Assembly (NCBI GenBank): GCA_003162425.1
Contig: PMOK01000082.1
Location: forward strand, 3,262 to 67,261
From: Bryobacterales bacterium
GTDB lineage: Bacteria; Acidobacteriota; Terriglobia; Bryobacterales; Bryobacteraceae
Reading direction: 5' to 3'
DNA length: 64,000 nucleotides
Program-made: the position numbers and the translations under genes
Notes under the pieces: model-generated
What the model was told of the DNA's origin: nothing
The model's input: the letters and a program-made list of their open reading frames with translations, nothing else
The model's database searches: none
Shown: one piece after another, positions 1-64,000 of the stretch
How positions within the stretch are numbered: position 1 is the first letter of the stretch
Layout of the letters: the number at the start of each line of letters is the position of its first letter

Positions 1-132
1 CAGGGGGTCCGCCCCACTTTGCACTCGTCCATCCGAGACCAACTGTTTTCGACGAGTGTTCGCGCCACGCGTAGCGCACGCACATATGCGTGCCGCGTCG
101 CCACTCCTGGCGACGCACGGCAGTAGTAAAGT

Positions 133-2784
133 TCACCTGTCGAGCAATGCGGCCGAAATCCGGTGGCCGCCCAGCGATTTGCGGAATGTGAAAATCGCAA
201 GCCCGCTGACCAAGACCACGAAGAGCAACGACCCTGTGCCGTACCAAGCGGAGAAATTTGTCGTAAAGACAAGTTCTCCTAACAGATCCGTGATGAAAAT
301 GGTGACCACCAGGGAGAGCAGTCCGCATCGGAGCAGCATAAAAACGATAACGCCGTAAACGATGATCATGGCCGGAATGTCCGCGAGCGGATAGGGCGAG
401 GAAATGCCGCGCAACGCTACGAAAAACACGACGAAGCCAACCCCCGCCAGCCACTCCTTGCGCAAGATCAGACGGAACAGGAAGAACAGCAGAAAAAATA
501 ACAAGGATGCCGTTAGTCCTTCGAGAATCCGGTCGAGAACGGTATAGAACGCCCGCGAATAACCCAGCAATGCATCCAGCTTTGCAGCGGCAGGGGGTGT
601 TCCACCCATCCGCATCTCGATCTCGCTGCTGGCGGCGAAGACCAGATCGTATCCCAGTCCAACCAGAAGACCGATTAAGACATCGCGGGCGACTAACGAA
701 TCCTGCCATCGTCCGGAAAGAAGACGCGTCCAGGTGATCAGGCTGCGCGGCCAAAGCCGGCGCACCACCGGTTCTAACGCGATGTAAGCCAGCCACAGAA
801 GAGCACCAATCCAAAGCGCCTGGCCCACCGCCTCAACAAAAAGCGAGAAACTCCAGGAGGTGGGAACATAATGAGCGCGGAGCAGAAACACCGCAAGGCT
901 CCCAGCAAATGCAAATCCCGCCAGACGCAGCGCGCCTTGACGGTCGCCACGTCCGAGGCGCAGATTGCGCCAAGCCATCAGCGTCGCTCCCAGGATGCCG
1001 CAAGTCGTGAGAACCATCCAGGTATAGTCCTGGCGCCCGCCGCCCTTATTGGACGGCATACGGCTGGGGTATGTCCACGGGCCGATTATTTGAAAGTAGA
1101 CCGGTTTTCCCCGCCACCAGGCCGCTTCTACGCGGATGGCGTTGGCGGGGCTATTGGGGAAAACACCGGTCCAGGCGGCGCGGAAATCCGTGGCCGCAAG
1201 CGGCGTCCACTGAGGCGTCGCTGGCTGAAACAGTTTCAAATCGAGGCCGGCGGCGGCGAAAAGAGGTGCGGGGTCGGGTTCGTGGGTTACCGGCGATGAA
1301 GTGTCCAACTGTGGAGGAACGGCCGAAAAACTGAGCAGCCTCCCGGTCAGATCGAGCCTGATATGCGCCATTCCGGAAACATCCGGCAACGGATCGTTCG
1401 CGGTGACGCGGCCGAGGCCAGCGAAATTGTGCGTCTCCAGCGGCTGAGGACTTTCGCGATACGAGAAGTAAATTGGAGGAGGTTGCCCGGCGCCAATCGC
1501 GTTCCAATCCAGCGCACGTTTCGAATGCTCCCGAAGATAAATAAGATAATCGCCGGCATAGTCAAACGTGAACGCCCGATCTGCGACCGGGCCTGAGTAA
1601 CCGAACTGCTGGATGGTCTTGCGCGCTTGAACAGCCAATGCTTCGGGAGGCAGTTCGAAGTTGACCTTCGAAGCCAGGTTTTGCTGCGATTCGAGAATCA
1701 CGTTGGCGCCCAGTGCGATCAGAATTGCAGCCAGGCACGCGATGGCGAGCAAGGGCCTCAAACCCTCCTGCGCGCCGGCCGCGGCCACCATTTCGGGCGA
1801 TGGCGTTTCCCCAGCCGCGAGCGCTGCTGCCAGTGGATCGCCTCCAGGAAGCGCCGCTGAAACTGCGAGCGCGCCCGACGGCCGCTTTAGAGGATCGGGA
1901 TCCAGGCATTTGAGAATGATCCGCTCGACAGCCGGATCCACGTCGCGCACAGTGCTCGAAATCTCCGTCGGCCGGCTTTCTCCGCGCAAGCGAATCAAAT
2001 CCGCCAACGTGTCAGCCTCAAAAGCGCGCTTGCCGGTGAACATTTCGTACATCACCAGGCCCAGCGCGTAAATGTCGCTCTTGATGCTGACTTCCTTGCC
2101 GGCCAGTTGCTCGGGCGCCATGTAGGCCGGAGTGCCGCTGTGTATGTCGGCGCCGCGGATCTCTTCCTCGATACCAGCCAAACCAAAATCGGTGATCAAC
2201 ACCTGGCCGCGCCCATCGATCATGATATTGGCCGGCTTGAGATCACGATGCAGGACGCCCTGCGAGTGAGCCGCAGCCAGTCCCGCACAAAGACGCCGCG
2301 ACATTTCAACAGCCTTGTCCGCCGGAAGCCGTCCGATGCGCATCAGCAACGACGCCAGATTCTCGCCGTCCACGAACTGCATGGAGATGAACGGCTGGCC
2401 ATCCACGTCGCCAATGTCAAAGACGCGGCAGACGTTCGGGTGAGTGACCTGGCGCGCGATCCGAACTTCGTTATAGAAACGGGCGAGCATTCCAGGGTCC
2501 CGCGCGGTAGCCTCCGGCAGAAACTTGAGAGCCACCGTTTGGCCCAAGCGAAGATCGTTGGCCCGGTAGACCTCGCCCATTCCACCTTTTCCGAGGCGTC
2601 CGAGGATGCGGTATCGTTCGGCGAGCAAAGTTCCTGGTACAAAGCGGCCCTCGTCAAAATCGGCGCCGGAGGAGCTGGCAATCGCGATGGTGGAGGCCGA
2701 TGTTCGAGTAGCGTTACCGCAGGCCAGGCAGAAACGGCTGTTCTCGGGAATCTCGGCAGAGCATCCAGGGCATTTCGGCATCAC
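133..2784 (-). CDS. Serine/threonine protein kinase with N-terminal zinc ribbon and C-terminal multi-TM region
   Basis: CPGCSAEIPENSRFCLACG zinc ribbon; kinase motifs GKGGMGEVY, HRDLKPANIMID, DFGLA, GTPAYMAPEQL; hydrophobic C-terminal half. Confidence 0.93.
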   Translation of the reverse strand: MMPKCPGCSAEIPENSRFCLACGNATRTSASTIAIASSSGADFDEGRFVPGTLLAERYRILGRLGKGGMGEVYRANDLRLGQTVALKFLPEATARDPGMLARFYNEVRIARQVTHPNVCRVFDIGDVDGQPFISMQFVDGENLASLLMRIGRLPADKAVEMSRRLCAGLAAAHSQGVLHRDLKPANIMIDGRGQVLITDFGLAGIEEEIRGADIHSGTPAYMAPEQLAGKEVSIKSDIYALGLVMYEMFTGKRAFEADTLADLIRLRGESRPTEISSTVRDVDPAVERIILKCLDPDPLKRPSGALAVSAALPGGDPLAAALAAGETPSPEMVAAAGAQEGLRPLLAIACLAAILIALGANVILESQQNLASKVNFELPPEALAVQARKTIQQFGYSGPVADRAFTFDYAGDYLIYLREHSKRALDWNAIGAGQPPPIYFSYRESPQPLETHNFAGLGRVTANDPLPDVSGMAHIRLDLTGRLLSFSAVPPQLDTSSPVTHEPDPAPLFAAAGLDLKLFQPATPQWTPLAATDFRAAWTGVFPNSPANAIRVEAAWWRGKPVYFQIIGPWTYPSRMPSNKGGGRQDYTWMVLTTCGILGATLMAWRNLRLGRGDRQGALRLAGFAFAGSLAVFLLRAHYVPTSWSFSLFVEAVGQALWIGALLWLAYIALEPVVRRLWPRSLITWTRLLSGRWQDSLVARDVLIGLLVGLGYDLVFAASSEIEMRMGGTPPAAAKLDALLGYSRAFYTVLDRILEGLTASLLFFLLFFLFRLILRKEWLAGVGFVVFFVALRGISSPYPLADIPAMIIVYGVIVFMLLRCGLLSLVVTIFITDLLGELVFTTNFSAWYGTGSLLFVVLVSGLAIFTFRKSLGGHRISAALLDR

Positions 2785-2864
2785 GCACCAGTATGCACAA
2801 AATCCGGTGATTGGATACTCATTCCCCGATTCCCGGCGCTATACTGGCGGTCAGGAGTGACCTT

Positions 2865-4145
2865 ATGAATCGCAGACACTTTCTCATGAGTTCGGCTGGC
2901 GTTCTGGCGGCCGCGCGGCGCGCCATGCCCAGCCCCAACGATACCGTTCGCGTGGCCTGTGTTGGATTGCGGGGACGCGGCAAGGACCACCTGAAGGAAT
3001 ACGCCCGGATCCCGAATGTCGAAGTGGCCGCGCTGTGCGATATCGATGAAAAGGTGTTGAACGAGGCCGCCAGTAAAATGGTGAAACGTCCGGCCACGTA
3101 TTCAGACCTCCGCAAGCTTCTCGAAGACAAATCCATCGACGTCATTTCCATCGCTACGCCGAATCACTCCCACACGCTGCAGACCATTTGGAGCTGCCAG
3201 GCGGGCAAGCATGTTTATGTCGAGAAGCCATGCTCGCACAACATGTTTGAAGCCCGGCAGATTGTAGCTGCCGCGCGAAAGTACGACCGTCTGGTGCAGC
3301 AGGGCAGCCAAAGCCGGTCGTCGCCGGCGTTGCAGGAAGCGGTGCAAAGCATGCGTGACGGTCTGCTGGGAGAAGTCTACATGGCGCGCGGCTTATGTTT
3401 CAAATGGCGCAACACAATTGGACACACGCCGGTTGAGCCGGTGCCGCCGGGCGTGGATTACGATCTTTGGCTGGGGCCAGCGCCGCAGCACGCATTCACA
3501 AAAAATCGGTTTCATTACAACTGGCACTGGTTCTGGGATTACGGCAATGGCGACATGGGAAACCAGGGCATCCACGAACTGGACATCGCACGCTGGGGAC
3601 TCGGCGTGACTTATCCCACCAAGGTCACCGCGATGGGCGGCCATTTCATGTTCGATGACGATCAGGAAACGCCCAACACCATCACTGCATCCTACGAATT
3701 CAACGATGGCGGCAAGAAGAAAATGATGGAATTCGAAGTACGCCATTGGATGAGCAATCACGAAGGCGGCATCGGGAAATCCGATTCGAACACCATCGGC
3801 AATTTGTTCTACGGCTCCAAAGGCTATATGGCGATCGACGGCTATACCACCTACAAAACCTGGCTCGGCAAGGAACAGGAACCTGGACCGACACGCACCG
3901 CGGGCGAGAATCACTTCGAGAATTTCATTAACACGGTGCGAAGCGGTAAGCGGTCGGACTTGAACGCTGAGATCGAGGAAGGCGCCATTTCCACAACGCT
4001 GATCCACTTGGCTAATATTTCCTACCGCGTGGGGCGCACTTTAAATTTCGACGCAGCTTCCTACACGTGTAAAGGCGACTCGGAAGCGAACGCCATGTTC
4101 ACGCGCGAGTATCGGAAACCATTCGTGGTTCCGAAATTCGCTTAG
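2865..4145 (+). CDS. Gfo/Idh/MocA family oxidoreductase with Tat-like signal
   Basis: MNRRHFLMSSAG leader; Rossmann N-terminus; EKPCSHN motif; ATG at 2865 inside ORF 2811-4145. Confidence 0.9.
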   Translation: MNRRHFLMSSAGVLAAARRAMPSPNDTVRVACVGLRGRGKDHLKEYARIPNVEVAALCDIDEKVLNEAASKMVKRPATYSDLRKLLEDKSIDVISIATPNHSHTLQTIWSCQAGKHVYVEKPCSHNMFEARQIVAAARKYDRLVQQGSQSRSSPALQEAVQSMRDGLLGEVYMARGLCFKWRNTIGHTPVEPVPPGVDYDLWLGPAPQHAFTKNRFHYNWHWFWDYGNGDMGNQGIHELDIARWGLGVTYPTKVTAMGGHFMFDDDQETPNTITASYEFNDGGKKKMMEFEVRHWMSNHEGGIGKSDSNTIGNLFYGSKGYMAIDGYTTYKTWLGKEQEPGPTRTAGENHFENFINTVRSGKRSDLNAEIEEGAISTTLIHLANISYRVGRTLNFDAASYTCKGDSEANAMFTREYRKPFVVPKFA

Positions 4146-4151
4146 GAGTTG

Positions 4152-4213
4152 GCAGGCGGAAGCGCCTGCCCCACTTAGCTCCGAAGTTGGGTGGCGCAGG
4201 CGCTTCCGCCTGC
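4152..4213. repeat. REP/REPIN-like doublet of inverted hairpins between convergent genes
   Basis: GCAGGCGGAAGCGCCTGC (4152-4169) and its exact reverse complement GCAGGCGCTTCCGCCTGC (4196-4213); each arm is itself a 7-bp stem with 4-nt loop. Confidence 0.75.
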
Positions 4214-5245
4214 GTTTGCGAGTAACTCGGCAACAGCTTCGGCAGCCTGCGCGCAGTCTCCCCGCGAGACATCAAAATGCGTGACGGCGCGAACCTCGCG
4301 CGGCGTCGACGCTTCGCTCATCAAAACACCGTGAGGCTTGAGGCGGGCGATGAATTCGGTGGAGTTGAGACCGGTAGCGCTGACGTCGAAAACAACGATA
4401 TTGGTCTGGACACGCTCCGGATGCAATTTCAACCCGCTCAGTTTTGCGAGTTCCCCGGCCAAGAATCGCGCGTTGGCGTGATCTTCGCCTAAGCGGTGGG
4501 GCATTTCTTCGAGCGCAATTAGTCCTGCTGCAGCTAACACGCCGACTTGCCGCATAGCGCCGCCCAAGCGCTTCCTATACAGCCGGCCGCGCTCGATCGC
4601 TTTCGCTGGACCGACCAGCATGGAACCAACTGGAGCGCCCAGTCCTTTCGAGAGGCAGAACATCACGGTATCGGCAGGGGCTGCAAGCTCGCGCACCGGC
4701 CGATTCAGATGGCAGGCTGCGTTGAAGATCCGCGCGCCGTCCATATGAACCGGGATGCCATGGCCATGGGCGTTCTCGCAAATCTCTTGCAGCACGTCCA
4801 TCGGATAAACGGTGCCGCCGGCCATGTTGTGCGTATTTTCGATTTCGATGAGGCCAGTGGGCGCGCAATGTGGGCTCGGGAATCGCAGCGCGTCGCGGAG
4901 CTTGGTCCAAGTCAGGATGCCGTCCTCGACATACACCGGGCGGACCAGGCAACCCGCGAACCAGGCCGTCATGGAGAGTTCCCAATCCAAGATGTGTGCG
5001 CGCGATTCGCAGACCACTTCCTGGCCATGTTCGGTGTGGATCTTAATCGCGATGACGTTGCCCATGGTGCCTGTCGGCACGAACAGGCCTGCTTCTTTGC
5101 CGAGAATCTCAGCGGCGCGTTCTTCCAGGCGATTGACCGTCGGGTCTTCGCCGTAAATATCGTCGCCGACTTCGGCCTCGGCCATGGCGCGGCGCATGGC
5201 AGGAGTGGGGCGAGTGACGGTGTCGCTGCGAAGGTCGATGCTCAT
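4175..5245 (-). CDS. ltaE: Low-specificity L-threonine aldolase
   Basis: [41 protein letters not shown] and [11 protein letters not shown] motifs, PLP lysine region [10 protein letters not shown]. Confidence 0.92.
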
Positions 5246-6327
5246 GTTGTGATGAATTCGGCGAAGACTTCGTTGGAGAGCAGGACGCCGCGATTCGTTA
5301 GCCGGAGTTTTTCACCTTCCCTCGCGAGCAGCCCCTCGGTAAGGAACCGCTGGATTGGCGCTTCAAAACGGGTCCATTCCGCCGGTTCCGGTCGAATCCC
5401 GTCCATGAGGCGAAGACCGACGAAGAAGCGCTCTTCAGCGCGGTTGGTTCGCGTCGAACCGAGTCTCGGGGATTTCGCTCGGACATATTCGTTAGCAGAT
5501 TCGACGTTTTGAAAACGTCGGGTGCCGTCGAAAGAATGCGCGTCGGCGCCGAAACCCAGGTACGGCTCCAGCCGCCAGTATTTCAAGTTGTGCAACGATT
5601 CAAAACCGGGTCGAGCGAAGTTTGAAATCTCGTACCGATGAATTCCCAGGCGTTCCAACTCGGCGACGGCGGTTTCATAAAGATCCGCAGTCAACTCGTC
5701 GGCGGGAACTTCCGGCGCACCGTACCGCTTGCCGTTCAGCAGAACTTCGTTACCGAGCCGGCTGTCTTCGTCCACTTCGAGCATGTAGACAGAAACGTGC
5801 GGTGGTTCCAGCTTCTCGATCCAGGCCAAGGATTCGCGCCAACTCGCCGCAGTTTGGCCGGGCAGGCCGGCGATCAGGTCAATATTGATGTTGGTGAGTC
5901 CCACGGCGCGAAGCGTCGAAATTTCGGTGGCAACGATTTCGGCCGTATGTTTGCGGCCGGTTCGCGCCAGCTCGCGCGGAATGAAGGACTGTACTCCCAG
6001 GCTCACTCGATTCAGGCCCGCGCGAATCCAGGCATGGGCGCGTTCCTCGGTCACACCGCCCGGCGCCGCCTCGATGGTCGCCTCCCGCCAGGGCCGGCCG
6101 GGTATTGCCGCCAGGATTCGATCGAGATCGGCAGGATCCATGCGGCTGGGTGTTCCGCCGCCAAGGTAAACGGTCTCGGGCTGCCATGGCCAATCCTCGG
6201 CCGCGATTTCGGAGCAGAGCGCCGACAGGTAATCCCGCTCCAACTCGGCTGGAAACACGCCTGACGCGAAGTTACAATACGTGCACTTCTGCGCACAAAA
6301 TGGATAGGAGATGTAAACGCCGGGCAT
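5242..6327 (-). CDS. hemW: Radical SAM HemW-type protein (coproporphyrinogen III oxidase-like)
   Basis: [43 protein letters not shown] motifs; overlaps ltaE by 4 bp. Confidence 0.9.
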
Positions 6328-6654
6328 CTACAGAGAAACTTCTTCTCCCAATTGCTTGGCGATGGCTTCCTGGATCAACTCGGTGAGTGACTGGCCGGTA
6401 GCGGGGAGCACAAACGCGCTTTCAACGCTGTCCCAATCCAATTTATAACTTTTGGAGTGCGCCGAGACCCAGATTTGGCTGACCGGGGCGTTGGGGCTGA
6501 TGACGAATTTCGCGGGAGGGGTCTCAAATTCGATGGCGAGCGCGCCCGAGTTGAAGTCCACCTCAAATTCGGCGTCATCGGAGGCGGCAGCCAGCTTTTT
6601 GTAGAGCGAGGTCAGCGATTCGTCTGCTAGCTTTTTGAACTCCTGGTCGTCCAT
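6328..6654 (-). CDS. cyaY: Frataxin/CyaY-like iron-sulfur protein
   Basis: 108 aa; EFKKLADESLTSLYKKL..FEVDFNSGALAIEFE..KFVISPNAPVSQIWVSAHSKSYKLDWD..FVLPATGQSLTELIQEA follows the frataxin fold pattern. Confidence 0.85.
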   Translation of the reverse strand: MDDQEFKKLADESLTSLYKKLAAASDDAEFEVDFNSGALAIEFETPPAKFVISPNAPVSQIWVSAHSKSYKLDWDSVESAFVLPATGQSLTELIQEAIAKQLGEEVSL

Positions 6655-6778
6655 AGAGAGGTGGCTCGAACCTCAATTCTAGCGGAAAAGCGGGAATGGT
6701 GACCGTTGGCGACTGGTTATGAAGGATTTAGCGACTTTGGAGGGGCCCGGCGCATCTGCTAACCTTGGACCGGCACTG

Positions 6779-8362
6779 ATCATGGAAGCAGCTTGTTTAC
6801 GCCACACTGAGATCCCGCACACCTCAAAGCTGTTCTCCGATTTCCAGTACCATTTCGATCGAGTTTCGCGCTTTTATTCTTACCATCCCGGTGATCCCAC
6901 TGCTTACGTTGCAGCCGCGAAGGAGCTAGCGTATCCGGCGGACCGTCGCGCGGAATTGGTGACGATGTTGCGCGCGCGTAACGGTGACAGCGCGTCGCTC
7001 GATTTATTAGCGCGCCCGGAGACGGTGGCGGTGGTGACGGGTCAGCAGGTGGGTCTGTTTTCCGGTCCCGCATACACCATTTACAAGGCGCTGACGGCGG
7101 TCCGCTTAGCTGAGCAGTTGAACGCTCAGGGAATTCCCGCTGTCCCAATCTTCTGGCTGGCCACCGAAGACCACGATTTCGCCGAAGTGAATCACATCTA
7201 CATTTTTGGTCCGGACCATCGGCCCGTCGCGCTGAAAGTGGATGGTCAGAACGCGACGGAACGTCCGGTCGGCACTATTCCCGTTGTCGCGCCGCCGTTG
7301 GATCAATTGAGAGAGACGCTGGCCGCTTTTCCGTTTGGCGCGGATGTTGCCGGAATGGTGGCCGAGTCCTACCAGCCGGGTGCGACACTTGGCGCGGCAT
7401 TTCAGGCGCTACTTGAGCGATTGTTGGCGAAGCGCGGTTTGTTGTTTATCGATCCTCTGGATCGCGGCGTGCGCCGAATGGCTGCGCCTTTGTTGCGTGA
7501 TGCGTTGCGCGACGGAGGGAAACTGCAGGCGATGCTTTTGGAACGAAACCGGGAGCTCGAAGCCGCGGGGTATCACGCCCAAGTTCACGTGGAGGCGAAA
7601 ACTTCGCTGGTGTTTCTGCTGGAAGGGGAACGGCGCATCACGTTGCGGCGGCAAAACGGCGATTATGCCTCCAAAGATCGCCGCTATTCGACCGAGGAAT
7701 TGATGGATCAGGCGGAACACCTCTCGCCCAACGCCCTGCTGCGTCCGGTGGTTCAAGATTATATTCTGCCGACCCTGGCGTATGTGGGCGGTCCTGCGGA
7801 GCTGGCCTACATGGCGCAATCGCAGACGCTCTATCAAGAGTTGCTGCACCGCATGCCGGTGATGCTGGCGCGCAGCGGATTCACGCTGCTGGACGCCCGG
7901 ACGGCGAAGCTGATGGATAAATACGGGCTCACGATACCGAACCTATTCCACGGTGAGGATGGCGTGCGCGAGCTAATCGCACGAAAGCTGATTCCGCCGG
8001 CCGTAGCTCGCGAGTTCGAAACAATTCAAACAGCGACTGCCCGATCGTTGGATGAACTAGCGGTAACCCTGCATTCTTTTGACGCCACGCTGGCCGCGTC
8101 AGCCGAGAAGAGCCGCGCGAAAATCCTCTATCAGCTTTCGAAGCTGGAAGGCAAAACCGGGCGGGAAACGCTGAAGCGGGATCAGCGTGCCACTGAGGAT
8201 GCCGGCTATATGTCGGGTTTAGTCTTCCCCGAAAAACATCTGCAAGAGCGCTTCTATTCAATACTCCCGTTTGTCGCCAGGCACGGTTTGGGCTTGATGG
8301 ACACGCTGTACGCCAACGTCAATCTGGATTGCCCGGATCATAAAGTGTTAGTGGTGAACTGA
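6779..8362 (+). CDS. bshC: Bacillithiol biosynthesis cysteine-adding enzyme BshC
   Basis: VVTGQQVGLFSGPAYTIYKALTAVRLAEQL, FWLATEDHDFAEVNH, YVGGPAELAYMAQ; ORF 6719-8362, exact start uncertain. Confidence 0.9.
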   Translation: MMEAACLRHTEIPHTSKLFSDFQYHFDRVSRFYSYHPGDPTAYVAAAKELAYPADRRAELVTMLRARNGDSASLDLLARPETVAVVTGQQVGLFSGPAYTIYKALTAVRLAEQLNAQGIPAVPIFWLATEDHDFAEVNHIYIFGPDHRPVALKVDGQNATERPVGTIPVVAPPLDQLRETLAAFPFGADVAGMVAESYQPGATLGAAFQALLERLLAKRGLLFIDPLDRGVRRMAAPLLRDALRDGGKLQAMLLERNRELEAAGYHAQVHVEAKTSLVFLLEGERRITLRRQNGDYASKDRRYSTEELMDQAEHLSPNALLRPVVQDYILPTLAYVGGPAELAYMAQSQTLYQELLHRMPVMLARSGFTLLDARTAKLMDKYGLTIPNLFHGEDGVRELIARKLIPPAVAREFETIQTATARSLDELAVTLHSFDATLAASAEKSRAKILYQLSKLEGKTGRETLKRDQRATEDAGYMSGLVFPEKHLQERFYSILPFVARHGLGLMDTLYANVNLDCPDHKVLVVN

Positions 8363-8372
8363 GGCTTCGCCG

Positions 8373-8400
8373 TTTCTCGTTTCTCGTTTCTCGTTTCTCG
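8373..8400. repeat. Tandem repeat, four exact copies of TTTCTCG
   Basis: Direct reading of the bshC-aldolase intergenic gap. Confidence 0.9.
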
Positions 8401-8434
8401 TTCGCGGCGTGTTACGCTCGAAATTCAACTCATC

Positions 8435-9199
8435 ATGAGAATCAATAGTGTTAAGAAGGCGCTGGCCGACGGCAAGCTGCAATTGGGCTGCGGATTCGGC
8501 CAGCTTCGCTCGCAGGATGTGGCGCGCATTCTGGCGGACGCGGGATTTCAATGGGCGTTCATCGACACCGAACACGGCGGATTCGATCTTGAAACCGTGC
8601 AAGATATCTGCCGCATCTCAGTGCTGGTGGGGTTGTGTCCCATCGTGCGCGTGGCAGAGCTTCAGTATTCGCTGGTTACCCGGGCTCTCGACGTTGGCGC
8701 CCAGGGGATTATTTTCCCGCGCGTCGAATCACCGGAACTGTTGGCCAAGGCCATCAGTTGGATTAAGTATCCGCCGGTCGGCATCCGAGGATTCGGATTG
8801 ACGGCGCTGCAAGTTGACCACGAGAAAGTGACCATCCCGCAAATCATCGAGCACATGAATGCGAACACGATGGTGGTAATGCAGATTGAGACCAAGCGCG
8901 CGGTGGAAGCTCGCGACGAACTGATGGCGGTGCCTGGGATCGATGCCGTGATGGTGGGTCCGGCGGATCTTTCAGTTTCGCTCGGCGTGGGCGGCGAGTT
9001 CCAGCATCCGCTGATGGTGGAAGCGATGGAGAAGATTCGTGACAGTTGCGTCGCTCATGGCGTGGCGCCGGGGACGCAGACTCGTTCGGTGCCGCAGGCC
9101 AAGTTCTGGCGCGAGCGCGGCATGCGATTCCTAGGCTGCAGCAACGAGACTGGAATGCTGTACGAGCGCGCCTGCGAACTGGTGCGCGAGCTGAGCTGA
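8435..9199 (+). CDS. HpcH/HpaI aldolase family protein
   Basis: FIDTEHGGFDLETVQ, GAQGIIFPRVES, MQIETKRAVEARDELMAVPGIDAVMVGPADLSVSLG. Confidence 0.88.
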   Translation: MRINSVKKALADGKLQLGCGFGQLRSQDVARILADAGFQWAFIDTEHGGFDLETVQDICRISVLVGLCPIVRVAELQYSLVTRALDVGAQGIIFPRVESPELLAKAISWIKYPPVGIRGFGLTALQVDHEKVTIPQIIEHMNANTMVVMQIETKRAVEARDELMAVPGIDAVMVGPADLSVSLGVGGEFQHPLMVEAMEKIRDSCVAHGVAPGTQTRSVPQAKFWRERGMRFLGCSNETGMLYERACELVRELS

Positions 9200-9236
9200 G
9201 GCTGGTATACTCGAAGTCGTCCCACCTGTTGCACTC

Positions 9237-9325
9237 GCTGGAGTGGCGGAACTGGCAGACGCACGGGACTCAAAATCCCGCGGCCTTCACTGGTCATGAG
9301 AGTTCGACCCTCTCCTCCAGCACCA
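9237..9325 (+). tRNA. tRNA-Leu(CAA)
   Basis: Acceptor GCTGGAG/CTCCAGC, anticodon stem-loop CGGGA-CTCAAAA-TCCCG (anticodon CAA), long variable arm, GTTCGACCC T-arm, encoded CCA. Confidence 0.93.
9305..9325 (+). repeat. attL core: tRNA-Leu 3' end
   Basis: CGACCCTCTCCTCCAGCACCA, exact 21-bp direct repeat of 49779-49799. Confidence 0.85.
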
Positions 9326-9363
9326 CAGTGTTTTCTTTAACTTAGAGGAAATTACCGGTTTCG

Positions 9364-9381
9364 TCGTGCAATATAGTACAA
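9364..9381 (+). promoter_or_regulatory. Candidate arm-type integrase/excisionase sites near attL
   Basis: TCGTGCAA-TA-TAGTACAA (10-bp period), resembling TAGTGCAA-GG-TAGTGCAA near attR. Confidence 0.4.
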
Positions 9382-9387
9382 TCAGGT

Positions 9388-10626
9388 ATGGCTCTTGTGC
9401 TTTACCGCCGCCATCGCCGTGACTGCAAGGCAGCCCATCCTGAACAGCTCCATACCAGCGAATTCGACGAACGCAAGAAGGGCTATCGGCGCTGCGACTG
9501 CCCCATAGTCGCTTCAGGAACACTTGCCGGCAGGTTCCGAAGGCAGAGTACCGGCACTTGGGAATGGGACACTGCCAAGGCCTTGCTGGCGGCTTTAGAG
9601 CAGGCCGGGAGTTGGGACGCCCAGAAACCCAAACCATCCCAGCCGCCAATCGCGGCAGCCTCCGATCCGCGACGGATCACAATCCTCGAAGCCACCGAAG
9701 CCTACATGGCAACTTGCAAGCACCGGGGCCTTCAGCCTTCCAGCCTCTCCAAATATCGCACCTCGATGAATCAGCTCACAGCCTACTCGGACTCCCGCGG
9801 CTATCTCTTACTCGATCAACTAACCGTTGCCGACATGGATCGGTTCTACGCCTCGTGGAAAGACGGCAAACGGGCAGGGGCTAAGAAGCTCGCCCGCCTC
9901 AAAGCCTTCGTCAAATTCTGCCGCAAGCGCAAATGGCTCAGCGACGACATAACCGAAGACCTGCAGCCGCAGCAAGGATCATCCATTCCGGCGAACAAGA
10001 CACCTTTCACCGACGAGGAACTGAACCGCATTTATGCCGCCTGTGACGTGCTGGGCGGTCCCAAACCGCCGGGACCAGGCGCCAGGGAATGGACCGGCTC
10101 TGATCTGCAAACTTTCATCATGCTTTCGGTGTACACCGGCCTGCGCATCTCAGACGTTGCCACTTTCAACATCAGGGAACGCCTCGAGGGTAACGACGTC
10201 TTTCTCCGCATGCACAAAACCCGGAAACCTCTCTTCACATGGATACCCGATTGGCTGGTAAGTCGCTTGAAAGAGATGGAACAGAAAAACGGGGCATTGA
10301 TATTCCGCACCGGCCAATCATTACAGATGCAAACCATGGCCGAGTTGTGGCGCGTCAAGCTGGCGAAGGCTTTCAAAATAGCGGGCCCATTCGAGGAGCC
10401 TCCACTTCCGCATCGGTTCCGGCATACCTTCGTTCGAATTCTGCTCGAAAAAGGTGTTCCCGTCGCGGATGTGGCAGAGTTAATCGGAGACACAGAAGAG
10501 ATCGTGCGAAGGCACTATGCCCGCTGGGTTCCAGAACGGCAGGCACGACTCACAAAGATCCTCAAGGATGCGTTCGACGACAAGCCGAAACCGAAGCTCG
10601 TTGCACTTCCAGGCGGACGCGGTTAG
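9388..10626 (+). CDS. int: Tyrosine recombinase/integrase
   Basis: TGLRISDVATF, HRFRHTFVRILLEKGVPVADVAELIGD, RRHYARW catalytic motifs; 62 bp downstream of tRNA-Leu. Confidence 0.93.
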   Translation: MALVLYRRHRRDCKAAHPEQLHTSEFDERKKGYRRCDCPIVASGTLAGRFRRQSTGTWEWDTAKALLAALEQAGSWDAQKPKPSQPPIAAASDPRRITILEATEAYMATCKHRGLQPSSLSKYRTSMNQLTAYSDSRGYLLLDQLTVADMDRFYASWKDGKRAGAKKLARLKAFVKFCRKRKWLSDDITEDLQPQQGSSIPANKTPFTDEELNRIYAACDVLGGPKPPGPGAREWTGSDLQTFIMLSVYTGLRISDVATFNIRERLEGNDVFLRMHKTRKPLFTWIPDWLVSRLKEMEQKNGALIFRTGQSLQMQTMAELWRVKLAKAFKIAGPFEEPPLPHRFRHTFVRILLEKGVPVADVAELIGDTEEIVRRHYARWVPERQARLTKILKDAFDDKPKPKLVALPGGRG

Positions 10627-10627
10627 G

Positions 10628-10831
10628 CGACGTTCAGTAGGCGGGTGTGAATGCGCCGCGCGGCGGATTCGGGAATGCTGTAGACCGTGTGCGCTTTCTT
10701 CCTGCCCATTCTGATTTTGATGACACCTGGATCGTCCTTGACGAGCTTGCGCACGGTCTCCCGCCCAACCCCCACAGGCGCGCGAGATCGCCAATTCGAT
10801 AGTGCTTTTCAAAGGTGTTGTCGATCAGCAC
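10628..10831 (-). pseudogene. Frameshifted small HTH/excisionase-like protein
   Basis: YRIGDLARLWGLG then, in another frame, RETVRKLVKDDPGVIKIRMGRKKAHTVYSIPESAARRIHTRL; frame change in the G/C run near 10760-10776. Confidence 0.65.
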
Positions 10832-10872
10832 AGCCAGTAGCCTCTAAATATATGGAGGCGCGACGGCCTGCC

Positions 10873-10911
10873 AATCTCACCCAAAAACAGTACTACAAAA
10901 GCGGTGAGATT
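10873..10911. promoter_or_regulatory. Inverted repeat upstream of parA-like gene
   Basis: AATCTCACC (10873-10881) and GGTGAGATT (10903-10911), perfect 9-bp arms, 21-bp spacer. Confidence 0.55.
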
Positions 10912-10948
10912 TGCCCTTCTCAAATCCTCCTTGAGAGTAGAGGGCAAA

Positions 10949-11716
10949 ATGAACGGCACGAAAACTATTTCCAATTCACCGGCAGCGAGGATGCCTGCGG
11001 CCGGAAAACGAGTGATTCTTTCGATGGGCGGAAAAGGCGGCGTCGGCAAGACCAGTGTGATCACCGGCTTGGCGGAATGGTTCCAGGAAAACTCGATTCC
11101 CGTCAAGCTGCTCGACCTCGACACCGAAAATAAGGCGCGCGGCTCGCTGACGCACTTCTTCGGCGGTCGAGTGCCAAAGGTGAACATCCACACGCCGGCG
11201 GGCCTGGATGCCTTTGTAGACGAGCTTACCGATGGTCCACCCGTAATCCTGGCGGACATGGGCGCGGGCGCCGGTCAGGTGACTTACGACTGGTTCGACA
11301 AGATGTATTCGAACGTCGCGGAGGCTGGAATTGCATTCACCTCCGTTGGCGTCATCACATCCGACCCTGCCAGTGTCGAGAGCGTTCTCGCTTGGGCTTC
11401 CCGGTTACGAGACAGAACCGCTTACTTGATCGTCGAGAACTCCGTCGCAGAACACACCGACTTCCGTTACTGGCGGGAAACGCATCAGGCGCTCTTGTTT
11501 CAACAGAAGTACTCGCCAGCTGTGGTGCGGATGGATTTCCGGCTGCCAGTTCTCGAAAACGCCACAAGAAATCACGGCGTGACGCTCGGCGCGGTCGCCG
11601 CCAGACTCGCCGCCGCCCCGGAGTTGCAGAGGGCATCACTAGTGATGCGGGCGCAGAGCTATCGCAGACGCATGTTCGCTGAATTCGACAAGGTGCAGGA
11701 GCTGCTTTTGCCATGA
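10949..11716 (+). CDS. ParA/MinD-like P-loop ATPase
   Basis: VILSMGGKGGVGKTSVITGLAEWF deviant Walker A, LLDLDTENKA; start chosen at internal ATG. Confidence 0.85.
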   Translation: MNGTKTISNSPAARMPAAGKRVILSMGGKGGVGKTSVITGLAEWFQENSIPVKLLDLDTENKARGSLTHFFGGRVPKVNIHTPAGLDAFVDELTDGPPVILADMGAGAGQVTYDWFDKMYSNVAEAGIAFTSVGVITSDPASVESVLAWASRLRDRTAYLIVENSVAEHTDFRYWRETHQALLFQQKYSPAVVRMDFRLPVLENATRNHGVTLGAVAARLAAAPELQRASLVMRAQSYRRRMFAEFDKVQELLLP

Positions 11717-12501
11717 GCGAGCAGGATGAACTCTTCGAACCCGATCTCATCGATCGCATCGCGAATGCGCTGCCGGTGGAGGTAAGGGCCGAATTCTACC
11801 GCGAGCTTCGCCATTGCCGGTCCCTGCCCGAGAACGACGAGATGCTGCGAATTTTGCGCGCCATGCACTTTTCCGTCTTGATCATGGTGGAGGTACCCGC
11901 CCGGATGGCGACGGAGCGAGAGCGATTCGAACAGACCGCCGCTGGTACAACGAAATTTCTCCAGGATGTGCGGCAATTCACCGAAGAGCATCAGGCGCAG
12001 ATCGATGAGCGACTTGATCAAGTCTCGGCGGACATTGCGGAGGGACTAAAACCGGAAGCTGTTGCCGCCGCGATCAATGAAAGCCTTCGCCAGCAATTCG
12101 TTAAAACAACGATTCCTGAAACCGCCAACGCGCTCGCGGTTACCGCCGCGCAGATAAAGAAGGCCGCTGATGATTTCGTGGATGTAGCTGGGAAACTGGG
12201 AGCCACTTACGATAGTGCATCCGCAGAAGCCCGTAGAGCGATTCAACAACTCGAATGGGCCAGCTCGAAAGCCTTAGAGAGTACAAAACGCGGGGCCGAG
12301 GAGTTAATGCAGGCGTTCGGCAAAGAGTATCGCTGGTGGTTCTTCGTGTTCGTGATTTTGGCGTTTGTACTGGGTCTAGGGCTCGGATTAGTGCTTTTGT
12401 ATTTACACGACCAACGGCCGGCGGTGGTGGATCATGCACCCGTAATGCAGACACACGAACTGAAGCCGACGCCTGCCGTCAAACCGAAGATCAGACACTA
12501 G
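11713..12501 (+). CDS. Hypothetical membrane protein of the mobilization operon
   Basis: 4-bp overlap with parA-like gene; single C-terminal TM (WWFFVFVILAFVLGLGLGLVLLYL). Confidence 0.75.
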   Translation: MSEQDELFEPDLIDRIANALPVEVRAEFYRELRHCRSLPENDEMLRILRAMHFSVLIMVEVPARMATERERFEQTAAGTTKFLQDVRQFTEEHQAQIDERLDQVSADIAEGLKPEAVAAAINESLRQQFVKTTIPETANALAVTAAQIKKAADDFVDVAGKLGATYDSASAEARRAIQQLEWASSKALESTKRGAEELMQAFGKEYRWWFFVFVILAFVLGLGLGLVLLYLHDQRPAVVDHAPVMQTHELKPTPAVKPKIRH

Positions 12502-12510
12502 GATGTTCAG

Positions 12511-15270
12511 ATGCTGACCATCCGTGCCATGTCGGACGGCAAAGGCTATTCATCCCGGCACCTGGAGCACAGCGATTACTACGCCGAGGGTGAGCGCGTG
12601 ACTGGAGTTTGGCACGGGCGTGGAGCGGAGCTGCTGGGGCTAAATGGAGCTGTGAAGACAAATGACTTCGAGGCTCTGCGTCAAGGCCTAGATCCACGAA
12701 AGAAAGAATTTCTGAGAGTCCGCCGCAGTGCAGACCGCACTGCAGTTGACGGGACCAAGCTCGCACAGGGGCGAAGCCTCTACGATTTCACGATCTCGGC
12801 CCCGAAGTCGGTCTCGATACTCGCGATTCTAGGGGGTGACGATCGGTTGATCGAAGCACATCGCATCGCCGTCGCAGAAGCCCTCGAAGAAGCCGAAAAG
12901 TACGCAGCCAGCCGCGTACGGCAAGCGGGCGCGAATGAGGATCGGCCTACCGCAAATCTGGCGCTTGCCGTCTACCACCACGACACCAGCCGCGAACTTG
13001 ATCCGCAGCTGCATACACATTCGGTTGCGGCTAATCTCACATTCGACGGTACGGAAGGCCGCTGGAAGGCGCTGCAGGCGTCGGGGATTTACGAACTCCG
13101 GGCCTATCTTTCCGAGGTCTACCGCAATGCGCTTGCTCGCGAAGCGCGCGCCATGGGGTATGAGATCGAGAATCAGCGTGACGCGAAGGGACGCGATGCC
13201 GGGTTCGAGATCCGGGGCGTACCGCAGGACCTCCTGGCAAAGTTCAGCCAGCGCAGCCGCCAACGCGATGAGGCAATTGCTGTTTTTGTCGAGCAACAGG
13301 GACGGAAGCCGACCGACAATGAAATCGCAGTGCTGGTTCGAGAGTCACGGGCCGACAAGCTCGCGGAGATTTCGACGCAGGAACTGCGCGAAAAGCAGCG
13401 GGCTCGGCTGACTCCGGACGAAAAGAAGGCGCTTGTTCGGGCGCGCAGCATGCAGGCGCCTACTTTGTCGGTCGCATCAAGCTCTTCTTCGCTGGATTAC
13501 GCCAAGGACCACATTTTCGAACGTGTATCGGTCGCTCAGGACCATGAGCTCCTTACCGAGGCCCTCCGGCATGGCCGAGGACGAATCCGACTCAACGAGT
13601 TGAAGGGCGAACTGAGCGTCCAGGAGTCGGCCGGCCGGGTATTGCGCTCAGGGCGCGAGATCGCTACGGAAACCAGTCTGGAACGAGAGCAGAAAATGAT
13701 TGCTACGGTTAACCGTGGACTGGGCGGATTCGACCCGCTCGTTGGTGCTCATAGGTTTGTCGTCTCAGACAGTTTGCGCCCCGAACAGAAGCATGCCGTG
13801 GAGTTCGTGCTCCGATCGTGCGATCTGGCGGTAAGCATCAGTGGCGCCGCAGGGACCGGTAAGACCGCAACGTTGAAAGAACTTCGGCGAGGGCTGATGG
13901 AATCTGGCCGTGCGGTACTTGCTGTCGCCCCTACGATGAGCGCCGTAGAGGAACTGCAGAAGGTGGGTTTCGCTGACGCGATCACCGTCGAGCGGCTGCT
14001 CGAAGATCCCAGCATTCGAGGTGGCTTCCGAGGCAAGGTAATCATCCTCGACGAGGCTGGCATGGTTTCGGCGCGTCAAATGGCGAAGCTGCTGCGATTG
14101 GCAGAGGAATGCTCCCTACGGGTGGTCTTCAGCGGCGATACCAAACAGATCCGAAGCGTGGAAGCAGGCGACGCCCTGCGAATACTGGAAAAGGAATCGC
14201 GCCTCAAGACGGTTACTCTGACTCAGGTACAGCGGCAAAGCAGGAAAGACTATCGCACCGCGATGGAGGCGCTTCGCCAGAACCCGGAGCGAGGATTCGC
14301 CAAACTCGATGCGATGGGGGCCGTTCGTGAGGTCGCGTTCTCCGATCGAGCCGCGACCATAGCCGATGCGTATGCCGATGCTGCAGGCCAAACTCTGGTC
14401 GTCTGCGCGACTCACGATGAGATCGACCGAGTGACCGAGGCGATACGCGAAGGCAGGAAAGCAAGCGGGCAACTGGGCACGGGTATGCCCCTCACCCGGC
14501 ACGTCTCGCTCAACTGGACAGCCGCACAGAAGGCTGATCTGCAGAACTATCGGCCAGGGCAACTGCTGGGCTTTCACCGGGCCGTCAGCTCCATTCGAAA
14601 GCACGAGACTGTTGAGGTCTTGGGTACAGCACCAAACGGTATCGTGGTTCGTGCTGCAGCCGGAAAGGAATCCACTATCTCTCGGAGGCACGCTGGGAGC
14701 TTCGATGTGCTGGAGGCGAAACCCATTGAAGTGTCGCCTGGCGATCGGCTCCTGCTCACCGCCAATCGTCGTGATGCTGGATTGCGCATAACAAACGGCG
14801 AATTGGTCACCGTCTCCTCCGTCGATGCCCGTGGTCGGATTCAGATAGAAGGTGGCCGCACTCTGCCTGCGGATTACAAGAGCTTTACTCATGGCTACGC
14901 TGTCACCGCGCATCGCAGCCAAGGCAAGACGGTCGATTCGGTCATTCTGTCGGGCGACGGCATGCAAAAGGAGTTGTTCTATGTTGCCGCCTCGCGTGGC
15001 CGGCATAGCGTGTCAGTGATCACGACCGACAAGGAACGTCTGCAACAGACGGTAGGCAGGTCCATGGCGAGAACCTCGGCCACGGAGCTATTGCGTGGCA
15101 AAGAGGCCTGCTTGCGCCAGGGAACCCCGCGAGGGATGGAAATGGCGCGAGAAATGGTTCGAAGAGCGGCGGCGTTGTTGAGTTCCGCTGCGAAGCAGAT
15201 TATCCAGCAAGAAGTAGTTCGAATCCGATCGCGAAAGGAGCGCAGACGTGAACGTGGTCTCGGGCGGTAA
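12511..15270 (+). CDS. MobF-family relaxase-helicase (TrwC/TraI-like)
   Basis: DFTISAPKSVSILAILGGD, HHDTSRELDPQLHTHSVAANLT three-histidine motif, SGAAGTGKTATLKEL Walker A, VIILDEAGMV Walker B. Confidence 0.93.
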   Translation: MLTIRAMSDGKGYSSRHLEHSDYYAEGERVTGVWHGRGAELLGLNGAVKTNDFEALRQGLDPRKKEFLRVRRSADRTAVDGTKLAQGRSLYDFTISAPKSVSILAILGGDDRLIEAHRIAVAEALEEAEKYAASRVRQAGANEDRPTANLALAVYHHDTSRELDPQLHTHSVAANLTFDGTEGRWKALQASGIYELRAYLSEVYRNALAREARAMGYEIENQRDAKGRDAGFEIRGVPQDLLAKFSQRSRQRDEAIAVFVEQQGRKPTDNEIAVLVRESRADKLAEISTQELREKQRARLTPDEKKALVRARSMQAPTLSVASSSSSLDYAKDHIFERVSVAQDHELLTEALRHGRGRIRLNELKGELSVQESAGRVLRSGREIATETSLEREQKMIATVNRGLGGFDPLVGAHRFVVSDSLRPEQKHAVEFVLRSCDLAVSISGAAGTGKTATLKELRRGLMESGRAVLAVAPTMSAVEELQKVGFADAITVERLLEDPSIRGGFRGKVIILDEAGMVSARQMAKLLRLAEECSLRVVFSGDTKQIRSVEAGDALRILEKESRLKTVTLTQVQRQSRKDYRTAMEALRQNPERGFAKLDAMGAVREVAFSDRAATIADAYADAAGQTLVVCATHDEIDRVTEAIREGRKASGQLGTGMPLTRHVSLNWTAAQKADLQNYRPGQLLGFHRAVSSIRKHETVEVLGTAPNGIVVRAAAGKESTISRRHAGSFDVLEAKPIEVSPGDRLLLTANRRDAGLRITNGELVTVSSVDARGRIQIEGGRTLPADYKSFTHGYAVTAHRSQGKTVDSVILSGDGMQKELFYVAASRGRHSVSVITTDKERLQQTVGRSMARTSATELLRGKEACLRQGTPRGMEMAREMVRRAAALLSSAAKQIIQQEVVRIRSRKERRRERGLGR

Positions 15271-15574
15271 CGTACCCTGGGTAGTCAGCTCAGGTGATCC
15301 GGCAGCGACACTTGAGATCGTGCTGCAAACCCAAACCTTGATCCTCTCCTGGCATCAGTTTGTCTGCGGCGAGGGCAATAGCGAGGAGCTACGAATCGCC
15401 TTCGCCAGTCATGATGTGGTCATAAGGGGTGCTGGGCTTGATGCGCTGCTGCCCGCGATTGCCTCCCATCGGGTCGTATCGCTTCGCGAGAGCCTGCGTT
15501 CTGAGCGTTTTTCCGGCCAGGCGGGGCGGTGCATTCATGAAATCGTCGTCCGAAGGATCGAGAGTGAGTTATGA
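15248..15574 (+). CDS. Hypothetical protein
   Basis: ORF overlapping the 3' end of the relaxase gene by 23 bp. Confidence 0.5.
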   Translation: MNVVSGGNVPWVVSSGDPAATLEIVLQTQTLILSWHQFVCGEGNSEELRIAFASHDVVIRGAGLDALLPAIASHRVVSLRESLRSERFSGQAGRCIHEIVVRRIESEL

Positions 15575-15669
15575 AGCCAATGCGCGCGGTGTGTGGTGAG
15601 AAGTGGCAATTGAGCGTGGCAAATGGTTTCGCTCTCCTTCGAGAGCGTTATTTGGAAATAGACACCATC

Positions 15670-15712
15670 CCTAAGCCTTGCGGCTTAGGTTCGGGCGGCC
15701 CGCTGAGCGGGC
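15670..15712. repeat. Two adjacent hairpins, candidate oriT component
   Basis: CCTAAGCC-TTGC-GGCTTAGG (15670-15689) and GCCCGC-TGA-GCGGGC (15698-15712). Confidence 0.5.
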
Positions 15713-15727
15713 TGTATAACCCGGATG

Positions 15728-15782
15728 TGTCCCGCACTTGTCCGACTTTTGTCCCGGTTTTGTCCCGCATTTGTTCAGCTTC
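15728..15782 (+). repeat. Five 11-bp iterons, consensus TGTCCCGCNTT (last copy degenerate)
   Basis: TGTCCCGCACT TGTCCGACTTT TGTCCCGGTTT TGTCCCGCATT TGTTCAGCTTC, starts at 15728, 15739, 15750, 15761, 15772. Confidence 0.8.
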
Positions 15783-15803
15783 ATTTTACGCTCCGGAGGA
15801 CCG

Positions 15804-16241
15804 ATGGAAGACGAGTTTCACGATGTTTTGAGCAGCGTAAACGCGAAACAGGGCCGCTCGCGCTTGGAGCCGTACGGCGAACTCGTGGAGGCGTTGCGAT
15901 GCCGTGGCTTCACGTGTAGGGATATTACCGCTCTACTATTGGAGAAGTGTCAGTTCAAAACGTCGAAAAGTGCTGTCGGCCGGTTGGTGCGAGCGCGAGC
16001 GCGTAGGCGACGGAATGCCGCCCGCCAAATCTCGCGCGGTGTAGCGATACCGCCCCCGATTGTTGCCAAAAGAGCGGGATTGCATTCTGGGCCCGCACCC
16101 AGTGAAAACGAAGTCCAGCAGAGAATCGCAGCAATGAAGGCGCGGAAGCCGGCCATAACGGCATCTGAGAATGACTTCTACTTCGACCCAACTGAACCGC
16201 TCCGGCTCATCGATCCGGGAAAACGGGATTCAAACGACTAA
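15804..16241 (+). CDS. Small putative DNA-binding/mobilization accessory protein
   Basis: GRSRLEPYGELVEALRCRGFTCRDITALLLEKCQFKTSKSAVGRLVRAR HTH-like region; start 22 bp after the iterons. Confidence 0.65.
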   Translation: MEDEFHDVLSSVNAKQGRSRLEPYGELVEALRCRGFTCRDITALLLEKCQFKTSKSAVGRLVRARARRRRNAARQISRGVAIPPPIVAKRAGLHSGPAPSENEVQQRIAAMKARKPAITASENDFYFDPTEPLRLIDPGKRDSND

Positions 16242-16925
16242 TCAATCGACGTCCCGTCGCATCTCAAGGCCGCACGACAGAATCAGATCCCCAACTGCCC
16301 CTAAAGCTTATCGTCTCCGAATATCGTATCCATTCGGTCCATGTATTTGACGCTGAACGCCCAATCCCGGTCCGGTTCGCCACTGTCTCCGCGAACAATT
16401 GTACTTTCGATCTACACTTCCGCAGACGGAGGGCAGTCGAAGAGCTAATAGCTGCTTTAGCAGCCCCGGTAAAATCCGACTATGCTGTCGCACTTGCCCA
16501 GAGGACGTTCCCAGCGAACACCCCACGCGCTGAAGACTGGATTTCGTCCGGGCCGCAGCGGCGCCTGCGAAGCCCGCTTGTATCAGGCCACGGGCGTCTT
16601 GAATGGTTAAGGCGAACCACCCGCAAAACGAGTGGCGGCGAGTGACTTGCATGAGGCCATCGCCTATATGCGGAAATGGCATTCCGACTTGGACACTCTA
16701 TATGTCGAATTGGTGGCGCTGATCGAAGTGTTGTCCGGCTCCCCGCTAAACTAGATTAATCTTCTCTTGGATGCCTTGGAAGCTCGCACGTACTACGCGT
16801 ACTCCTAGCTAGACCGCTAAACTGCTTTCCGCGTTTGCTTTTTAACAGCGGAATTATCCTCAGTACGGCCCTACCCACCCTTCCCTGGCGAAAAAGCGGC
16901 TTCCGTTGTTAACCACTGGGGGAAA

Positions 16926-16949
16926 GTTCGAGTCCTACCTGCGGCGCCA
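16926..16949 (+). other. tRNA 3'-end-like fragment (possible att scar)
   Basis: GTTCGAGTCCTACCTGCGGCGCCA: T-loop, 5-nt, 7-nt, discriminator and CCA spacing as in a tRNA 3' half; no matching 5' half seen. Confidence 0.4.
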
Positions 16950-17206
16950 AGACTTCATATAACGAACTGGCACCGCCGTTTTGTTGCGCGAAATGAAACC
17001 GGGCGCCACAAAACGGAGCCACACCGAACGAATCTGGACCAAACCCATTCCGTACAGCACGATCGGCTATAATCCGAGTGTCTCGGCGTATTGGAGCCGG
17101 ACCCTACTACTCGATTCGACCAGAGTCATGCGCATCAAATTGCGGCCACCGCTGGTCATTCGCTTAGGCGGAGCGCCAGTGACGTATTCTGACTAAAGGT
17201 TCGAAA

Positions 17207-19153
17207 ATGGCACGGCAATTCCATGGGCTCGGTTTTTTGCTGCTGTCGGTGGCGTCCGTCTGTCCTGCCGCCGATACTCCTGTCGCGCACTTCATCGGAC
17301 CGGAAGCCTGCGCGCGGTGCCATCGGGCCATTGCCGCTCAGCAAAAGCAAACAGCAATGGCAGCCACTTGGCAAGGAGGCCTCACAGCGTGGCTTCCACC
17401 GGCCTTTCAGGCTTCAGCCGCTGACGATCTTCCCTACGAACTCAAGCGCATGGGCGAAGCTTTCACCTACTCCGTCGGCTTCGGCGGCACGCAGTTGACC
17501 TTGCCCGTCGAAGTCTTGATGGGTGGTCGGCGCCATGGGATCGGTTTCCTGGTCTCCATCCGCGAACTCGATGGCATTCCCCTGGCGCGGCCGGCGCTGG
17601 TTCAGACCCGGTACGAGTGGAGTCCGGAAAGGAAACAACTGCTGCTCGCGCCAGGCTGTATACTCGCGAAGCCGCAAACGCTCGACGCCGCGTTAGGCGT
17701 CGTCCTGAGTCCGACGTTCGAATCGCGCTGCCTCAGTTGCCATGGTCAGCCCGGCACCCTGGGAAGCGGCAGGGACGGCGGCGTCGGTTGTGAAAGCTGC
17801 CACGGTCCCGGTTCTGGTCATCTTCTGGCGGTGAACGAAGGTCACCCCATGCAAGGCATCGTCAATCCTAAGCGCTTGTCGCCCGAAGATAGCATCGATG
17901 TCTGCGCCCGCTGCCATATCGGTTTGGGGCGGTTATCCGATCCTTCGACAGACGACTTGCTGGTTGCAAATCAAGTCCTTGCTCTGCGGGGCTCAGAGTG
18001 TTTTCTTCAAAGCGGCAAAGCCATTTCCTGCAACACTTGCCATGATCCTCACAATGACGCGACCGGAGCTCGCCGAGCGGTTAAGGTATGCCTCAACTGT
18101 CACGCCGCAAGCGCGAAACCACACGCTGCGCTGTGCCCCGTGAATGCATCCGGCGGCTGCGTCGGTTGCCACATGCCGTCCGTGGAAATGGGTCCGCTGC
18201 ATTTGGTGGATCATGCGATCCGCGTTCATCCGGAACAAGGGGTGCCGGCCGTAACACCTGGCGCCGCCCTGCGGACACAGATCCGGCCTGTGAGTGAATA
18301 CTTGCGTCTCATCACAACGAATTCGAGTGAAGCTGCCGCTGCCGCGCGCAATCGGCTTCAGGGTGGGGAATCTTTCTACGACGTTGCGCGCGAGGTTTCG
18401 ATCAATCCCGCCGCGCCTATCGGAGGCTATCTAGGCCGCAAGACACTCGCGGAGTTAGACCCAAAGCTTGCAGACGAGGCGGCCCGTCTTGGTCATGGCG
18501 AGACGAGCGCGGTTTTCGAGAGCGCCGGACGATGGGTCATCCTGCAACGCCTGTCCCGCGATTTTCGCCTGCAGGCCGAACAGATGGAACGACAAGCCGA
18601 AGACTTAGCGACGCGCGATGATCCCGTCGCCGCCATCGGGAAGGCGCAGGAAGCGCTCATCGTCTATCCGCACTTCCTTCGCGCTCTTGATTTCATAGGG
18701 GTCACGCTTGCGGCCGCCGGCAATCCCAAACGAGCCGCCGAGGTGTTGAGCACAGCTACGCGCTTTTATCCAAACGATGCCGGCACGGAGTTTGCGCTCG
18801 GCTCCGCGCTGGAACTGCTCAATGACAAAGCCGGCGCGGCCGCGGCGTACCAGCGAGCCATATCGCTCGAAGAGGACTTCACCGCCGCCTACGGAAACTT
18901 GGGGCGAATCTCGTACTCATTGGGTGATTGGCAAAGTGCTATCGCGACCTTTCGGCGCGGTCTTCAAATCAATCCGCTCTCCGCCGAACTCAACTACGAT
19001 TTAGGACTCGCCTTGACCCGTAGCGGCGACGTTGCCGGCGCCCGGCAAGCATTGGCATTGGCGCTTAGATTGGACCCCACTCTCACTGAGCCGGGTGTTC
19101 GTAAGCGCGGCGTTCCGCAACCAGGCCAAGCGGCGCACCGGGAGAATCCGTGA
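17207..19153 (+). CDS. Heptahaem-type c-type cytochrome with parvulin-like and TPR domains
   Basis: 7 CxxCH motifs; GGESFYDVAREVSINPAAPIGGYLG..LGHGETSAVFESAGRWVILQ parvulin-like; C-terminal TPRs; signal peptide. Confidence 0.85.
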   Translation: MARQFHGLGFLLLSVASVCPAADTPVAHFIGPEACARCHRAIAAQQKQTAMAATWQGGLTAWLPPAFQASAADDLPYELKRMGEAFTYSVGFGGTQLTLPVEVLMGGRRHGIGFLVSIRELDGIPLARPALVQTRYEWSPERKQLLLAPGCILAKPQTLDAALGVVLSPTFESRCLSCHGQPGTLGSGRDGGVGCESCHGPGSGHLLAVNEGHPMQGIVNPKRLSPEDSIDVCARCHIGLGRLSDPSTDDLLVANQVLALRGSECFLQSGKAISCNTCHDPHNDATGARRAVKVCLNCHAASAKPHAALCPVNASGGCVGCHMPSVEMGPLHLVDHAIRVHPEQGVPAVTPGAALRTQIRPVSEYLRLITTNSSEAAAAARNRLQGGESFYDVAREVSINPAAPIGGYLGRKTLAELDPKLADEAARLGHGETSAVFESAGRWVILQRLSRDFRLQAEQMERQAEDLATRDDPVAAIGKAQEALIVYPHFLRALDFIGVTLAAAGNPKRAAEVLSTATRFYPNDAGTEFALGSALELLNDKAGAAAAYQRAISLEEDFTAAYGNLGRISYSLGDWQSAIATFRRGLQINPLSAELNYDLGLALTRSGDVAGARQALALALRLDPTLTEPGVRKRGVPQPGQAAHRENP

Positions 19154-19399
19154 AATGGCGTGGCCTGAATTCTCGGTTTGCCTGTTTGCCTATGCGGACT
19201 TTTGTGGGACCGAATTCGCGCAAGACTTAGACACCGCTAGGTTCGTGAGTTAAAGATTCATTACAAAAGCGGGCGGCTTGCTCTCTCCCGAGTCTAAATC
19301 GTTGTTGGGAGGAGAGCAATGCGAACAGCTGGCCGAAACGGCCGCTAATGCTGGAAGCCGCCGACCAGGACAACCTCGAGTTGCTGGCGGCAACCGAAG

Positions 19400-19590
19400 A
19401 TCGTTCTTCGAGCTACCGAAAGGCTTTCCAACCAGGAAATCGCCCGACGGCTGGGCGTGACGGGCGCAACGGTTGGGAAGTGGAGAGAGGGGTACAGAGC
19501 GCAGAGGATGAGGTTCGTCGGATGATTCGCGCCCTGGGCCGCGCGAGATCGTGGATGCCAAGGTAGAGGAGGCGGCCCTAACTCACCTAA
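19400..19590 (+). pseudogene. IS630-family transposase N-terminal remnant
   Basis: Frame-restored NQEIARRLGVTGATVGKWRE(R)YRAQR HTH; multiple frame breaks, no DDE domain. Confidence 0.55.
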
Positions 19591-19654
19591 CACTTCGAAG
19601 GCTCGGAATTCCTCAACGAATGTCTAACCCAGGACACTAGACTAATACTTTCGT

Positions 19655-21040
19655 TTAGTACGCGGCCCGGAGCCTGATAACAGTTACGTCCGAATCCTGC
19701 GGCTGCGCTGGCAGCTTGATAATCAGGCGGCTATCCAACTGGTCGAAAGTCAACGGCTGGTTTGTGGCAAGCAGACTGGCAGAACGAAACTTCGGCAAGC
19801 CTTGACCCGGCAGTTCGAGCGACTCTCCAGGCCAATCGAAGACGTGCAAGAAAACGTCGCGGCCTCGTGCCGTGGTCCGCACGCCGCCCAGCCCTTGAAG
19901 TGGTCCATAGGTTGTGCCATAGATCGACTCGCCGTTGCGGTCTAGCCACTTGCCAATCGCTTGGAGGCATTCCGTGAACTCGGGCTGAATTGTTCCATCC
20001 GGGCCGGGGCCCACGTTCAAGAGGAAGTTACCTCCGCGGCTTGCCACTTCCACTAGGGTTCGGACGAGTTGTCCCGCCGTCTTGAAGTCGCGGTCATTCT
20101 TGTTGTAGGCCCACGTGCCGTTAATCGTCATGCACGTCTCCCAGAGCCGGAACTCCTCGGGTGTGGGTAGGTAGCCTGGCTTTGTACCCGGGTCCTTGTG
20201 ATCGAAATCCAGATAGTTGCCCTTTACCGGAATGCCTGCGGGCAGGAATTGCTCAGGCGTTTCGAAGTCCCCCGGAATGCCTATGCGATTGTTGATCAGC
20301 GTGTTCGGTTGCTGTTCGAGAATGGCCCGCTGCATCCGATATCCATCGAACTTGCGCTGATTGTACAAGCCATCGAACCAGATGAGTGCAACGTCTCCGT
20401 AGCGCGTAAGCAACTCGCGCAGTTGCATCTCCATGTAGCTGAGATAAGTTGGCCACGTATCGCGGGTTGGCTCACCATTCCAGTTCTCGGCGGCGAGCTT
20501 GGATGTGTCCCGGAACCCTGGATGATTCATATCCGGCGGCGAGTAGTAGAAACCGAGTGGCATCTTCTGGCGCTGGCACGCTTCGGATAACTGCTTCACG
20601 ATATCGTTTTTGTAAGGTGTGTTCGAGATCTTGTAGGTGGTGAATGCGGAATCGAACATGCAAAAGCCGTCATGGTGCTTCGTCGTGAAGACCATATAGC
20701 GCTGACCTGCTGTTCTGGCCAACGCGACCCAGCTATCCGGATCGAAGCGAACCGGGTTGAACCGGCTCGGCAAAGCTCGGTACTCCTGCTCCGTTATGGC
20801 GAATTGCTTCGAAGGACGCATGATCGGCCAGGAAGCTTCCACGCTGGCGACAGAGTAAGGTCCCCAATGGATGAACATGCCAAACTTGGCTTCGCGATAC
20901 CAGGCAGTTCGATGGGCGTCGTCAGCCAGTGATTGAGCCAAAGGTACGGGAGTAGCTTTGGATCCCGTGCTGCGCTGGGGCGAAGCTACCTTCGCAAAAG
21001 AGATCCCGGAAGCGATTGCGAGTAACTGACGTCGATTCAT
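19655..21040 (-). CDS. Alpha-L-fucosidase, GH29, Tat-like signal
   Basis: MNRRQLLAIASG; AKFGMFIHWGPYSVAS, TTKHHDGFCMFDSAFT, VALIWFDG, GGNFLLNVGPGPDG. Confidence 0.93.
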   Translation of the reverse strand: MNRRQLLAIASGISFAKVASPQRSTGSKATPVPLAQSLADDAHRTAWYREAKFGMFIHWGPYSVASVEASWPIMRPSKQFAITEQEYRALPSRFNPVRFDPDSWVALARTAGQRYMVFTTKHHDGFCMFDSAFTTYKISNTPYKNDIVKQLSEACQRQKMPLGFYYSPPDMNHPGFRDTSKLAAENWNGEPTRDTWPTYLSYMEMQLRELLTRYGDVALIWFDGLYNQRKFDGYRMQRAILEQQPNTLINNRIGIPGDFETPEQFLPAGIPVKGNYLDFDHKDPGTKPGYLPTPEEFRLWETCMTINGTWAYNKNDRDFKTAGQLVRTLVEVASRGGNFLLNVGPGPDGTIQPEFTECLQAIGKWLDRNGESIYGTTYGPLQGLGGVRTTARGRDVFLHVFDWPGESLELPGQGLPKFRSASLLATNQPLTFDQLDSRLIIKLPAQPQDSDVTVIRLRAAY

Positions 21041-21058
21041 TTTAAAATCACCTTTCCC

Positions 21059-22096
21059 TCAAGACCGCGAGGCAAGCAGAAACGTCGCGGAAGCCAGCAG
21101 GAGAAGGCTAGCAGCCATCCCGTATTTCGCCGACGGCGGAGCGCCGCGCCACTCCGAAGTCAGCAGTCCCGAACCGTTAGCCGTCATGATCATGAAGATC
21201 TGGAACAGCGCCCACCCAACGGATGTGCCCAGATCGCCGAGATAGACCGAACCTACGCCGTAGACGGCGAAAGCCCCCATCCATAAAACCCCCATAGCGA
21301 TCCCGCACCAGGCATCCGCGCCCCACCCCCCTCGAAAAAACTTCCATGTGCCATTGCGGGAGAGCCGAACCGCAGCATAGGAGACGTTGGGCACAAAGCC
21401 GCCTAACAACGCGATGGGCCATACGGCATAGCCGGCGCTTTCGGGAGAGTTCCCCATCCGCACCGCCTGCCGGGCGATACCGTCCCCGAATGCAAAGGCG
21501 TAATTCAGCATGGGCGCCAGAATTCCGCATAAGACAGCCAGGCCGAGCGCGGTGCTGTAGCCACTCTCCCGGGCCGGGCGTGCCGCGGTTCCGGTTTTCT
21601 CGCGCATTCTCCCGGCCCAGGCGGCGAGCGCGACTCCCACTATCATTACGGCAACCCCGCAAAAGACGATTAAGCCCCGGTAGCTGGCGGCAACATCGCG
21701 ATGCTTGACGAGCAGCGGGACGAGCGTTCCGAAAAGCGCCCCAAGACCCACAATTACGGCGTATCCGAGCGCCATCCCGAGCCGCGCGATGCACAGACCG
21801 AACAGCACCTGCGCGATTCCCCATCCTGCTCCGAACAACAGCGACGGCGCGAATGTCATGAGGGGCAGTGAACGATATACTGCCGGCAAGTCCGCCACGT
21901 TTTTCAGAGCGAGCGCCCAGGGAAGGATGATTAGGGAAACGATGCTAAAGACAAGCCACACGCATTCCCACGGCCACCGGCGGGCGTACTTCATGGGCAG
22001 CATGCATGTGCCGGAGAGCAAACCCGCCAACAGCGTCAACGCAAAGCCGATTCGAAAATGTTCCAAGGTCAGCGGCTCCCCGGGATGAGGTCGCAT
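21059..22096 (-). CDS. RhaT-like sugar/proton symporter
   Basis: LAGLLSGTCMLPMKYARRWPWECVW, GWGIAQVLFGLCIARLGMALGYAVIVGL; about 10 hydrophobic segments. Confidence 0.85.
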   Translation of the reverse strand: MRPHPGEPLTLEHFRIGFALTLLAGLLSGTCMLPMKYARRWPWECVWLVFSIVSLIILPWALALKNVADLPAVYRSLPLMTFAPSLLFGAGWGIAQVLFGLCIARLGMALGYAVIVGLGALFGTLVPLLVKHRDVAASYRGLIVFCGVAVMIVGVALAAWAGRMREKTGTAARPARESGYSTALGLAVLCGILAPMLNYAFAFGDGIARQAVRMGNSPESAGYAVWPIALLGGFVPNVSYAAVRLSRNGTWKFFRGGWGADAWCGIAMGVLWMGAFAVYGVGSVYLGDLGTSVGWALFQIFMIMTANGSGLLTSEWRGAPPSAKYGMAASLLLLASATFLLASRS

Positions 22097-23313
22097 GAAA
22101 GGCCGGGCTCCTGCGCCGTAACATACTTTCCGTTTTCGACCACGGCCGGATGCACGAAGTGCTGGCGCAAGTGGGGAATGTGCTCAAGAAAGACGACCGG
22201 ATGGCCAAGCGCCACGTGATTGAACAGGACCAGGTGCTGGTGAATTTGCCCCATATCTCCCACATGCGGCACCACCGGCATCTCGTATCTCCGCGCCAGC
22301 AGGCTGACCGCGAGGAACTCGGCAACGCCGGCCAGACGCGTGCAATCCGCCTGCGCAAAGTGCATGGCGCGACTTAGCATGAAGTTGCGGAACATTATGC
22401 GATTGGGTACATGCTCACCCAAGGCGATGCGGAGGGGCGCGATTCGGTCGGCGAGCCGGACGTGTCCTTCGATATCGTCCGGATGAGTGGGCTCTTCGAT
22501 CCAATAGGGATCGATCTCGCGCACAGCCTCGCACACGCGGGCGGCCTGTTGCACCGTCCATTGTTGATTGGCGTCGAGCATAATCCGGCACTCGGCTCCG
22601 GCGAGTTGGCGAAGCAGGGTAGCGCGGCGTACGTCTCGCCTCCAGTCCGCGGAACCAACCTTGAGCTTCAGTGCCCGGAAGCCTCTGTCGAGCGCCTGTT
22701 TCACGTTGTCCGAGAGTTGCGCCTCGTCGTACTGAAACCAACCGACGGAGGTGTCGTAACCGGGATATCCGTCTACGAGAACATGTTCGCGTTCCGTTCG
22801 GCGTTCGCGCTCCGCCTCGATCATTTCAACGGCCTGCTCGCGGGTTAAATCTTCTTCGAGATAACTGAGGTCCAGCAGATTCGCCAACTCGCGCGAACTC
22901 AGATCGAGGAGCAGACGCCACAAAGGCACGCCGCGCGCTTTCGCCCAAAGATCGAAACAGGCGTTCGTCAAAGAAGCCAGAGCGAGGTGAACAGCACCTT
23001 TGTGCGGCCCCAGCCACCGCAGGCTTGCGTCATCCGACAGTTTGCGGCTCACCGCGCCGAAGTCGGACATCAAGTCTTCAATAGGTATTTTGGGAAGCAA
23101 TTCGCCAAGCGCTGCGATCAAACGGCAGACGATCTCGTTGCCATTGCCCAAAGTGAGAACGATTCCGCAACCCGAAATGCCATCCGCGGCGATCAACCGC
23201 GTGACCGCGAACGCGTATTGGACCACATTGTGAACAGCGTCCGTGCCGGCGCCCGCTTCCAAATCGAACCGGCGGTCCTCCGTCTCAACGCGCAAGATAG
23301 TGACGGACTTCAT
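22069..23313 (-). CDS. L-fuconate dehydratase-like enolase superfamily enzyme
   Basis: LTLGNGNEIVCRLIAAL, VDGYPGYDTSVGWFQYDE, LKLKVGS, MLDANQQW, YWIEEPTHPDDIEGH, LGEHVPNR. Confidence 0.88.
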   Translation of the reverse strand: MKSVTILRVETEDRRFDLEAGAGTDAVHNVVQYAFAVTRLIAADGISGCGIVLTLGNGNEIVCRLIAALGELLPKIPIEDLMSDFGAVSRKLSDDASLRWLGPHKGAVHLALASLTNACFDLWAKARGVPLWRLLLDLSSRELANLLDLSYLEEDLTREQAVEMIEAERERRTEREHVLVDGYPGYDTSVGWFQYDEAQLSDNVKQALDRGFRALKLKVGSADWRRDVRRATLLRQLAGAECRIMLDANQQWTVQQAARVCEAVREIDPYWIEEPTHPDDIEGHVRLADRIAPLRIALGEHVPNRIMFRNFMLSRAMHFAQADCTRLAGVAEFLAVSLLARRYEMPVVPHVGDMGQIHQHLVLFNHVALGHPVVFLEHIPHLRQHFVHPAVVENGKYVTAQEPGLSCDLIPGSR

Positions 23314-24089
23314 CGCCGGTAGCCTAGTTCCGCGCCCCCGCTAACGGGAAGGATGCAGCCCGTGATGAAACGCGCTTTCTCGGACAATAGAAACACAGCG
23401 GCATCGGCGATCACGTCGCCTTGCGGACAGTATCCAAGCGCGTGAATCTGATCCAGGTACGTTCGGATCGACGTTGCATCCGGTTGCTCGCCGCACCAGC
23501 GTTCGAGCGTCGGGGTCCAAACACCAGCCGGACAAACGGCATTGACTCGGACGCCGAACCCGGCATAGTCAAGCGCCATGGACTTCGTTAGCGCGATCAT
23601 GCCGCCTTTGGTTGCCGTGTAGGCGGCGTGAATCGATTGCCCGATGAGACCCACCATGCTGGCGGTGTTCAGGATGACACCACGGGTTTGCTTCAGCATG
23701 GGCAGCGCTGACCTCGTCGTCCAATAAACGCTTTTTAGATTGACATTAAACAAACTGTCCCACTCCCGCTCTGAGGTTTCCTCCAACGTCTTGGAAGGAC
23801 TCGCAATTCCTGCGTTGTTGTGCACCGCGTCGATCCGGCCAAAATGGGAGAATGCTGTTTTCACGGCACGGTCGACCGAGGCGCCATCAGCGACATCACA
23901 CATCAGGGCGATGCTGCCGTCGCCCGCATGCGCCGTCCCCTCCGCGGCGTGCTCGTCGACATCGACCACCACGACCTTCGCGCCTTCAGCTGCATAAACA
24001 ATCGCACATGCGCGGCCGATTCCGCTCCCGCCTCCGGTAATGAACACGACCTTGTCTTCGAGTAGCATCTTGGCCCTATTGCGCCTCAT
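23310..24089 (-). CDS. SDR oxidoreductase, probably 2-keto-3-deoxy-L-fuconate dehydrogenase
   Basis: VVFITGGGSGIGRACA, NNAGIA, YTATKGGMIALTKSMALDYA; coupled to the fuconate dehydratase; substrate inferred from context. Confidence 0.82.
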   Translation of the reverse strand: MRRNRAKMLLEDKVVFITGGGSGIGRACAIVYAAEGAKVVVVDVDEHAAEGTAHAGDGSIALMCDVADGASVDRAVKTAFSHFGRIDAVHNNAGIASPSKTLEETSEREWDSLFNVNLKSVYWTTRSALPMLKQTRGVILNTASMVGLIGQSIHAAYTATKGGMIALTKSMALDYAGFGVRVNAVCPAGVWTPTLERWCGEQPDATSIRTYLDQIHALGYCPQGDVIADAAVFLLSEKARFITGCILPVSGGAELGYRR

Positions 24090-25362
24090 ACGATTTATGG
24101 CATTCGGCGATTCCCTTCTCCATCGCGTCGAGAGCTGCCGGAATCCCCATCTCGCCGGTCATGGCGGAACGAACCGTACGCCAAAGCAGCTCCTCGATCG
24201 CGGGATAGTAAGGAAGGCTGGGCGGAACTAGCACGTCTTCGGCGATAACACAATCCAGCAGCCTCCAGCGCTCGCTCTCCGCGGCGGGCGCTTCGGAACG
24301 CATTTGCGCAACTACGGCCGGGCGCGCGGGAACCGACCCTTGACGCGCTTCTTGCAGTTGCTGTTCGGGCGAGGTGAGAAACCGAAGGAGTTGGATCGCC
24401 TCTGGCCGCTGGATGCCGCGCCGCGTGAGTGCGAAAGTATGCGATCCGGCATATGCTTTGTGGATTCCGCCGGGCCCGGCGGGCATTCTGGCCAAGCCGA
24501 GTTGGCCGCTCACCTGAGATACGGCAGGATCGTGATACACGCCGTAATAGCCCGGCCAATCGCAAATCATTGCGGCAAGGCCGTCGCGGAAACACTGGTG
24601 CGCCTCGTCGTAACGCCACTCAACCACTCGCGCGGGAACCGCACCCGAACCGTACAACTCACGAATGACTTCCAGCGCCCAGGTGCCACCCGCATTGTTT
24701 AGCTGCGGGATCTTCGATTGAGGGAATAAGCGTGCACCGGCCATCTCAGCCAATTCAAAAAACATTCCGAACAGGCCGGAGCCCCGTCCGGTAAATACGA
24801 AACCAAAAAAGCCGCGGCCCGTCGATAGCCGGCGTGCTGTCTCGATGAGTTCCGTCCATGTGCCTGGGGCCTGCACCATTAGGTCCCTTCGATAATGCAG
24901 CAATTTCACATCGATGTTGCGCGGCAGCCCATAGAGGCGGCCTTCGATTCTTGCGCGCTCCATGAGCGGCGCATAGAAATCGGCGATATTGAGTTGACTG
25001 ATAGCGTCATCAAGAGGCGCGAGAAAAGATAGCTGCGACGGCGCGTACTTGGTGTGCGTGCTTACCAGGTCGTACGTGACCTCGGGCAACGACGCGAGAT
25101 GCGCATTCAACTGCTCGTGAGGAGCGCGAAAGCCGATGTTCACGCGGGTTCCCGCCGCGCGCTCGAAATTGGCAATGCACGCGTAGAGTTGGTCATACAT
25201 GGGGCCACTGATCAATGCGACGCACAACGGATCAGGCATCGACGTGCTACCCTTTCCGTCCGCGCGACCGCTGACCATTGTGATGAGCTTCCATGGATCC
25301 TTCGACGCTCTCCCGGGCTGCATAGGTCGATGCGGCGAAGATCCGGATACAGTGCTGTACAC
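24076..25362 (-). CDS. Family-1 solute-binding-like protein without obvious signal peptide
   Basis: SBP-type motifs (YDLVSTHTKYAPSQLSFLAPLDD, YGLPRNIDVKLLHYRRDL, GSHTFALTRRGIQRPEAIQLLRFLTSPEQQ); start uncertain. Confidence 0.72.
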   Translation of the reverse strand: MYSTVSGSSPHRPMQPGRASKDPWKLITMVSGRADGKGSTSMPDPLCVALISGPMYDQLYACIANFERAAGTRVNIGFRAPHEQLNAHLASLPEVTYDLVSTHTKYAPSQLSFLAPLDDAISQLNIADFYAPLMERARIEGRLYGLPRNIDVKLLHYRRDLMVQAPGTWTELIETARRLSTGRGFFGFVFTGRGSGLFGMFFELAEMAGARLFPQSKIPQLNNAGGTWALEVIRELYGSGAVPARVVEWRYDEAHQCFRDGLAAMICDWPGYYGVYHDPAVSQVSGQLGLARMPAGPGGIHKAYAGSHTFALTRRGIQRPEAIQLLRFLTSPEQQLQEARQGSVPARPAVVAQMRSEAPAAESERWRLLDCVIAEDVLVPPSLPYYPAIEELLWRTVRSAMTGEMGIPAALDAMEKGIAECHKSYEAQ

Positions 25363-25736
25363 ACTGGCCGGCGAGAATCGGATTGCCCTCGCGGTTCATG
25401 TCCGGCACCAGACGTTGATTCGGCAGGTCGCCAATCCAGGCGTCCGGTTCTTGCTCGCTCGTGAGGACGCGGATCTGAATAAACGCAATAGCGGGAAGAG
25501 GAATTTCGCTCCGATCTCGGCCAACACAGGGTTGCCGGGCGCACTCGTGAGCGCGATATGAAAGTGGGGATCTCTCTGAACGGCGCCTGCGCCAGGCTGA
25601 ACTCCTGAGGCCAAATGGTTTCCGCGACTCGATGCCGGGCGTGGAGACGGCCCGTCACGATGACTTGCTCAAGCGCCGAGGCAAGTTGTTCTTTCAGAAG
25701 GACGCCGTGCGAGGCGTCATCGAGAAGGGCGGGCAT
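25230..25736 (-). pseudogene. GntR/FCD transcriptional regulator, frameshifted
   Basis: LKEQLASALEQVIVTGRLHARHRVAETIWPQEFSLAQAPFRE (ORF 25212-25736) continues in another frame as FCD-like RDPHFHIALTSAPGNPVLAEIGAKFLFPLLRLFRSASSRA (ORF 25396-25614). Confidence 0.6.
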
Positions 25737-25963
25737 AAGTCGCTCAGATGGAGTATATCTAAACCAACGGCGGTCGTAAATGGTTGGTTAGGCCTTTGAA
25801 AAACTAATAGGGCTTATTTCGACCCTTTGGGAAAATCTCGAACATCGCAGCCACCCTGCACCTGTATCGCGCCGCCGTCGTGCGTCTGGCGGCCGCGCCT
25901 GAGGGAGCAATCCGAACAATCGGCAGTGTGTATAACGGCCGCCGGTTCGCTATAGTTTTCAGC

Positions 25964-28174
25964 ATGGACCTGCGGCGAGTTCCCGCTCGGAGGGTTAGCG
26001 ATCATGCAGCGCTCCGTTGGCTCGCCGCCTTGTCGTTCTTCATCGCCGCTGGTGGAAGTAGAAGCGGGTTCGCCCAGGAGTTAGACACAGCCATTCGGCA
26101 GCAGGGCGAAAGCCGTTTCACGGTGATGGATGAGGTACGGGATTCACAGGAGCGAACCGCTTATCTCAAGCTCTATCGCAAGAAGAAGCCCGAAGAGAGG
26201 CACAGTTTGGCGGAGCGTTTCATTGAGACGTATCCGCAATCGTGGCTTCTGGGGCACGCTTATGAGGCGGCCGCTAAAGCGTCCATCGATCTCGGCTCCT
26301 ATGACCGAGCTATCCAAGAGGCAAAGCAATCTTTACGTTTGTTTCCTGAGAATCCCCTCTTACTGGTTCCGTTGGCGAACGTTGCGGCGCAACAAGGATT
26401 GATGCCTCTCGCCGAGAGGACGGCCAAAGATGCCTTGGAGTATCTGGATGAATTCGGGCCGCCGGCTGGTACGAAGCGGAAGGCCTGGCCGGAGCTGAGG
26501 GACAAACTGAAGGCATCGGCCCGCTTCGCGCTGGGCAGAGTATACGCCAGCGAGGGTCTCGCCGCCTCGGGCTCGTCAAGGCGCGCTCTTCAGTTGAAGT
26601 CGTTCGACGAACTGACAACGGCATTGCAGTTGAACCGGAACGATGCGGAGATCTACTACTTGCGAGGCGTTGTGGAGGAGGCTCTGGGCCGGTCGGCTGA
26701 CGCCGCGTCAGACTATGCCGAAGCGGCCCGGCTAGGACACAATCTGCAGGAGACGGCGGCGAAATCGTTGCGGCGCATTTACGCCGCCGACCGAAGGCGC
26801 AACGGAGCAACGATTTCGATTCACCCGGGACCAGGAGACGACTCCGGCTTCAACAAATTTCTGGCTGGCCTGCCACCGCCCAAGATTCCAGCAGCGGAGA
26901 ATCGCACCAGTGCCACGGAGGGGGAACCGGGGCCGTACGCAGGGTCATCGTCCTGCGCCCCTTGCCACGGGCGTGAATACGAGTCGTGGCGGCAGACTGG
27001 TATGTCGCGCATGTTGCGTCCGTACAAAGCCGAGAACATCATGGGCGATTTCAGTCCCGGCACCCAGTATCGAGGCGACGATGGCGCAGTCATTCGTTTG
27101 GGTAACGACGGCCGGCCTTTCTTCGAGATGTCCGCGAGTGACGGGCACCTTGCGAAGTATCATGTCGACTTCACCATCGGCTCGAAATGGCAACAAGGGT
27201 ATGTAACGCGGCTCCCCGACGGTCGAATGCAGGTGCTTCCCATTGAATACAACAAGATTCATGGCCAATGGGTGAACTATTGGAAATGGATTGACCCGCC
27301 ATCGAGCGATCGCGCCGACATAAGTAAGTTTCCGCGGCTGCTTCCGGCCACTAACTACCAGCTGAATTGCGCCATGTGCCATACCAGTCGGTTGCGAGCG
27401 GCGTCCACTCTAGAAGAAAGCATGATGCAAGCTCGGTTTCAGGAAGCCGGCATCGACTGCGAAATGTGTCACGGTCCCTCAAAGCAGCACGTCGACCGGA
27501 TGCAGCGGGAAAACCGGAATTACTCGATAGATTCGACAGGCACAGACGGGTTAGCGGCCCCGGTGAACTTCCAAAAGACGAAAAATAGGGAAGAAATAAA
27601 GGTTTGTGCGCAATGCCACCGTCAATCGGCGGAAAGAGAAGCTAGTGTGCATAATGAACTGAATTACTCGTCAACCGGACCGAGCTTTCTCTTGCCCAGT
27701 GTAAGCCGCAACTACCCGGAGTTCCTGCGGCGCGCTTTCTATAAGGACGGGCGGTTCCGGGAAACGACATTCATTGTCGAAGCGTTCACCCGCTCAGCTT
27801 GCTATCGCCAGGGCACGGCGCGCTGCTCCAGTTGCCATGATCCGCATCCGGTGGACGCCGCCACGAATCCCGCATCGCTCAAGTTCCTGGATCATCCCGA
27901 TCAGCGGTGCTTGCAATGTCATGAAAAGTTCCAGAATAGTCCGGAACGACATACCCATCACGCTGCCAGCTCGGAAGGAAGCAGGTGCGAGGCATGCCAC
28001 ATGCCGCGCATCATGAACAGTGTCATGTTCGAAGCCCGTTCTCACGAGATCGATGACCTTCCGGACGCCGGTATGACAGCGCGATTTGGACAGAAGGATA
28101 GCCCCAATGCGTGCCTCCTCTGCCACACCGAAAAGGACACGGCCTGGGTTTCCGATAAGCTGGCGCATTGGTGA
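25964..28174 (+). CDS. TPR-containing multihaem (8 CxxCH) cytochrome c protein
   Basis: N-terminal TPR-like helices; CAPCH, CAMCH, CEMCH, CAQCH, CSSCH, CLQCH, CEACH, CLLCH. Confidence 0.87.
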   Translation: MDLRRVPARRVSDHAALRWLAALSFFIAAGGSRSGFAQELDTAIRQQGESRFTVMDEVRDSQERTAYLKLYRKKKPEERHSLAERFIETYPQSWLLGHAYEAAAKASIDLGSYDRAIQEAKQSLRLFPENPLLLVPLANVAAQQGLMPLAERTAKDALEYLDEFGPPAGTKRKAWPELRDKLKASARFALGRVYASEGLAASGSSRRALQLKSFDELTTALQLNRNDAEIYYLRGVVEEALGRSADAASDYAEAARLGHNLQETAAKSLRRIYAADRRRNGATISIHPGPGDDSGFNKFLAGLPPPKIPAAENRTSATEGEPGPYAGSSSCAPCHGREYESWRQTGMSRMLRPYKAENIMGDFSPGTQYRGDDGAVIRLGNDGRPFFEMSASDGHLAKYHVDFTIGSKWQQGYVTRLPDGRMQVLPIEYNKIHGQWVNYWKWIDPPSSDRADISKFPRLLPATNYQLNCAMCHTSRLRAASTLEESMMQARFQEAGIDCEMCHGPSKQHVDRMQRENRNYSIDSTGTDGLAAPVNFQKTKNREEIKVCAQCHRQSAEREASVHNELNYSSTGPSFLLPSVSRNYPEFLRRAFYKDGRFRETTFIVEAFTRSACYRQGTARCSSCHDPHPVDAATNPASLKFLDHPDQRCLQCHEKFQNSPERHTHHAASSEGSRCEACHMPRIMNSVMFEARSHEIDDLPDAGMTARFGQKDSPNACLLCHTEKDTAWVSDKLAHW

Positions 28175-29859
28175 CCGATTTGCTGTTGAACAAGAAAGGG
28201 CCGGCAGGTCTCGCACTCGTCGCACTGGTTGCGCTCGCTGCGGCCTCCGCCGACCATTCCAACCGATTCGACGACGTGACGGGCCGGACCGGCATTCACT
28301 TCGTGAACCAAGCCAGCCATACCTCGCACAAGTACCTGCCGGAAACGATGGTCGGTGGGGTTGCGCTGTTCGACTACGACAACGACGGCCTACTCGACAT
28401 TTTCTTCGTCAATGGGGCGGCCCTGGCCGATCCGGTGCCCGCAGGTGCGCATCCCGACAAGTCGGCCCCCAAGTATTGGAACCGGCTCTATCGCAACAAC
28501 GGCGACGGCTCATTTACTGACGTCACCGAACAGGCCGGCCTCCAGGGCGATGGCTTTGGAATGGGTGTCGCGGTCGCCGACTTCGATAACGACGGTTACG
28601 AAGACCTGTACGTAACGAATGTCGGAAAGAACATCCTTTACCACAACAACGGCGATGGAACGTTCACCGACGTAACCGCTGCGGCCGGCGTCGGCGGCAG
28701 CGGTTGGTCCGCCGGTGCTGTGTTTGTCGACTACGACCGGGATGGCCTGCTGGATCTGTTCGTCTCGCGTTACTTGACGTGGGACTTCTCCAAGGACGTT
28801 TTCTGCGGAGTGGCGAAGCCAGGCGGACGCGGCTATTGCCATCCAGATCTGTTTCCACCAATTACGCACCTTCTGTTTCATAATGAAGGCCACGGCCATT
28901 TTCGAGATGTCTCGGACGACAGTGGTGTATCGAAGTTCCCCGGCAAGGGGCTCGGCGTGGCGATCAACGATTACGATCGGGACGGGTGGCCGGACATCGC
29001 TGTCGCCAATGACTCGGTTCCCGAGCAACTCTTCCACAATCTGCACAACGGTAAGTTTGAAGAGGTCGGATTGACCGCGGGCATCGCCTATGACGAAAAC
29101 GGAGCCGCATTCTCCGGGATGGGCATTGACTTCGCCGATTACGACAACGATGGGTGGCCGGATATCGTTATCGATTCACTCGCCAAGCAAAAGTACGCGC
29201 TGTTTCACAATCACGAAGACCACTTTGAATATGTATCCGGGCCGGCGGGGCTTTCGGCTGCGAGCGTTAATCACTCTGCCTGGGGCATGAAGTTCATCGA
29301 CTATGACAATGACGGAGCAAAGGACCTGTTCTTCGGGCAGGGCCACGTGATGGACAATATCGAGACGACCCAGCCAGATGTGCGGTACCTGGAGGCCCCC
29401 ATGTTGTTGCGGAACGTAGCAAACCAGTTCGTGGATGTTTCGAAGCAGAGCGGCGAAGTGTTTCAGAAGGCCTTGGCCGCACGCGGCGTCGCGTTTGGCG
29501 ATTTTAACAACGACGGTTTTGTCGATATTGTTATCAACTGCAACGATCGGCCGCCAGTGATTCTGGAGAACACAGGAAACAGGAACCACTGGCTGATCGT
29601 GAACACCGTTGGGACGAAGAGCAACCGGGACGGCATCGGAGCCCAATTGCGGATCGTTACGGACGACGGTAAGCACCAGTTTGCCGTCGTGACGACCGCG
29701 TCAAGTTATTTGTCCGCCAGCGACAAGCGCGTCTATTTCGGATTAGGAAAAGCGTTGATCGTGAAAGAACTCGAGGTCGACTGGCCGAGCGGGCTCGTCG
29801 ATCGGTACCACAATCTCAAAGCCGATGAGATCTTCGTCGCCCGCGAACGGATACCCTAA
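28168..29859 (+). CDS. CRTAC1-family FG-GAP/ASPIC-UnbV protein
   Basis: Repeated DYDNDGLLDIFFVNG/DFDNDGYEDLYVTN; C-terminal GTKSNRDGIGAQLRIVTDDGKHQFAVVTTASSYLSASDKRVYFGLG; TTG or GTG start likely. Confidence 0.88.
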   Translation: MVTDLLLNKKGPAGLALVALVALAAASADHSNRFDDVTGRTGIHFVNQASHTSHKYLPETMVGGVALFDYDNDGLLDIFFVNGAALADPVPAGAHPDKSAPKYWNRLYRNNGDGSFTDVTEQAGLQGDGFGMGVAVADFDNDGYEDLYVTNVGKNILYHNNGDGTFTDVTAAAGVGGSGWSAGAVFVDYDRDGLLDLFVSRYLTWDFSKDVFCGVAKPGGRGYCHPDLFPPITHLLFHNEGHGHFRDVSDDSGVSKFPGKGLGVAINDYDRDGWPDIAVANDSVPEQLFHNLHNGKFEEVGLTAGIAYDENGAAFSGMGIDFADYDNDGWPDIVIDSLAKQKYALFHNHEDHFEYVSGPAGLSAASVNHSAWGMKFIDYDNDGAKDLFFGQGHVMDNIETTQPDVRYLEAPMLLRNVANQFVDVSKQSGEVFQKALAARGVAFGDFNNDGFVDIVINCNDRPPVILENTGNRNHWLIVNTVGTKSNRDGIGAQLRIVTDDGKHQFAVVTTASSYLSASDKRVYFGLGKALIVKELEVDWPSGLVDRYHNLKADEIFVARERIP

Positions 29860-29904
29860 CGGATTTCGCGGGATCTTCCATATAATCGAGGTTCTGCACT
29901 GTCC

Positions 29905-31536
29905 ATGAGACGCTACCGCTTTTTGTTCTGGATGGGGGTTGCCGCAAATGCACTGGCGGCGCCACCGGAGGCTCGCTACACGGGTTCGAAAACCTGCTAC
30001 GGTTGCCATGCAGAGATCTATCGCTCCTTTGCGAAGACTGACATGGCACGTTCGATGCGTCCTGCTTCCGAATTAGATAAAGCGAGTGTTCCTGGAGAGG
30101 CCATGGTAGCCGTGCCAGGGACCAATCGAACGTTGCGAGTTGTGGGGGATCGCACCGGCTGGCGGCAAAGCGAGAGTGAGCCAAACCTGTTTGAAGACGA
30201 GCACCGTCTTGATTACATTGTCGGTTCGGGAAGTAATGGTCTGACCTTTCTCATTCGACGGGGCAACTACCTGTTTGAAGCGCCGCTATCTTACTACTCA
30301 AAACCAAATAAGTGGGACTTGTCTCCCGGCTATGAATTCGCAGATTATGGTTTCTCGCGCCAGGCACCCGAGGGGTGCATCCTTTGTCACAGCGGCCGCG
30401 CCCAGCCGGTACTGGATCATCCGGGCGCCTACCGCGATCCGCCGTTTCAGGAATTAGCGATTGGCTGCGAGAATTGCCACGGACCCGGCCAGGCGCATGC
30501 GCACGATCCCAAGCGCCGCGGGAATATTGTGAACCCGGCGAAACTGTCTCCGCGGCTGGCTGAAAACATATGCATGAGCTGTCACCAAACAGGTGACGCC
30601 CGGGTATTGCAACCCGGCAAGACGTATCAGGACTTCCGCCCGGGGCAATGGCTCTTCGACACCGTCGCCATTCTCAAAGTTCCTCCAAACAGCGAAGAAA
30701 GACACGAGCAGGATCTGCTGGAGCACAATGCCGCCATGCAAGCGAGCCGCTGTTTTACTCAAAGCGGCGGCAAACTGAGTTGTCTCACCTGTCACGACCC
30801 CCACGTCCAACCGCCGGAGGCCGAGGCCTCAACATACTTCAAAGCGAAGTGTCTCACCTGCCATACCGAGCGGAGTTGTAGACTATCCTTGGCGGTGCGC
30901 CAGAGCCGCGCGGACAATTGCGTTGGCTGCCATATGCCCAAGCGCAGCGTTGCAGTAATCTCGCACTCCGCGTTGACTAATCACCGCATTCCCGCGCGCC
31001 CTGACCAACCGCTGCCGCCTTGGAAGCCGACTGCCGGCAGCGATCTTCTAATCGTCAACCAGCCCGAAGGGAGGTCAAGCCCGCTTTCCGACATCGCTTT
31101 GTTACGCGCGTATAACGACTTGGTTGGCCGGTCGCCGGAGTACCAAAGCAGGTATCTTGCCCTGCTGGATAAGTTGGGCCATTCCGAAGGTGACAATCCG
31201 TATGTCCAGGCAGCCCTGGCACACCAGGCGCTCGCCGAGGGCAGGAACGAGGAGGCCCTGGTTCATCTGGCAACGGGAGTCCGCTTAGGCGAAGCGGCCG
31301 TCTATGAGGATATGGCCATAGCTCTGGCTAATCTCGGCCGCGACGACGAGGCCATTCCCGCTTTCTTGAAGGGAATCGATATCGATCCGTATCGGGCGGA
31401 ATCGCGGAAGCGCCTGATTCTTGAATACGTCAAGCTGAAACATTACACTGAGGCTAGACGCGCCATGGAAGAGTATGTCGGGCTGTTTCCCGGGGACACA
31501 TTCATGCGCGGTCTCCTCGCTCGGGTTTCAAATTGA
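29905..31536 (+). CDS. Multihaem (7 CxxCH) cytochrome c with TPR-like C-terminus
   Basis: CYGCH, CILCH, CENCH, CMSCH, CLTCH, CLTCH, CVGCH; signal peptide. Confidence 0.88.
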   Translation: MRRYRFLFWMGVAANALAAPPEARYTGSKTCYGCHAEIYRSFAKTDMARSMRPASELDKASVPGEAMVAVPGTNRTLRVVGDRTGWRQSESEPNLFEDEHRLDYIVGSGSNGLTFLIRRGNYLFEAPLSYYSKPNKWDLSPGYEFADYGFSRQAPEGCILCHSGRAQPVLDHPGAYRDPPFQELAIGCENCHGPGQAHAHDPKRRGNIVNPAKLSPRLAENICMSCHQTGDARVLQPGKTYQDFRPGQWLFDTVAILKVPPNSEERHEQDLLEHNAAMQASRCFTQSGGKLSCLTCHDPHVQPPEAEASTYFKAKCLTCHTERSCRLSLAVRQSRADNCVGCHMPKRSVAVISHSALTNHRIPARPDQPLPPWKPTAGSDLLIVNQPEGRSSPLSDIALLRAYNDLVGRSPEYQSRYLALLDKLGHSEGDNPYVQAALAHQALAEGRNEEALVHLATGVRLGEAAVYEDMAIALANLGRDDEAIPAFLKGIDIDPYRAESRKRLILEYVKLKHYTEARRAMEEYVGLFPGDTFMRGLLARVSN

Positions 31537-34086
31537 ATGTGGCTTAGACCTTCGCTATTTCTCCTCACGTTCATTTCTGCGCGATCGGGTTTTGCCGCCG
31601 AATGCATCCGTCCGTCTGATCTCGATAGCGAGATTAAAGCGAAGCCCTCTGCGGATGCCTACAACGCGTTAGGCGGTTGGTTCGCGGAGCACCGGCAACC
31701 AGCGTGCGCGGTGTCAGCCTTCACTGAGGCCGCCAAGTTAGACCCGGCGTCGTTTCCCAGTCACTTCAATCTTGGCCTTGCCCTTTTGCAATTCAACCAG
31801 CCTGGGCGAGCGGTGTCCGCTTTGCGAGTGGCCGTGAAGCTGAAGCCATCCGATGCACCGGCGCACGGAGCACTGGGAGTCGCGTTGCAGGAGTCGGGCC
31901 AGTTGGACGAGGCCGAATCTCAACTGGAAGCCGCGCTCGCCATCGATTCGCAGTCAGCCTATTTGCTCGATCATTTAGCCCAAGCCTATGCGGCCCAACG
32001 CCGGTTTGCTGCCGCCATCGAGAAGTGGACGGTAGCGGCCCGGCTTTCTCCGTCCGATTCGGACATCAAGATTGAGTTGGCGGTCGCGTATGCGCAAAAC
32101 AAGGACTCCGCACGAGCGATCGACATTCTCAAAATCCTGGTCCAGGCCGCCCCGAATCTGGCGAACGCTCACTTCAACCTCGCAACAATCTACGCCGGCG
32201 ATAAACGGTTTCAAGAAGCTGCCGATGAATATGCGGCAGCGCTGAAGCTGGAGCCGGACAACGACGTGACCCGCCTGGCGCTCGCAAAAGCGTACGCCGA
32301 ATCCGCCAACTATCAAGAAGCGCTCGCGGCGGCCAGTGACTATGTGAAGCGGAAGCCGGCGGATTGGGAAGGGCACTATATCCTCGGGAGCGCGTACCGT
32401 GGTCTTGGCCGATACGTGGAGGCTGAGCGAGAACTCACCCAAGCGTCACGAAAGGGCTCCACCGAATACGGCGTGCAGTACCAGTTAGGCTTTGTGCTGG
32501 CGCGCGAAGAAAAGCCGCAGGAGGCCCTTCCCCACCTGCGGAAGGCGCTGGAACTGCGGCCCGATTCGGCGGAGACGCACTTTCAGCTGGCCAATGTCCT
32601 AAAGGCCTTGCAAAGGACCGAGGAGTCCCAAAAAGAGCTGGAGATCTTCCGCAACTCGAAGCAGCGAGGAGTGGAAGAAAGCATGGCCCAGGCAGCCGGG
32701 GGCGGCGCGAACCAGCTTCTGCTGAACGGGGATGCGGCGCAGGCGGCGGCAAAATACCGCGAGGCATTGGAGCACGATCCCAACGATGCGAAAACCTGGT
32801 TCAATCTTTCCATCGCTCTGGATGAAATGAAAAATAAGCCCGGGCAGCGACAGGCCCTCGAGAAGGCCGTCTCACTCGATCCGAAGCTCACGTTGGCGCA
32901 GAACCAGCTGGGCCTGCTCGATGCGGCGGAGGGCAGAACCGCCGCAGCGGAAAAACACTTCAAAAAGGCGATTGAAGAAGATCCACAGTTTGCCGATGCC
33001 CAGAGCAACCTTGGCGTACTGTACGGTGGCATGGGCCGTCTTCACGACGCCGAAGTGTTGTTTCGCAAGGCGACCGAAAACAACCCACGGCTGCCGGAGG
33101 CGTTCTTGAATCTCGGCTTGATTGAGGCGAGTCAGTCCCGGTTCGCGGACGCGGCACGCGATCTCGAAAAGACTCTCGATATCGATCCGAAAAATGCAAA
33201 AGCCCTCACGGCGCTCGGCATGCTTCAGAAGAAGCTCGATCGTGGAGCCGACAGCGTGGCGATCTTACAACGTGCTGCCGATTTGCAGCCCAACTCTCCA
33301 GAGGCTCATTTGAACCTCGGCATCGCGCTGGCAGATAACTATCGCAGCGACGTAGCGCTCGAAGAGTTCCGAAGAGCTGTCCAGTTAGCCCCGGGCAGTG
33401 CGGCGCCGCACTATAACCTGGGCCGAGCCTACTACGATTTGCGCCACTTTGACGAGGCTGTGGCTGAGTTGAAGACTGCCTGCCAGCTGGCGCCGTCCTA
33501 CCCCTCGGCACTTTATTTTCTCGGCTTGAACGAGAGCAAATTAACTCACTATGATGAAGCTGTGGCTGCGCTCGAAAAGTTGATCGCATTGCAGCCCAGG
33601 AATGCCGACGCTTTGTTCCTGCTGGGGCAAAGCTTCCAGAAACTCAACAAGACCGAGGAGGCGATCGAGGCTTGGAAGAAGGCTGGCGAAATCGACCCTA
33701 GCGGTACGGAAGTTCTCTACAACCTGTCGCGAGCTCTCTTAAAAACGAATCCGGCCAAAGCGAAGGAATACCGTGACCGGCTGGTCGCCCTGCAGCAGCA
33801 AAAGCAACTCTTGACGGAGGCGGACACCTTAGGAAACTTCGCTCTTGCCTCCGCAAAACGAGGCGACTATTCGCAGGCGGTTTCCCAATTTCACGAGGCT
33901 CTCGATCAGTGTGGAGATTGTCCGTCGAAAGCGGATCTCCACAAAGATTTAGGCTTGATTGAGTGCAAGTCTGGCGACATCGACAACGGAGAAAAGGATC
34001 TCCAGATCGCCAAGTCGCTCAAGCCTCACGATGTTGACATTCAAAAAGCGCTCGATATCATTGCCGCGACTCGACGCCCCAAGTGA
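31537..34086 (+). CDS. Large secreted TPR-repeat protein
   Basis: 849 aa of repeated A.A.YN LG.AL motifs; ATG immediately after upstream stop. Confidence 0.9.
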   Translation: MWLRPSLFLLTFISARSGFAAECIRPSDLDSEIKAKPSADAYNALGGWFAEHRQPACAVSAFTEAAKLDPASFPSHFNLGLALLQFNQPGRAVSALRVAVKLKPSDAPAHGALGVALQESGQLDEAESQLEAALAIDSQSAYLLDHLAQAYAAQRRFAAAIEKWTVAARLSPSDSDIKIELAVAYAQNKDSARAIDILKILVQAAPNLANAHFNLATIYAGDKRFQEAADEYAAALKLEPDNDVTRLALAKAYAESANYQEALAAASDYVKRKPADWEGHYILGSAYRGLGRYVEAERELTQASRKGSTEYGVQYQLGFVLAREEKPQEALPHLRKALELRPDSAETHFQLANVLKALQRTEESQKELEIFRNSKQRGVEESMAQAAGGGANQLLLNGDAAQAAAKYREALEHDPNDAKTWFNLSIALDEMKNKPGQRQALEKAVSLDPKLTLAQNQLGLLDAAEGRTAAAEKHFKKAIEEDPQFADAQSNLGVLYGGMGRLHDAEVLFRKATENNPRLPEAFLNLGLIEASQSRFADAARDLEKTLDIDPKNAKALTALGMLQKKLDRGADSVAILQRAADLQPNSPEAHLNLGIALADNYRSDVALEEFRRAVQLAPGSAAPHYNLGRAYYDLRHFDEAVAELKTACQLAPSYPSALYFLGLNESKLTHYDEAVAALEKLIALQPRNADALFLLGQSFQKLNKTEEAIEAWKKAGEIDPSGTEVLYNLSRALLKTNPAKAKEYRDRLVALQQQKQLLTEADTLGNFALASAKRGDYSQAVSQFHEALDQCGDCPSKADLHKDLGLIECKSGDIDNGEKDLQIAKSLKPHDVDIQKALDIIAATRRPK

Positions 34087-34295
34087 AGCTTTTTTTCCGC
34101 AGTGCGGGGACCGCCCTCTCCCTCCCTTCTCGCGTTGCTCACTTTATGTCCGCAATCGGAGCACACATTGCCATTCCGGCGAATTACAAAGTAGCCCATA
34201 TTACACTAATTCGTTTAATTCTCTTCTAACGAGAGCCGTTACACTTTGGAAAAGGCAACTTCCCTTTTTCCTGTCAGTTTGCGTAAATTTTCTTC

Positions 34296-34324
34296 TTGAC
34301 AGTCACCCGGACCACTAATACAAT
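34296..34324 (+). promoter_or_regulatory. Sigma70-like promoter upstream of Oar-like receptor
   Basis: TTGACA-17 bp-TACAAT. Confidence 0.6.
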
Positions 34325-34524
34325 TCCACTATTGGTTTAACGCTACTTGGTCGGTGAACTCATTTTCCGCACAAATTGACGGATAGGTACTCCGCCGCCG
34401 GACTCCTTCGGGGAGCCCCGGTGGAAAGAAGTATTTTGCAAGAAACGCGGTCGCTGTACGAAGTTCTTACAGAAGCAAGCGTCACTGCCAGCGTTTGGCA
34501 GCAAAAGGGGTCCAAGTTAAGCCT

Positions 34525-37500
34525 ATGCAACGTCGCTGCTCCCATCGAGTTCTCAATCACGCCCGTCTAACAGCAATCACTCTCTGCCTGTTGTTCCTGG
34601 CGAAGCCCGTAACCCTCTCCGCGCAGCAGGCTGCGTCGGCGATTAACGGCACCGTGACCGACGCATCGGGAGCAATTATTCCCGGGGCGACCCTCACACT
34701 GTCCAACAGCGCAACGGGCCTGTCTATCACAACTCAGACGAACTCCGCAGGCATCTATAACTTTGTGAATGTAATGCCGGCGGCCTACAGCATAAAGGTT
34801 GTGAAGGAAGGGTTCAACACGCTTACCGAGGCAGGGATCGTCATGCAGGTGAACCAGACGGCCACGTATGACTTCAAACTGAAGGTGGGCGTGACGCAGC
34901 AGACGATCGAGGTGGAAGCGAGCGCTGTCGCCATTGAGTCGTCCACCGCTGAACTCGGAACCGTCATCAACGAGGAAGCGGTTAAGGATCTGCCGTTGAA
35001 TGGGCGCAACTTTACGCAGTTGCTTTCCCTGACCCCTGGCGCCAGCCCGATCAGCGTGGCGCAGAATAGTGGGGGCGGCGGCGGTTTCGCCGGTAACGCC
35101 ATCGGCTCATTCGCTTACCCGGCCCTCAATGGCCAGCGCAACCGCAGCAATATGTTTCTGTTAGACGGCGTTGTTGACCTGGGGTCTTTCATCGGCAACT
35201 ACAACGTTCAGCCCATCGTAGACGCCGTGCAGGAATTCAAAGTTCAGTCGCACAACGACTTGGCGGAATGGGGGCAGGCGCCGGGCGGGATTGTCAATGT
35301 CGTCACAAAATCGGGAACCAACTCCTACCACCTTACGGTCTGGGAGTTCTTACGGAATAACGACCTGGACGCGAATGGCTTCTTTGCCAACTCACTGGGC
35401 GCGCCGCGCAATGCTCTAAAGCAGAATCAGTTTGGTGTTGCCGGCGGCGGCCCGGTGATCCTCCCCAAACTGTATAACGGTCGCAACAAAACCTTCTTCT
35501 TTGGCGCCTACGAGGGCTATCGTCAAAACGTAGCGTCCCAAAGCACCGGTCTCGCTCCGACGGCGGCACAAGTCGGTGGCAACTTCCAAGGATTCGCCAC
35601 AATCTACGACCCGACCACCGGCACGCCTTTCGCCAATAACACCATCCCATCGACTCGAATCAACCCCATCGCGGCCGCCTACGCCGCAGTGAACTATCCC
35701 ACCGGTCCCTACGTGCATAGCGGGAATAACTACATTGACAGCTCTCCCACGAAACTGAAGCAGGATACCTACTCAGTCCGTGTGGACCAGACCCTCGGCG
35801 AACATGACACCATTTTTGCGCGCGTGTCTCAGTATTTTGAGCCGCAAACGTCCTCTGACGGATATGCGGGCGCCACAAGTTTCGCCAATGACTACGGTTC
35901 GAATGGCGCAATCCACGAGGTACATGTCTTCGGCCCAACCGCCGTGCTGGAGGGATTTTTCGGCCGCAATCTGGGTGATGCCGATACCGGCAACAAGCCG
36001 CTGGGTGTGGGTACGCTCGGAGCGCAATTGGTCACATTGGGCGCCTCTCCCAACTTCCTCGGCAACTTCCAGGGCTCCTCGGCCGTGTATGTTCCCGGCA
36101 TGGGTGCGTCAGGATACCTCGGGGGCTCGGGACAGAGCGCACAGGATACTCGCTATGCCGACGATTGGACGTTCGGCGGCAGTTTTACCAAGATCATTGG
36201 CCGGCACTCGCTGAAGATGGGTGCGAATTTTGCCACCAACAATACGCGTTCGCCTATCTACAACACATCTGACTCATTCTCGATCGTGCCAACGCAAGGT
36301 CCCACCGGAACTGGCGGCGATTCATTCGCTTCGTTCCTGCTCGGCCTTCCCGACGGTGCAAGCCGGCGGAACGTGCTCGAAACGGAGCACGGTGGCTGGG
36401 TCGACGGCGCATATTTCCAGGATCAGTTCAAAATCAATTCCCGGCTGACGATGAACATCGGTCTGCGCTGGGATGTCACGTTGTGGCCCATCTACGGCCA
36501 GACGCCGGCGCCCGACGCTTACGTCGGAGACATCAACTTCAACAACGGAACATTTGTGCTCGCCAACGTCCCCGGCCCCTGCACGGCCACACAAGGCTTC
36601 CCCTGCATCCCAACCGCTCAATATGGCGGCGGGATTGGCACTGGACAGTTGCCGCCTAATGTTGTGGTGACCAGCCACAAGAATGGGTCCATTTACTCAA
36701 ACGACCATAGCGACTGGCAGCCGCGTCTCGGTTTGGCTTATCGCTTAACGGACAAAACCGCGATCCGCGCCGGCTACGGCCGCTATTATGACAATTGGAA
36801 CGCGATCATCCAGTTGGCTCAAAACTATGAAGGAACCTGGCCCGACGTAGGCCAACTCATCGTCAATAACCTGAATCATCCGGGCGGAATCAAAGGCTCG
36901 ATCGGTAATCCTTTCAATCTGGCCGCGGGGAGCGTTGTTTATCCCGCGCCAACGCCTTTCCTGAGTTCCGGTTTTGAAGACTGGTACGTCGATCCAGGCA
37001 AATACAAAATGCCCTATTCGGACCAGTGGGATTTCGCCGTTGAGCAGGGATTAGGTAGCAATATCATCCTTTCTCTTGCGTATGTCGGAGCCCACGACGG
37101 CCAGTTGAATCAAGGGACCATCGCCAATACGGATCCGACGCCCGGAACGACCTCGACTGAGACGCAACGCAAGCCGTATCCGTATATTCCGGTGACGTTC
37201 TACGATAAAAGCGTCGGCATAAGCAGCTACCATGCATTCCAGTTCCGGCTGCAACAGCGCGCCACTCACGGCCTCTCTTACATCATTTCCTACACGCGGT
37301 CGAAGTCCATCGACAGGGGTTGTTCCGGTTCTTTTGGCGCGGAAGGCTGTGAGACGCAAGACCCTTATAACACCAGGAACGATCGCAGCGTCTCGGGATT
37401 TGATCTGCCCAACATCTTTTCGGGCAGCTTCGTCTACAACATACCGATTGGCAAGGGCAAATCGTTCAGCACGAACAACAAGTTTGCCGATTACGTCCTC

Positions 37501-37959
37501 GGTAACTGGCAAGTCAGCGGTATTCTCAGCATGCACTCCGGCACGCCGTTCGATGTAACGATGGCCAATGGTGATACGGCAGGAACGGGGAATGGCACTA
37601 CCCGAGCGAACCTGGTGCTTTCCGACCCCTATCAGTCAGGCGGCGGACTTCAGTGGCTGAATCCCGCGGCCTTCGCTAGTCCGCAAGTGGCAACCGCAAC
37701 CCAAGTAGGAGCTTGGGGTAATTTAGGTCGCAATAGTCTAAGAACTCCGGGCTTCAAGAATCTGGACGTCTCGATCTCTCGAATTTTCCCCATTATGGAG
37801 AAAGCCAACCTTCAGTTCCGCTGCGACTTTTTCAATATCACGAACTCCGTCATGTTGGGAGGGCCGAACAGCACTTTGGGGAATCCAAACTTTGGGCTGA
37901 TAACGGGCGTTCAAAACGTCGCGCGTCAGATTCAGTTCTCGATGAAGCTCGCGTTCTGA
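34525..37959 (+). CDS. Oar-like TonB-dependent receptor with carboxypeptidase regulatory-like domain
   Basis: INGTVTDASGAIIPGATLTLSNSATG; EAVKDLPLNGRNFTQLL plug; C-terminal outer-membrane beta-barrel ending LAF; start chosen at ATG 34525. Confidence 0.9.
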   Translation: MQRRCSHRVLNHARLTAITLCLLFLAKPVTLSAQQAASAINGTVTDASGAIIPGATLTLSNSATGLSITTQTNSAGIYNFVNVMPAAYSIKVVKEGFNTLTEAGIVMQVNQTATYDFKLKVGVTQQTIEVEASAVAIESSTAELGTVINEEAVKDLPLNGRNFTQLLSLTPGASPISVAQNSGGGGGFAGNAIGSFAYPALNGQRNRSNMFLLDGVVDLGSFIGNYNVQPIVDAVQEFKVQSHNDLAEWGQAPGGIVNVVTKSGTNSYHLTVWEFLRNNDLDANGFFANSLGAPRNALKQNQFGVAGGGPVILPKLYNGRNKTFFFGAYEGYRQNVASQSTGLAPTAAQVGGNFQGFATIYDPTTGTPFANNTIPSTRINPIAAAYAAVNYPTGPYVHSGNNYIDSSPTKLKQDTYSVRVDQTLGEHDTIFARVSQYFEPQTSSDGYAGATSFANDYGSNGAIHEVHVFGPTAVLEGFFGRNLGDADTGNKPLGVGTLGAQLVTLGASPNFLGNFQGSSAVYVPGMGASGYLGGSGQSAQDTRYADDWTFGGSFTKIIGRHSLKMGANFATNNTRSPIYNTSDSFSIVPTQGPTGTGGDSFASFLLGLPDGASRRNVLETEHGGWVDGAYFQDQFKINSRLTMNIGLRWDVTLWPIYGQTPAPDAYVGDINFNNGTFVLANVPGPCTATQGFPCIPTAQYGGGIGTGQLPPNVVVTSHKNGSIYSNDHSDWQPRLGLAYRLTDKTAIRAGYGRYYDNWNAIIQLAQNYEGTWPDVGQLIVNNLNHPGGIKGSIGNPFNLAAGSVVYPAPTPFLSSGFEDWYVDPGKYKMPYSDQWDFAVEQGLGSNIILSLAYVGAHDGQLNQGTIANTDPTPGTTSTETQRKPYPYIPVTFYDKSVGISSYHAFQFRLQQRATHGLSYIISYTRSKSIDRGCSGSFGAEGCETQDPYNTRNDRSVSGFDLPNIFSGSFVYNIPIGKGKSFSTNNKFADYVLGNWQVSGILSMHSGTPFDVTMANGDTAGTGNGTTRANLVLSDPYQSGGGLQWLNPAAFASPQVATATQVGAWGNLGRNSLRTPGFKNLDVSISRIFPIMEKANLQFRCDFFNITNSVMLGGPNSTLGNPNFGLITGVQNVARQIQFSMKLAF

Positions 37960-37980
37960 GTGTGATCCATCTTTAAATCG

Positions 37981-38024
37981 ACGGCCGGCTCTATGTCAAA
38001 ATACGAGAGTCGGCCGTTTTGTGT
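37981..38024 (+). terminator. Rho-independent terminator
   Basis: ACGGCCGGCTCT...AGAGTCGGCCGT followed by TTTGTGTTT. Confidence 0.7.
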
Positions 38025-38101
38025 TTGTAGAGTTCGCGCACGCCAGGAAACTAACAACCCTGCACAGGCACGCCGTTAAACCGGCGATTGGGGACCCTGC
38101 C

Positions 38102-39889
38102 TTACGGGGCGCTACGCTTGGCTGCGGGCACCAGCGCCTTATTGGTCCATTCGACGGGTGAGGAGTTGCCTTCAGTCAAGGTAATGATGCGGTTCGTCAC
38201 CACCCCTCGAAAGGACTGCTTCAGACCGGAAGGCCATCGGACATCGAGGTCCACGGACTTCGCTGTCCCTAAACCAAAATGTAGGCGAGGGTCGTTGGCG
38301 GAAAAGAAGCTCGATTGGCTCAACACGGTCTGGAGCTGCCGCCGGTCGCCGTAACGGCACAGGACTTCCGCCCCTATCGCGCTCCGGTTAGATCGTGTTC
38401 CAACCAGTTTCACCTTGAGCCACGTCCGGCTTTCGGTCTGGTCATTGCGCAGCAATGACGGCGGCTCGTTCATATTCACGATGAGAATATCCACATCGCC
38501 ATCATTATCGAAGTCGCCGAAGGCGCACCCGCGGCTCATATGTGGCGCGGCGACGCCTGGACCGGCGTCCTCAATCAGTTCTTCGAACCGGCCGCCGCCA
38601 AGATTGCGGAAGACGACGCGCGGCGTCTTTGCGGGATAGTTCGGCAACTTTGCTTCTAATTCCGGATACACGCTGCCCGTCACCAGAAACAGATCTGGCA
38701 AGCCGTCGTTATCCAGATCGACAATTCCCGCGCCCCATCCGATAAACCGGGTCTCCACGCCCAGTCCGGAACCCGCCGTGACGTCCTCGAAATTCCCTTT
38801 GCCGTCGTTGCGATACAGGATATTCGTGTCGTCGGCGAAATGCGTCTTGAAGATGTCCAGGCTCCCACTGAGGTGGGAATCGCCCACACCCACTCCCATC
38901 CCCGCCTGTTCCATGCCGTCCTCATTCAAGGCGACACCACGCGCCAGTCCCTCTTCGCGAAAGGTCCCGTCGTGGTTGTTCATGAACAGCATGCTGGATG
39001 TGGAATCGCAGGCCACATAGATATCTGGCCAGCCATCGCGGTCGAAATCCGCCGCCACCACCGTCATCCCGTATCCTCTGGCCGTCTTCCTAATTCCGGC
39101 GGCCGCGGACACTTCGTCGAACTGCCCATTACCGTTGTTCCGATACAGCGTCATCGTCCCCGGCGGTAGTCCGCGGGGTCCGCAGTTGACCGGTATTCCC
39201 TTCCAGTTACAGTTCGAACTTTCGCCAGGCTTGGGCACGCTCTTGAAGTCGAAATGCAGATAGCTGGCCAGAAACAGATCCAGATGGCCATCGAGGTCGT
39301 AATCGGTGAACGTGCATCCCGAGTACCAACGTGTCTTGTCTGGCACGAAGCCGCAATCTGCCGTCACATCCGTGAACGTACCATCGCCATTGTTCCGGTA
39401 AAGGATGAATCCACCCCAATAGGTGACCACCAGATCCTCGAAGCCGTCGTTGTTGTAGTCTCCGGTACACACCGCCGAGGCCCATCCGGTCCAGCGGAGA
39501 CCTGCCTTTTCGGTCACGTCGGTGAAAGTGCCATCTCGATTGTTCTTGTACAGGCGATTCGAAAGCCCGGCGGGCGTTTGTGTAATAAGTGTCCCGTTTA
39601 GAACGAACAAGTCCATCCAACCGTCATTATCGTAGTCGATAAAGGCGCAGCCGCAGCCTACAGTCTCGAGGATGTAGTCTTTCTTCTCCGCGCCGCCATA
39701 GATCACTGGGAATGTGAGTCCGGCGTCGCTCGCAACATCCACAAAGCGCGCAGGAAAGGGGATGCCCGATGGTTTTCCCCTCGGCTGTGCCTTCACGTTA
39801 CGGGTGGCCACGCCTTGACCAAGCAGCGGCAAAACGCCGAGACCGTGTACGCCAAGACAACTGAGTGCAAAATCTCGCCGCGTCATCAA
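38102..39889 (-). CDS. CRTAC1-family FG-GAP/ASPIC-UnbV protein, Tat-like signal
   Basis: MMTRRDFALSCLG; DYDNDGWMDLFVLNG, NNRDGTFTDVTEKAG; C-terminal GTRSNRSAIGAEVLCRYGDRRQLQTVLSQSSFFSANDPRLHFGLG. Confidence 0.9.
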   Translation of the reverse strand: MMTRRDFALSCLGVHGLGVLPLLGQGVATRNVKAQPRGKPSGIPFPARFVDVASDAGLTFPVIYGGAEKKDYILETVGCGCAFIDYDNDGWMDLFVLNGTLITQTPAGLSNRLYKNNRDGTFTDVTEKAGLRWTGWASAVCTGDYNNDGFEDLVVTYWGGFILYRNNGDGTFTDVTADCGFVPDKTRWYSGCTFTDYDLDGHLDLFLASYLHFDFKSVPKPGESSNCNWKGIPVNCGPRGLPPGTMTLYRNNGNGQFDEVSAAAGIRKTARGYGMTVVAADFDRDGWPDIYVACDSTSSMLFMNNHDGTFREEGLARGVALNEDGMEQAGMGVGVGDSHLSGSLDIFKTHFADDTNILYRNDGKGNFEDVTAGSGLGVETRFIGWGAGIVDLDNDGLPDLFLVTGSVYPELEAKLPNYPAKTPRVVFRNLGGGRFEELIEDAGPGVAAPHMSRGCAFGDFDNDGDVDILIVNMNEPPSLLRNDQTESRTWLKVKLVGTRSNRSAIGAEVLCRYGDRRQLQTVLSQSSFFSANDPRLHFGLGTAKSVDLDVRWPSGLKQSFRGVVTNRIITLTEGNSSPVEWTNKALVPAAKRSAP

Positions 39890-40331
39890 GTCTTAGAATA
39901 GTACGGCCGGACAGCCGTTGTGGCGGGGTTATTAGTCCTTCTAATTCAAACCATGCGGAACTGCACGAATGGGTACGAATGATAACGTTCGGTAACAACG
40001 ATGACGTTGTCACATCGTCGTGATCACCCGCCGATTTTCTTACGTTCCGACTCGCCCGAACTTTTTGCGGACCACCCGAGCATATGGACGAGGACCACCG
40101 ATGCCCGCCTTCCACGCTCCCCTGATCAATCTCTATATCCGCGAATCCGCCGCCGGAGAAGACCAGCCTTGCGTCACACTGCCTCGGATCCGAGGTTGAT
40201 TCCATCAATGGAACCCGGATGACCCCGCCACTCCTGGAAAATGGACTGATGCACTGCGAGCTACAATTGGTGTCGCGGCGCGGCATCACAATGCCAACAT
40301 CCGCGGCGGCAGCCAAATTGAAACAACAATC

Positions 40332-41801
40332 ATGTCCAGAACACCGTTCTTGATCTCACTTCTGTTCGCGTCTTTGGTAGGCGCGCAGACCTATCAGGCT
40401 AGCTGGGATTCGCTCGACAGCCGTCCGATTCCGGCATGGTTTACCGATGCCAAGTTCGGCATTTTCATCCACTGGGGCGTCTACTCTGTGCCCGCCTATG
40501 CACCGGTAATCCCTGGCAAACTCGCCTATGCCGAGTGGTACTGGCACGCCATCACGGAAGGGCAGAAGCCGAATGCGGGAGCGGTGGACGCCGGTAGCTG
40601 GGAGATGCACAAAAAGCTCTATGGCGCCGACTACCCCTACGCCAACTTCGCTCCGCAGTTCCATGCTCAGCTTTTCGACCCCGAGCACTGGGCCGATGTT
40701 TTCGCGCGCTCCGGCGCCAAGTACGTCGCCCTGACCTCCAAGCACCATGAGGGCTTCGCGCTTTGGCCGAGCAAAGAGGCCTCCAAGACCTGGGGACGCC
40801 CGTGGAACTCAGTTGAGGAAGGCCCGCACCGCGATTTGGTCGGCGACCTCACGGATGCAGTTCGTGCCAAGGGGCTGAGGATGGGCCTCTATTATTCGCT
40901 CTATGAGTGGTACAACCCGCTCTATCTCAGCGACAAACCGCGCTACGTGGCCGAGCACATGATGCCACAGTTCAAGGACGTCGTCACGCGCTACAAGCCG
41001 GCAATCATCTTCAGCGATGGCGAGTGGGAAATGACCTCAGAGCAATGGCGCAGCCCCGAGTTGCTGGCCTGGCTCTACAACGAATCTCCGGTGAAGGACG
41101 AGGTTGTGGTGGACGATCGATGGGGAAGCGACACGCGCCACAAGCACGGCGGCTACTGGACCACCGAGTACACGCCCGGAATGGCCGGAAGCGCCCACGC
41201 CTGGGAAGAGAGCCGCGGCATGGGCTTCAGCTACGGCTACAATCGGGCCGAGAGAGTCGAGCACTACCACTCCGGTCGTGAACTGGTCTTGATGCTGGCC
41301 GACATCGTCAGCCGCGGCGGCAATCTGCTGCTTGACATCGGCCCCAGGGCTGACGGAATGATTCCGCCAATCATGGAAGAACGCCTGCTCGAAATCGGCG
41401 ACTGGTTGAAGGTGAACGGTGAGGCGATCTATGCCACGCATCCCTGGACGCACGCCAAGCAGTGGAGTGCCGGCGAACAGCCCAAGGTCAGCTACAACCA
41501 GGAGTTCGAAGCCAGCTACGATTTCGCGAAGCTGATCGCAGCACCGCAGGACGGCAAAGCTTCGGTCGACGCTTTTTTCACCGCGAAAGGCGATAGCTTG
41601 TACGCGATCCTGCCGCGCTGGCCAGGGCGTCAGTTCACTGTGAATGAATATACAGGCGCTACACCGAAGTCTGTTAGGCTACTCGGTTCCAGTGCTCCAC
41701 TGAAATTCAAATTCAATCATGGTACGGTAACCGTCGACCTACCTGAGTTGGCTGATGCATTGCTCGCCCAGCCGGCTTGGGTGCTGAAGGTTAGCCAGTG
41801 A
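40332..41801 (+). CDS. Alpha-L-fucosidase, GH29 (second copy)
   Basis: DAKFGIFIHWGVYSVPAYAPV, LTSKHHEGFALWPS, PAIIFSDGEWE, GGNLLLDIGPRADG. Confidence 0.93.
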   Translation: MSRTPFLISLLFASLVGAQTYQASWDSLDSRPIPAWFTDAKFGIFIHWGVYSVPAYAPVIPGKLAYAEWYWHAITEGQKPNAGAVDAGSWEMHKKLYGADYPYANFAPQFHAQLFDPEHWADVFARSGAKYVALTSKHHEGFALWPSKEASKTWGRPWNSVEEGPHRDLVGDLTDAVRAKGLRMGLYYSLYEWYNPLYLSDKPRYVAEHMMPQFKDVVTRYKPAIIFSDGEWEMTSEQWRSPELLAWLYNESPVKDEVVVDDRWGSDTRHKHGGYWTTEYTPGMAGSAHAWEESRGMGFSYGYNRAERVEHYHSGRELVLMLADIVSRGGNLLLDIGPRADGMIPPIMEERLLEIGDWLKVNGEAIYATHPWTHAKQWSAGEQPKVSYNQEFEASYDFAKLIAAPQDGKASVDAFFTAKGDSLYAILPRWPGRQFTVNEYTGATPKSVRLLGSSAPLKFKFNHGTVTVDLPELADALLAQPAWVLKVSQ

Positions 41802-41989
41802 AACGGAGCGAGTTGCTTCAAGGACCGGCGAAGCGTGGGGCCGGCCCCGTTGAGCACTGCCACTCTCGCGACCAACGAACCCGCGCCGTCAAAGAAGAAG
41901 CGCATATTCACCTGTGGTCCGGAAATATTCAAGGTTGTTACGTCTCCAAGCGATCTCCTTCCCCGCACTACAATTGATATAACGTTCAC

Positions 41990-44900
41990 ATGCGGTTCGG
42001 CTATACCATTGTCTTTTTGCTGCTGACTTCGATCTGCCGCGCCGCCGAACCTGGCGCCATCCAGTTCAATCGCGATGTGCGGCCCATATTGTCCGACAAG
42101 TGCTACGCCTGCCACGGACCCGATCCTGCTCAACGCAAAACCAAGTTCCGCTTTGATCAGGAAGATGGAGCCAAGTCGGTTATCGTTGCGGGCGATGCGG
42201 CCGCGAGCAAGCTGATCCAGCGCATCACGTCGGACGACCCTGCTACAAGGATGCCCCCGGCCTATGAAGGGCGCGACAAGCTCAGCCCGGGTGAGATCGA
42301 GACGCTGCGCCGATGGGTAGAGCAAGGCGCGAAGTGGGAAGCACACTGGTCCTTCATCGCGCCGAAACGCCCTGAGTTGCCCAGCATCAAGGACCGCTCC
42401 TGGCCAAGCAATCCCATCGACTCCTTCGTGCTTGCCCGGCTCGAGCGCGAAGGTCTGCATCCATCACTCGAAGCGGATCGGCGTACGTTGATCCGCCGCG
42501 TCAGTCTGGATTTAACCGGCTTGCCGCCTACGCCGGCGGAAGTCGACGCGTTCCTCGGCGACGCATCCCCCGATGCGTGGGAGCACGTTGTGGATCGGCT
42601 GCTCGCCTCACCTCGCTATGCTGAGCGAATGGCCACTCGGTGGCTGGATGCCGCGCGCTACTCGGACACCAACGGCTATCAAAGCGATGGCGAGCGCAGC
42701 ATGTGGCGCTGGCGCGATTGGGTGATCGACGCGTTCGACCGCAATATGCCCTTCGATCAATTCACCATCGAGCAGATTGCCGGGGATTTGCTCCCCAATG
42801 CGACCGCATCCCAAAAGATTGCCACCGGTTTTCATCGCAATCACCGCACCAACGGCGAAGGCGGCATCGTGCCCGAGGAGTTTAGAGTCGAGTACGTGGC
42901 CGATCGAGTAGAGACAACTTCGATCGTGTGGCTTGGCCTGACAATGGGCTGCGCCCGCTGCCACGATCACAAATACGATCCCATCAAACAGCGCGACTTC
43001 TATCGTATGTTCGCCTTCTTCAACAGCGTTCCCGAGAAGGGGCTGGTGTACAACTTCGGCAATGACGAGCCGATGATGAAAGCCCCGACCCCAGAGCAGT
43101 CCTCGAAGCTGGCTGAACTGGACGCCAAGCTCCGCGACGCCGAAAAAAGCTACTACGCGTTGGAGCCCTCAATCGACCAGGACCAGGCTAAGTGGGAGCG
43201 CCGCGCCGCCCACAAAAAGAAACTGGACTGGTCGCCACACGACGGACTCGTGGTCGATCGGCCGCAGCCTGTAGATTTCGACGGCGAAACGTTCGTGGAC
43301 GTCGGCGACGTTGCAAACTTCGACTATCTCGAACCGTTCACCCTCGCCGCTTACATCCATCCGTCCTCCCCGGATGGCGCGATCCTCACTCGCGTCGAAG
43401 ATTATTTTGAGGGCGAAGGCTATGGTCTCTATTTGATCAACGGTGAGGTCCGGCTGCATATCATAAAGCGTTGGACCGACATCGGGCTGCGCGTCGAAAC
43501 CGAGAATCCTATCCCGTTGAATGAGTGGAACCACGTGTCGGCAACCTACGACGGCTACCGCTATGCGTCTGGAGTCCGCATCTACGTGAACGGCCAACCG
43601 CAAAAACTGAAAGTACTGTTCGACGACCTGAACTATCCTCTGGGTGCGAAGGACCCATTTCGCATCGGCGGCGGCGGAGGCCCGAAGCTGCGCTTCCAAG
43701 GCTCCATCCGCGGTGTCGAGGTTTTCAAGCGCGCTCTTTCGGAAGCCGAAGCCGCGATCCTGGCGTTAAACCAAACCATCGGCCAACTCGCGGCGATCCC
43801 GCCAGAACAACGCACCAAACCGCAATCCGACAAGCTGGCGTTGTGCTTCCTCGATCGCTTCGCATCCAAAAAGGTTCGAGCCGCTCGCCAACAGATGTTC
43901 GACGCCCGCGCGGAGCGCAAACGTTATTACGAAGCCATTCCGACTGTCATGGTGATGCAGGACACCCCAACGCCACGCGATACGTTTATTCTCAAACGGG
44001 GAGCCTATGACAACCGAGGCGAGCAGGTCGGCCCCGGAGTACCTGGCTTCCTACCGCCCTTTCAAACGGAGTGGCCCAACAACCGGCTGGGTCTCGCTCG
44101 CTGGTTAGTGTCACCTGCCAATCCGCTAACCGCCCGCGTGATCGTGAACCGGTTTTGGCAGATGTATTTCGGCACCGGCCTCGTAAAGACCATCGAAGAC
44201 TTCGGCTCGCAAGGCGAAGCCTCCAGCCATCCCGAGCTGCTCGATTGGCTCGCCACCGAATTCGTCGAGTCCGGCTGGGACATGAAAGCGATTCAGAAGG
44301 CTATCGTTTTGAGCTCTACCTACCGCCAGTCTTCGAAAGTAACACACGAACTCTGGCAACTTGACCCCGAGAATCGACTGCTGGCACGCGGTCCGCGTTT
44401 CCGTCTTTCCCCCGAAATGATCCGCGATCAAGCCTTGGCCGTCTCTGGCCTGTTGGTGGAAAAAGCGGGCGGGCCCTCCGTGAAACCGTATCAACCGCCA
44501 GGGCTCTGGCAGGAACTGGCCGGCGGCAGCGGCTATGTTCAGGACCACGGCTCGGCACTGTACCGCCGCAGCCTCTATACCTATTGGAAGCGAACCGTGG
44601 CGCCGCCTTCGATGGTCAACTTCGACGCCTCCACACGCGAGACCTGTACCGTGCGCGAAGTACGCACCAACACGCCGTTGCAGGCTCTCGATCTGATGAA
44701 CGACGTGGCCTATGTCGAGGCGGCCCGAAAGCTCGCTGAGCGTTTGCTGACCGAAGGCGGCAACACACCCATCGAACGCCTGACCTACGCATACCGGCTG
44801 GTCCTGGCACGCGCTCCGAAGCCGGCCGAGGAAAAGATTCTCCTAGCCACACTCGACGAGTTCCGGAAACGGTATGCGGGCGATCTTGCCTCAGCTGAGA

Positions 44901-45019
44901 AGCTGGTCGCGGAGGGCGAGTCTCCTCACAATCCCAAACTTAACATCCTGGAATTGGCTGTCTACACCAGCGCCGCGAGTTTGCTGTTGAACCTCGACGA
45001 AACGATCACGAAGGAGTAG
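41990..45019 (+). CDS. PSD1 and planctomycete cytochrome c domain protein (DUF1549/DUF1553 with LamG-like domain)
   Basis: [103 protein letters not shown]. Confidence 0.92.
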
Positions 45020-45021
45020 CT

Positions 45022-46452
45022 ATGGACACCACGACACTTCTCACTCGACGTCACTTCTTCGGCGTCCATGCCTTCGGTCTCGGCACCGCGGCGCTGGCAA
45101 GCCTGCTTACCGGTGAACTCGATGCCTCGGCCACCGGCGCTCTTCCAGGCCTTCCTCACTTCGCACCGAAGGCCAAGCGCGTGATCTATCTGTTCCAGTC
45201 GGGTGGACCGTCCCAAATGGAGCTATTTGATTACAAACCCAAGCTCAAGGACTATGCAGGCACCGAACTTCCCGAGTCCATTCGAAACGGCCAGCGCCTT
45301 ACCGGCATGTCCGCGTCTCAATCGACGTTCCCTGTGGTACCTTCGCGCTTCGAATTCGCCCAATATGGCGAGTCCGGAGCCTGGGTAAGTGAGCTGCTGC
45401 CGTACACCGCCAAGATCGCCGACCAGTTGACGTTCATCCGTTCCATGAATACTGACGCGATAAACCATGATCCTGCCGTAACGTTTCTGCAAACCGGATC
45501 GCAGATCGCCGGACGGCCGAGCATCGGATCCTGGCTGGTCTATGGCCTCGGCTCGGAAACGCAGGATCTGCCGGGTTTCGTAGTGATGATCTCACCCGGC
45601 TCGGGCGGCGGGGGGCAGCCTTTATATGACCGTCTCTGGGGCAGTGGTTTCTTACCCACGAAATATCAGGGTGTGAAATTTCGTTCGGTCGGCGACCCCG
45701 TACTGTATTTGTCGAATCCCGCCGGATTCACCCACCAAGATCGCCGTACTTATCTCGATGCCCTGGGCAAGCTGAACCAATTGGCCCTGGACGATTATGG
45801 CGATCCGGAAATAGGTACACGCATTTCACAATACGAGATGGCGTTCCGTATGCAGAGTTCGGTTCCCGAGCTAACCGATCTGTCAAAGGAACCTGCGCAG
45901 ACGTTCGAAATGTATGGAGCCGATGCGCGCAAGCCCGGTACCTACGCCGCGAATTGTCTGCTGGCGCGCCGGCTCGCGGAGCGCGGCGTGCGCTTCATCC
46001 AACTCTTCCACCGCGATTGGGACCATCATGGCAACCTGCCGAAAGATCTGCCGAAGCGCTGTAAAGAAACGGATCAGGCCTCAGCCGCCCTCGTGATGGA
46101 TCTGAAGCAGCGTGGTCTGCTGGACGAGACGCTGGTGGTGTGGGGCGGCGAATTTGGCCGAACGGTCTACTGCCAGGGTCGTTTAACCGCGGAAGACTAT
46201 GGGCGCGATCACCATCCCCGCTGCTTCACGGTGTGGATGGCTGGCGGGGGAATCAAGCCCGGGATCGTGATGGGAGAAACGGACGACTACGGTTACAACA
46301 TTACGCAGGGCCCGGTTCACGTCCACGACTTGCAGGCAACTATTCTCCAATGCCTCGGCATCGATCACACGCGCCTGACGTACAAGTATCAGGGTCGCCA
46401 TTTCCGTCTCACTGACGTCCACGGGAACGTCGTAAGGCAGCTCTTAGCCTAG
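45022..46452 (+). CDS. DUF1501 family protein, Tat-like signal
   Basis: [57 protein letters not shown]; adjacent to PSD1 gene. Confidence 0.92.
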
Positions 46453-46848
46453 CCTTCCGTTTTAGTTCAGTGGCGCCCCACTCGCGATGATCATCAAGAG
46501 CGCATAGACAGACGCTCGCTGCAGATTGTGAAATTGTCACGAGACACCAGTCTGTTTCTCTGGAGGTCCGATACCGGCGACCGCCAGGAGATTGCTTGAA
46601 CGCCGGAGTCTGCAATCAGAAGTCTTGATGCTGGCGCTGTTCACATTCGTCAAACATTTCCTTGCCCGATGCAGGTGCGCAACTCGCATTAGGCGCGTAT
46701 CCTCGGCTACCCAAGCAGTACATCGAAGCACAGATTCGTCCGCCCCGAATGCCGCGGTTTCTACGTGACCGATTTTACCGAGGTGGTTTTCAATTCAGTG
46801 GCTTACAGACTCTCTGGAGACGCTTGCCCATTTCTATTTCTTGTAATG

Positions 46849-47541
46849 GGTTGTGTTGCAACTTCGGTAGGCCCCGGGCTTCAAACGTGAAAGAATCGTG
46901 AAATGGCTAGGCGACCGACGATCTTCAAGTGGCGTCAGACCGAACCGGCGCTCATTCTCTGGTGCGCCGGTACCTGAAGCCGACCAACAAGTCGTGGCGG
47001 GTCGATGAAACCTACATCCGGGCAAAAGGCCGCTGGTGCTATCTGCATCGGGGGATCGATTCGGCAGGTGCCATCATCGATTTCCTATTGTCGGCGTTGC
47101 GCGATGCCGATGCGGCCAAACGGCCGTTTCGCAATGCGCTAAGTGACCGATCGCATCCTCTACCCCGCGTCATCAACACAGATCTGGCGCCGATCTACCG
47201 CTCGGCCATCGCAGACATAGAGAAGGAAGCGACGCTCCGCGGCCGGTGCCGCCACCGACCCGTCCAGTATCTGAACAACATCATCGAGCAAGACCATCGC
47301 GCGATCAAACGGCGAGTGAACGCTAAGCAAGGTTTCGCGAGTTCCAGGCTGCGCGGCGAACGGTTCAGGGCTATGAGGCGATGAACATAATCGGAAGCGC
47401 CAAGTGCGGTGGCTGAGCGGGAGTGGCGTGCGGCGTCAGAATCGATTCATCAACGAACTCTTCGAAGTGGCCGCCTGAGTTTCCGAGTAACGACGGCTTC
47501 TCTGCGAACTCTTATTCCGCTCCGAAACTTGCAACACTGCC
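46849..47541 (+). mobile_element. Defective IS6-family element with internally deleted transposase
   Basis: End repeats GGTTGTGTTGCAA (46849-46861) and reverse-complement GGCAGTGTTGCAA ending at 47541; transposase MARRPTIFKWRQTEPALIL.., SWRVDETYIRAKGRWCYLHR, C-terminal VRRQNRFINELFEVAA (stop 47478) with deletion and frame breaks. Confidence 0.75.
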
Positions 47542-47990
47542 GTTCAAGCGATAGGCCAGACTTAGGAGTGGCCGAAAAACCACGATTGTCGCTCCACTTT
47601 GACCGCTTGTCGGTATTGCTGATTTGTGCCCGCTCGTTGTCCAGTAACGGCGTTCGAGAGAGCACGCAGTGACAAGGCTTGCAAGAAAGCCGTGGCCGCG
47701 TATGAGAGAGCGGCTGGTGCGTGTACCCGCCGTGTACCTCCATTCGGCGGAAGGATCGGTTTTGGCGTTTCTGCTGTTTTGTAAAATCAATAATTTGCGA
47801 CAGCTCAATGGTTCTTATGGGTTCGATCCCCGGCCCGCTGATTCGGTGTCATTTGGTGCCGAAAGACCATCTGGCGGCTAAGAACCCTCTGGGCCAATAT
47901 GGGCCAAGGAGCCTTGGCAACCGTGGCAAGGCTCGCTGCGATGGCAACCAATAATCCGTAGGTTAAGATAATTTCAAGGCTCGCGATACT

Positions 47991-48012
47991 CCGAATCCCT
48001 CTCTCTCCGCCA
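47991..48012 (+). other. tRNA-Ser 3'-end-like fragment (possible att scar)
   Basis: CCGAATCCCTCTCTCTCCGCCA resembles the T-arm/acceptor/CCA of tRNA-Ser; no tRNA body upstream. Confidence 0.45.
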
Positions 48013-48479
48013 CATTAGAATCAGTATGTTAGCGCCAGAATACCTGGAGATTGGCTGACATCCGAACAGATGTCAATACCAACGAGCAACCCATTTACGG
48101 ATCGCTGGTCTGCGGTCTTTGGACGACTGGTTAGTCCTACGACACTACTACCCCATCGTCCACCCAACGGTTTTCAAAAAACGTATCTGAAAATGGATTC
48201 GGGGCCAAAGGGTCAGTTCCCGCTAAATTGGTTTTGCCGGCGACACACGAGCTACCCACGCAACCATGAGAATCGGAGGTACTCGTTTCCTCAGTACCGT
48301 TTAACGTTCCGACCAAGACACCATGACGCTTCGCATGGAGTCGCCGCGCTTCTCAATAAGGTGGGCGCTGTGTCGAGCCGTTTGTAGAAGGGACGCCCAA
48401 GATCCGCCGCCGTGGTAGTTGAAAACCGGCTCGTATGAGCGCAGCTTCTTTAATCGTATTGACGAATACCAATGCCTTT

Positions 48480-49064
48480 TCAGAATAGGTCAAGAGTCGC
48501 GGTTAACCAAGAGGGTGCCTCATCGGCGAGGAAACAGATCTCGCCATTACGCGCCTCAAGAACAAGGGAATGGCTCGCGTCAGTGGAGGTATTGTCGTAG
48601 ACCCAAAGGATGTCCATCTCCAGAACGGCTCGCCGGAGGTTTCGTAGGCTAGCCTCATAGATTCGCCTCAGCGTGGCCTCTGAAGCGCTATGTCCACCAG
48701 CGTCTGCGCGGGCCTTGACTCGCTCAAAGTGGCTAGCGAAATCACGAAGAGCAAGGTATCGCATCTCAGTCACGAATCCCGCCTGCTTGGCGAAGCGCGC
48801 CTGATCGAATGTTACTTCACTGCGGAGCGTCGTCTCGATCGCAAAACCGATGCGTTTCTCAATCGACCCTAAGACGAATGCCTCGAACTCGCGGTTGACA
48901 ATCCTGCGAATCTCGTTCGAAATGCCGACATATGAGCCACCGTTTAGCTCGGCGGCGCGATCATCGGCGTTGAAGTAGGAGACTCCAAAGCTGGAAACCG
49001 GATATAGGGTTGACTTGCCGCTCCCAGGAGGACCGGCGACCACTATCATTCTGGGGATCATCAA
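48480..49064 (-). CDS. Zeta-toxin-like P-loop kinase
   Basis: RMIVVAGPPGSGKSTLYP Walker A, FNADDRAAELNGG, FAIETTLRS. Confidence 0.8.
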   Translation of the reverse strand: MMIPRMIVVAGPPGSGKSTLYPVSSFGVSYFNADDRAAELNGGSYVGISNEIRRIVNREFEAFVLGSIEKRIGFAIETTLRSEVTFDQARFAKQAGFVTEMRYLALRDFASHFERVKARADAGGHSASEATLRRIYEASLRNLRRAVLEMDILWVYDNTSTDASHSLVLEARNGEICFLADEAPSWLTATLDLF

Positions 49065-49249
49065 CCGCCGAAATCGCGATCCTTACCTTCTTGCATGTCG
49101 GCGGGAAGATCTGTCCGAATCCGGCGACCTTGGCTGTCAATGATGCCCTGCTCCTGAAGCTTGCGTACAGCTGCCCTCCCGCGCTCGACAGCCGCAGCAT
49201 GATGCGGATCTTCGGTGGGCCTCTGATTCCTGGCCTTTGGAAGCTTCAC
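49061..49249 (-). CDS. Small protein upstream of zeta-toxin-like gene, probable antitoxin
   Basis: 62 aa, charged; 4-bp overlap with the toxin gene. Confidence 0.55.
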   Translation of the reverse strand: MKLPKARNQRPTEDPHHAAAVERGRAAVRKLQEQGIIDSQGRRIRTDLPADMQEGKDRDFGG

Positions 49250-49676
49250 ACTTCCTAGTTTAGCTCCTTGCGCGATTCGCCGCCCGATTGCTCAACGAAG
49301 CTCCGACAGGGCTCCTGAGTCATCGCCAGAAATCGCATGCTGTTGTCAAAGTCCGAGCCGCCCGGCCAGCATTCTCAGGTTCATCAGCTAGGACCGCCCT
49401 CAGTCTACGCCCTGCCTCAGATGACAATCAACTAAACGGCGCCTCCCGTTCGAGACGACGCGGCGCAGCCGCTTAGTGCTGCATCAATATCGACGGAGAA
49501 GACGCCCACGGTCCTGGCGAGCGTTCAGATCAGGGGAACCAGAGCTTGACCTCCTGTGCGAATGGCAGGAGCTGGCGCCATTCCAACTGCGATGCGCCAA
49601 CTGCACGTTTGACGATCAAGACGCTCATGCTGTCCAAGGCGTTGCGTAAGACCGCCCGCGTAAAAAAACAGAACCG

Positions 49677-49694
49677 TAGTGCAAGGTAGTGCAA
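49677..49694 (+). promoter_or_regulatory. Candidate arm-type integrase/excisionase sites near attR
   Basis: TAGTGCAA-GG-TAGTGCAA, 10-bp period. Confidence 0.4.
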
Positions 49695-49778
49695 TGAATC
49701 CTGGCGACCGTGGCAAAAATGGCATGCTCGGCATTGTGGAATCTGTAACTTACGGACCGCATTCTCGCGGACAAGGAA

Positions 49779-49799
49779 CGACCCTCTCCTCCAGCACCA
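49779..49799 (+). repeat. attR core: 3' end of tRNA-Leu
   Basis: CGACCCTCTCCTCCAGCACCA, identical to 9305-9325; no tRNA body upstream. Confidence 0.85.
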
Positions 49800-49903
49800 A
49801 TTATTCTATTTTGAAATCAGCGGGTGCCGAAGGCTGTATCCATCGACGACCCTGCTATTCTGAAGTAGAAAGTTCGCAGCCTATGCGGTTGTAGACAATC
49901 ACG

Positions 49904-50221
49904 ATGATCGTTACCGTCAAGAACAAGAAACCGCTCGTGGTCCCTCTCGCCGTCCGGCGGCGGGCCGGCCTGAAGAGCGGCCAGGAAATCGAATTCAGGG
50001 TCTCCGGCAGCGTAATCACCATACTTCCAAAATCTCCGGCTGCGGGCGACGAGTACACGCCGGAACAGCGACGCATCATCGACGCGCGCCTTGATCAGGC
50101 TGATGAAGACATAAAGGCCGGCCGTGTTCACGGCCCCTTTTCCACTCACAGAGAGTTCATTACTTCGCTGCATAAGGAAACCAAGAAGGTGAACGGAAGA
50201 AAAACCAAGCGTCCTGGCTGA
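49904..50221 (+). CDS. AbrB/MazE-type antitoxin-like protein
   Basis: VTVKNKKPLVVPLAVRRRAGLKSGQEIEFRVSGSVITILPK swapped-hairpin motif. Confidence 0.75.
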   Translation: MIVTVKNKKPLVVPLAVRRRAGLKSGQEIEFRVSGSVITILPKSPAAGDEYTPEQRRIIDARLDQADEDIKAGRVHGPFSTHREFITSLHKETKKVNGRKTKRPG

Positions 50222-50467
50222 TGAAGCTTCTCATCACTACGCACTTCGAGCGGAGTTACGCAAAAGCACCGAATGCAATCCAGAAGGCGTTCGACAAAGC
50301 AATCTTCGTTCTTATTGCAGAACCTCCATCCCCCATCACTCCGCGCCAAGAAGTACGACGAAAGCAAGGATCGATGGCAGGCCATGGTGAACGACGACTG
50401 GCGTTTTTATTTCATCATTAAAGACGACGCCTACATACTCCAGGGCATCATCCGCCATCCGAAATGA
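50221..50467 (+). pseudogene. RelE/ParE-like toxin, frameshifted
   Basis: MKLLITTHFERSYAKAPNAIQKAFDKAIFVLIAEPPSP, then in another frame SLRAKKYDESKDRWQAMVNDDWRFYFIIKDDAYILQGIIRHPK; break in the C-run near 50328-50340. Confidence 0.7.
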
Positions 50468-50492
50468 TTTCCGCGCAGCAAAGGAACGAAGC

Positions 50493-50780
50493 GTGTCGAA
50501 TACTGAAACCCGTAATGAAAGGCTCGATCTTCGTCTGACGCCATCCGCGAAACGGACGCTCGAAACCGCGGCCTTAGCCGCTAATCGGTCCGTGAGGGAG
50601 TTTGTGCTGGAAAGTGCGCTTGCGCGTGCGGAACAAACGTTGCCCGATCGGCAGCGTTTCGGCTTGAGCGCTGGGCATTGGGGAGCTTTTCAGGCGGCTC
50701 TTGCTGCGCCTCACCGTCCCTCGCGCCGATTGGCGGAGCTTTTGAAGCAGCCAAGCGTATTTGAGCGCGGCGGGGTGTAG
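50493..50780 (+). CDS. DUF1778/TacA-like antitoxin
   Basis: ERLDLRLTPSAKRTLETAALAANRSVREFVLESALARAEQTLPDRQRFGLS. Confidence 0.8.
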   Translation: MSNTETRNERLDLRLTPSAKRTLETAALAANRSVREFVLESALARAEQTLPDRQRFGLSAGHWGAFQAALAAPHRPSRRLAELLKQPSVFERGGV

Positions 50781-50802
50781 TGCCAAGGGCGCTTCGATCC
50801 GA

Positions 50803-51243
50803 TCACTGCTTAAGCGATTTCAAATACGCGAGAACCGCTTCGGCATCCGGGCGCGTCATGCGAAAGGGGGGCATGGGAGGGTCGGGGCGAGCGCCAGTGC
50901 GGGAGATTCCCGTCATGAGCAGGCGGACGAACTCTTCATCGGTGCCCGGCGGACGGCCGGCCAGCCGCGGTTCCACGACCGCCCATTTCGGCACATCATA
51001 GGTCGCTTTTATCTGCGTGGGCCCACCCAGCAGCTTGTTTCTACTCTCGCCTTCCCCGTTCTGGTTCCACGGCGTGTGGCAGCGGCCGCACATCGCCACC
51101 GATTCGACAATGTATTTGCCGCGCTCGATGGCGCCGGCGTCCGGAGCCTTCGTCTTCTTCGCATCCTGGGCTACCACGCTCCGCGAGGGCGCAACGGCGA
51201 ATAGGAGAAAACCCGCGATCGCGGTTCCAGCAATTGTCTTCAT
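50803..51243 (-). CDS. Monohaem cytochrome c
   Basis: Signal peptide; CGRCHTPW; C-terminal LKSLKQ. Confidence 0.85.
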   Translation of the reverse strand: MKTIAGTAIAGFLLFAVAPSRSVVAQDAKKTKAPDAGAIERGKYIVESVAMCGRCHTPWNQNGEGESRNKLLGGPTQIKATYDVPKWAVVEPRLAGRPPGTDEEFVRLLMTGISRTGARPDPPMPPFRMTRPDAEAVLAYLKSLKQ

Positions 51244-51289
51244 AGGGAGGATTCTATCAAGTACCTTGCCACGGCGCTAACATCTTAAG

Positions 51290-52471
51290 TTGAAGCTCGC
51301 ATCCGGATCTCGAACGATTGCGGCGGCAATCTGCGCCATCGCCGCTCTGGCCGCGCAGACTACCGACCCCGAAGCTCGGCGCCGTCAAGCTTTCGAAGCG
51401 GGCGAAGCGGCTATGCACCGCGGCCAGTGGGCTGAGGCGGAGAAGAAATTTCTAGAAATCGTGGCGATGGCGCCGGGCGATGTGGGCGCGCACGCCAATC
51501 TCGGCGTGATCTACATGCGCCAGCAAAAATGGAAGCGCGCGCTCGATGAACTCCACGCCGCCGAGAAGCTGGCTCCGCAAATTCCTGGAATCCGTCTCGA
51601 TATCGGCTTGGTCTACTATCGCGAAGGCGAGTATCACAAAGCGATCGCTCCGTTCGAATCGGTGCTGCGGGATCAGCCGGATTCTGAGCAAGCCCGGCAT
51701 CTGGTGGGCCTGTGCTATATGTTCGACGAACGCTATGCCGATGCGGCCGCTGCGCTGGAGCCGTTGTGGCCTTCGTTGAACGGCGATTTGAGCTATCTCT
51801 ACGTGCTGTCTGTCGCGGCCGGCAATGCCGATCGGCACGATCTGGAAGAAAAGGCGCTGGCGCGGTTACTCGAAGTGGGCCAGAATTCGCCCGCGCTGCA
51901 TCTGCTGCTGGGCAAAGCGTACTTGAATCGCGGCGACGACGACAAGGCGCTGGCGGAGCTGGAACAGGCTGCGCAGGCCGACGCGAAGTTGCCGATGGTT
52001 CATTACAATATCGGCATCATTTATAAACGCAAGCGCGAGTTGGACAAAGCCAAGGAAGAATTTCTCGAGGACATTGCCGTGGAACCGGACGTGGCTTACA
52101 ACTACGACGAACTTGGAACCATGTGCCTGGCCTCGGAACAGAATATTGAGGCGCGCCGCTACTTCGAGCAGGCTCTGCGGCACAATTCGCAGATTGGAAC
52201 ATCCTGGTATGGGCTGGCGAAGATCGACAAAGCGGAGAAGCGTTACGCCGAGGCCCTCAAAGCGTTGGATTCGGCCGGCGCAATCGATCCGAAAAGCGCC
52301 AGCGTTCACTATTTGCGCGCGCAGGTGCTGATGCAACTGGGCCGCAAAGCCGAAGCGCTAACGGAATTTGCAACTGTGCGCCGACTTCAGAGTGAGGAGG
52401 CGGGCAAGCTGGAGCGCGATATCAGTGGGGGAAAATATCGCGATCCTCAGCTTCCGGTAGAAGTGAAGTAA
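51290..52471 (+). CDS. TPR-repeat protein
   Basis: Multiple TPR motifs (AHANLGVIYMRQQKWKRALDEL, VHYNIGIIYKRKRELDKAKEEF). Confidence 0.88.
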   Translation: MKLASGSRTIAAAICAIAALAAQTTDPEARRRQAFEAGEAAMHRGQWAEAEKKFLEIVAMAPGDVGAHANLGVIYMRQQKWKRALDELHAAEKLAPQIPGIRLDIGLVYYREGEYHKAIAPFESVLRDQPDSEQARHLVGLCYMFDERYADAAAALEPLWPSLNGDLSYLYVLSVAAGNADRHDLEEKALARLLEVGQNSPALHLLLGKAYLNRGDDDKALAELEQAAQADAKLPMVHYNIGIIYKRKRELDKAKEEFLEDIAVEPDVAYNYDELGTMCLASEQNIEARRYFEQALRHNSQIGTSWYGLAKIDKAEKRYAEALKALDSAGAIDPKSASVHYLRAQVLMQLGRKAEALTEFATVRRLQSEEAGKLERDISGGKYRDPQLPVEVK

Positions 52472-52504
52472 TGTGGAACAGAAGTAGTATATAGTGGACC
52501 TCGG

Positions 52505-53392
52505 ATGCAGCGCCGCACATTTTTGATTCAGTCGCTGGCCGCCGGCTTAAGCGCGCAGACACCGGCTGGTCTCTCGGATCGCATCGGGATTTCGAGCTGG
52601 AGCTTCCACAGTTTCTTTTCCACCACGCTCGATGAGAAGCTGCCGAAGCTGACAAAATCGTGGGACCTTCGCGATTTTCCGGAAATGATCGCCGACCGCT
52701 ATCGCGTGCATCAGCTCGAGATGGTGGCGCCGCATTTTGAATCGACCAAGCTCTCCTACGTGCGAGAAGTGAAGAGCCGGCTGGCGCGCGCTCATTCGCA
52801 TCTGGTGAATATTCCGGTGGACATCGACGAGCTCGGCGTCAAAGGCGGGCTTTCGGATCCCGATCCGAAAATCCGAGAGACCGCGATTTCAGCGTGCACC
52901 AAGTGGATGGACATCGCGCAGGAGCTGGGCGCGAAATCGGTGCGCTGCGATCCGGGCGAAATGAATCGAGCTGACCTCTCGAACACTATCGGGTCCTATA
53001 AAAAGCTGGCTGCTTACGCGGGCTCGAAGAACCTGTACGTGATTATCGAAAACCATGGTGGTGTGGGATCGGAACATCCGGAGGATCTGGTGAAAGTCTT
53101 CCAGGCGGTGGGCGAGCATTGCGGCGCGCTTCCGGACATGGGCAATTTTCCGGACGAAGCCACGCGGCAGCGCGGTTTGCCGTTGCTTTATCCCTATGCG
53201 CCCACGGTGTCGCACGCCAAAGGCCTGGAGTTCGATGAGCACGGGATAGAAAGGGCATTCGATTTTCCGCGCGCCATGCAGGCGGCGAAAAAAGCAGGTT
53301 TTAAGGGCGTCTTCTCGGTCGAATACGAAGGCACGGGCGATGCGTATACCGGCGTTCAAAACGTCGTGGATGAACTGGTGAGGTATCTATGA
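52505..53392 (+). CDS. Sugar phosphate isomerase/epimerase (xylose isomerase-like TIM barrel)
   Basis: RIGISSWSFHSFF, LYVIIENHGGVGSEHPEDLVKVF, GVFSVEYEG. Confidence 0.87.
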   Translation: MQRRTFLIQSLAAGLSAQTPAGLSDRIGISSWSFHSFFSTTLDEKLPKLTKSWDLRDFPEMIADRYRVHQLEMVAPHFESTKLSYVREVKSRLARAHSHLVNIPVDIDELGVKGGLSDPDPKIRETAISACTKWMDIAQELGAKSVRCDPGEMNRADLSNTIGSYKKLAAYAGSKNLYVIIENHGGVGSEHPEDLVKVFQAVGEHCGALPDMGNFPDEATRQRGLPLLYPYAPTVSHAKGLEFDEHGIERAFDFPRAMQAAKKAGFKGVFSVEYEGTGDAYTGVQNVVDELVRYL

Positions 53393-54693
53393 AAGAGACT
53401 CGTCGAAATTTTCTTGAAAGCACGCTGGCGACTGCGGCTCTGGCAAGCATGGGCAGCGCGGCCGCGCAATCGCGAGCGAATGTCACCATCGGCATCATTG
53501 GCGCGGGCATCCGTGGGCTAGAGCTGATGGGAGTGGCGCTTGAGGCAGGCGCAAAGGTGGCGATGGTGTGCGATCTTTACGACGGCCATTTTCGCCGCGC
53601 GCAGGAACTGCAGAAGAGTACTCCCACCACGCGGGATTTCCATGAAGTGCTGGCGCGGCCGGATATTCAGGCAGTTCTCGTGGCCACCTCCGACCACTGG
53701 CACGCACCCGTAGCCATTGCCGCCATGCGCGCGGGCAAGGATGTCTACTGCGAGAAGCCTATGGCGCACACCATTCCGCAGGCGCTGGAGATGGCCGCGG
53801 TATCGCGAGAAACCGGCCGGCTGGTGCAGGTGGGCAGCCAAAGCGTCAGCATGACTTCCACGCATAAAGCCAAAGAATGGTTCGACTCGGGCGCGATCGG
53901 GACTGTGTTCATGGCGCAGTGTTCCATCTATCGGCCGAACGCCATTGGCGCCTGGCGATATCCGGTGCCGCCGGATGCTTCGCCCGAAACCATCGACTGG
54001 GAGCGCTACCTGGGCAACGCTCCGAAACGGCCGTTCGACGCGGCGCGTTTCTTCCAGTTCCGCAATTGGTGGGATTATGGCACCGGGATCGCCGGCGACG
54101 AATACGTCCATCTGCTCTCCCGTGTGCACTACGTTTTGGGAGTGCAATACCCGCTGAGCGCGGTGGCGTACGGCGGCATTTACAAATGGAAGGGCGACCG
54201 CGATGTGCCGGACATTCATAACACGCTTTACGATTACGGCAAGTTCCAGGCACAGGTGAGCGCGAATCTGGTTTCGAACTGGGAAGGCGGCGAGATAGTG
54301 CGCTTCATGGGCGATCGCGGGACCATCGAGCTTACTGAAGAGGGCGCCAAGTTGATTCCATACAATCCCGTGGAAGATTACGAATATCCGCTGGAGAGCT
54401 GGCCCAAAGACACCAAAGACAAGTTCATGGCTGAGCACAAGAACGATCCGGAAGCGGACATTGGGACTGCACGGAAACAGCCGCAGCGAAAAGTGGAAAC
54501 TTTCAGCCAGGTCCACGAGGGCACCCTGGAGCATATGCGGAATCTCTTCGAGTGCATGCAAACTCGCCAGCAGCCTGCGGAGAACGTCAGCTTCGGTTGT
54601 GGCACGGCGGTGGCTTGCCATATGGCGAACATCTCATACCGGCAAAAGAAGCGAGTCTTTTGGGACGCCGAGACGGCCAAGCTCAGTATGTGA
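53389..54693 (+). CDS. Gfo/Idh/MocA family oxidoreductase
   Basis: NVTIGIIGAGIRGLELMG, VLVATSDHWHAPVAIAAMRAGKDVYCEKPMAHT; 4-bp overlap with upstream gene. Confidence 0.9.
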   Translation: MKETRRNFLESTLATAALASMGSAAAQSRANVTIGIIGAGIRGLELMGVALEAGAKVAMVCDLYDGHFRRAQELQKSTPTTRDFHEVLARPDIQAVLVATSDHWHAPVAIAAMRAGKDVYCEKPMAHTIPQALEMAAVSRETGRLVQVGSQSVSMTSTHKAKEWFDSGAIGTVFMAQCSIYRPNAIGAWRYPVPPDASPETIDWERYLGNAPKRPFDAARFFQFRNWWDYGTGIAGDEYVHLLSRVHYVLGVQYPLSAVAYGGIYKWKGDRDVPDIHNTLYDYGKFQAQVSANLVSNWEGGEIVRFMGDRGTIELTEEGAKLIPYNPVEDYEYPLESWPKDTKDKFMAEHKNDPEADIGTARKQPQRKVETFSQVHEGTLEHMRNLFECMQTRQQPAENVSFGCGTAVACHMANISYRQKKRVFWDAETAKLSM

Positions 54694-54724
54694 AGTGCTG
54701 CGCCACGAACCTGTTTGCGGTTGA

Positions 54725-54783
54725 ATTACGATTTCGTAATTTTACGACATCATCTTGACAAATAACCAGATACGGCATAGTAT
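54725..54783 (+). promoter_or_regulatory. Palindrome and sigma70-like promoter upstream of TonB-dependent receptor
   Basis: ATTACGA-TT-TCGTAAT (54725-54740); TTGACA (54755-54760) - 17 bp - TAGTAT (54778-54783). Confidence 0.65.
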
Positions 54784-54810
54784 GAACCCATCAGGTTTGA
54801 AAGGGGTAAC

Positions 54811-57800
54811 ATGGGTCGACTAGTAAGATACCTAGCTTGTATCGTAATCCTGACTGCGTCCCTGTCGGCGCAAAACAGCAGTTCCATCACGGGCACGGTC
54901 CGCGATGCAACGGGCGCCGTTGTTCCAGGCGCTAACGTGGTTGCGACCAGCGTCGAAAAGGGCACGTCGGTTTCCACGAAGACCAACGGAGAAGGCGATT
55001 ACCTGATTGGAGCGCTATCGCCAGGCCATTACAGCGTCACGGTCACGCAGACTGGTTTCAAGCAGTTCAAGCTGTCGGAGCCGGTTACGCTTGACGTCTC
55101 GCAGAAGGCCAAGGTAGACGCGACGCTGGAGGTCGGCGAAATGGCGACGCAGGTTTCGGTTGAGGGCACTGCGGTTCAGGTGCAAACCGAATCCCCCGAG
55201 ATGTCCAGTGTCGTGACCGGCAAAGAGGTCACGCAGATCGTTCTCAATGGCCGCGACTTCGCTCAGTTAGTGACCTTGGCGCCGGGCGTGAGCAATCAGA
55301 CTGGCCAGGACGAAGGCACGGTAGGTGTCTACGGGAACGTCGTATATAGCATTAATGGCGGCCGTACCGAGAACAACACCTGGGAGCTGGACGGCGGCGA
55401 CAACATGGACAACGGCAGCAACCAGACGCTCAATGTCTACCCGAGTCCTGATGCGATCGGGCAATTCAGGGTAGTGACGTCGAACAACGGTGCGCAGTAC
55501 GGGCGCAACGGATCGGGAACGATTGAAGCTTCTATCAAGTCCGGCCAAAAGGATTTCCACGGCGATGTATATGAGTTCGTGCGCAACAACGATTTCAACG
55601 CGCGGAACTTCTTCAATTCGACAGTGCCTGAATACAGGAAAAACGACTTCGGCTATACGCTAGGCGGGCCGGTGTACATTCCGAAGGTTTACAACAAGGA
55701 CAGGGATAAAACGTTCTTCTTCTTCTCCGAAGAGTGGCACAAGGACCTGGTTCCCGGCCAAAACTTCAACCAGCTATTGCCGGACGCACAGCAGCAGCTC
55801 GGCAATTTCTCGGATGTATGCCCCGGGGCAGGAACGCCGGTTAGTACGGGGAGCAAGACCAATTTTCCTGACTGTCCCATAAACCGCAAGGCCGGATCGT
55901 ACTTCCCGAACAATATTGTTCCCATCGATCCGAATGCTCAGGCGATCATTAGCAATCTTCTACCGCAACCGAATTCGGGCAGCGGTTTGAGTTCGCGTTA
56001 TATCGCCGCACCGGCGCAACTTACCAACTGGCGCGAGGAACTGGTCCGGATCGATCACAACTTCAGCGACAAGGTTCGATTCTTCGGGCACTTCATCCAC
56101 GATTCGTGGAGCACCGAAACTGCCACACCGTTGTGGGGCAGCGGCGCCTCGTTCCCGACCATTGGGACCAATTTTGTTGGTCCGGGCGTGAGCGTGGTCG
56201 CGAATCTGGCGGCGAATATTTCGCCGACACTGCTGAATGAGTTCACCTTCAGCTACACCACCGATCACATCTTCCTGAACGCGGTTGGTCCGGCGCAGCG
56301 GCCATCCAGCATGACCATGACCGGGCTTTACAACAACGGTTTCGGTGGGCTGCTTCCGGCCGTCAGCGTGGGAGGCGGCGTCAACTACGACCAAGGCGGA
56401 TTCACCATGGACACGGGATACTTCCCGTGGAACAATGCGAATCCGACGTTCACCTACAAGGACCAAGTGAGTAAGATCGTCGGGTCACATAACCTGCTCT
56501 TCGGCGCCTATTACGTCGCGGGTCAAAAGAACGAGGAGAACAGTCCTTATGTTCAAGGAATTCTCTATACCAGCCATACATCCCCGGTAAGTACGGGAAA
56601 CGCGTTCGCCGATCTCCTGGTCGGAAATTTCTCCGAATACAGTCAGGCCAATTCGAAGGTCAAATACTACAACCGTTACAAGATTTTGGAGCCATATATC
56701 CAGGACGACTGGCACGTGTCCAAGCGATTGACTTTAAATCTCGGGTTCCGTCTGAGCGGGTTTGGGACTTATCGCGAGAAGTATTACCAAGCGTACAACT
56801 TCAATCCAGTCGCTTACAGCTTGGCGAATGCGCCGCAGATCGATGTGTCCGGGAGCGTTACGGGTTTCGCAGGCGCGCTGATTCCGGGTACCGGCAGTCA
56901 GTTCGACGGCATTCAACAGTGCGGCAAGGGCGGTACTCCTCGCGGTTGCGTGGCCGGGCATTTGTTTAACCCCGCGCCTCGATTTGGATTCGCGTACGAT
57001 CCGTTTGGTGATGGAAAAACTTCCATTCGCGGCGGCTACGGCATCTTCTACGAGCACACCAACGGGAACGAAGGGAATACCGAATCATTGGAAGGCAGCC
57101 CGCCACTCGTGTTGACGTCCCAGCAGTACAATATCGCCGGTTACACGAACATCGGCGGTGGAGGCAGTGCGGCGCCCAACTTCCCTCTATCGGTCAAATC
57201 GATTCCGAATGCTGCCATATGGCCGTATGTCCAGCAATGGAACGTCAGCGTCCAACGTGAGGTAATTAAATCGACAGTCATGACGGTGGCCTACGTTGGA
57301 AGCAAAGGCACACATTTGGGCGTTACAACGGACTACAATCAGCTCTATCCGATTTCAGCCTCGCAGAATCCATTCCTGCCGGGCCAGCCTTTGACCTCGG
57401 CCATTTGCAGCAGCGGCCTGGTGAACGGCGCCGCGCCTACAGGACCTGCGGCAACCCAGTTCGCCGTGGCTTGCGGCGCGAATCCGAACTCATACCGGCC
57501 ATACCAAGGCTTCGGGTCGATCAGCGCCCTTCGATACGGAGCAAACTCGGCCTATAACGCAATGCAGGTTTCGCTAGTCCGCCATATGGGACGGCTTAGC
57601 GTCGACCTGGCGTATACCTGGAGCCATTCGCTGGATAATGCCTCCGATTACGGCACCAGTAACTTCGTAGATTCATATAACTTGAATATAAGCCGCGCGA
57701 GCTCCGATTTCGACCAGCGCCAGATATTCAACCTCGGCTACGTTTACGACCTTCCGTTCTTCACGCAGAGGGGTTGGTTGCACACGGCGCTCGGCGGCTG

Positions 57801-58314
57801 GGAGTGGTCGGGACTGTTTACTGCTCAAACAGGAACACCGTTCAGCGTAACCGATGGTCTCTACGGCTCCGGCGTGGCTAATGGAAATGGTCAGGGCGCG
57901 TTGCTGGATCTGGTCGGCAACCCCAATTCCGGTATGGGAGCTTTGAACAACCAGCCGGGAGTGGTCGGTCCGCTGCTCTACAATCCCGCAGCATTCGCCG
58001 CGCCGCAAGGTTTGACCTTCGGAACGGCGCAGCGCAACGTATTGAACAATCCTGGCCGTTGGAACGCGGATATGGGGCTATTTAAGAGGTTCTCGATTAC
58101 GGAGTTGAGGTACTTTGAATTCCGAGCCGAGGCCTTTAACGTGTTCAACCATACGGAGTGGGGTAGCGTGGGCGGTAACGCTTCCACGACCTGCTTCGCC
58201 GGAGCGACCAACACTCCGGGCGATTCGAGTTGTCTGGCGAACAGCGAATTCCTGCGTGCAAACAGCGCGCACAATCCGCGCATTCTGCAGCTTGCGCTGA
58301 AGTTTATGTTCTAA
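54811..58314 (+). CDS. Oar-like TonB-dependent receptor with carboxypeptidase regulatory-like domain
   Basis: SSSITGTVRDATGAVVPGANVVATSVEKG; VTQIVLNGRDFAQLVTLAPG; terminal LALKFMF. Confidence 0.9.
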   Translation: MGRLVRYLACIVILTASLSAQNSSSITGTVRDATGAVVPGANVVATSVEKGTSVSTKTNGEGDYLIGALSPGHYSVTVTQTGFKQFKLSEPVTLDVSQKAKVDATLEVGEMATQVSVEGTAVQVQTESPEMSSVVTGKEVTQIVLNGRDFAQLVTLAPGVSNQTGQDEGTVGVYGNVVYSINGGRTENNTWELDGGDNMDNGSNQTLNVYPSPDAIGQFRVVTSNNGAQYGRNGSGTIEASIKSGQKDFHGDVYEFVRNNDFNARNFFNSTVPEYRKNDFGYTLGGPVYIPKVYNKDRDKTFFFFSEEWHKDLVPGQNFNQLLPDAQQQLGNFSDVCPGAGTPVSTGSKTNFPDCPINRKAGSYFPNNIVPIDPNAQAIISNLLPQPNSGSGLSSRYIAAPAQLTNWREELVRIDHNFSDKVRFFGHFIHDSWSTETATPLWGSGASFPTIGTNFVGPGVSVVANLAANISPTLLNEFTFSYTTDHIFLNAVGPAQRPSSMTMTGLYNNGFGGLLPAVSVGGGVNYDQGGFTMDTGYFPWNNANPTFTYKDQVSKIVGSHNLLFGAYYVAGQKNEENSPYVQGILYTSHTSPVSTGNAFADLLVGNFSEYSQANSKVKYYNRYKILEPYIQDDWHVSKRLTLNLGFRLSGFGTYREKYYQAYNFNPVAYSLANAPQIDVSGSVTGFAGALIPGTGSQFDGIQQCGKGGTPRGCVAGHLFNPAPRFGFAYDPFGDGKTSIRGGYGIFYEHTNGNEGNTESLEGSPPLVLTSQQYNIAGYTNIGGGGSAAPNFPLSVKSIPNAAIWPYVQQWNVSVQREVIKSTVMTVAYVGSKGTHLGVTTDYNQLYPISASQNPFLPGQPLTSAICSSGLVNGAAPTGPAATQFAVACGANPNSYRPYQGFGSISALRYGANSAYNAMQVSLVRHMGRLSVDLAYTWSHSLDNASDYGTSNFVDSYNLNISRASSDFDQRQIFNLGYVYDLPFFTQRGWLHTALGGWEWSGLFTAQTGTPFSVTDGLYGSGVANGNGQGALLDLVGNPNSGMGALNNQPGVVGPLLYNPAAFAAPQGLTFGTAQRNVLNNPGRWNADMGLFKRFSITELRYFEFRAEAFNVFNHTEWGSVGGNASTTCFAGATNTPGDSSCLANSEFLRANSAHNPRILQLALKFMF

Positions 58315-58348
58315 GGGAGATTTCCGCGGGAGAGGGTTACTTAACTTG

Positions 58349-60166
58349 TTATTTCACCTTCTCCCGCACATTGAACTCCAGCTTCCACCGGCGTCCGTCC
58401 CGCGCGACGGACCAGAGTTGCAGCATCCCCGTTTCAGTTACTACTGTTTCTAAAGTGACCGGCACAAATTCGCCGGCGTTGCCTGCCGCCGGAAGGCAAA
58501 CTTCGATCGGCGACAGCTCTTCCAGATCGCCGGCGATGTCGTCCAGCATGGCGCCGGCAGCGTCGTTCTTGCGAATGGCGGATTGAAAAAAGCGGAACTC
58601 GGCGGGCTCGCCTACGGTTAAGCCAAACTCGCGATCCTTCAACTGCAGTGAGCTGCCTTCCTCCATGCCGAAGGGAGCTACGGCGAGCGCCTTGAACGGG
58701 ACAGGCATGCCGGGAACAGCGGGCATGGCGCTTTCGATACCCACGTAATAAGTGCGCGGCACTCCGCCGCGGATGCGCACGCCTCGGCCTTCGCGGGCCA
58801 ATCCATAATAAGCAGCGCCGCGCGCCACGGCGTGCATCAGATCCTCGCCGACCAGGGGGACCACGGGCGCGAGACCCTCTTCGGCCAGCCAGCCGTTGAG
58901 GACTTCGAGAATCCGGCGCCGCACTAATCCAGCGCGCAGTACGCCGCCGTTGAAGAGGACATGCGTGGGCGCGGCGAGTCCACTGGATCCCCTCCGCACG
59001 GAACCATGCTCGGATTGCGCAGCCTGCTGCCGCAGAAATCGCGCCAGGTGGCGTGTGATGGCAGCATCGGCGGCATAGGGCAATCCGATTTCGGCCAGGC
59101 CCATCTTCCTGCGTTGCGGCATGTCTTGGCTGGATACTACGGGCAAAAATCCTTCGCCCAGGATGCGATCGATATCCTCGCGCAGCAGTTTCGTTTTGAT
59201 GGTGCCACCCACCAGTCCGGTGCCGCGTCCGAGAATCGTCACGGGGTGCTCGCGCTTTTTGCTATCTTCCTCGAGCAGGCGTTCCTTGGCTAGGCGGCAT
59301 TGCTGCCACAGTGCGTGCAACTGCATGGCATCCAGCTTGGTGCCTTGCGCCGCGAGCTGTTGCTCCAGATGGCGTGCCAGAGCGAGGTCGACGTTGTCGC
59401 CACCGAGCAGGATGTGTTCGCCCACCGCGACGCGCTCGAGTTGCAGCTCGCCTGCTTGCTCTGTCACCGCGATCAACGTGAAATCGGTGGTGCCTCCGCC
59501 GATGTCCACCACCAGGATCAGGTCGCCCACTTGCACGCGCTCGCGCCAGTCAGAGTGCCGCTCGATCCAGGCGTAGAAAGCGGCCTGCGGTTCTTCCAGC
59601 AATAACGGATTCTGATAGCCGGCCTCTTGGGCTGCTTGCAACGTAAGCTCGCGCGCTACCGCATCGAACGAGGCCGGCACGGTTACCAGGACCTGTTGCT
59701 TCGCGAACGGCGCGTCCGGCATCTTATGATCCCAGGCGGCGCGCAGATGCTCCAGATATCGCCGCGATGCCTCGACTGGTGAGATTTTATCGAGACCTTG
59801 CGGCGCGTTGAGAGGCAGAATGGGTGCCGTGCGATCGACGCCGGCGTGGGACAGCCAGGATTTTGCGGACGCGACCAGGCGGCTGGCAACTTCCGCGCCA
59901 CGTTTCTGCGCCAGCGCACCTACGACGTAGCGCGGAGTTTCGTCCCACGGCAGCGCGATAGAGCCAGCCGGAAAATCGGCCGAGCCGGGGATATAGAGAA
60001 AGGACGGCAGCAGCGGCTGATCGCGCACTTCGCCCGGATTCACCAATTGAGGAAGCTCGATGACCGTGACTGGCGGGGTTTCCCGTGGGTCGCCAGCGGC
60101 CGGCGCGCAGGCCAGGGCGCAGTTGGTGGTTCCGAGATCGATTCCGATGACGTATTGCTGTGACAA
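58349..60166 (-). CDS. Hsp70/DnaK-like family protein
   Basis: YVIGIDLGTTNCALA, LILVVDIGGGTTDFTLI, HVLFNGGVLRAG. Confidence 0.88.
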   Translation of the reverse strand: MSQQYVIGIDLGTTNCALACAPAAGDPRETPPVTVIELPQLVNPGEVRDQPLLPSFLYIPGSADFPAGSIALPWDETPRYVVGALAQKRGAEVASRLVASAKSWLSHAGVDRTAPILPLNAPQGLDKISPVEASRRYLEHLRAAWDHKMPDAPFAKQQVLVTVPASFDAVARELTLQAAQEAGYQNPLLLEEPQAAFYAWIERHSDWRERVQVGDLILVVDIGGGTTDFTLIAVTEQAGELQLERVAVGEHILLGGDNVDLALARHLEQQLAAQGTKLDAMQLHALWQQCRLAKERLLEEDSKKREHPVTILGRGTGLVGGTIKTKLLREDIDRILGEGFLPVVSSQDMPQRRKMGLAEIGLPYAADAAITRHLARFLRQQAAQSEHGSVRRGSSGLAAPTHVLFNGGVLRAGLVRRRILEVLNGWLAEEGLAPVVPLVGEDLMHAVARGAAYYGLAREGRGVRIRGGVPRTYYVGIESAMPAVPGMPVPFKALAVAPFGMEEGSSLQLKDREFGLTVGEPAEFRFFQSAIRKNDAAGAMLDDIAGDLEELSPIEVCLPAAGNAGEFVPVTLETVVTETGMLQLWSVARDGRRWKLEFNVREKVK

Positions 60167-60233
60167 GCTTCAGTGTAGCTTGCCGACTCCAACTGCTCCA
60201 CTGTAATCAAATACCCAGTTCTGCACCACTCTG

Positions 60234-60506
60234 GTGTACAATGACCTTATGCCTGCTCGTCCAAAGGTCGTTCGCCAAAGCGTGACGTTACCAGCTTCTC
60301 TTGCAAAAGAAGTTCAGAACATGGCCAAACGTCAACATCTAAGTGCCAGTCGAATGCTGGTAACCCTCGTCGATCAAGGCGTTCAGGCACGAAAACAACA
60401 GCGGAAAGCTTTGTTTGAACTGATCGACCGTTTCCGGGCGACTGACAATCCCGAGGAAGTCGCGCGGTTAGGCGATCAGCTGGGCCGTATGGTCTTTGGC
60501 GAATGA
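60234..60506 (+). CDS. Small RHH-like DNA-binding/antitoxin-like protein
   Basis: VVRQSVTLPASLAKEVQNMAKRQHLSASRMLVTLVDQGV; GTG/ATG start uncertain. Confidence 0.6.
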   Translation: MYNDLMPARPKVVRQSVTLPASLAKEVQNMAKRQHLSASRMLVTLVDQGVQARKQQRKALFELIDRFRATDNPEEVARLGDQLGRMVFGE

Positions 60507-60749
60507 ATGCCGAAAATAAGCTGGCTGAATCTTCCGCTGCCGATCCGGCAGCATTTGATCGATCGGATGCACGACCGGAACATCACCAAAGAAGATCTTG
60601 CCCAGCTGATGCTCTGGATAGCCTCCAACCCAGAAGTTCCCGATGGCCCTTGGTTTAAGGATTTCCGATCCTTCAAATTGTGTGGCCATGGTAATCTACC
60701 GAAGACCTTCCTTGCACCCGACCAATCGGCAACTGGAACTCAGATTTAG
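60507..60749 (+). CDS. Small hypothetical protein coupled to RHH-like gene, possible toxin
   Basis: Start codon directly follows the upstream stop; 80 aa, WFKDFRSFKLCGHGNLPKTFL. Confidence 0.5.
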   Translation: MPKISWLNLPLPIRQHLIDRMHDRNITKEDLAQLMLWIASNPEVPDGPWFKDFRSFKLCGHGNLPKTFLAPDQSATGTQI

Positions 60750-60753
60750 GTCT

Positions 60754-61099
60754 TCACTTGAGTCTTTTCAAATCTCGCTTGGCTTGCTCGAAGTCGGGCT
60801 TCAAGCGAACGGCGGTTTCGAGTTCGGATCGGGCTTCGGCCTTGCGGCCCTCCTTTTCAAATACCAATCCGAGCGACCAATGCGCTCCGGCGATTATCGG
60901 TGAATCCGGCTCGGGTTCCTTGGTCTCGTTGATATATTTCTTGAGGTAAGCCTCGGCCTTCGGCAACTCGACTCCCTCGCGCAGCATCGCACGCGCTGCG
61001 TGAACATACGGAGCGACGTCGTCCGGCACGGCTGCTTCGGCCCGCGCGACCACCTCGGCTGCGTCATCGAAACGTTTCTGAAGCACCAGTGCGTATGGA
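60754..61099 (-). pseudogene. N-terminally truncated TPR protein
   Basis: NPYALVLQKRFDDAAEVVARAEAAVPDDVAPYVHAARAML.., abrupt junction with permease 3' end near 61100. Confidence 0.55.
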
Positions 61100-61101
61100 T
61101 T

Positions 61102-63516
61102 TTATTCGCAACGAAGCGCGCGGGTTGGCAGGCTGAATCCCGTGAAAGTTGCTGCATCGTTGGGGCTGACCTGATAGAGAATCGTCGACATCAAGCGGGT
61201 GACGCCAAAAGCCGCTACCAGCCCAATGGCCAGGCCGATGGCAGTGAGTTTCAGACCTTGGCTCATAACCAGCGAAATCAAATCTCTTTGCGCCGCTCCC
61301 AACGCCAGCCGGATTCCAAACTCCTGTTTCCGTGCGGCTACTGAATAAGCCATCACTCCGTAAATTCCGAGCGCTGCCAGAAACAGGGAAAGCGCCGCGA
61401 AGAATGAGCTAACCTGGCCTACGATGATGCAAGGAGCGCGCTGGTTCGCCATGAGCTCCTCGATTGTTCTTACGCCCAAAACTGCCTGGCCGTTATCCAC
61501 TGCGCGAATGGCGCGGCGGACACCGGAAGCGATATCTTGCAATTCGGAGTCTGTTCGCAGCACGAAGGTCATGCTCTTAGTGGAATATTGTTGATAAGGA
61601 AAGTAGACCTGGGGATACGGGCGGTCGGTGTCGTCTTGGCCGGTAATGTCCTTAACCACACCCACAATGGTTACGATGCGGTTGAGACGAATGCGCTGTC
61701 CCAAAGGATCTTGACCCGGGAACTGACGCCGCAGCATGGCCTGATTGATAATGCCGACCGCGAGCGAGTCGGAGCGATCCTGTTCGGAAAACGCACGCCC
61801 ACGTAATAGCGGGATGCCCATGGCGTTGAAATAATCCGGGGAGACGCTATCGATCAACGTGAAGGGACGGTCCGCGGGAGCGGGAACGGGGCGCCCGTCG
61901 ACGGAATACGCCGCGGAGCCATCGCTTCCGCCATAAGGAATAAAATTTCCCACGGCCGCAGCGCGAATGCCGGGAAGTGTTCGGATGTGCTCCAGAGCAT
62001 CCTTCTTGAATGCCTCGATTCGCTTCGGGTCGGTGTACTGAGAATCGGGAAGCTCGACGCGGGCCGTCACCAAACCGTTCGGGTTGAATCCCGGATCCCT
62101 TGCGTGCATGCGCACCAGACCCTTGACCAACAATCCAGCCGCTACGAGAACAACCAAAGCCAACGATGTTTCAAACACAATCAGGCAGTTTTTGAAAAGT
62201 GCGCTGGCGCCGCCGGCCGAAAGCCGCGCGGTGTTCTCTTTGAGGACGTGGTTGACATCGATACGTCCGCAATGGAGAGCGGGAGCGATGCCGAAGAGAA
62301 GGCCAGTGAACAATGCGATGCCGAGTGTATAGAGAAGGGTGGACGCGTCCACGCGCAAAACGGCGGAGTTTGGCAGATAGCCGCGGACTTCTGGCGGAAT
62401 GGCTTGCGCAATCCAGCTCACGCCCCAATTGGCGAACAGCACGCTGAGCGCGGCGGCCATCAGGAAGAGCGTCAGGTTTTCTGTCAGAAGTTGGCGCAAC
62501 AGGCGGCCGCGTCCAGCACCGATGGCTAGCCGCACGGCCATTTCCTTTTGCCGGCCCACGGCGCGGCCGACCACCAGGTTCGCGACATTGCTGCACGCCA
62601 GCAACCAGAACGCATCCTACCAGCCAGAACACAATCAACGCTTCCTGGCTGCCGCCATCTCTGCCAATTTCTTCCCGCAGGGTGCGGAGCTGAACACTGC
62701 GTCCCGCGTTCGTCGCAGGATAAGAATCGGCCAGCCGCTGGGCAACTGTCTTGAGATATCCCGTAGCACGAGCCAGACTGACGCCAGGCTTCATGCGGGC
62801 GATTACACGCAAGTAGCGAGTATGCCGGTCATCACTCAGCGTGAGGGGCATCCACAGTTTGACCGGTCCCATCAATGGCAGGTGGAATCCTTCGGGCATG
62901 ATTCCAACTATCGAGACGCCCGCCCCGTCGATTTGAATTGTCTTGCCGACCAGCCCCGGATCTCCGCCGAGACGGTTCTGCCACAATTCATAACTCAGCA
63001 CAGCCACGTGGGGAGCGCCGGGCTGTTCCTCTTGCCGGAAGAAGCCTCGACCCTGTTGCGGTGTTACTCCCAGCATGCGAAAGAATTCTGCGCTGACGAG
63101 TGCGCCGGCAATGGGCTCGTCCCGTTCTCGAGCGTGAAGACCGATGATTGCCATCCGCATATATTCTCAAAGACGCCGTTGTTTTGCGTCCGCCAATCAT
63201 CCAGATCCCCGGCGGAAGTAACGCCCGTCCACTTGCCCTTGACATCCGCCGAATCAATCACGACCAGTTGATCGGGATTCGCATAGGGCAACGGCTTCAG
63301 CACCCAGGCGTTCACAACGCTGAATATCGCCGGCTGCAGATGTCCAAACTCGATGCGCGCCTGACGCTCGGCTTTTTCTCTGGGCATGCCAGAACCAACC
63401 AGGTCCTCGGTGTATTTCGCGATATGAAAGCGCAACTCGGCGTCCATGTCGCCTTCCATGCGATTCCGGCGGAGTGCGCCGTCCAGAATGCATTTCGCAC
63501 GCGCCAGGACGCTCAT
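61102..63516 (-). pseudogene. MacB/FtsX-type (acidobacterial ADOP-like) ABC permease, decayed
   Basis: Three consecutive ORFs in different frames (63064-63516, 62171-63160, 61102-62604) forming one permease: ARIEFGHLQ|PAIFSVVNAWVLKPLPYANPDQLV, VLSYELWQNRLGGDPGLVGKTI, ACSNVANLVVGRAVGRQKEMAVRLAIGAGRGRLLRQLLTE. Confidence 0.82.
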
Positions 63517-63854
63517 GATTTCTCCGGTTCCGCGTTCAACACGCCAACCACTCCCGCGCTCAAGCGATTCCAGTTTTCGGTTTCCAATTTCAACTGGCGC
63601 CTGCCTTCGGCCGTCAGCTTGTAATACTTGGCTTTGCGATTGTTCTCACTCTCGCCCCATTCGGCCTTGATCAAGCCGCGGTACTCCAGCCGGTACAAAG
63701 CCGGATAAAGCGACCCCTGTTGAATCTGTAGGCGCTCCTGGGATAGCTGCTGAATGCGGATCAGGATGCCGTAGCCATGCATGGGCTCAAGCGAAATGGA
63801 TTTCAGGATCAGCATCTCGAGCGTGCCCTGGAGCAGGTCTTGTTGTTTGCTCAC
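63513..63854 (-). CDS. PadR family transcriptional regulator
   Basis: LLQGTLEMLILKSISLEPMHGYGILIRIQQLSQERLQIQQGSLYPALYRLEYRGLIKAEWGESENNRKAKYYKLT. Confidence 0.93.
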   Translation of the reverse strand: MSKQQDLLQGTLEMLILKSISLEPMHGYGILIRIQQLSQERLQIQQGSLYPALYRLEYRGLIKAEWGESENNRKAKYYKLTAEGRRQLKLETENWNRLSAGVVGVLNAEPEKS

Positions 63855-63864
63855 TGAACGACCT

Positions 63865-63916
63865 CCTAGATCATCTAGGGGAGATTGTAACCGGCTCTCT
63901 CCTAGATTGTCAAGGG
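63865..63916. promoter_or_regulatory. Candidate PadR operator pair
   Basis: CCTAGATCATCTAGG (63865-63879) and CCTAGATTGTCAAGG (63902-63916). Confidence 0.6.
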
Positions 63917-64000
63917 GTACGGAGGGGCACTGTGCGTGACTGCCTGAACTTCGTGATTCCGACCAATACGATCACGGCGGCGGACATCATCGGCACGGCC

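Follow-up and report, generated by a model that had tools for sequence, protein, structure and literature searches.

A multihaem cytochrome and CRTAC1 gene block in a predicted L-fucose utilisation island on a tRNA-Leu-integrated mobilizable element of a soil Acidobacterium

The window analysed here is a stretch of 64,000 nucleotides from contig PMOK01000082.1 of a Bryobacterales bacterium, a soil Acidobacterium. It carries an integrated element of about 40-40.5 kb, the ends of which are marked by a 21-bp copy of the end of a tRNA-Leu gene (Table 1). Genome-wide, the copy at the right end is the sole other near-copy of this repeat. The tyrosine integrase adjoins the tRNA target and a relaxase is present, two features by which integrative mobilizable elements are recognised; a coupling protein or VirB4 was not found among the scanned element ORFs of at least 200 aa. 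In a congeneric sister (G002, locus L165) the tRNA and both flanks are kept, the left one with 93% identity, and about 39 kb (9326 to ~48450) are absent at this tRNA. The sister retains a ~1-kb tail that is also seen at the right end of the element in the window. The tRNA, the repeat, the integrase, the MobF relaxase and the sister lacking ~39 kb all bear out the earlier note, which had placed the genes on a tRNA-integrated element. That the module is mobile in general is not supported: homologues of this element's integrase or relaxase were found within ~10 kb of none of the 80 other loci. One unrelated integrase (25%) was seen at another locus of the same genome (L018). The G+C content fails to mark the element (0.579, flanks 0.589 and 0.579) and composition was therefore discarded as evidence. 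For a tRNA-Ser-like fragment at 47993, ARAGORN gave no confirmation of a tRNA copy.

Table 1. Features of the integrated element and its target site in the window.
Feature	Position	Strand	Evidence
tRNA-Leu(CAA), integration target	9237..9325	+	ARAGORN
attL, CGACCCTCTCCTCCAGCACCA, tRNA 3' end	9305..9325	+	exact direct repeat
Tyrosine integrase	9388..10626	+	Phage_integrase E 1e-13
ParA/CbiA-like P-loop ATPase	10904..11716	+	element ORF scan
262-aa protein, C-terminal hydrophobic segment	11713..12501	+	no Pfam match
TrwC/MobF relaxase-helicase	12511..15270	+	TrwC E 7e-78, AAA_30 E 2e-43
cytC_ppi, exported cytochrome with PPIC rotamase and TPR	17207..19153	+	7 CxxCH
fuc2, GH29 alpha-L-fucosidase, Tat-like leader	19655..21040	-	PF01120 E 1e-84
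RhaT-family sugar permease	21059..22096	-	PF06379 E 2e-29
L-fuconate dehydratase, enolase superfamily (MLE)	22069..23313	-	PDB 4a35 (ENOSF1) E 2e-97, 1yey E 3e-91
SDR, probable L-fucose dehydrogenase	23310..24089	-	PDB 6hno (HSD17B14) E 6e-52
Solute-binding-protein-like (SBP), no evident signal peptide	24076..25362	-	SBP_bac_8 E 4e-17
GntR/FCD regulator remnant, decayed	25322..25736	-	tblastn, matches in three frames
cytA, exported TPR and octahaem cytochrome, OcwA/MccA-like haem domain (predicted)	25964..28174	+	8 CxxCH, N-terminal TPR
crtA, exported CRTAC1-type FG-GAP propeller and ASPIC/UnbV	28171..29859	+	FG-GAP_3 E 7e-48, UnbV_ASPIC E 5e-16
cytB, exported heptahaem cytochrome, C-terminal TPR	29905..31536	+	7 CxxCH
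TPR849, 849-aa exported TPR protein	31537..34086	+	
Oar1, CarboxypepD_reg and TonB-receptor-type outer-membrane barrel	34495..37959	+	OMP_b-brl_4, PF25183 E 1e-199
crtB, second CRTAC1-type protein, Tat-like leader	38102..39889	-	UnbV_ASPIC E 9e-19
fuc1, GH29 alpha-L-fucosidase	40332..41801	+	PF01120 E 2e-119
PSCyt1-DUF1549-LamG-DUF1553 protein	41990..45019	+	Pfam domains
DUF1501 protein, 2 nt downstream of the preceding gene	45022..46452	+	
attR, second exact 21-bp copy	49779..49799	+	repeat search

The central block comprises cytA, crtA, cytB, TPR849, Oar1 and the convergent crtB. All six genes lie at the coordinates and in the order given in the earlier note, and the TPR region and eight CxxCH motifs of cytA as well as the seven motifs of cytB were recovered where it had put them. 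The cytA reading frame spans 25880-28174 and yields 764 aa from a GTG; the ATG at 25964 is the start used in the earlier note. The GTG start codon of crtA overlaps the cytA stop by 4 nt (GTGA), and TPR849 begins without a gap at the base directly after the cytB stop. Both crtA and crtB encode an FG-GAP propeller together with a UnbV_ASPIC domain, and human CRTAC1 (9etn) is the sole match of crtB in a PDB search. We know of no established function for CRTAC1 proteins in bacteria.

The block is not free-standing; it is embedded in an L-fucose utilisation island, the genes of which flank it on both sides and had been under-described before. The best PDB matches of the MLE product, 4a35 and 1yey, are ENOSF1 and L-fuconate dehydratase, respectively. 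The SDR is probably an L-fucose dehydrogenase, because its best PDB match, HSD17B14, has that activity (PMC11293516). Altogether, the gene set of a TonB-dependent carbohydrate utilisation (CUT) locus is found on the element, with Oar1, two GH29 enzymes, RhaT, MLE and SDR. The DUF1553 and DUF1501 proteins and the decayed GntR regulator likewise belong to the island. The fucose operon is divergent from the cytochrome operon, and the ~0.6 kb between them contain the broken regulator; thus, co-expression of the two operons in the window is putative. An intact GntR gene (Pfam) occupies the position of the remnant in the related locus L086. Judged from the sequence, the fucose locus and the cytochrome block are together the cargo of the mobilizable element.

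Genes for the cytochrome/CRTAC1/TPR/Oar block, fucosidase and L-fuconate dehydratase recur across Acidobacteriota. In the loci L077 and L078, crtA-cytA-cytB-TPR-Oar-cytC are located on a single strand, and a cytC_ppi relative with 60-62% identity ends the string; identities to the window are 71-74% for crtA, 70-75% for Oar1 and 55-56% for TPR849. The complete string in L078 is MLE-RhaT-fuc2-fuc1-LacI-crtA-cytA-cytB-TPR849-Oar1-cytC_ppi, and L086 has GntR-SBP-SDR-MLE-fuc2-fuc1-cytB-cytA-crtB, both with small gaps or overlaps between genes. In Acidobacteriaceae bacterium KBS 96 (locus L130/L064), cytA-cytB adjoin a gene for L-fuconate dehydratase. Regulators in related loci are of the LacI, GntR or IclR type. 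Around 53 dereplicated cytA loci we counted 28 CRTAC1 genes versus 1.7 expected (~17-fold) and 17 fucosidases versus 0.5 expected (~32-fold), with expectations taken from the densities in 81 genomes and a Poisson test that presumes a uniform gene density, which the genomes violate. At least one fucosidase was present in 12 and CRTAC1 in 20 of the 53 loci, many of whose contigs end nearby. The locus L067/L115, in which the cytA reading frame is split, was left out. On the cytA tree the fucose linkage, which is found in several separate clades, changes 13 times and the CRTAC1 linkage 12 times. Several relatives without a local cytA match have Oar1-type receptors 0.2-2 kb from GH29 genes (for example G009:C385, G022:C62, G019:C220 and G052:C1). 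In sponge-associated lineages cytA is paired with a sulfatase instead; therefore, the substrate linkage is not exclusive to fucose. The cytochrome/CRTAC1/TonB-receptor set is conserved, and its pairing with the fucose locus is found repeatedly in numerous Acidobacteria. The earlier note had proposed one envelope system, to be refuted by a lack of recurrent co-occurrence; because other genomes have these genes together as well (L077/L078), the proposal is supported. Fucosylated glycans, a guess at that stage, are strongly supported as well by the fuconate dehydratase, the HSD17B14-like SDR and the GH29 enzymes in the element and in related loci.

A Foldseek search of the PDB with the cytA haem-domain model returned OcwA (6i5b) first (E 3.6e-13, TM 0.61) and MccA second with a low TM (0.32-0.40). 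OcwA was also the top match for cytB (E 5.6e-6), the haem spacing of which equals that of cytA minus the last haem, and was found in a profile search (E 5e-15). Besides MccA, NrfA was recovered by fold and profile searches. The cytA model contains a beta-rich segment between haems 1 and 2, and ends with one short helix straight after haem 8. Every haem motif is a plain CxxCH. Only five non-motif histidines are invariant in cytA, which does not suffice for bis-His ligation at every one of the eight haems. At some of them the ligand may be Met or the site open, as described for OcwA (PMC6703420).

We consider it most likely that this is a locus for carbohydrate use to which an extracytoplasmic haem redox module, putatively coupled to fucose, has been added. 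We give a probability of roughly 0.5 to the block being the redox half of an L-fucose-glycan utilisation locus on the tRNA-Leu-integrated element. Oar1 would import fucosylated oligosaccharides, the exported GH29 enzymes would free L-fucose, the RhaT-type permease would bring it in, and the SDR and fuconate dehydratase would start the oxidative pathway. cytA and cytB, aided by the CRTAC1 propellers and TPR proteins, might build an extracytoplasmic haem redox complex that either processes a glycan-derived substrate chemically at an open-coordinated haem or accepts electrons from such a step. The fold matches would be compatible with the speculation in the earlier note that an imported substrate undergoes redox processing outside the cytoplasm. 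Because the SDR and dehydratase would give a cytoplasmic NAD-dependent route, periplasmic oxidation is not needed for fucose itself. We favour an enzyme rather than a plain electron wire. The many cytA loci with neither a fucose nor a CRTAC1 gene in view, the sulfatase pairing in sponge-associated lineages, the cytoplasmic route and the divergent arrangement of the two operons count against this explanation.

Alternatively, cytA and cytB might carry sugar-derived electrons to humics, Fe(III) or another outer acceptor, like OcwA of Thermincola. We regard such extracellular electron transfer as rather unlikely: it leaves the steady linkage to fucosidases unexplained, the Pfam-scanned genes of the element include no MtrB-type porin and only one outer-membrane barrel, the TonB-type receptor, and distant relatives (24-27%) are located on plasmids of Rhizobium and Sinorhizobium, which are generally aerobic. 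One such plasmid relative that was inspected lies beside arylsulfatases and a PPIase. In its favour, many cytA loci stem from peat, bog and lake MAGs, the top structural match is a cell-surface terminal reductase (PMC6703420), and porin-multihaem clusters for electron transfer have been proposed in bog Verrucomicrobia (PMC5615132). It is improbable that the genes merely cluster without acting jointly. They are abundant, as this genome has 19 CRTAC1 loci and at least 18 Oar-like matches and many of the soil genomes contain ten to several tens of CRTAC1 copies, and partners are missing at many cytA loci; however, such clustering fits poorly with the excess of CRTAC1 and fucosidase genes, the overlapping reading frames and partners that are orthologous rather than random paralogues (L077/L078). 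Least probable is a detoxifying or respiratory reductase of nitrite, hydroxylamine or sulfite from the NrfA/MccA superfamily, which the fold and profile matches and the slow reduction of nitrite and hydroxylamine by OcwA (PMC6703420) would suit, but not the lack of CxxCK, present in most NrfA, nor neighbours that are sugar loci instead of N or S metabolism genes.

If the redox reading of the fucose locus holds, multihaem cytochromes, usually tied to respiration, would be linked to sugar uptake. CRTAC1 is repeatedly joined to OcwA-like cytochromes in a locus whose substrate, L-fucose glycans, can be predicted, so that its role becomes testable through growth and binding assays. More tentatively, Acidobacteria might possess redox-coupled glycan utilisation loci, able to spread on mobilizable elements, in which a CRTAC1-multihaem complex, its OcwA-like cytochrome bearing open haem sites, would act on the glycan or aglycone by an extracytoplasmic redox reaction during uptake.

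Among known systems, the L-fucose oxidative pathway (mammalian HSD17B14 and ENOSF1, Xanthomonas L-fuconate dehydratase) provides the best PDB matches of the SDR and dehydratase, but a search of the element for a lactonase and the enzymes after it gave no match. The octahaem sulfite reductase MccA (4rkm) shares the eight haems and is the second-best cytA fold; it has an unusual long haem-binding motif, whereas cytA has eight ordinary CxxCH motifs and the TM is low. The active site of MccA holds copper, and an additional beta-sheet domain is common to MccA and OcwA (PMC6703420). OcwA, a nonahaem cell-surface reductase with mixed haem ligation and two haems open at the distal site (PMC6703420), is the best fold match for both cytochromes and resembles them in its beta-rich segment and, probably, in mixed ligation. 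Unlike OcwA, they have eight or seven haems and fused TPR, the cytA model lacks the C-terminal three-helix bundle, and the setting is a Gram-negative sugar locus. The only paper we found on bacterial CRTAC1 with multihaem cytochromes concerns hydrazine-synthase-like clusters (PMC12758564), in which a CRTAC1/FG-GAP gene likewise adjoins genes for exported haem-enzyme subunits, but the cytochromes differ and sugar genes are not reported. CUT loci, described in bog Verrucomicrobia and others (PMC5615132), likewise combine a TonB-type receptor and an inner-membrane permease with exported glycoside hydrolases, catabolic enzymes and regulators, the last of which are seen in the relatives of our locus. 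In contrast to these, the locus described here is carried by an integrated mobilizable element, its regulator is decayed, and it adds two to three multihaem cytochromes, two CRTAC1 proteins and a large TPR protein.

The six genes to which the earlier note had drawn attention, for two multihaem cytochromes, two CRTAC1 proteins, a TPR protein and an Oar-like receptor, were each found where it had placed them. All six encode putative N-terminal export signals, read by eye. The same genome contains a further CRTAC1-multihaem pair (locus L012, 10074-14122), whose CRTAC1 gene overlaps a five-CxxCH TPR cytochrome gene; this pair is without fucose genes.

Features of the element and its borders (window positions)
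Feature	Position	Strand	Description
attL	9305-9325		final 21 bases of tRNA-Leu(CAA), which ends at 9325
cytC_ppi	17207-19153		exported multihaem cytochrome with fused PPIase domain
Fucose genes	19655-25362	-	GH29 fucosidase, RhaT-type permease, enolase-superfamily enzyme, SDR, SBP-like protein
SBP-like gene	24076-25362	-	no evident signal peptide or ABC permease; copy in locus L086, 56%
cytA	25964 (ATG) to 28174 (stop)	+	eight CxxCH, N-terminal TPR region
crtA	from 28171	+	CRTAC1; GTG as start gives GTGA overlap with cytA
cytB	29905-31536	+	seven CxxCH, C-terminal TPR region
TPR849	from the base after cytB	+	849-aa TPR protein
Oar1	34495-37959	+	CarboxypepD_reg and TonB-receptor-type barrel
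crtB	from 39889	-	CRTAC1, convergent
fuc1	40332		second GH29 gene, then PSCyt1-DUF1549-DUF1553 gene, then DUF1501 gene
Transposase remnant	46929-47384		DDE, IS6-family-like reading; near right end of element
20-nt GAATCCCTCTCTCTCCGCCA	47993-48012		resembles tRNA-Ser 3′ end
P-loop gene	48480-49064	-	zeta-toxin type
attR	49779-49799		second copy of attL
AbrB-like, then RelE-like gene	49904-50468		by eye; just beyond attR, common to sister genome

The five minus-strand fucose genes overlap or almost touch. The enolase-superfamily enzyme has ENOSF1 and L-fuconate dehydratase as top PDB matches, and the SDR has HSD17B14, for which identity as L-fucose dehydrogenase has been established (PMC11293516). 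From these predicted products, the cargo of the element is a fucose locus. A decayed GntR/FCD regulator gene lies between these genes and cytA; in the related locus L086 it is intact at the matching position, beside the SBP gene.

The earlier note's reading of a tRNA-integrated element is borne out. The sequence CGACCCTCTCCTCCAGCACCA at the tRNA-Leu(CAA) end has one further copy at the far side, and genes for a tyrosine integrase, a ParA-like ATPase and a MobF/TrwC relaxase lie with the cargo between both copies. Among the scanned ORFs of the element we saw no genes for type IV secretion, so that it is mobilizable is something we infer from the relaxase. A congeneric genome (G002), 93% identical in the left flank and 85-91% in the right, lacks window positions 9326 to ~48450, thus ~39 kb were either gained here or lost there. 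Each of the four congeners lacks a full-length relative of cytA (best matches about 33% identity or lower). Between tRNA and right flank G002 has just a ~1-kb tail, with the zeta-toxin-like P-loop gene (DNA ~90% identical). That both genomes have this gene at the same tRNA hints at a smaller element, resident or tandem, and the ~39-kb piece may stand in tandem with such a resident. The sequence GAATCCCTCTCTCTCCGCCA has a second copy near a contig end (C91:49-68); ARAGORN found no tRNA at 47993-48012, and a trace of another integration is possible.

Scanning the cytA haem-domain alignment against 84,980 species genomes left 80 loci, all from Acidobacteriota by title. Neighbours, which are missed where contigs end, included CRTAC1 genes (34 loci), cytB-type cytochromes (29), Oar1-type receptors (26), TPR849 relatives (24) and fuc2-type fucosidases (16). 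The combination of CRTAC1, multihaem cytochrome and Oar receptor thus recurs. The string crtA-cytA-cytB-TPR849-Oar1-cytC_ppi is kept in L077 and L078, in the latter with MLE-RhaT-fuc2-fuc1-LacI upstream (MLE, the enolase-superfamily gene). L086 reads GntR-SBP-SDR-MLE-fuc2-fuc1-cytB-cytA-crtB, and L135, L146 and L149 combine TPR849, Oar1, cytA, DUF1553, DUF1501, crtB and cytB. Once the loci were dereplicated at 80% identity, 53 remained (749 kb); these contain 28 CRTAC1 genes versus 1.7 expected and 17 fucosidases versus 0.5, based on densities in 81 relatives (2.24 and 0.70 per Mb; Poisson P far below 1e-15, assuming even gene spacing). The cytA tree requires 13 state changes for fucose linkage and 12 for CRTAC1 linkage, so the association did not arise in a single inherited event. 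Even where a relative shows no cytA match at that place, Oar1-type receptors lie near GH29 genes, which points to a fucoside-related role for the receptor.

cytA and cytB share a haem spacing of about 128-139, 30, 43, 72, 28 and 26, with 42 to the eighth haem. An AlphaFold2 model from 49 aligned cytA haem domains (pLDDT 82.7) retrieved with Foldseek first OcwA, the nonahaem reductase of Thermincola (E 3.6e-13, TM 0.61), then the octahaem sulfite reductase MccA. The cytB model (pLDDT 75.9) also has OcwA as top match, with low TM, and a profile search matched OcwA (E 5e-15), cytochrome c554, MccA and NrfA. Haem number rules out membership in the OcwA family, and the OcwA three-helix bundle is absent from the cytA model; as modelled, cytA is a relative and not a member. 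OcwA has two open haems as putative active sites (PMC6703420). cytA has five invariant non-motif histidines for eight haems, so if no further residues act as ligands, some haems would be open or have Met as ligand.

In the proposed mechanism, Oar1 would import fucosylated oligosaccharides, the fucosidases would release fucose, and SDR and dehydratase would begin its cytoplasmic oxidation. Cytochromes, CRTAC1 propellers and TPR proteins would form an extracytoplasmic redox complex, acting either as electron outlet or as enzyme on a glycan-derived compound. We lean slightly towards the enzyme, because a porin partner is lacking among the scanned genes of the element, because the linked genes encode sugar hydrolases, namely fucosidases and, in sponge-type lineages, sulfatases, and because distant relatives occur on Rhizobium and Sinorhizobium plasmids, with adjoining arylsulfatases in one inspected Rhizobium case. 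In the Rhizobium plasmid cluster L167 (NZ_CP007047.1, 7923-14707), arylsulfatases stand together with DUF3604, a PPIase and a multihaem TPR cytochrome; in cytC_ppi of the window, a PPIase domain forms part of the cytochrome itself.

Among published bacterial neighbourhoods, we found CRTAC1 beside cytochromes only in hydrazine-synthase-like clusters (PMC12758564). Planctomycete-type cytochromes with carbohydrate-binding domains have been noted in Verrucomicrobia (PMC5615132). The locus fits the TonB-dependent kind of carbohydrate utilisation, to which a redox module is added.
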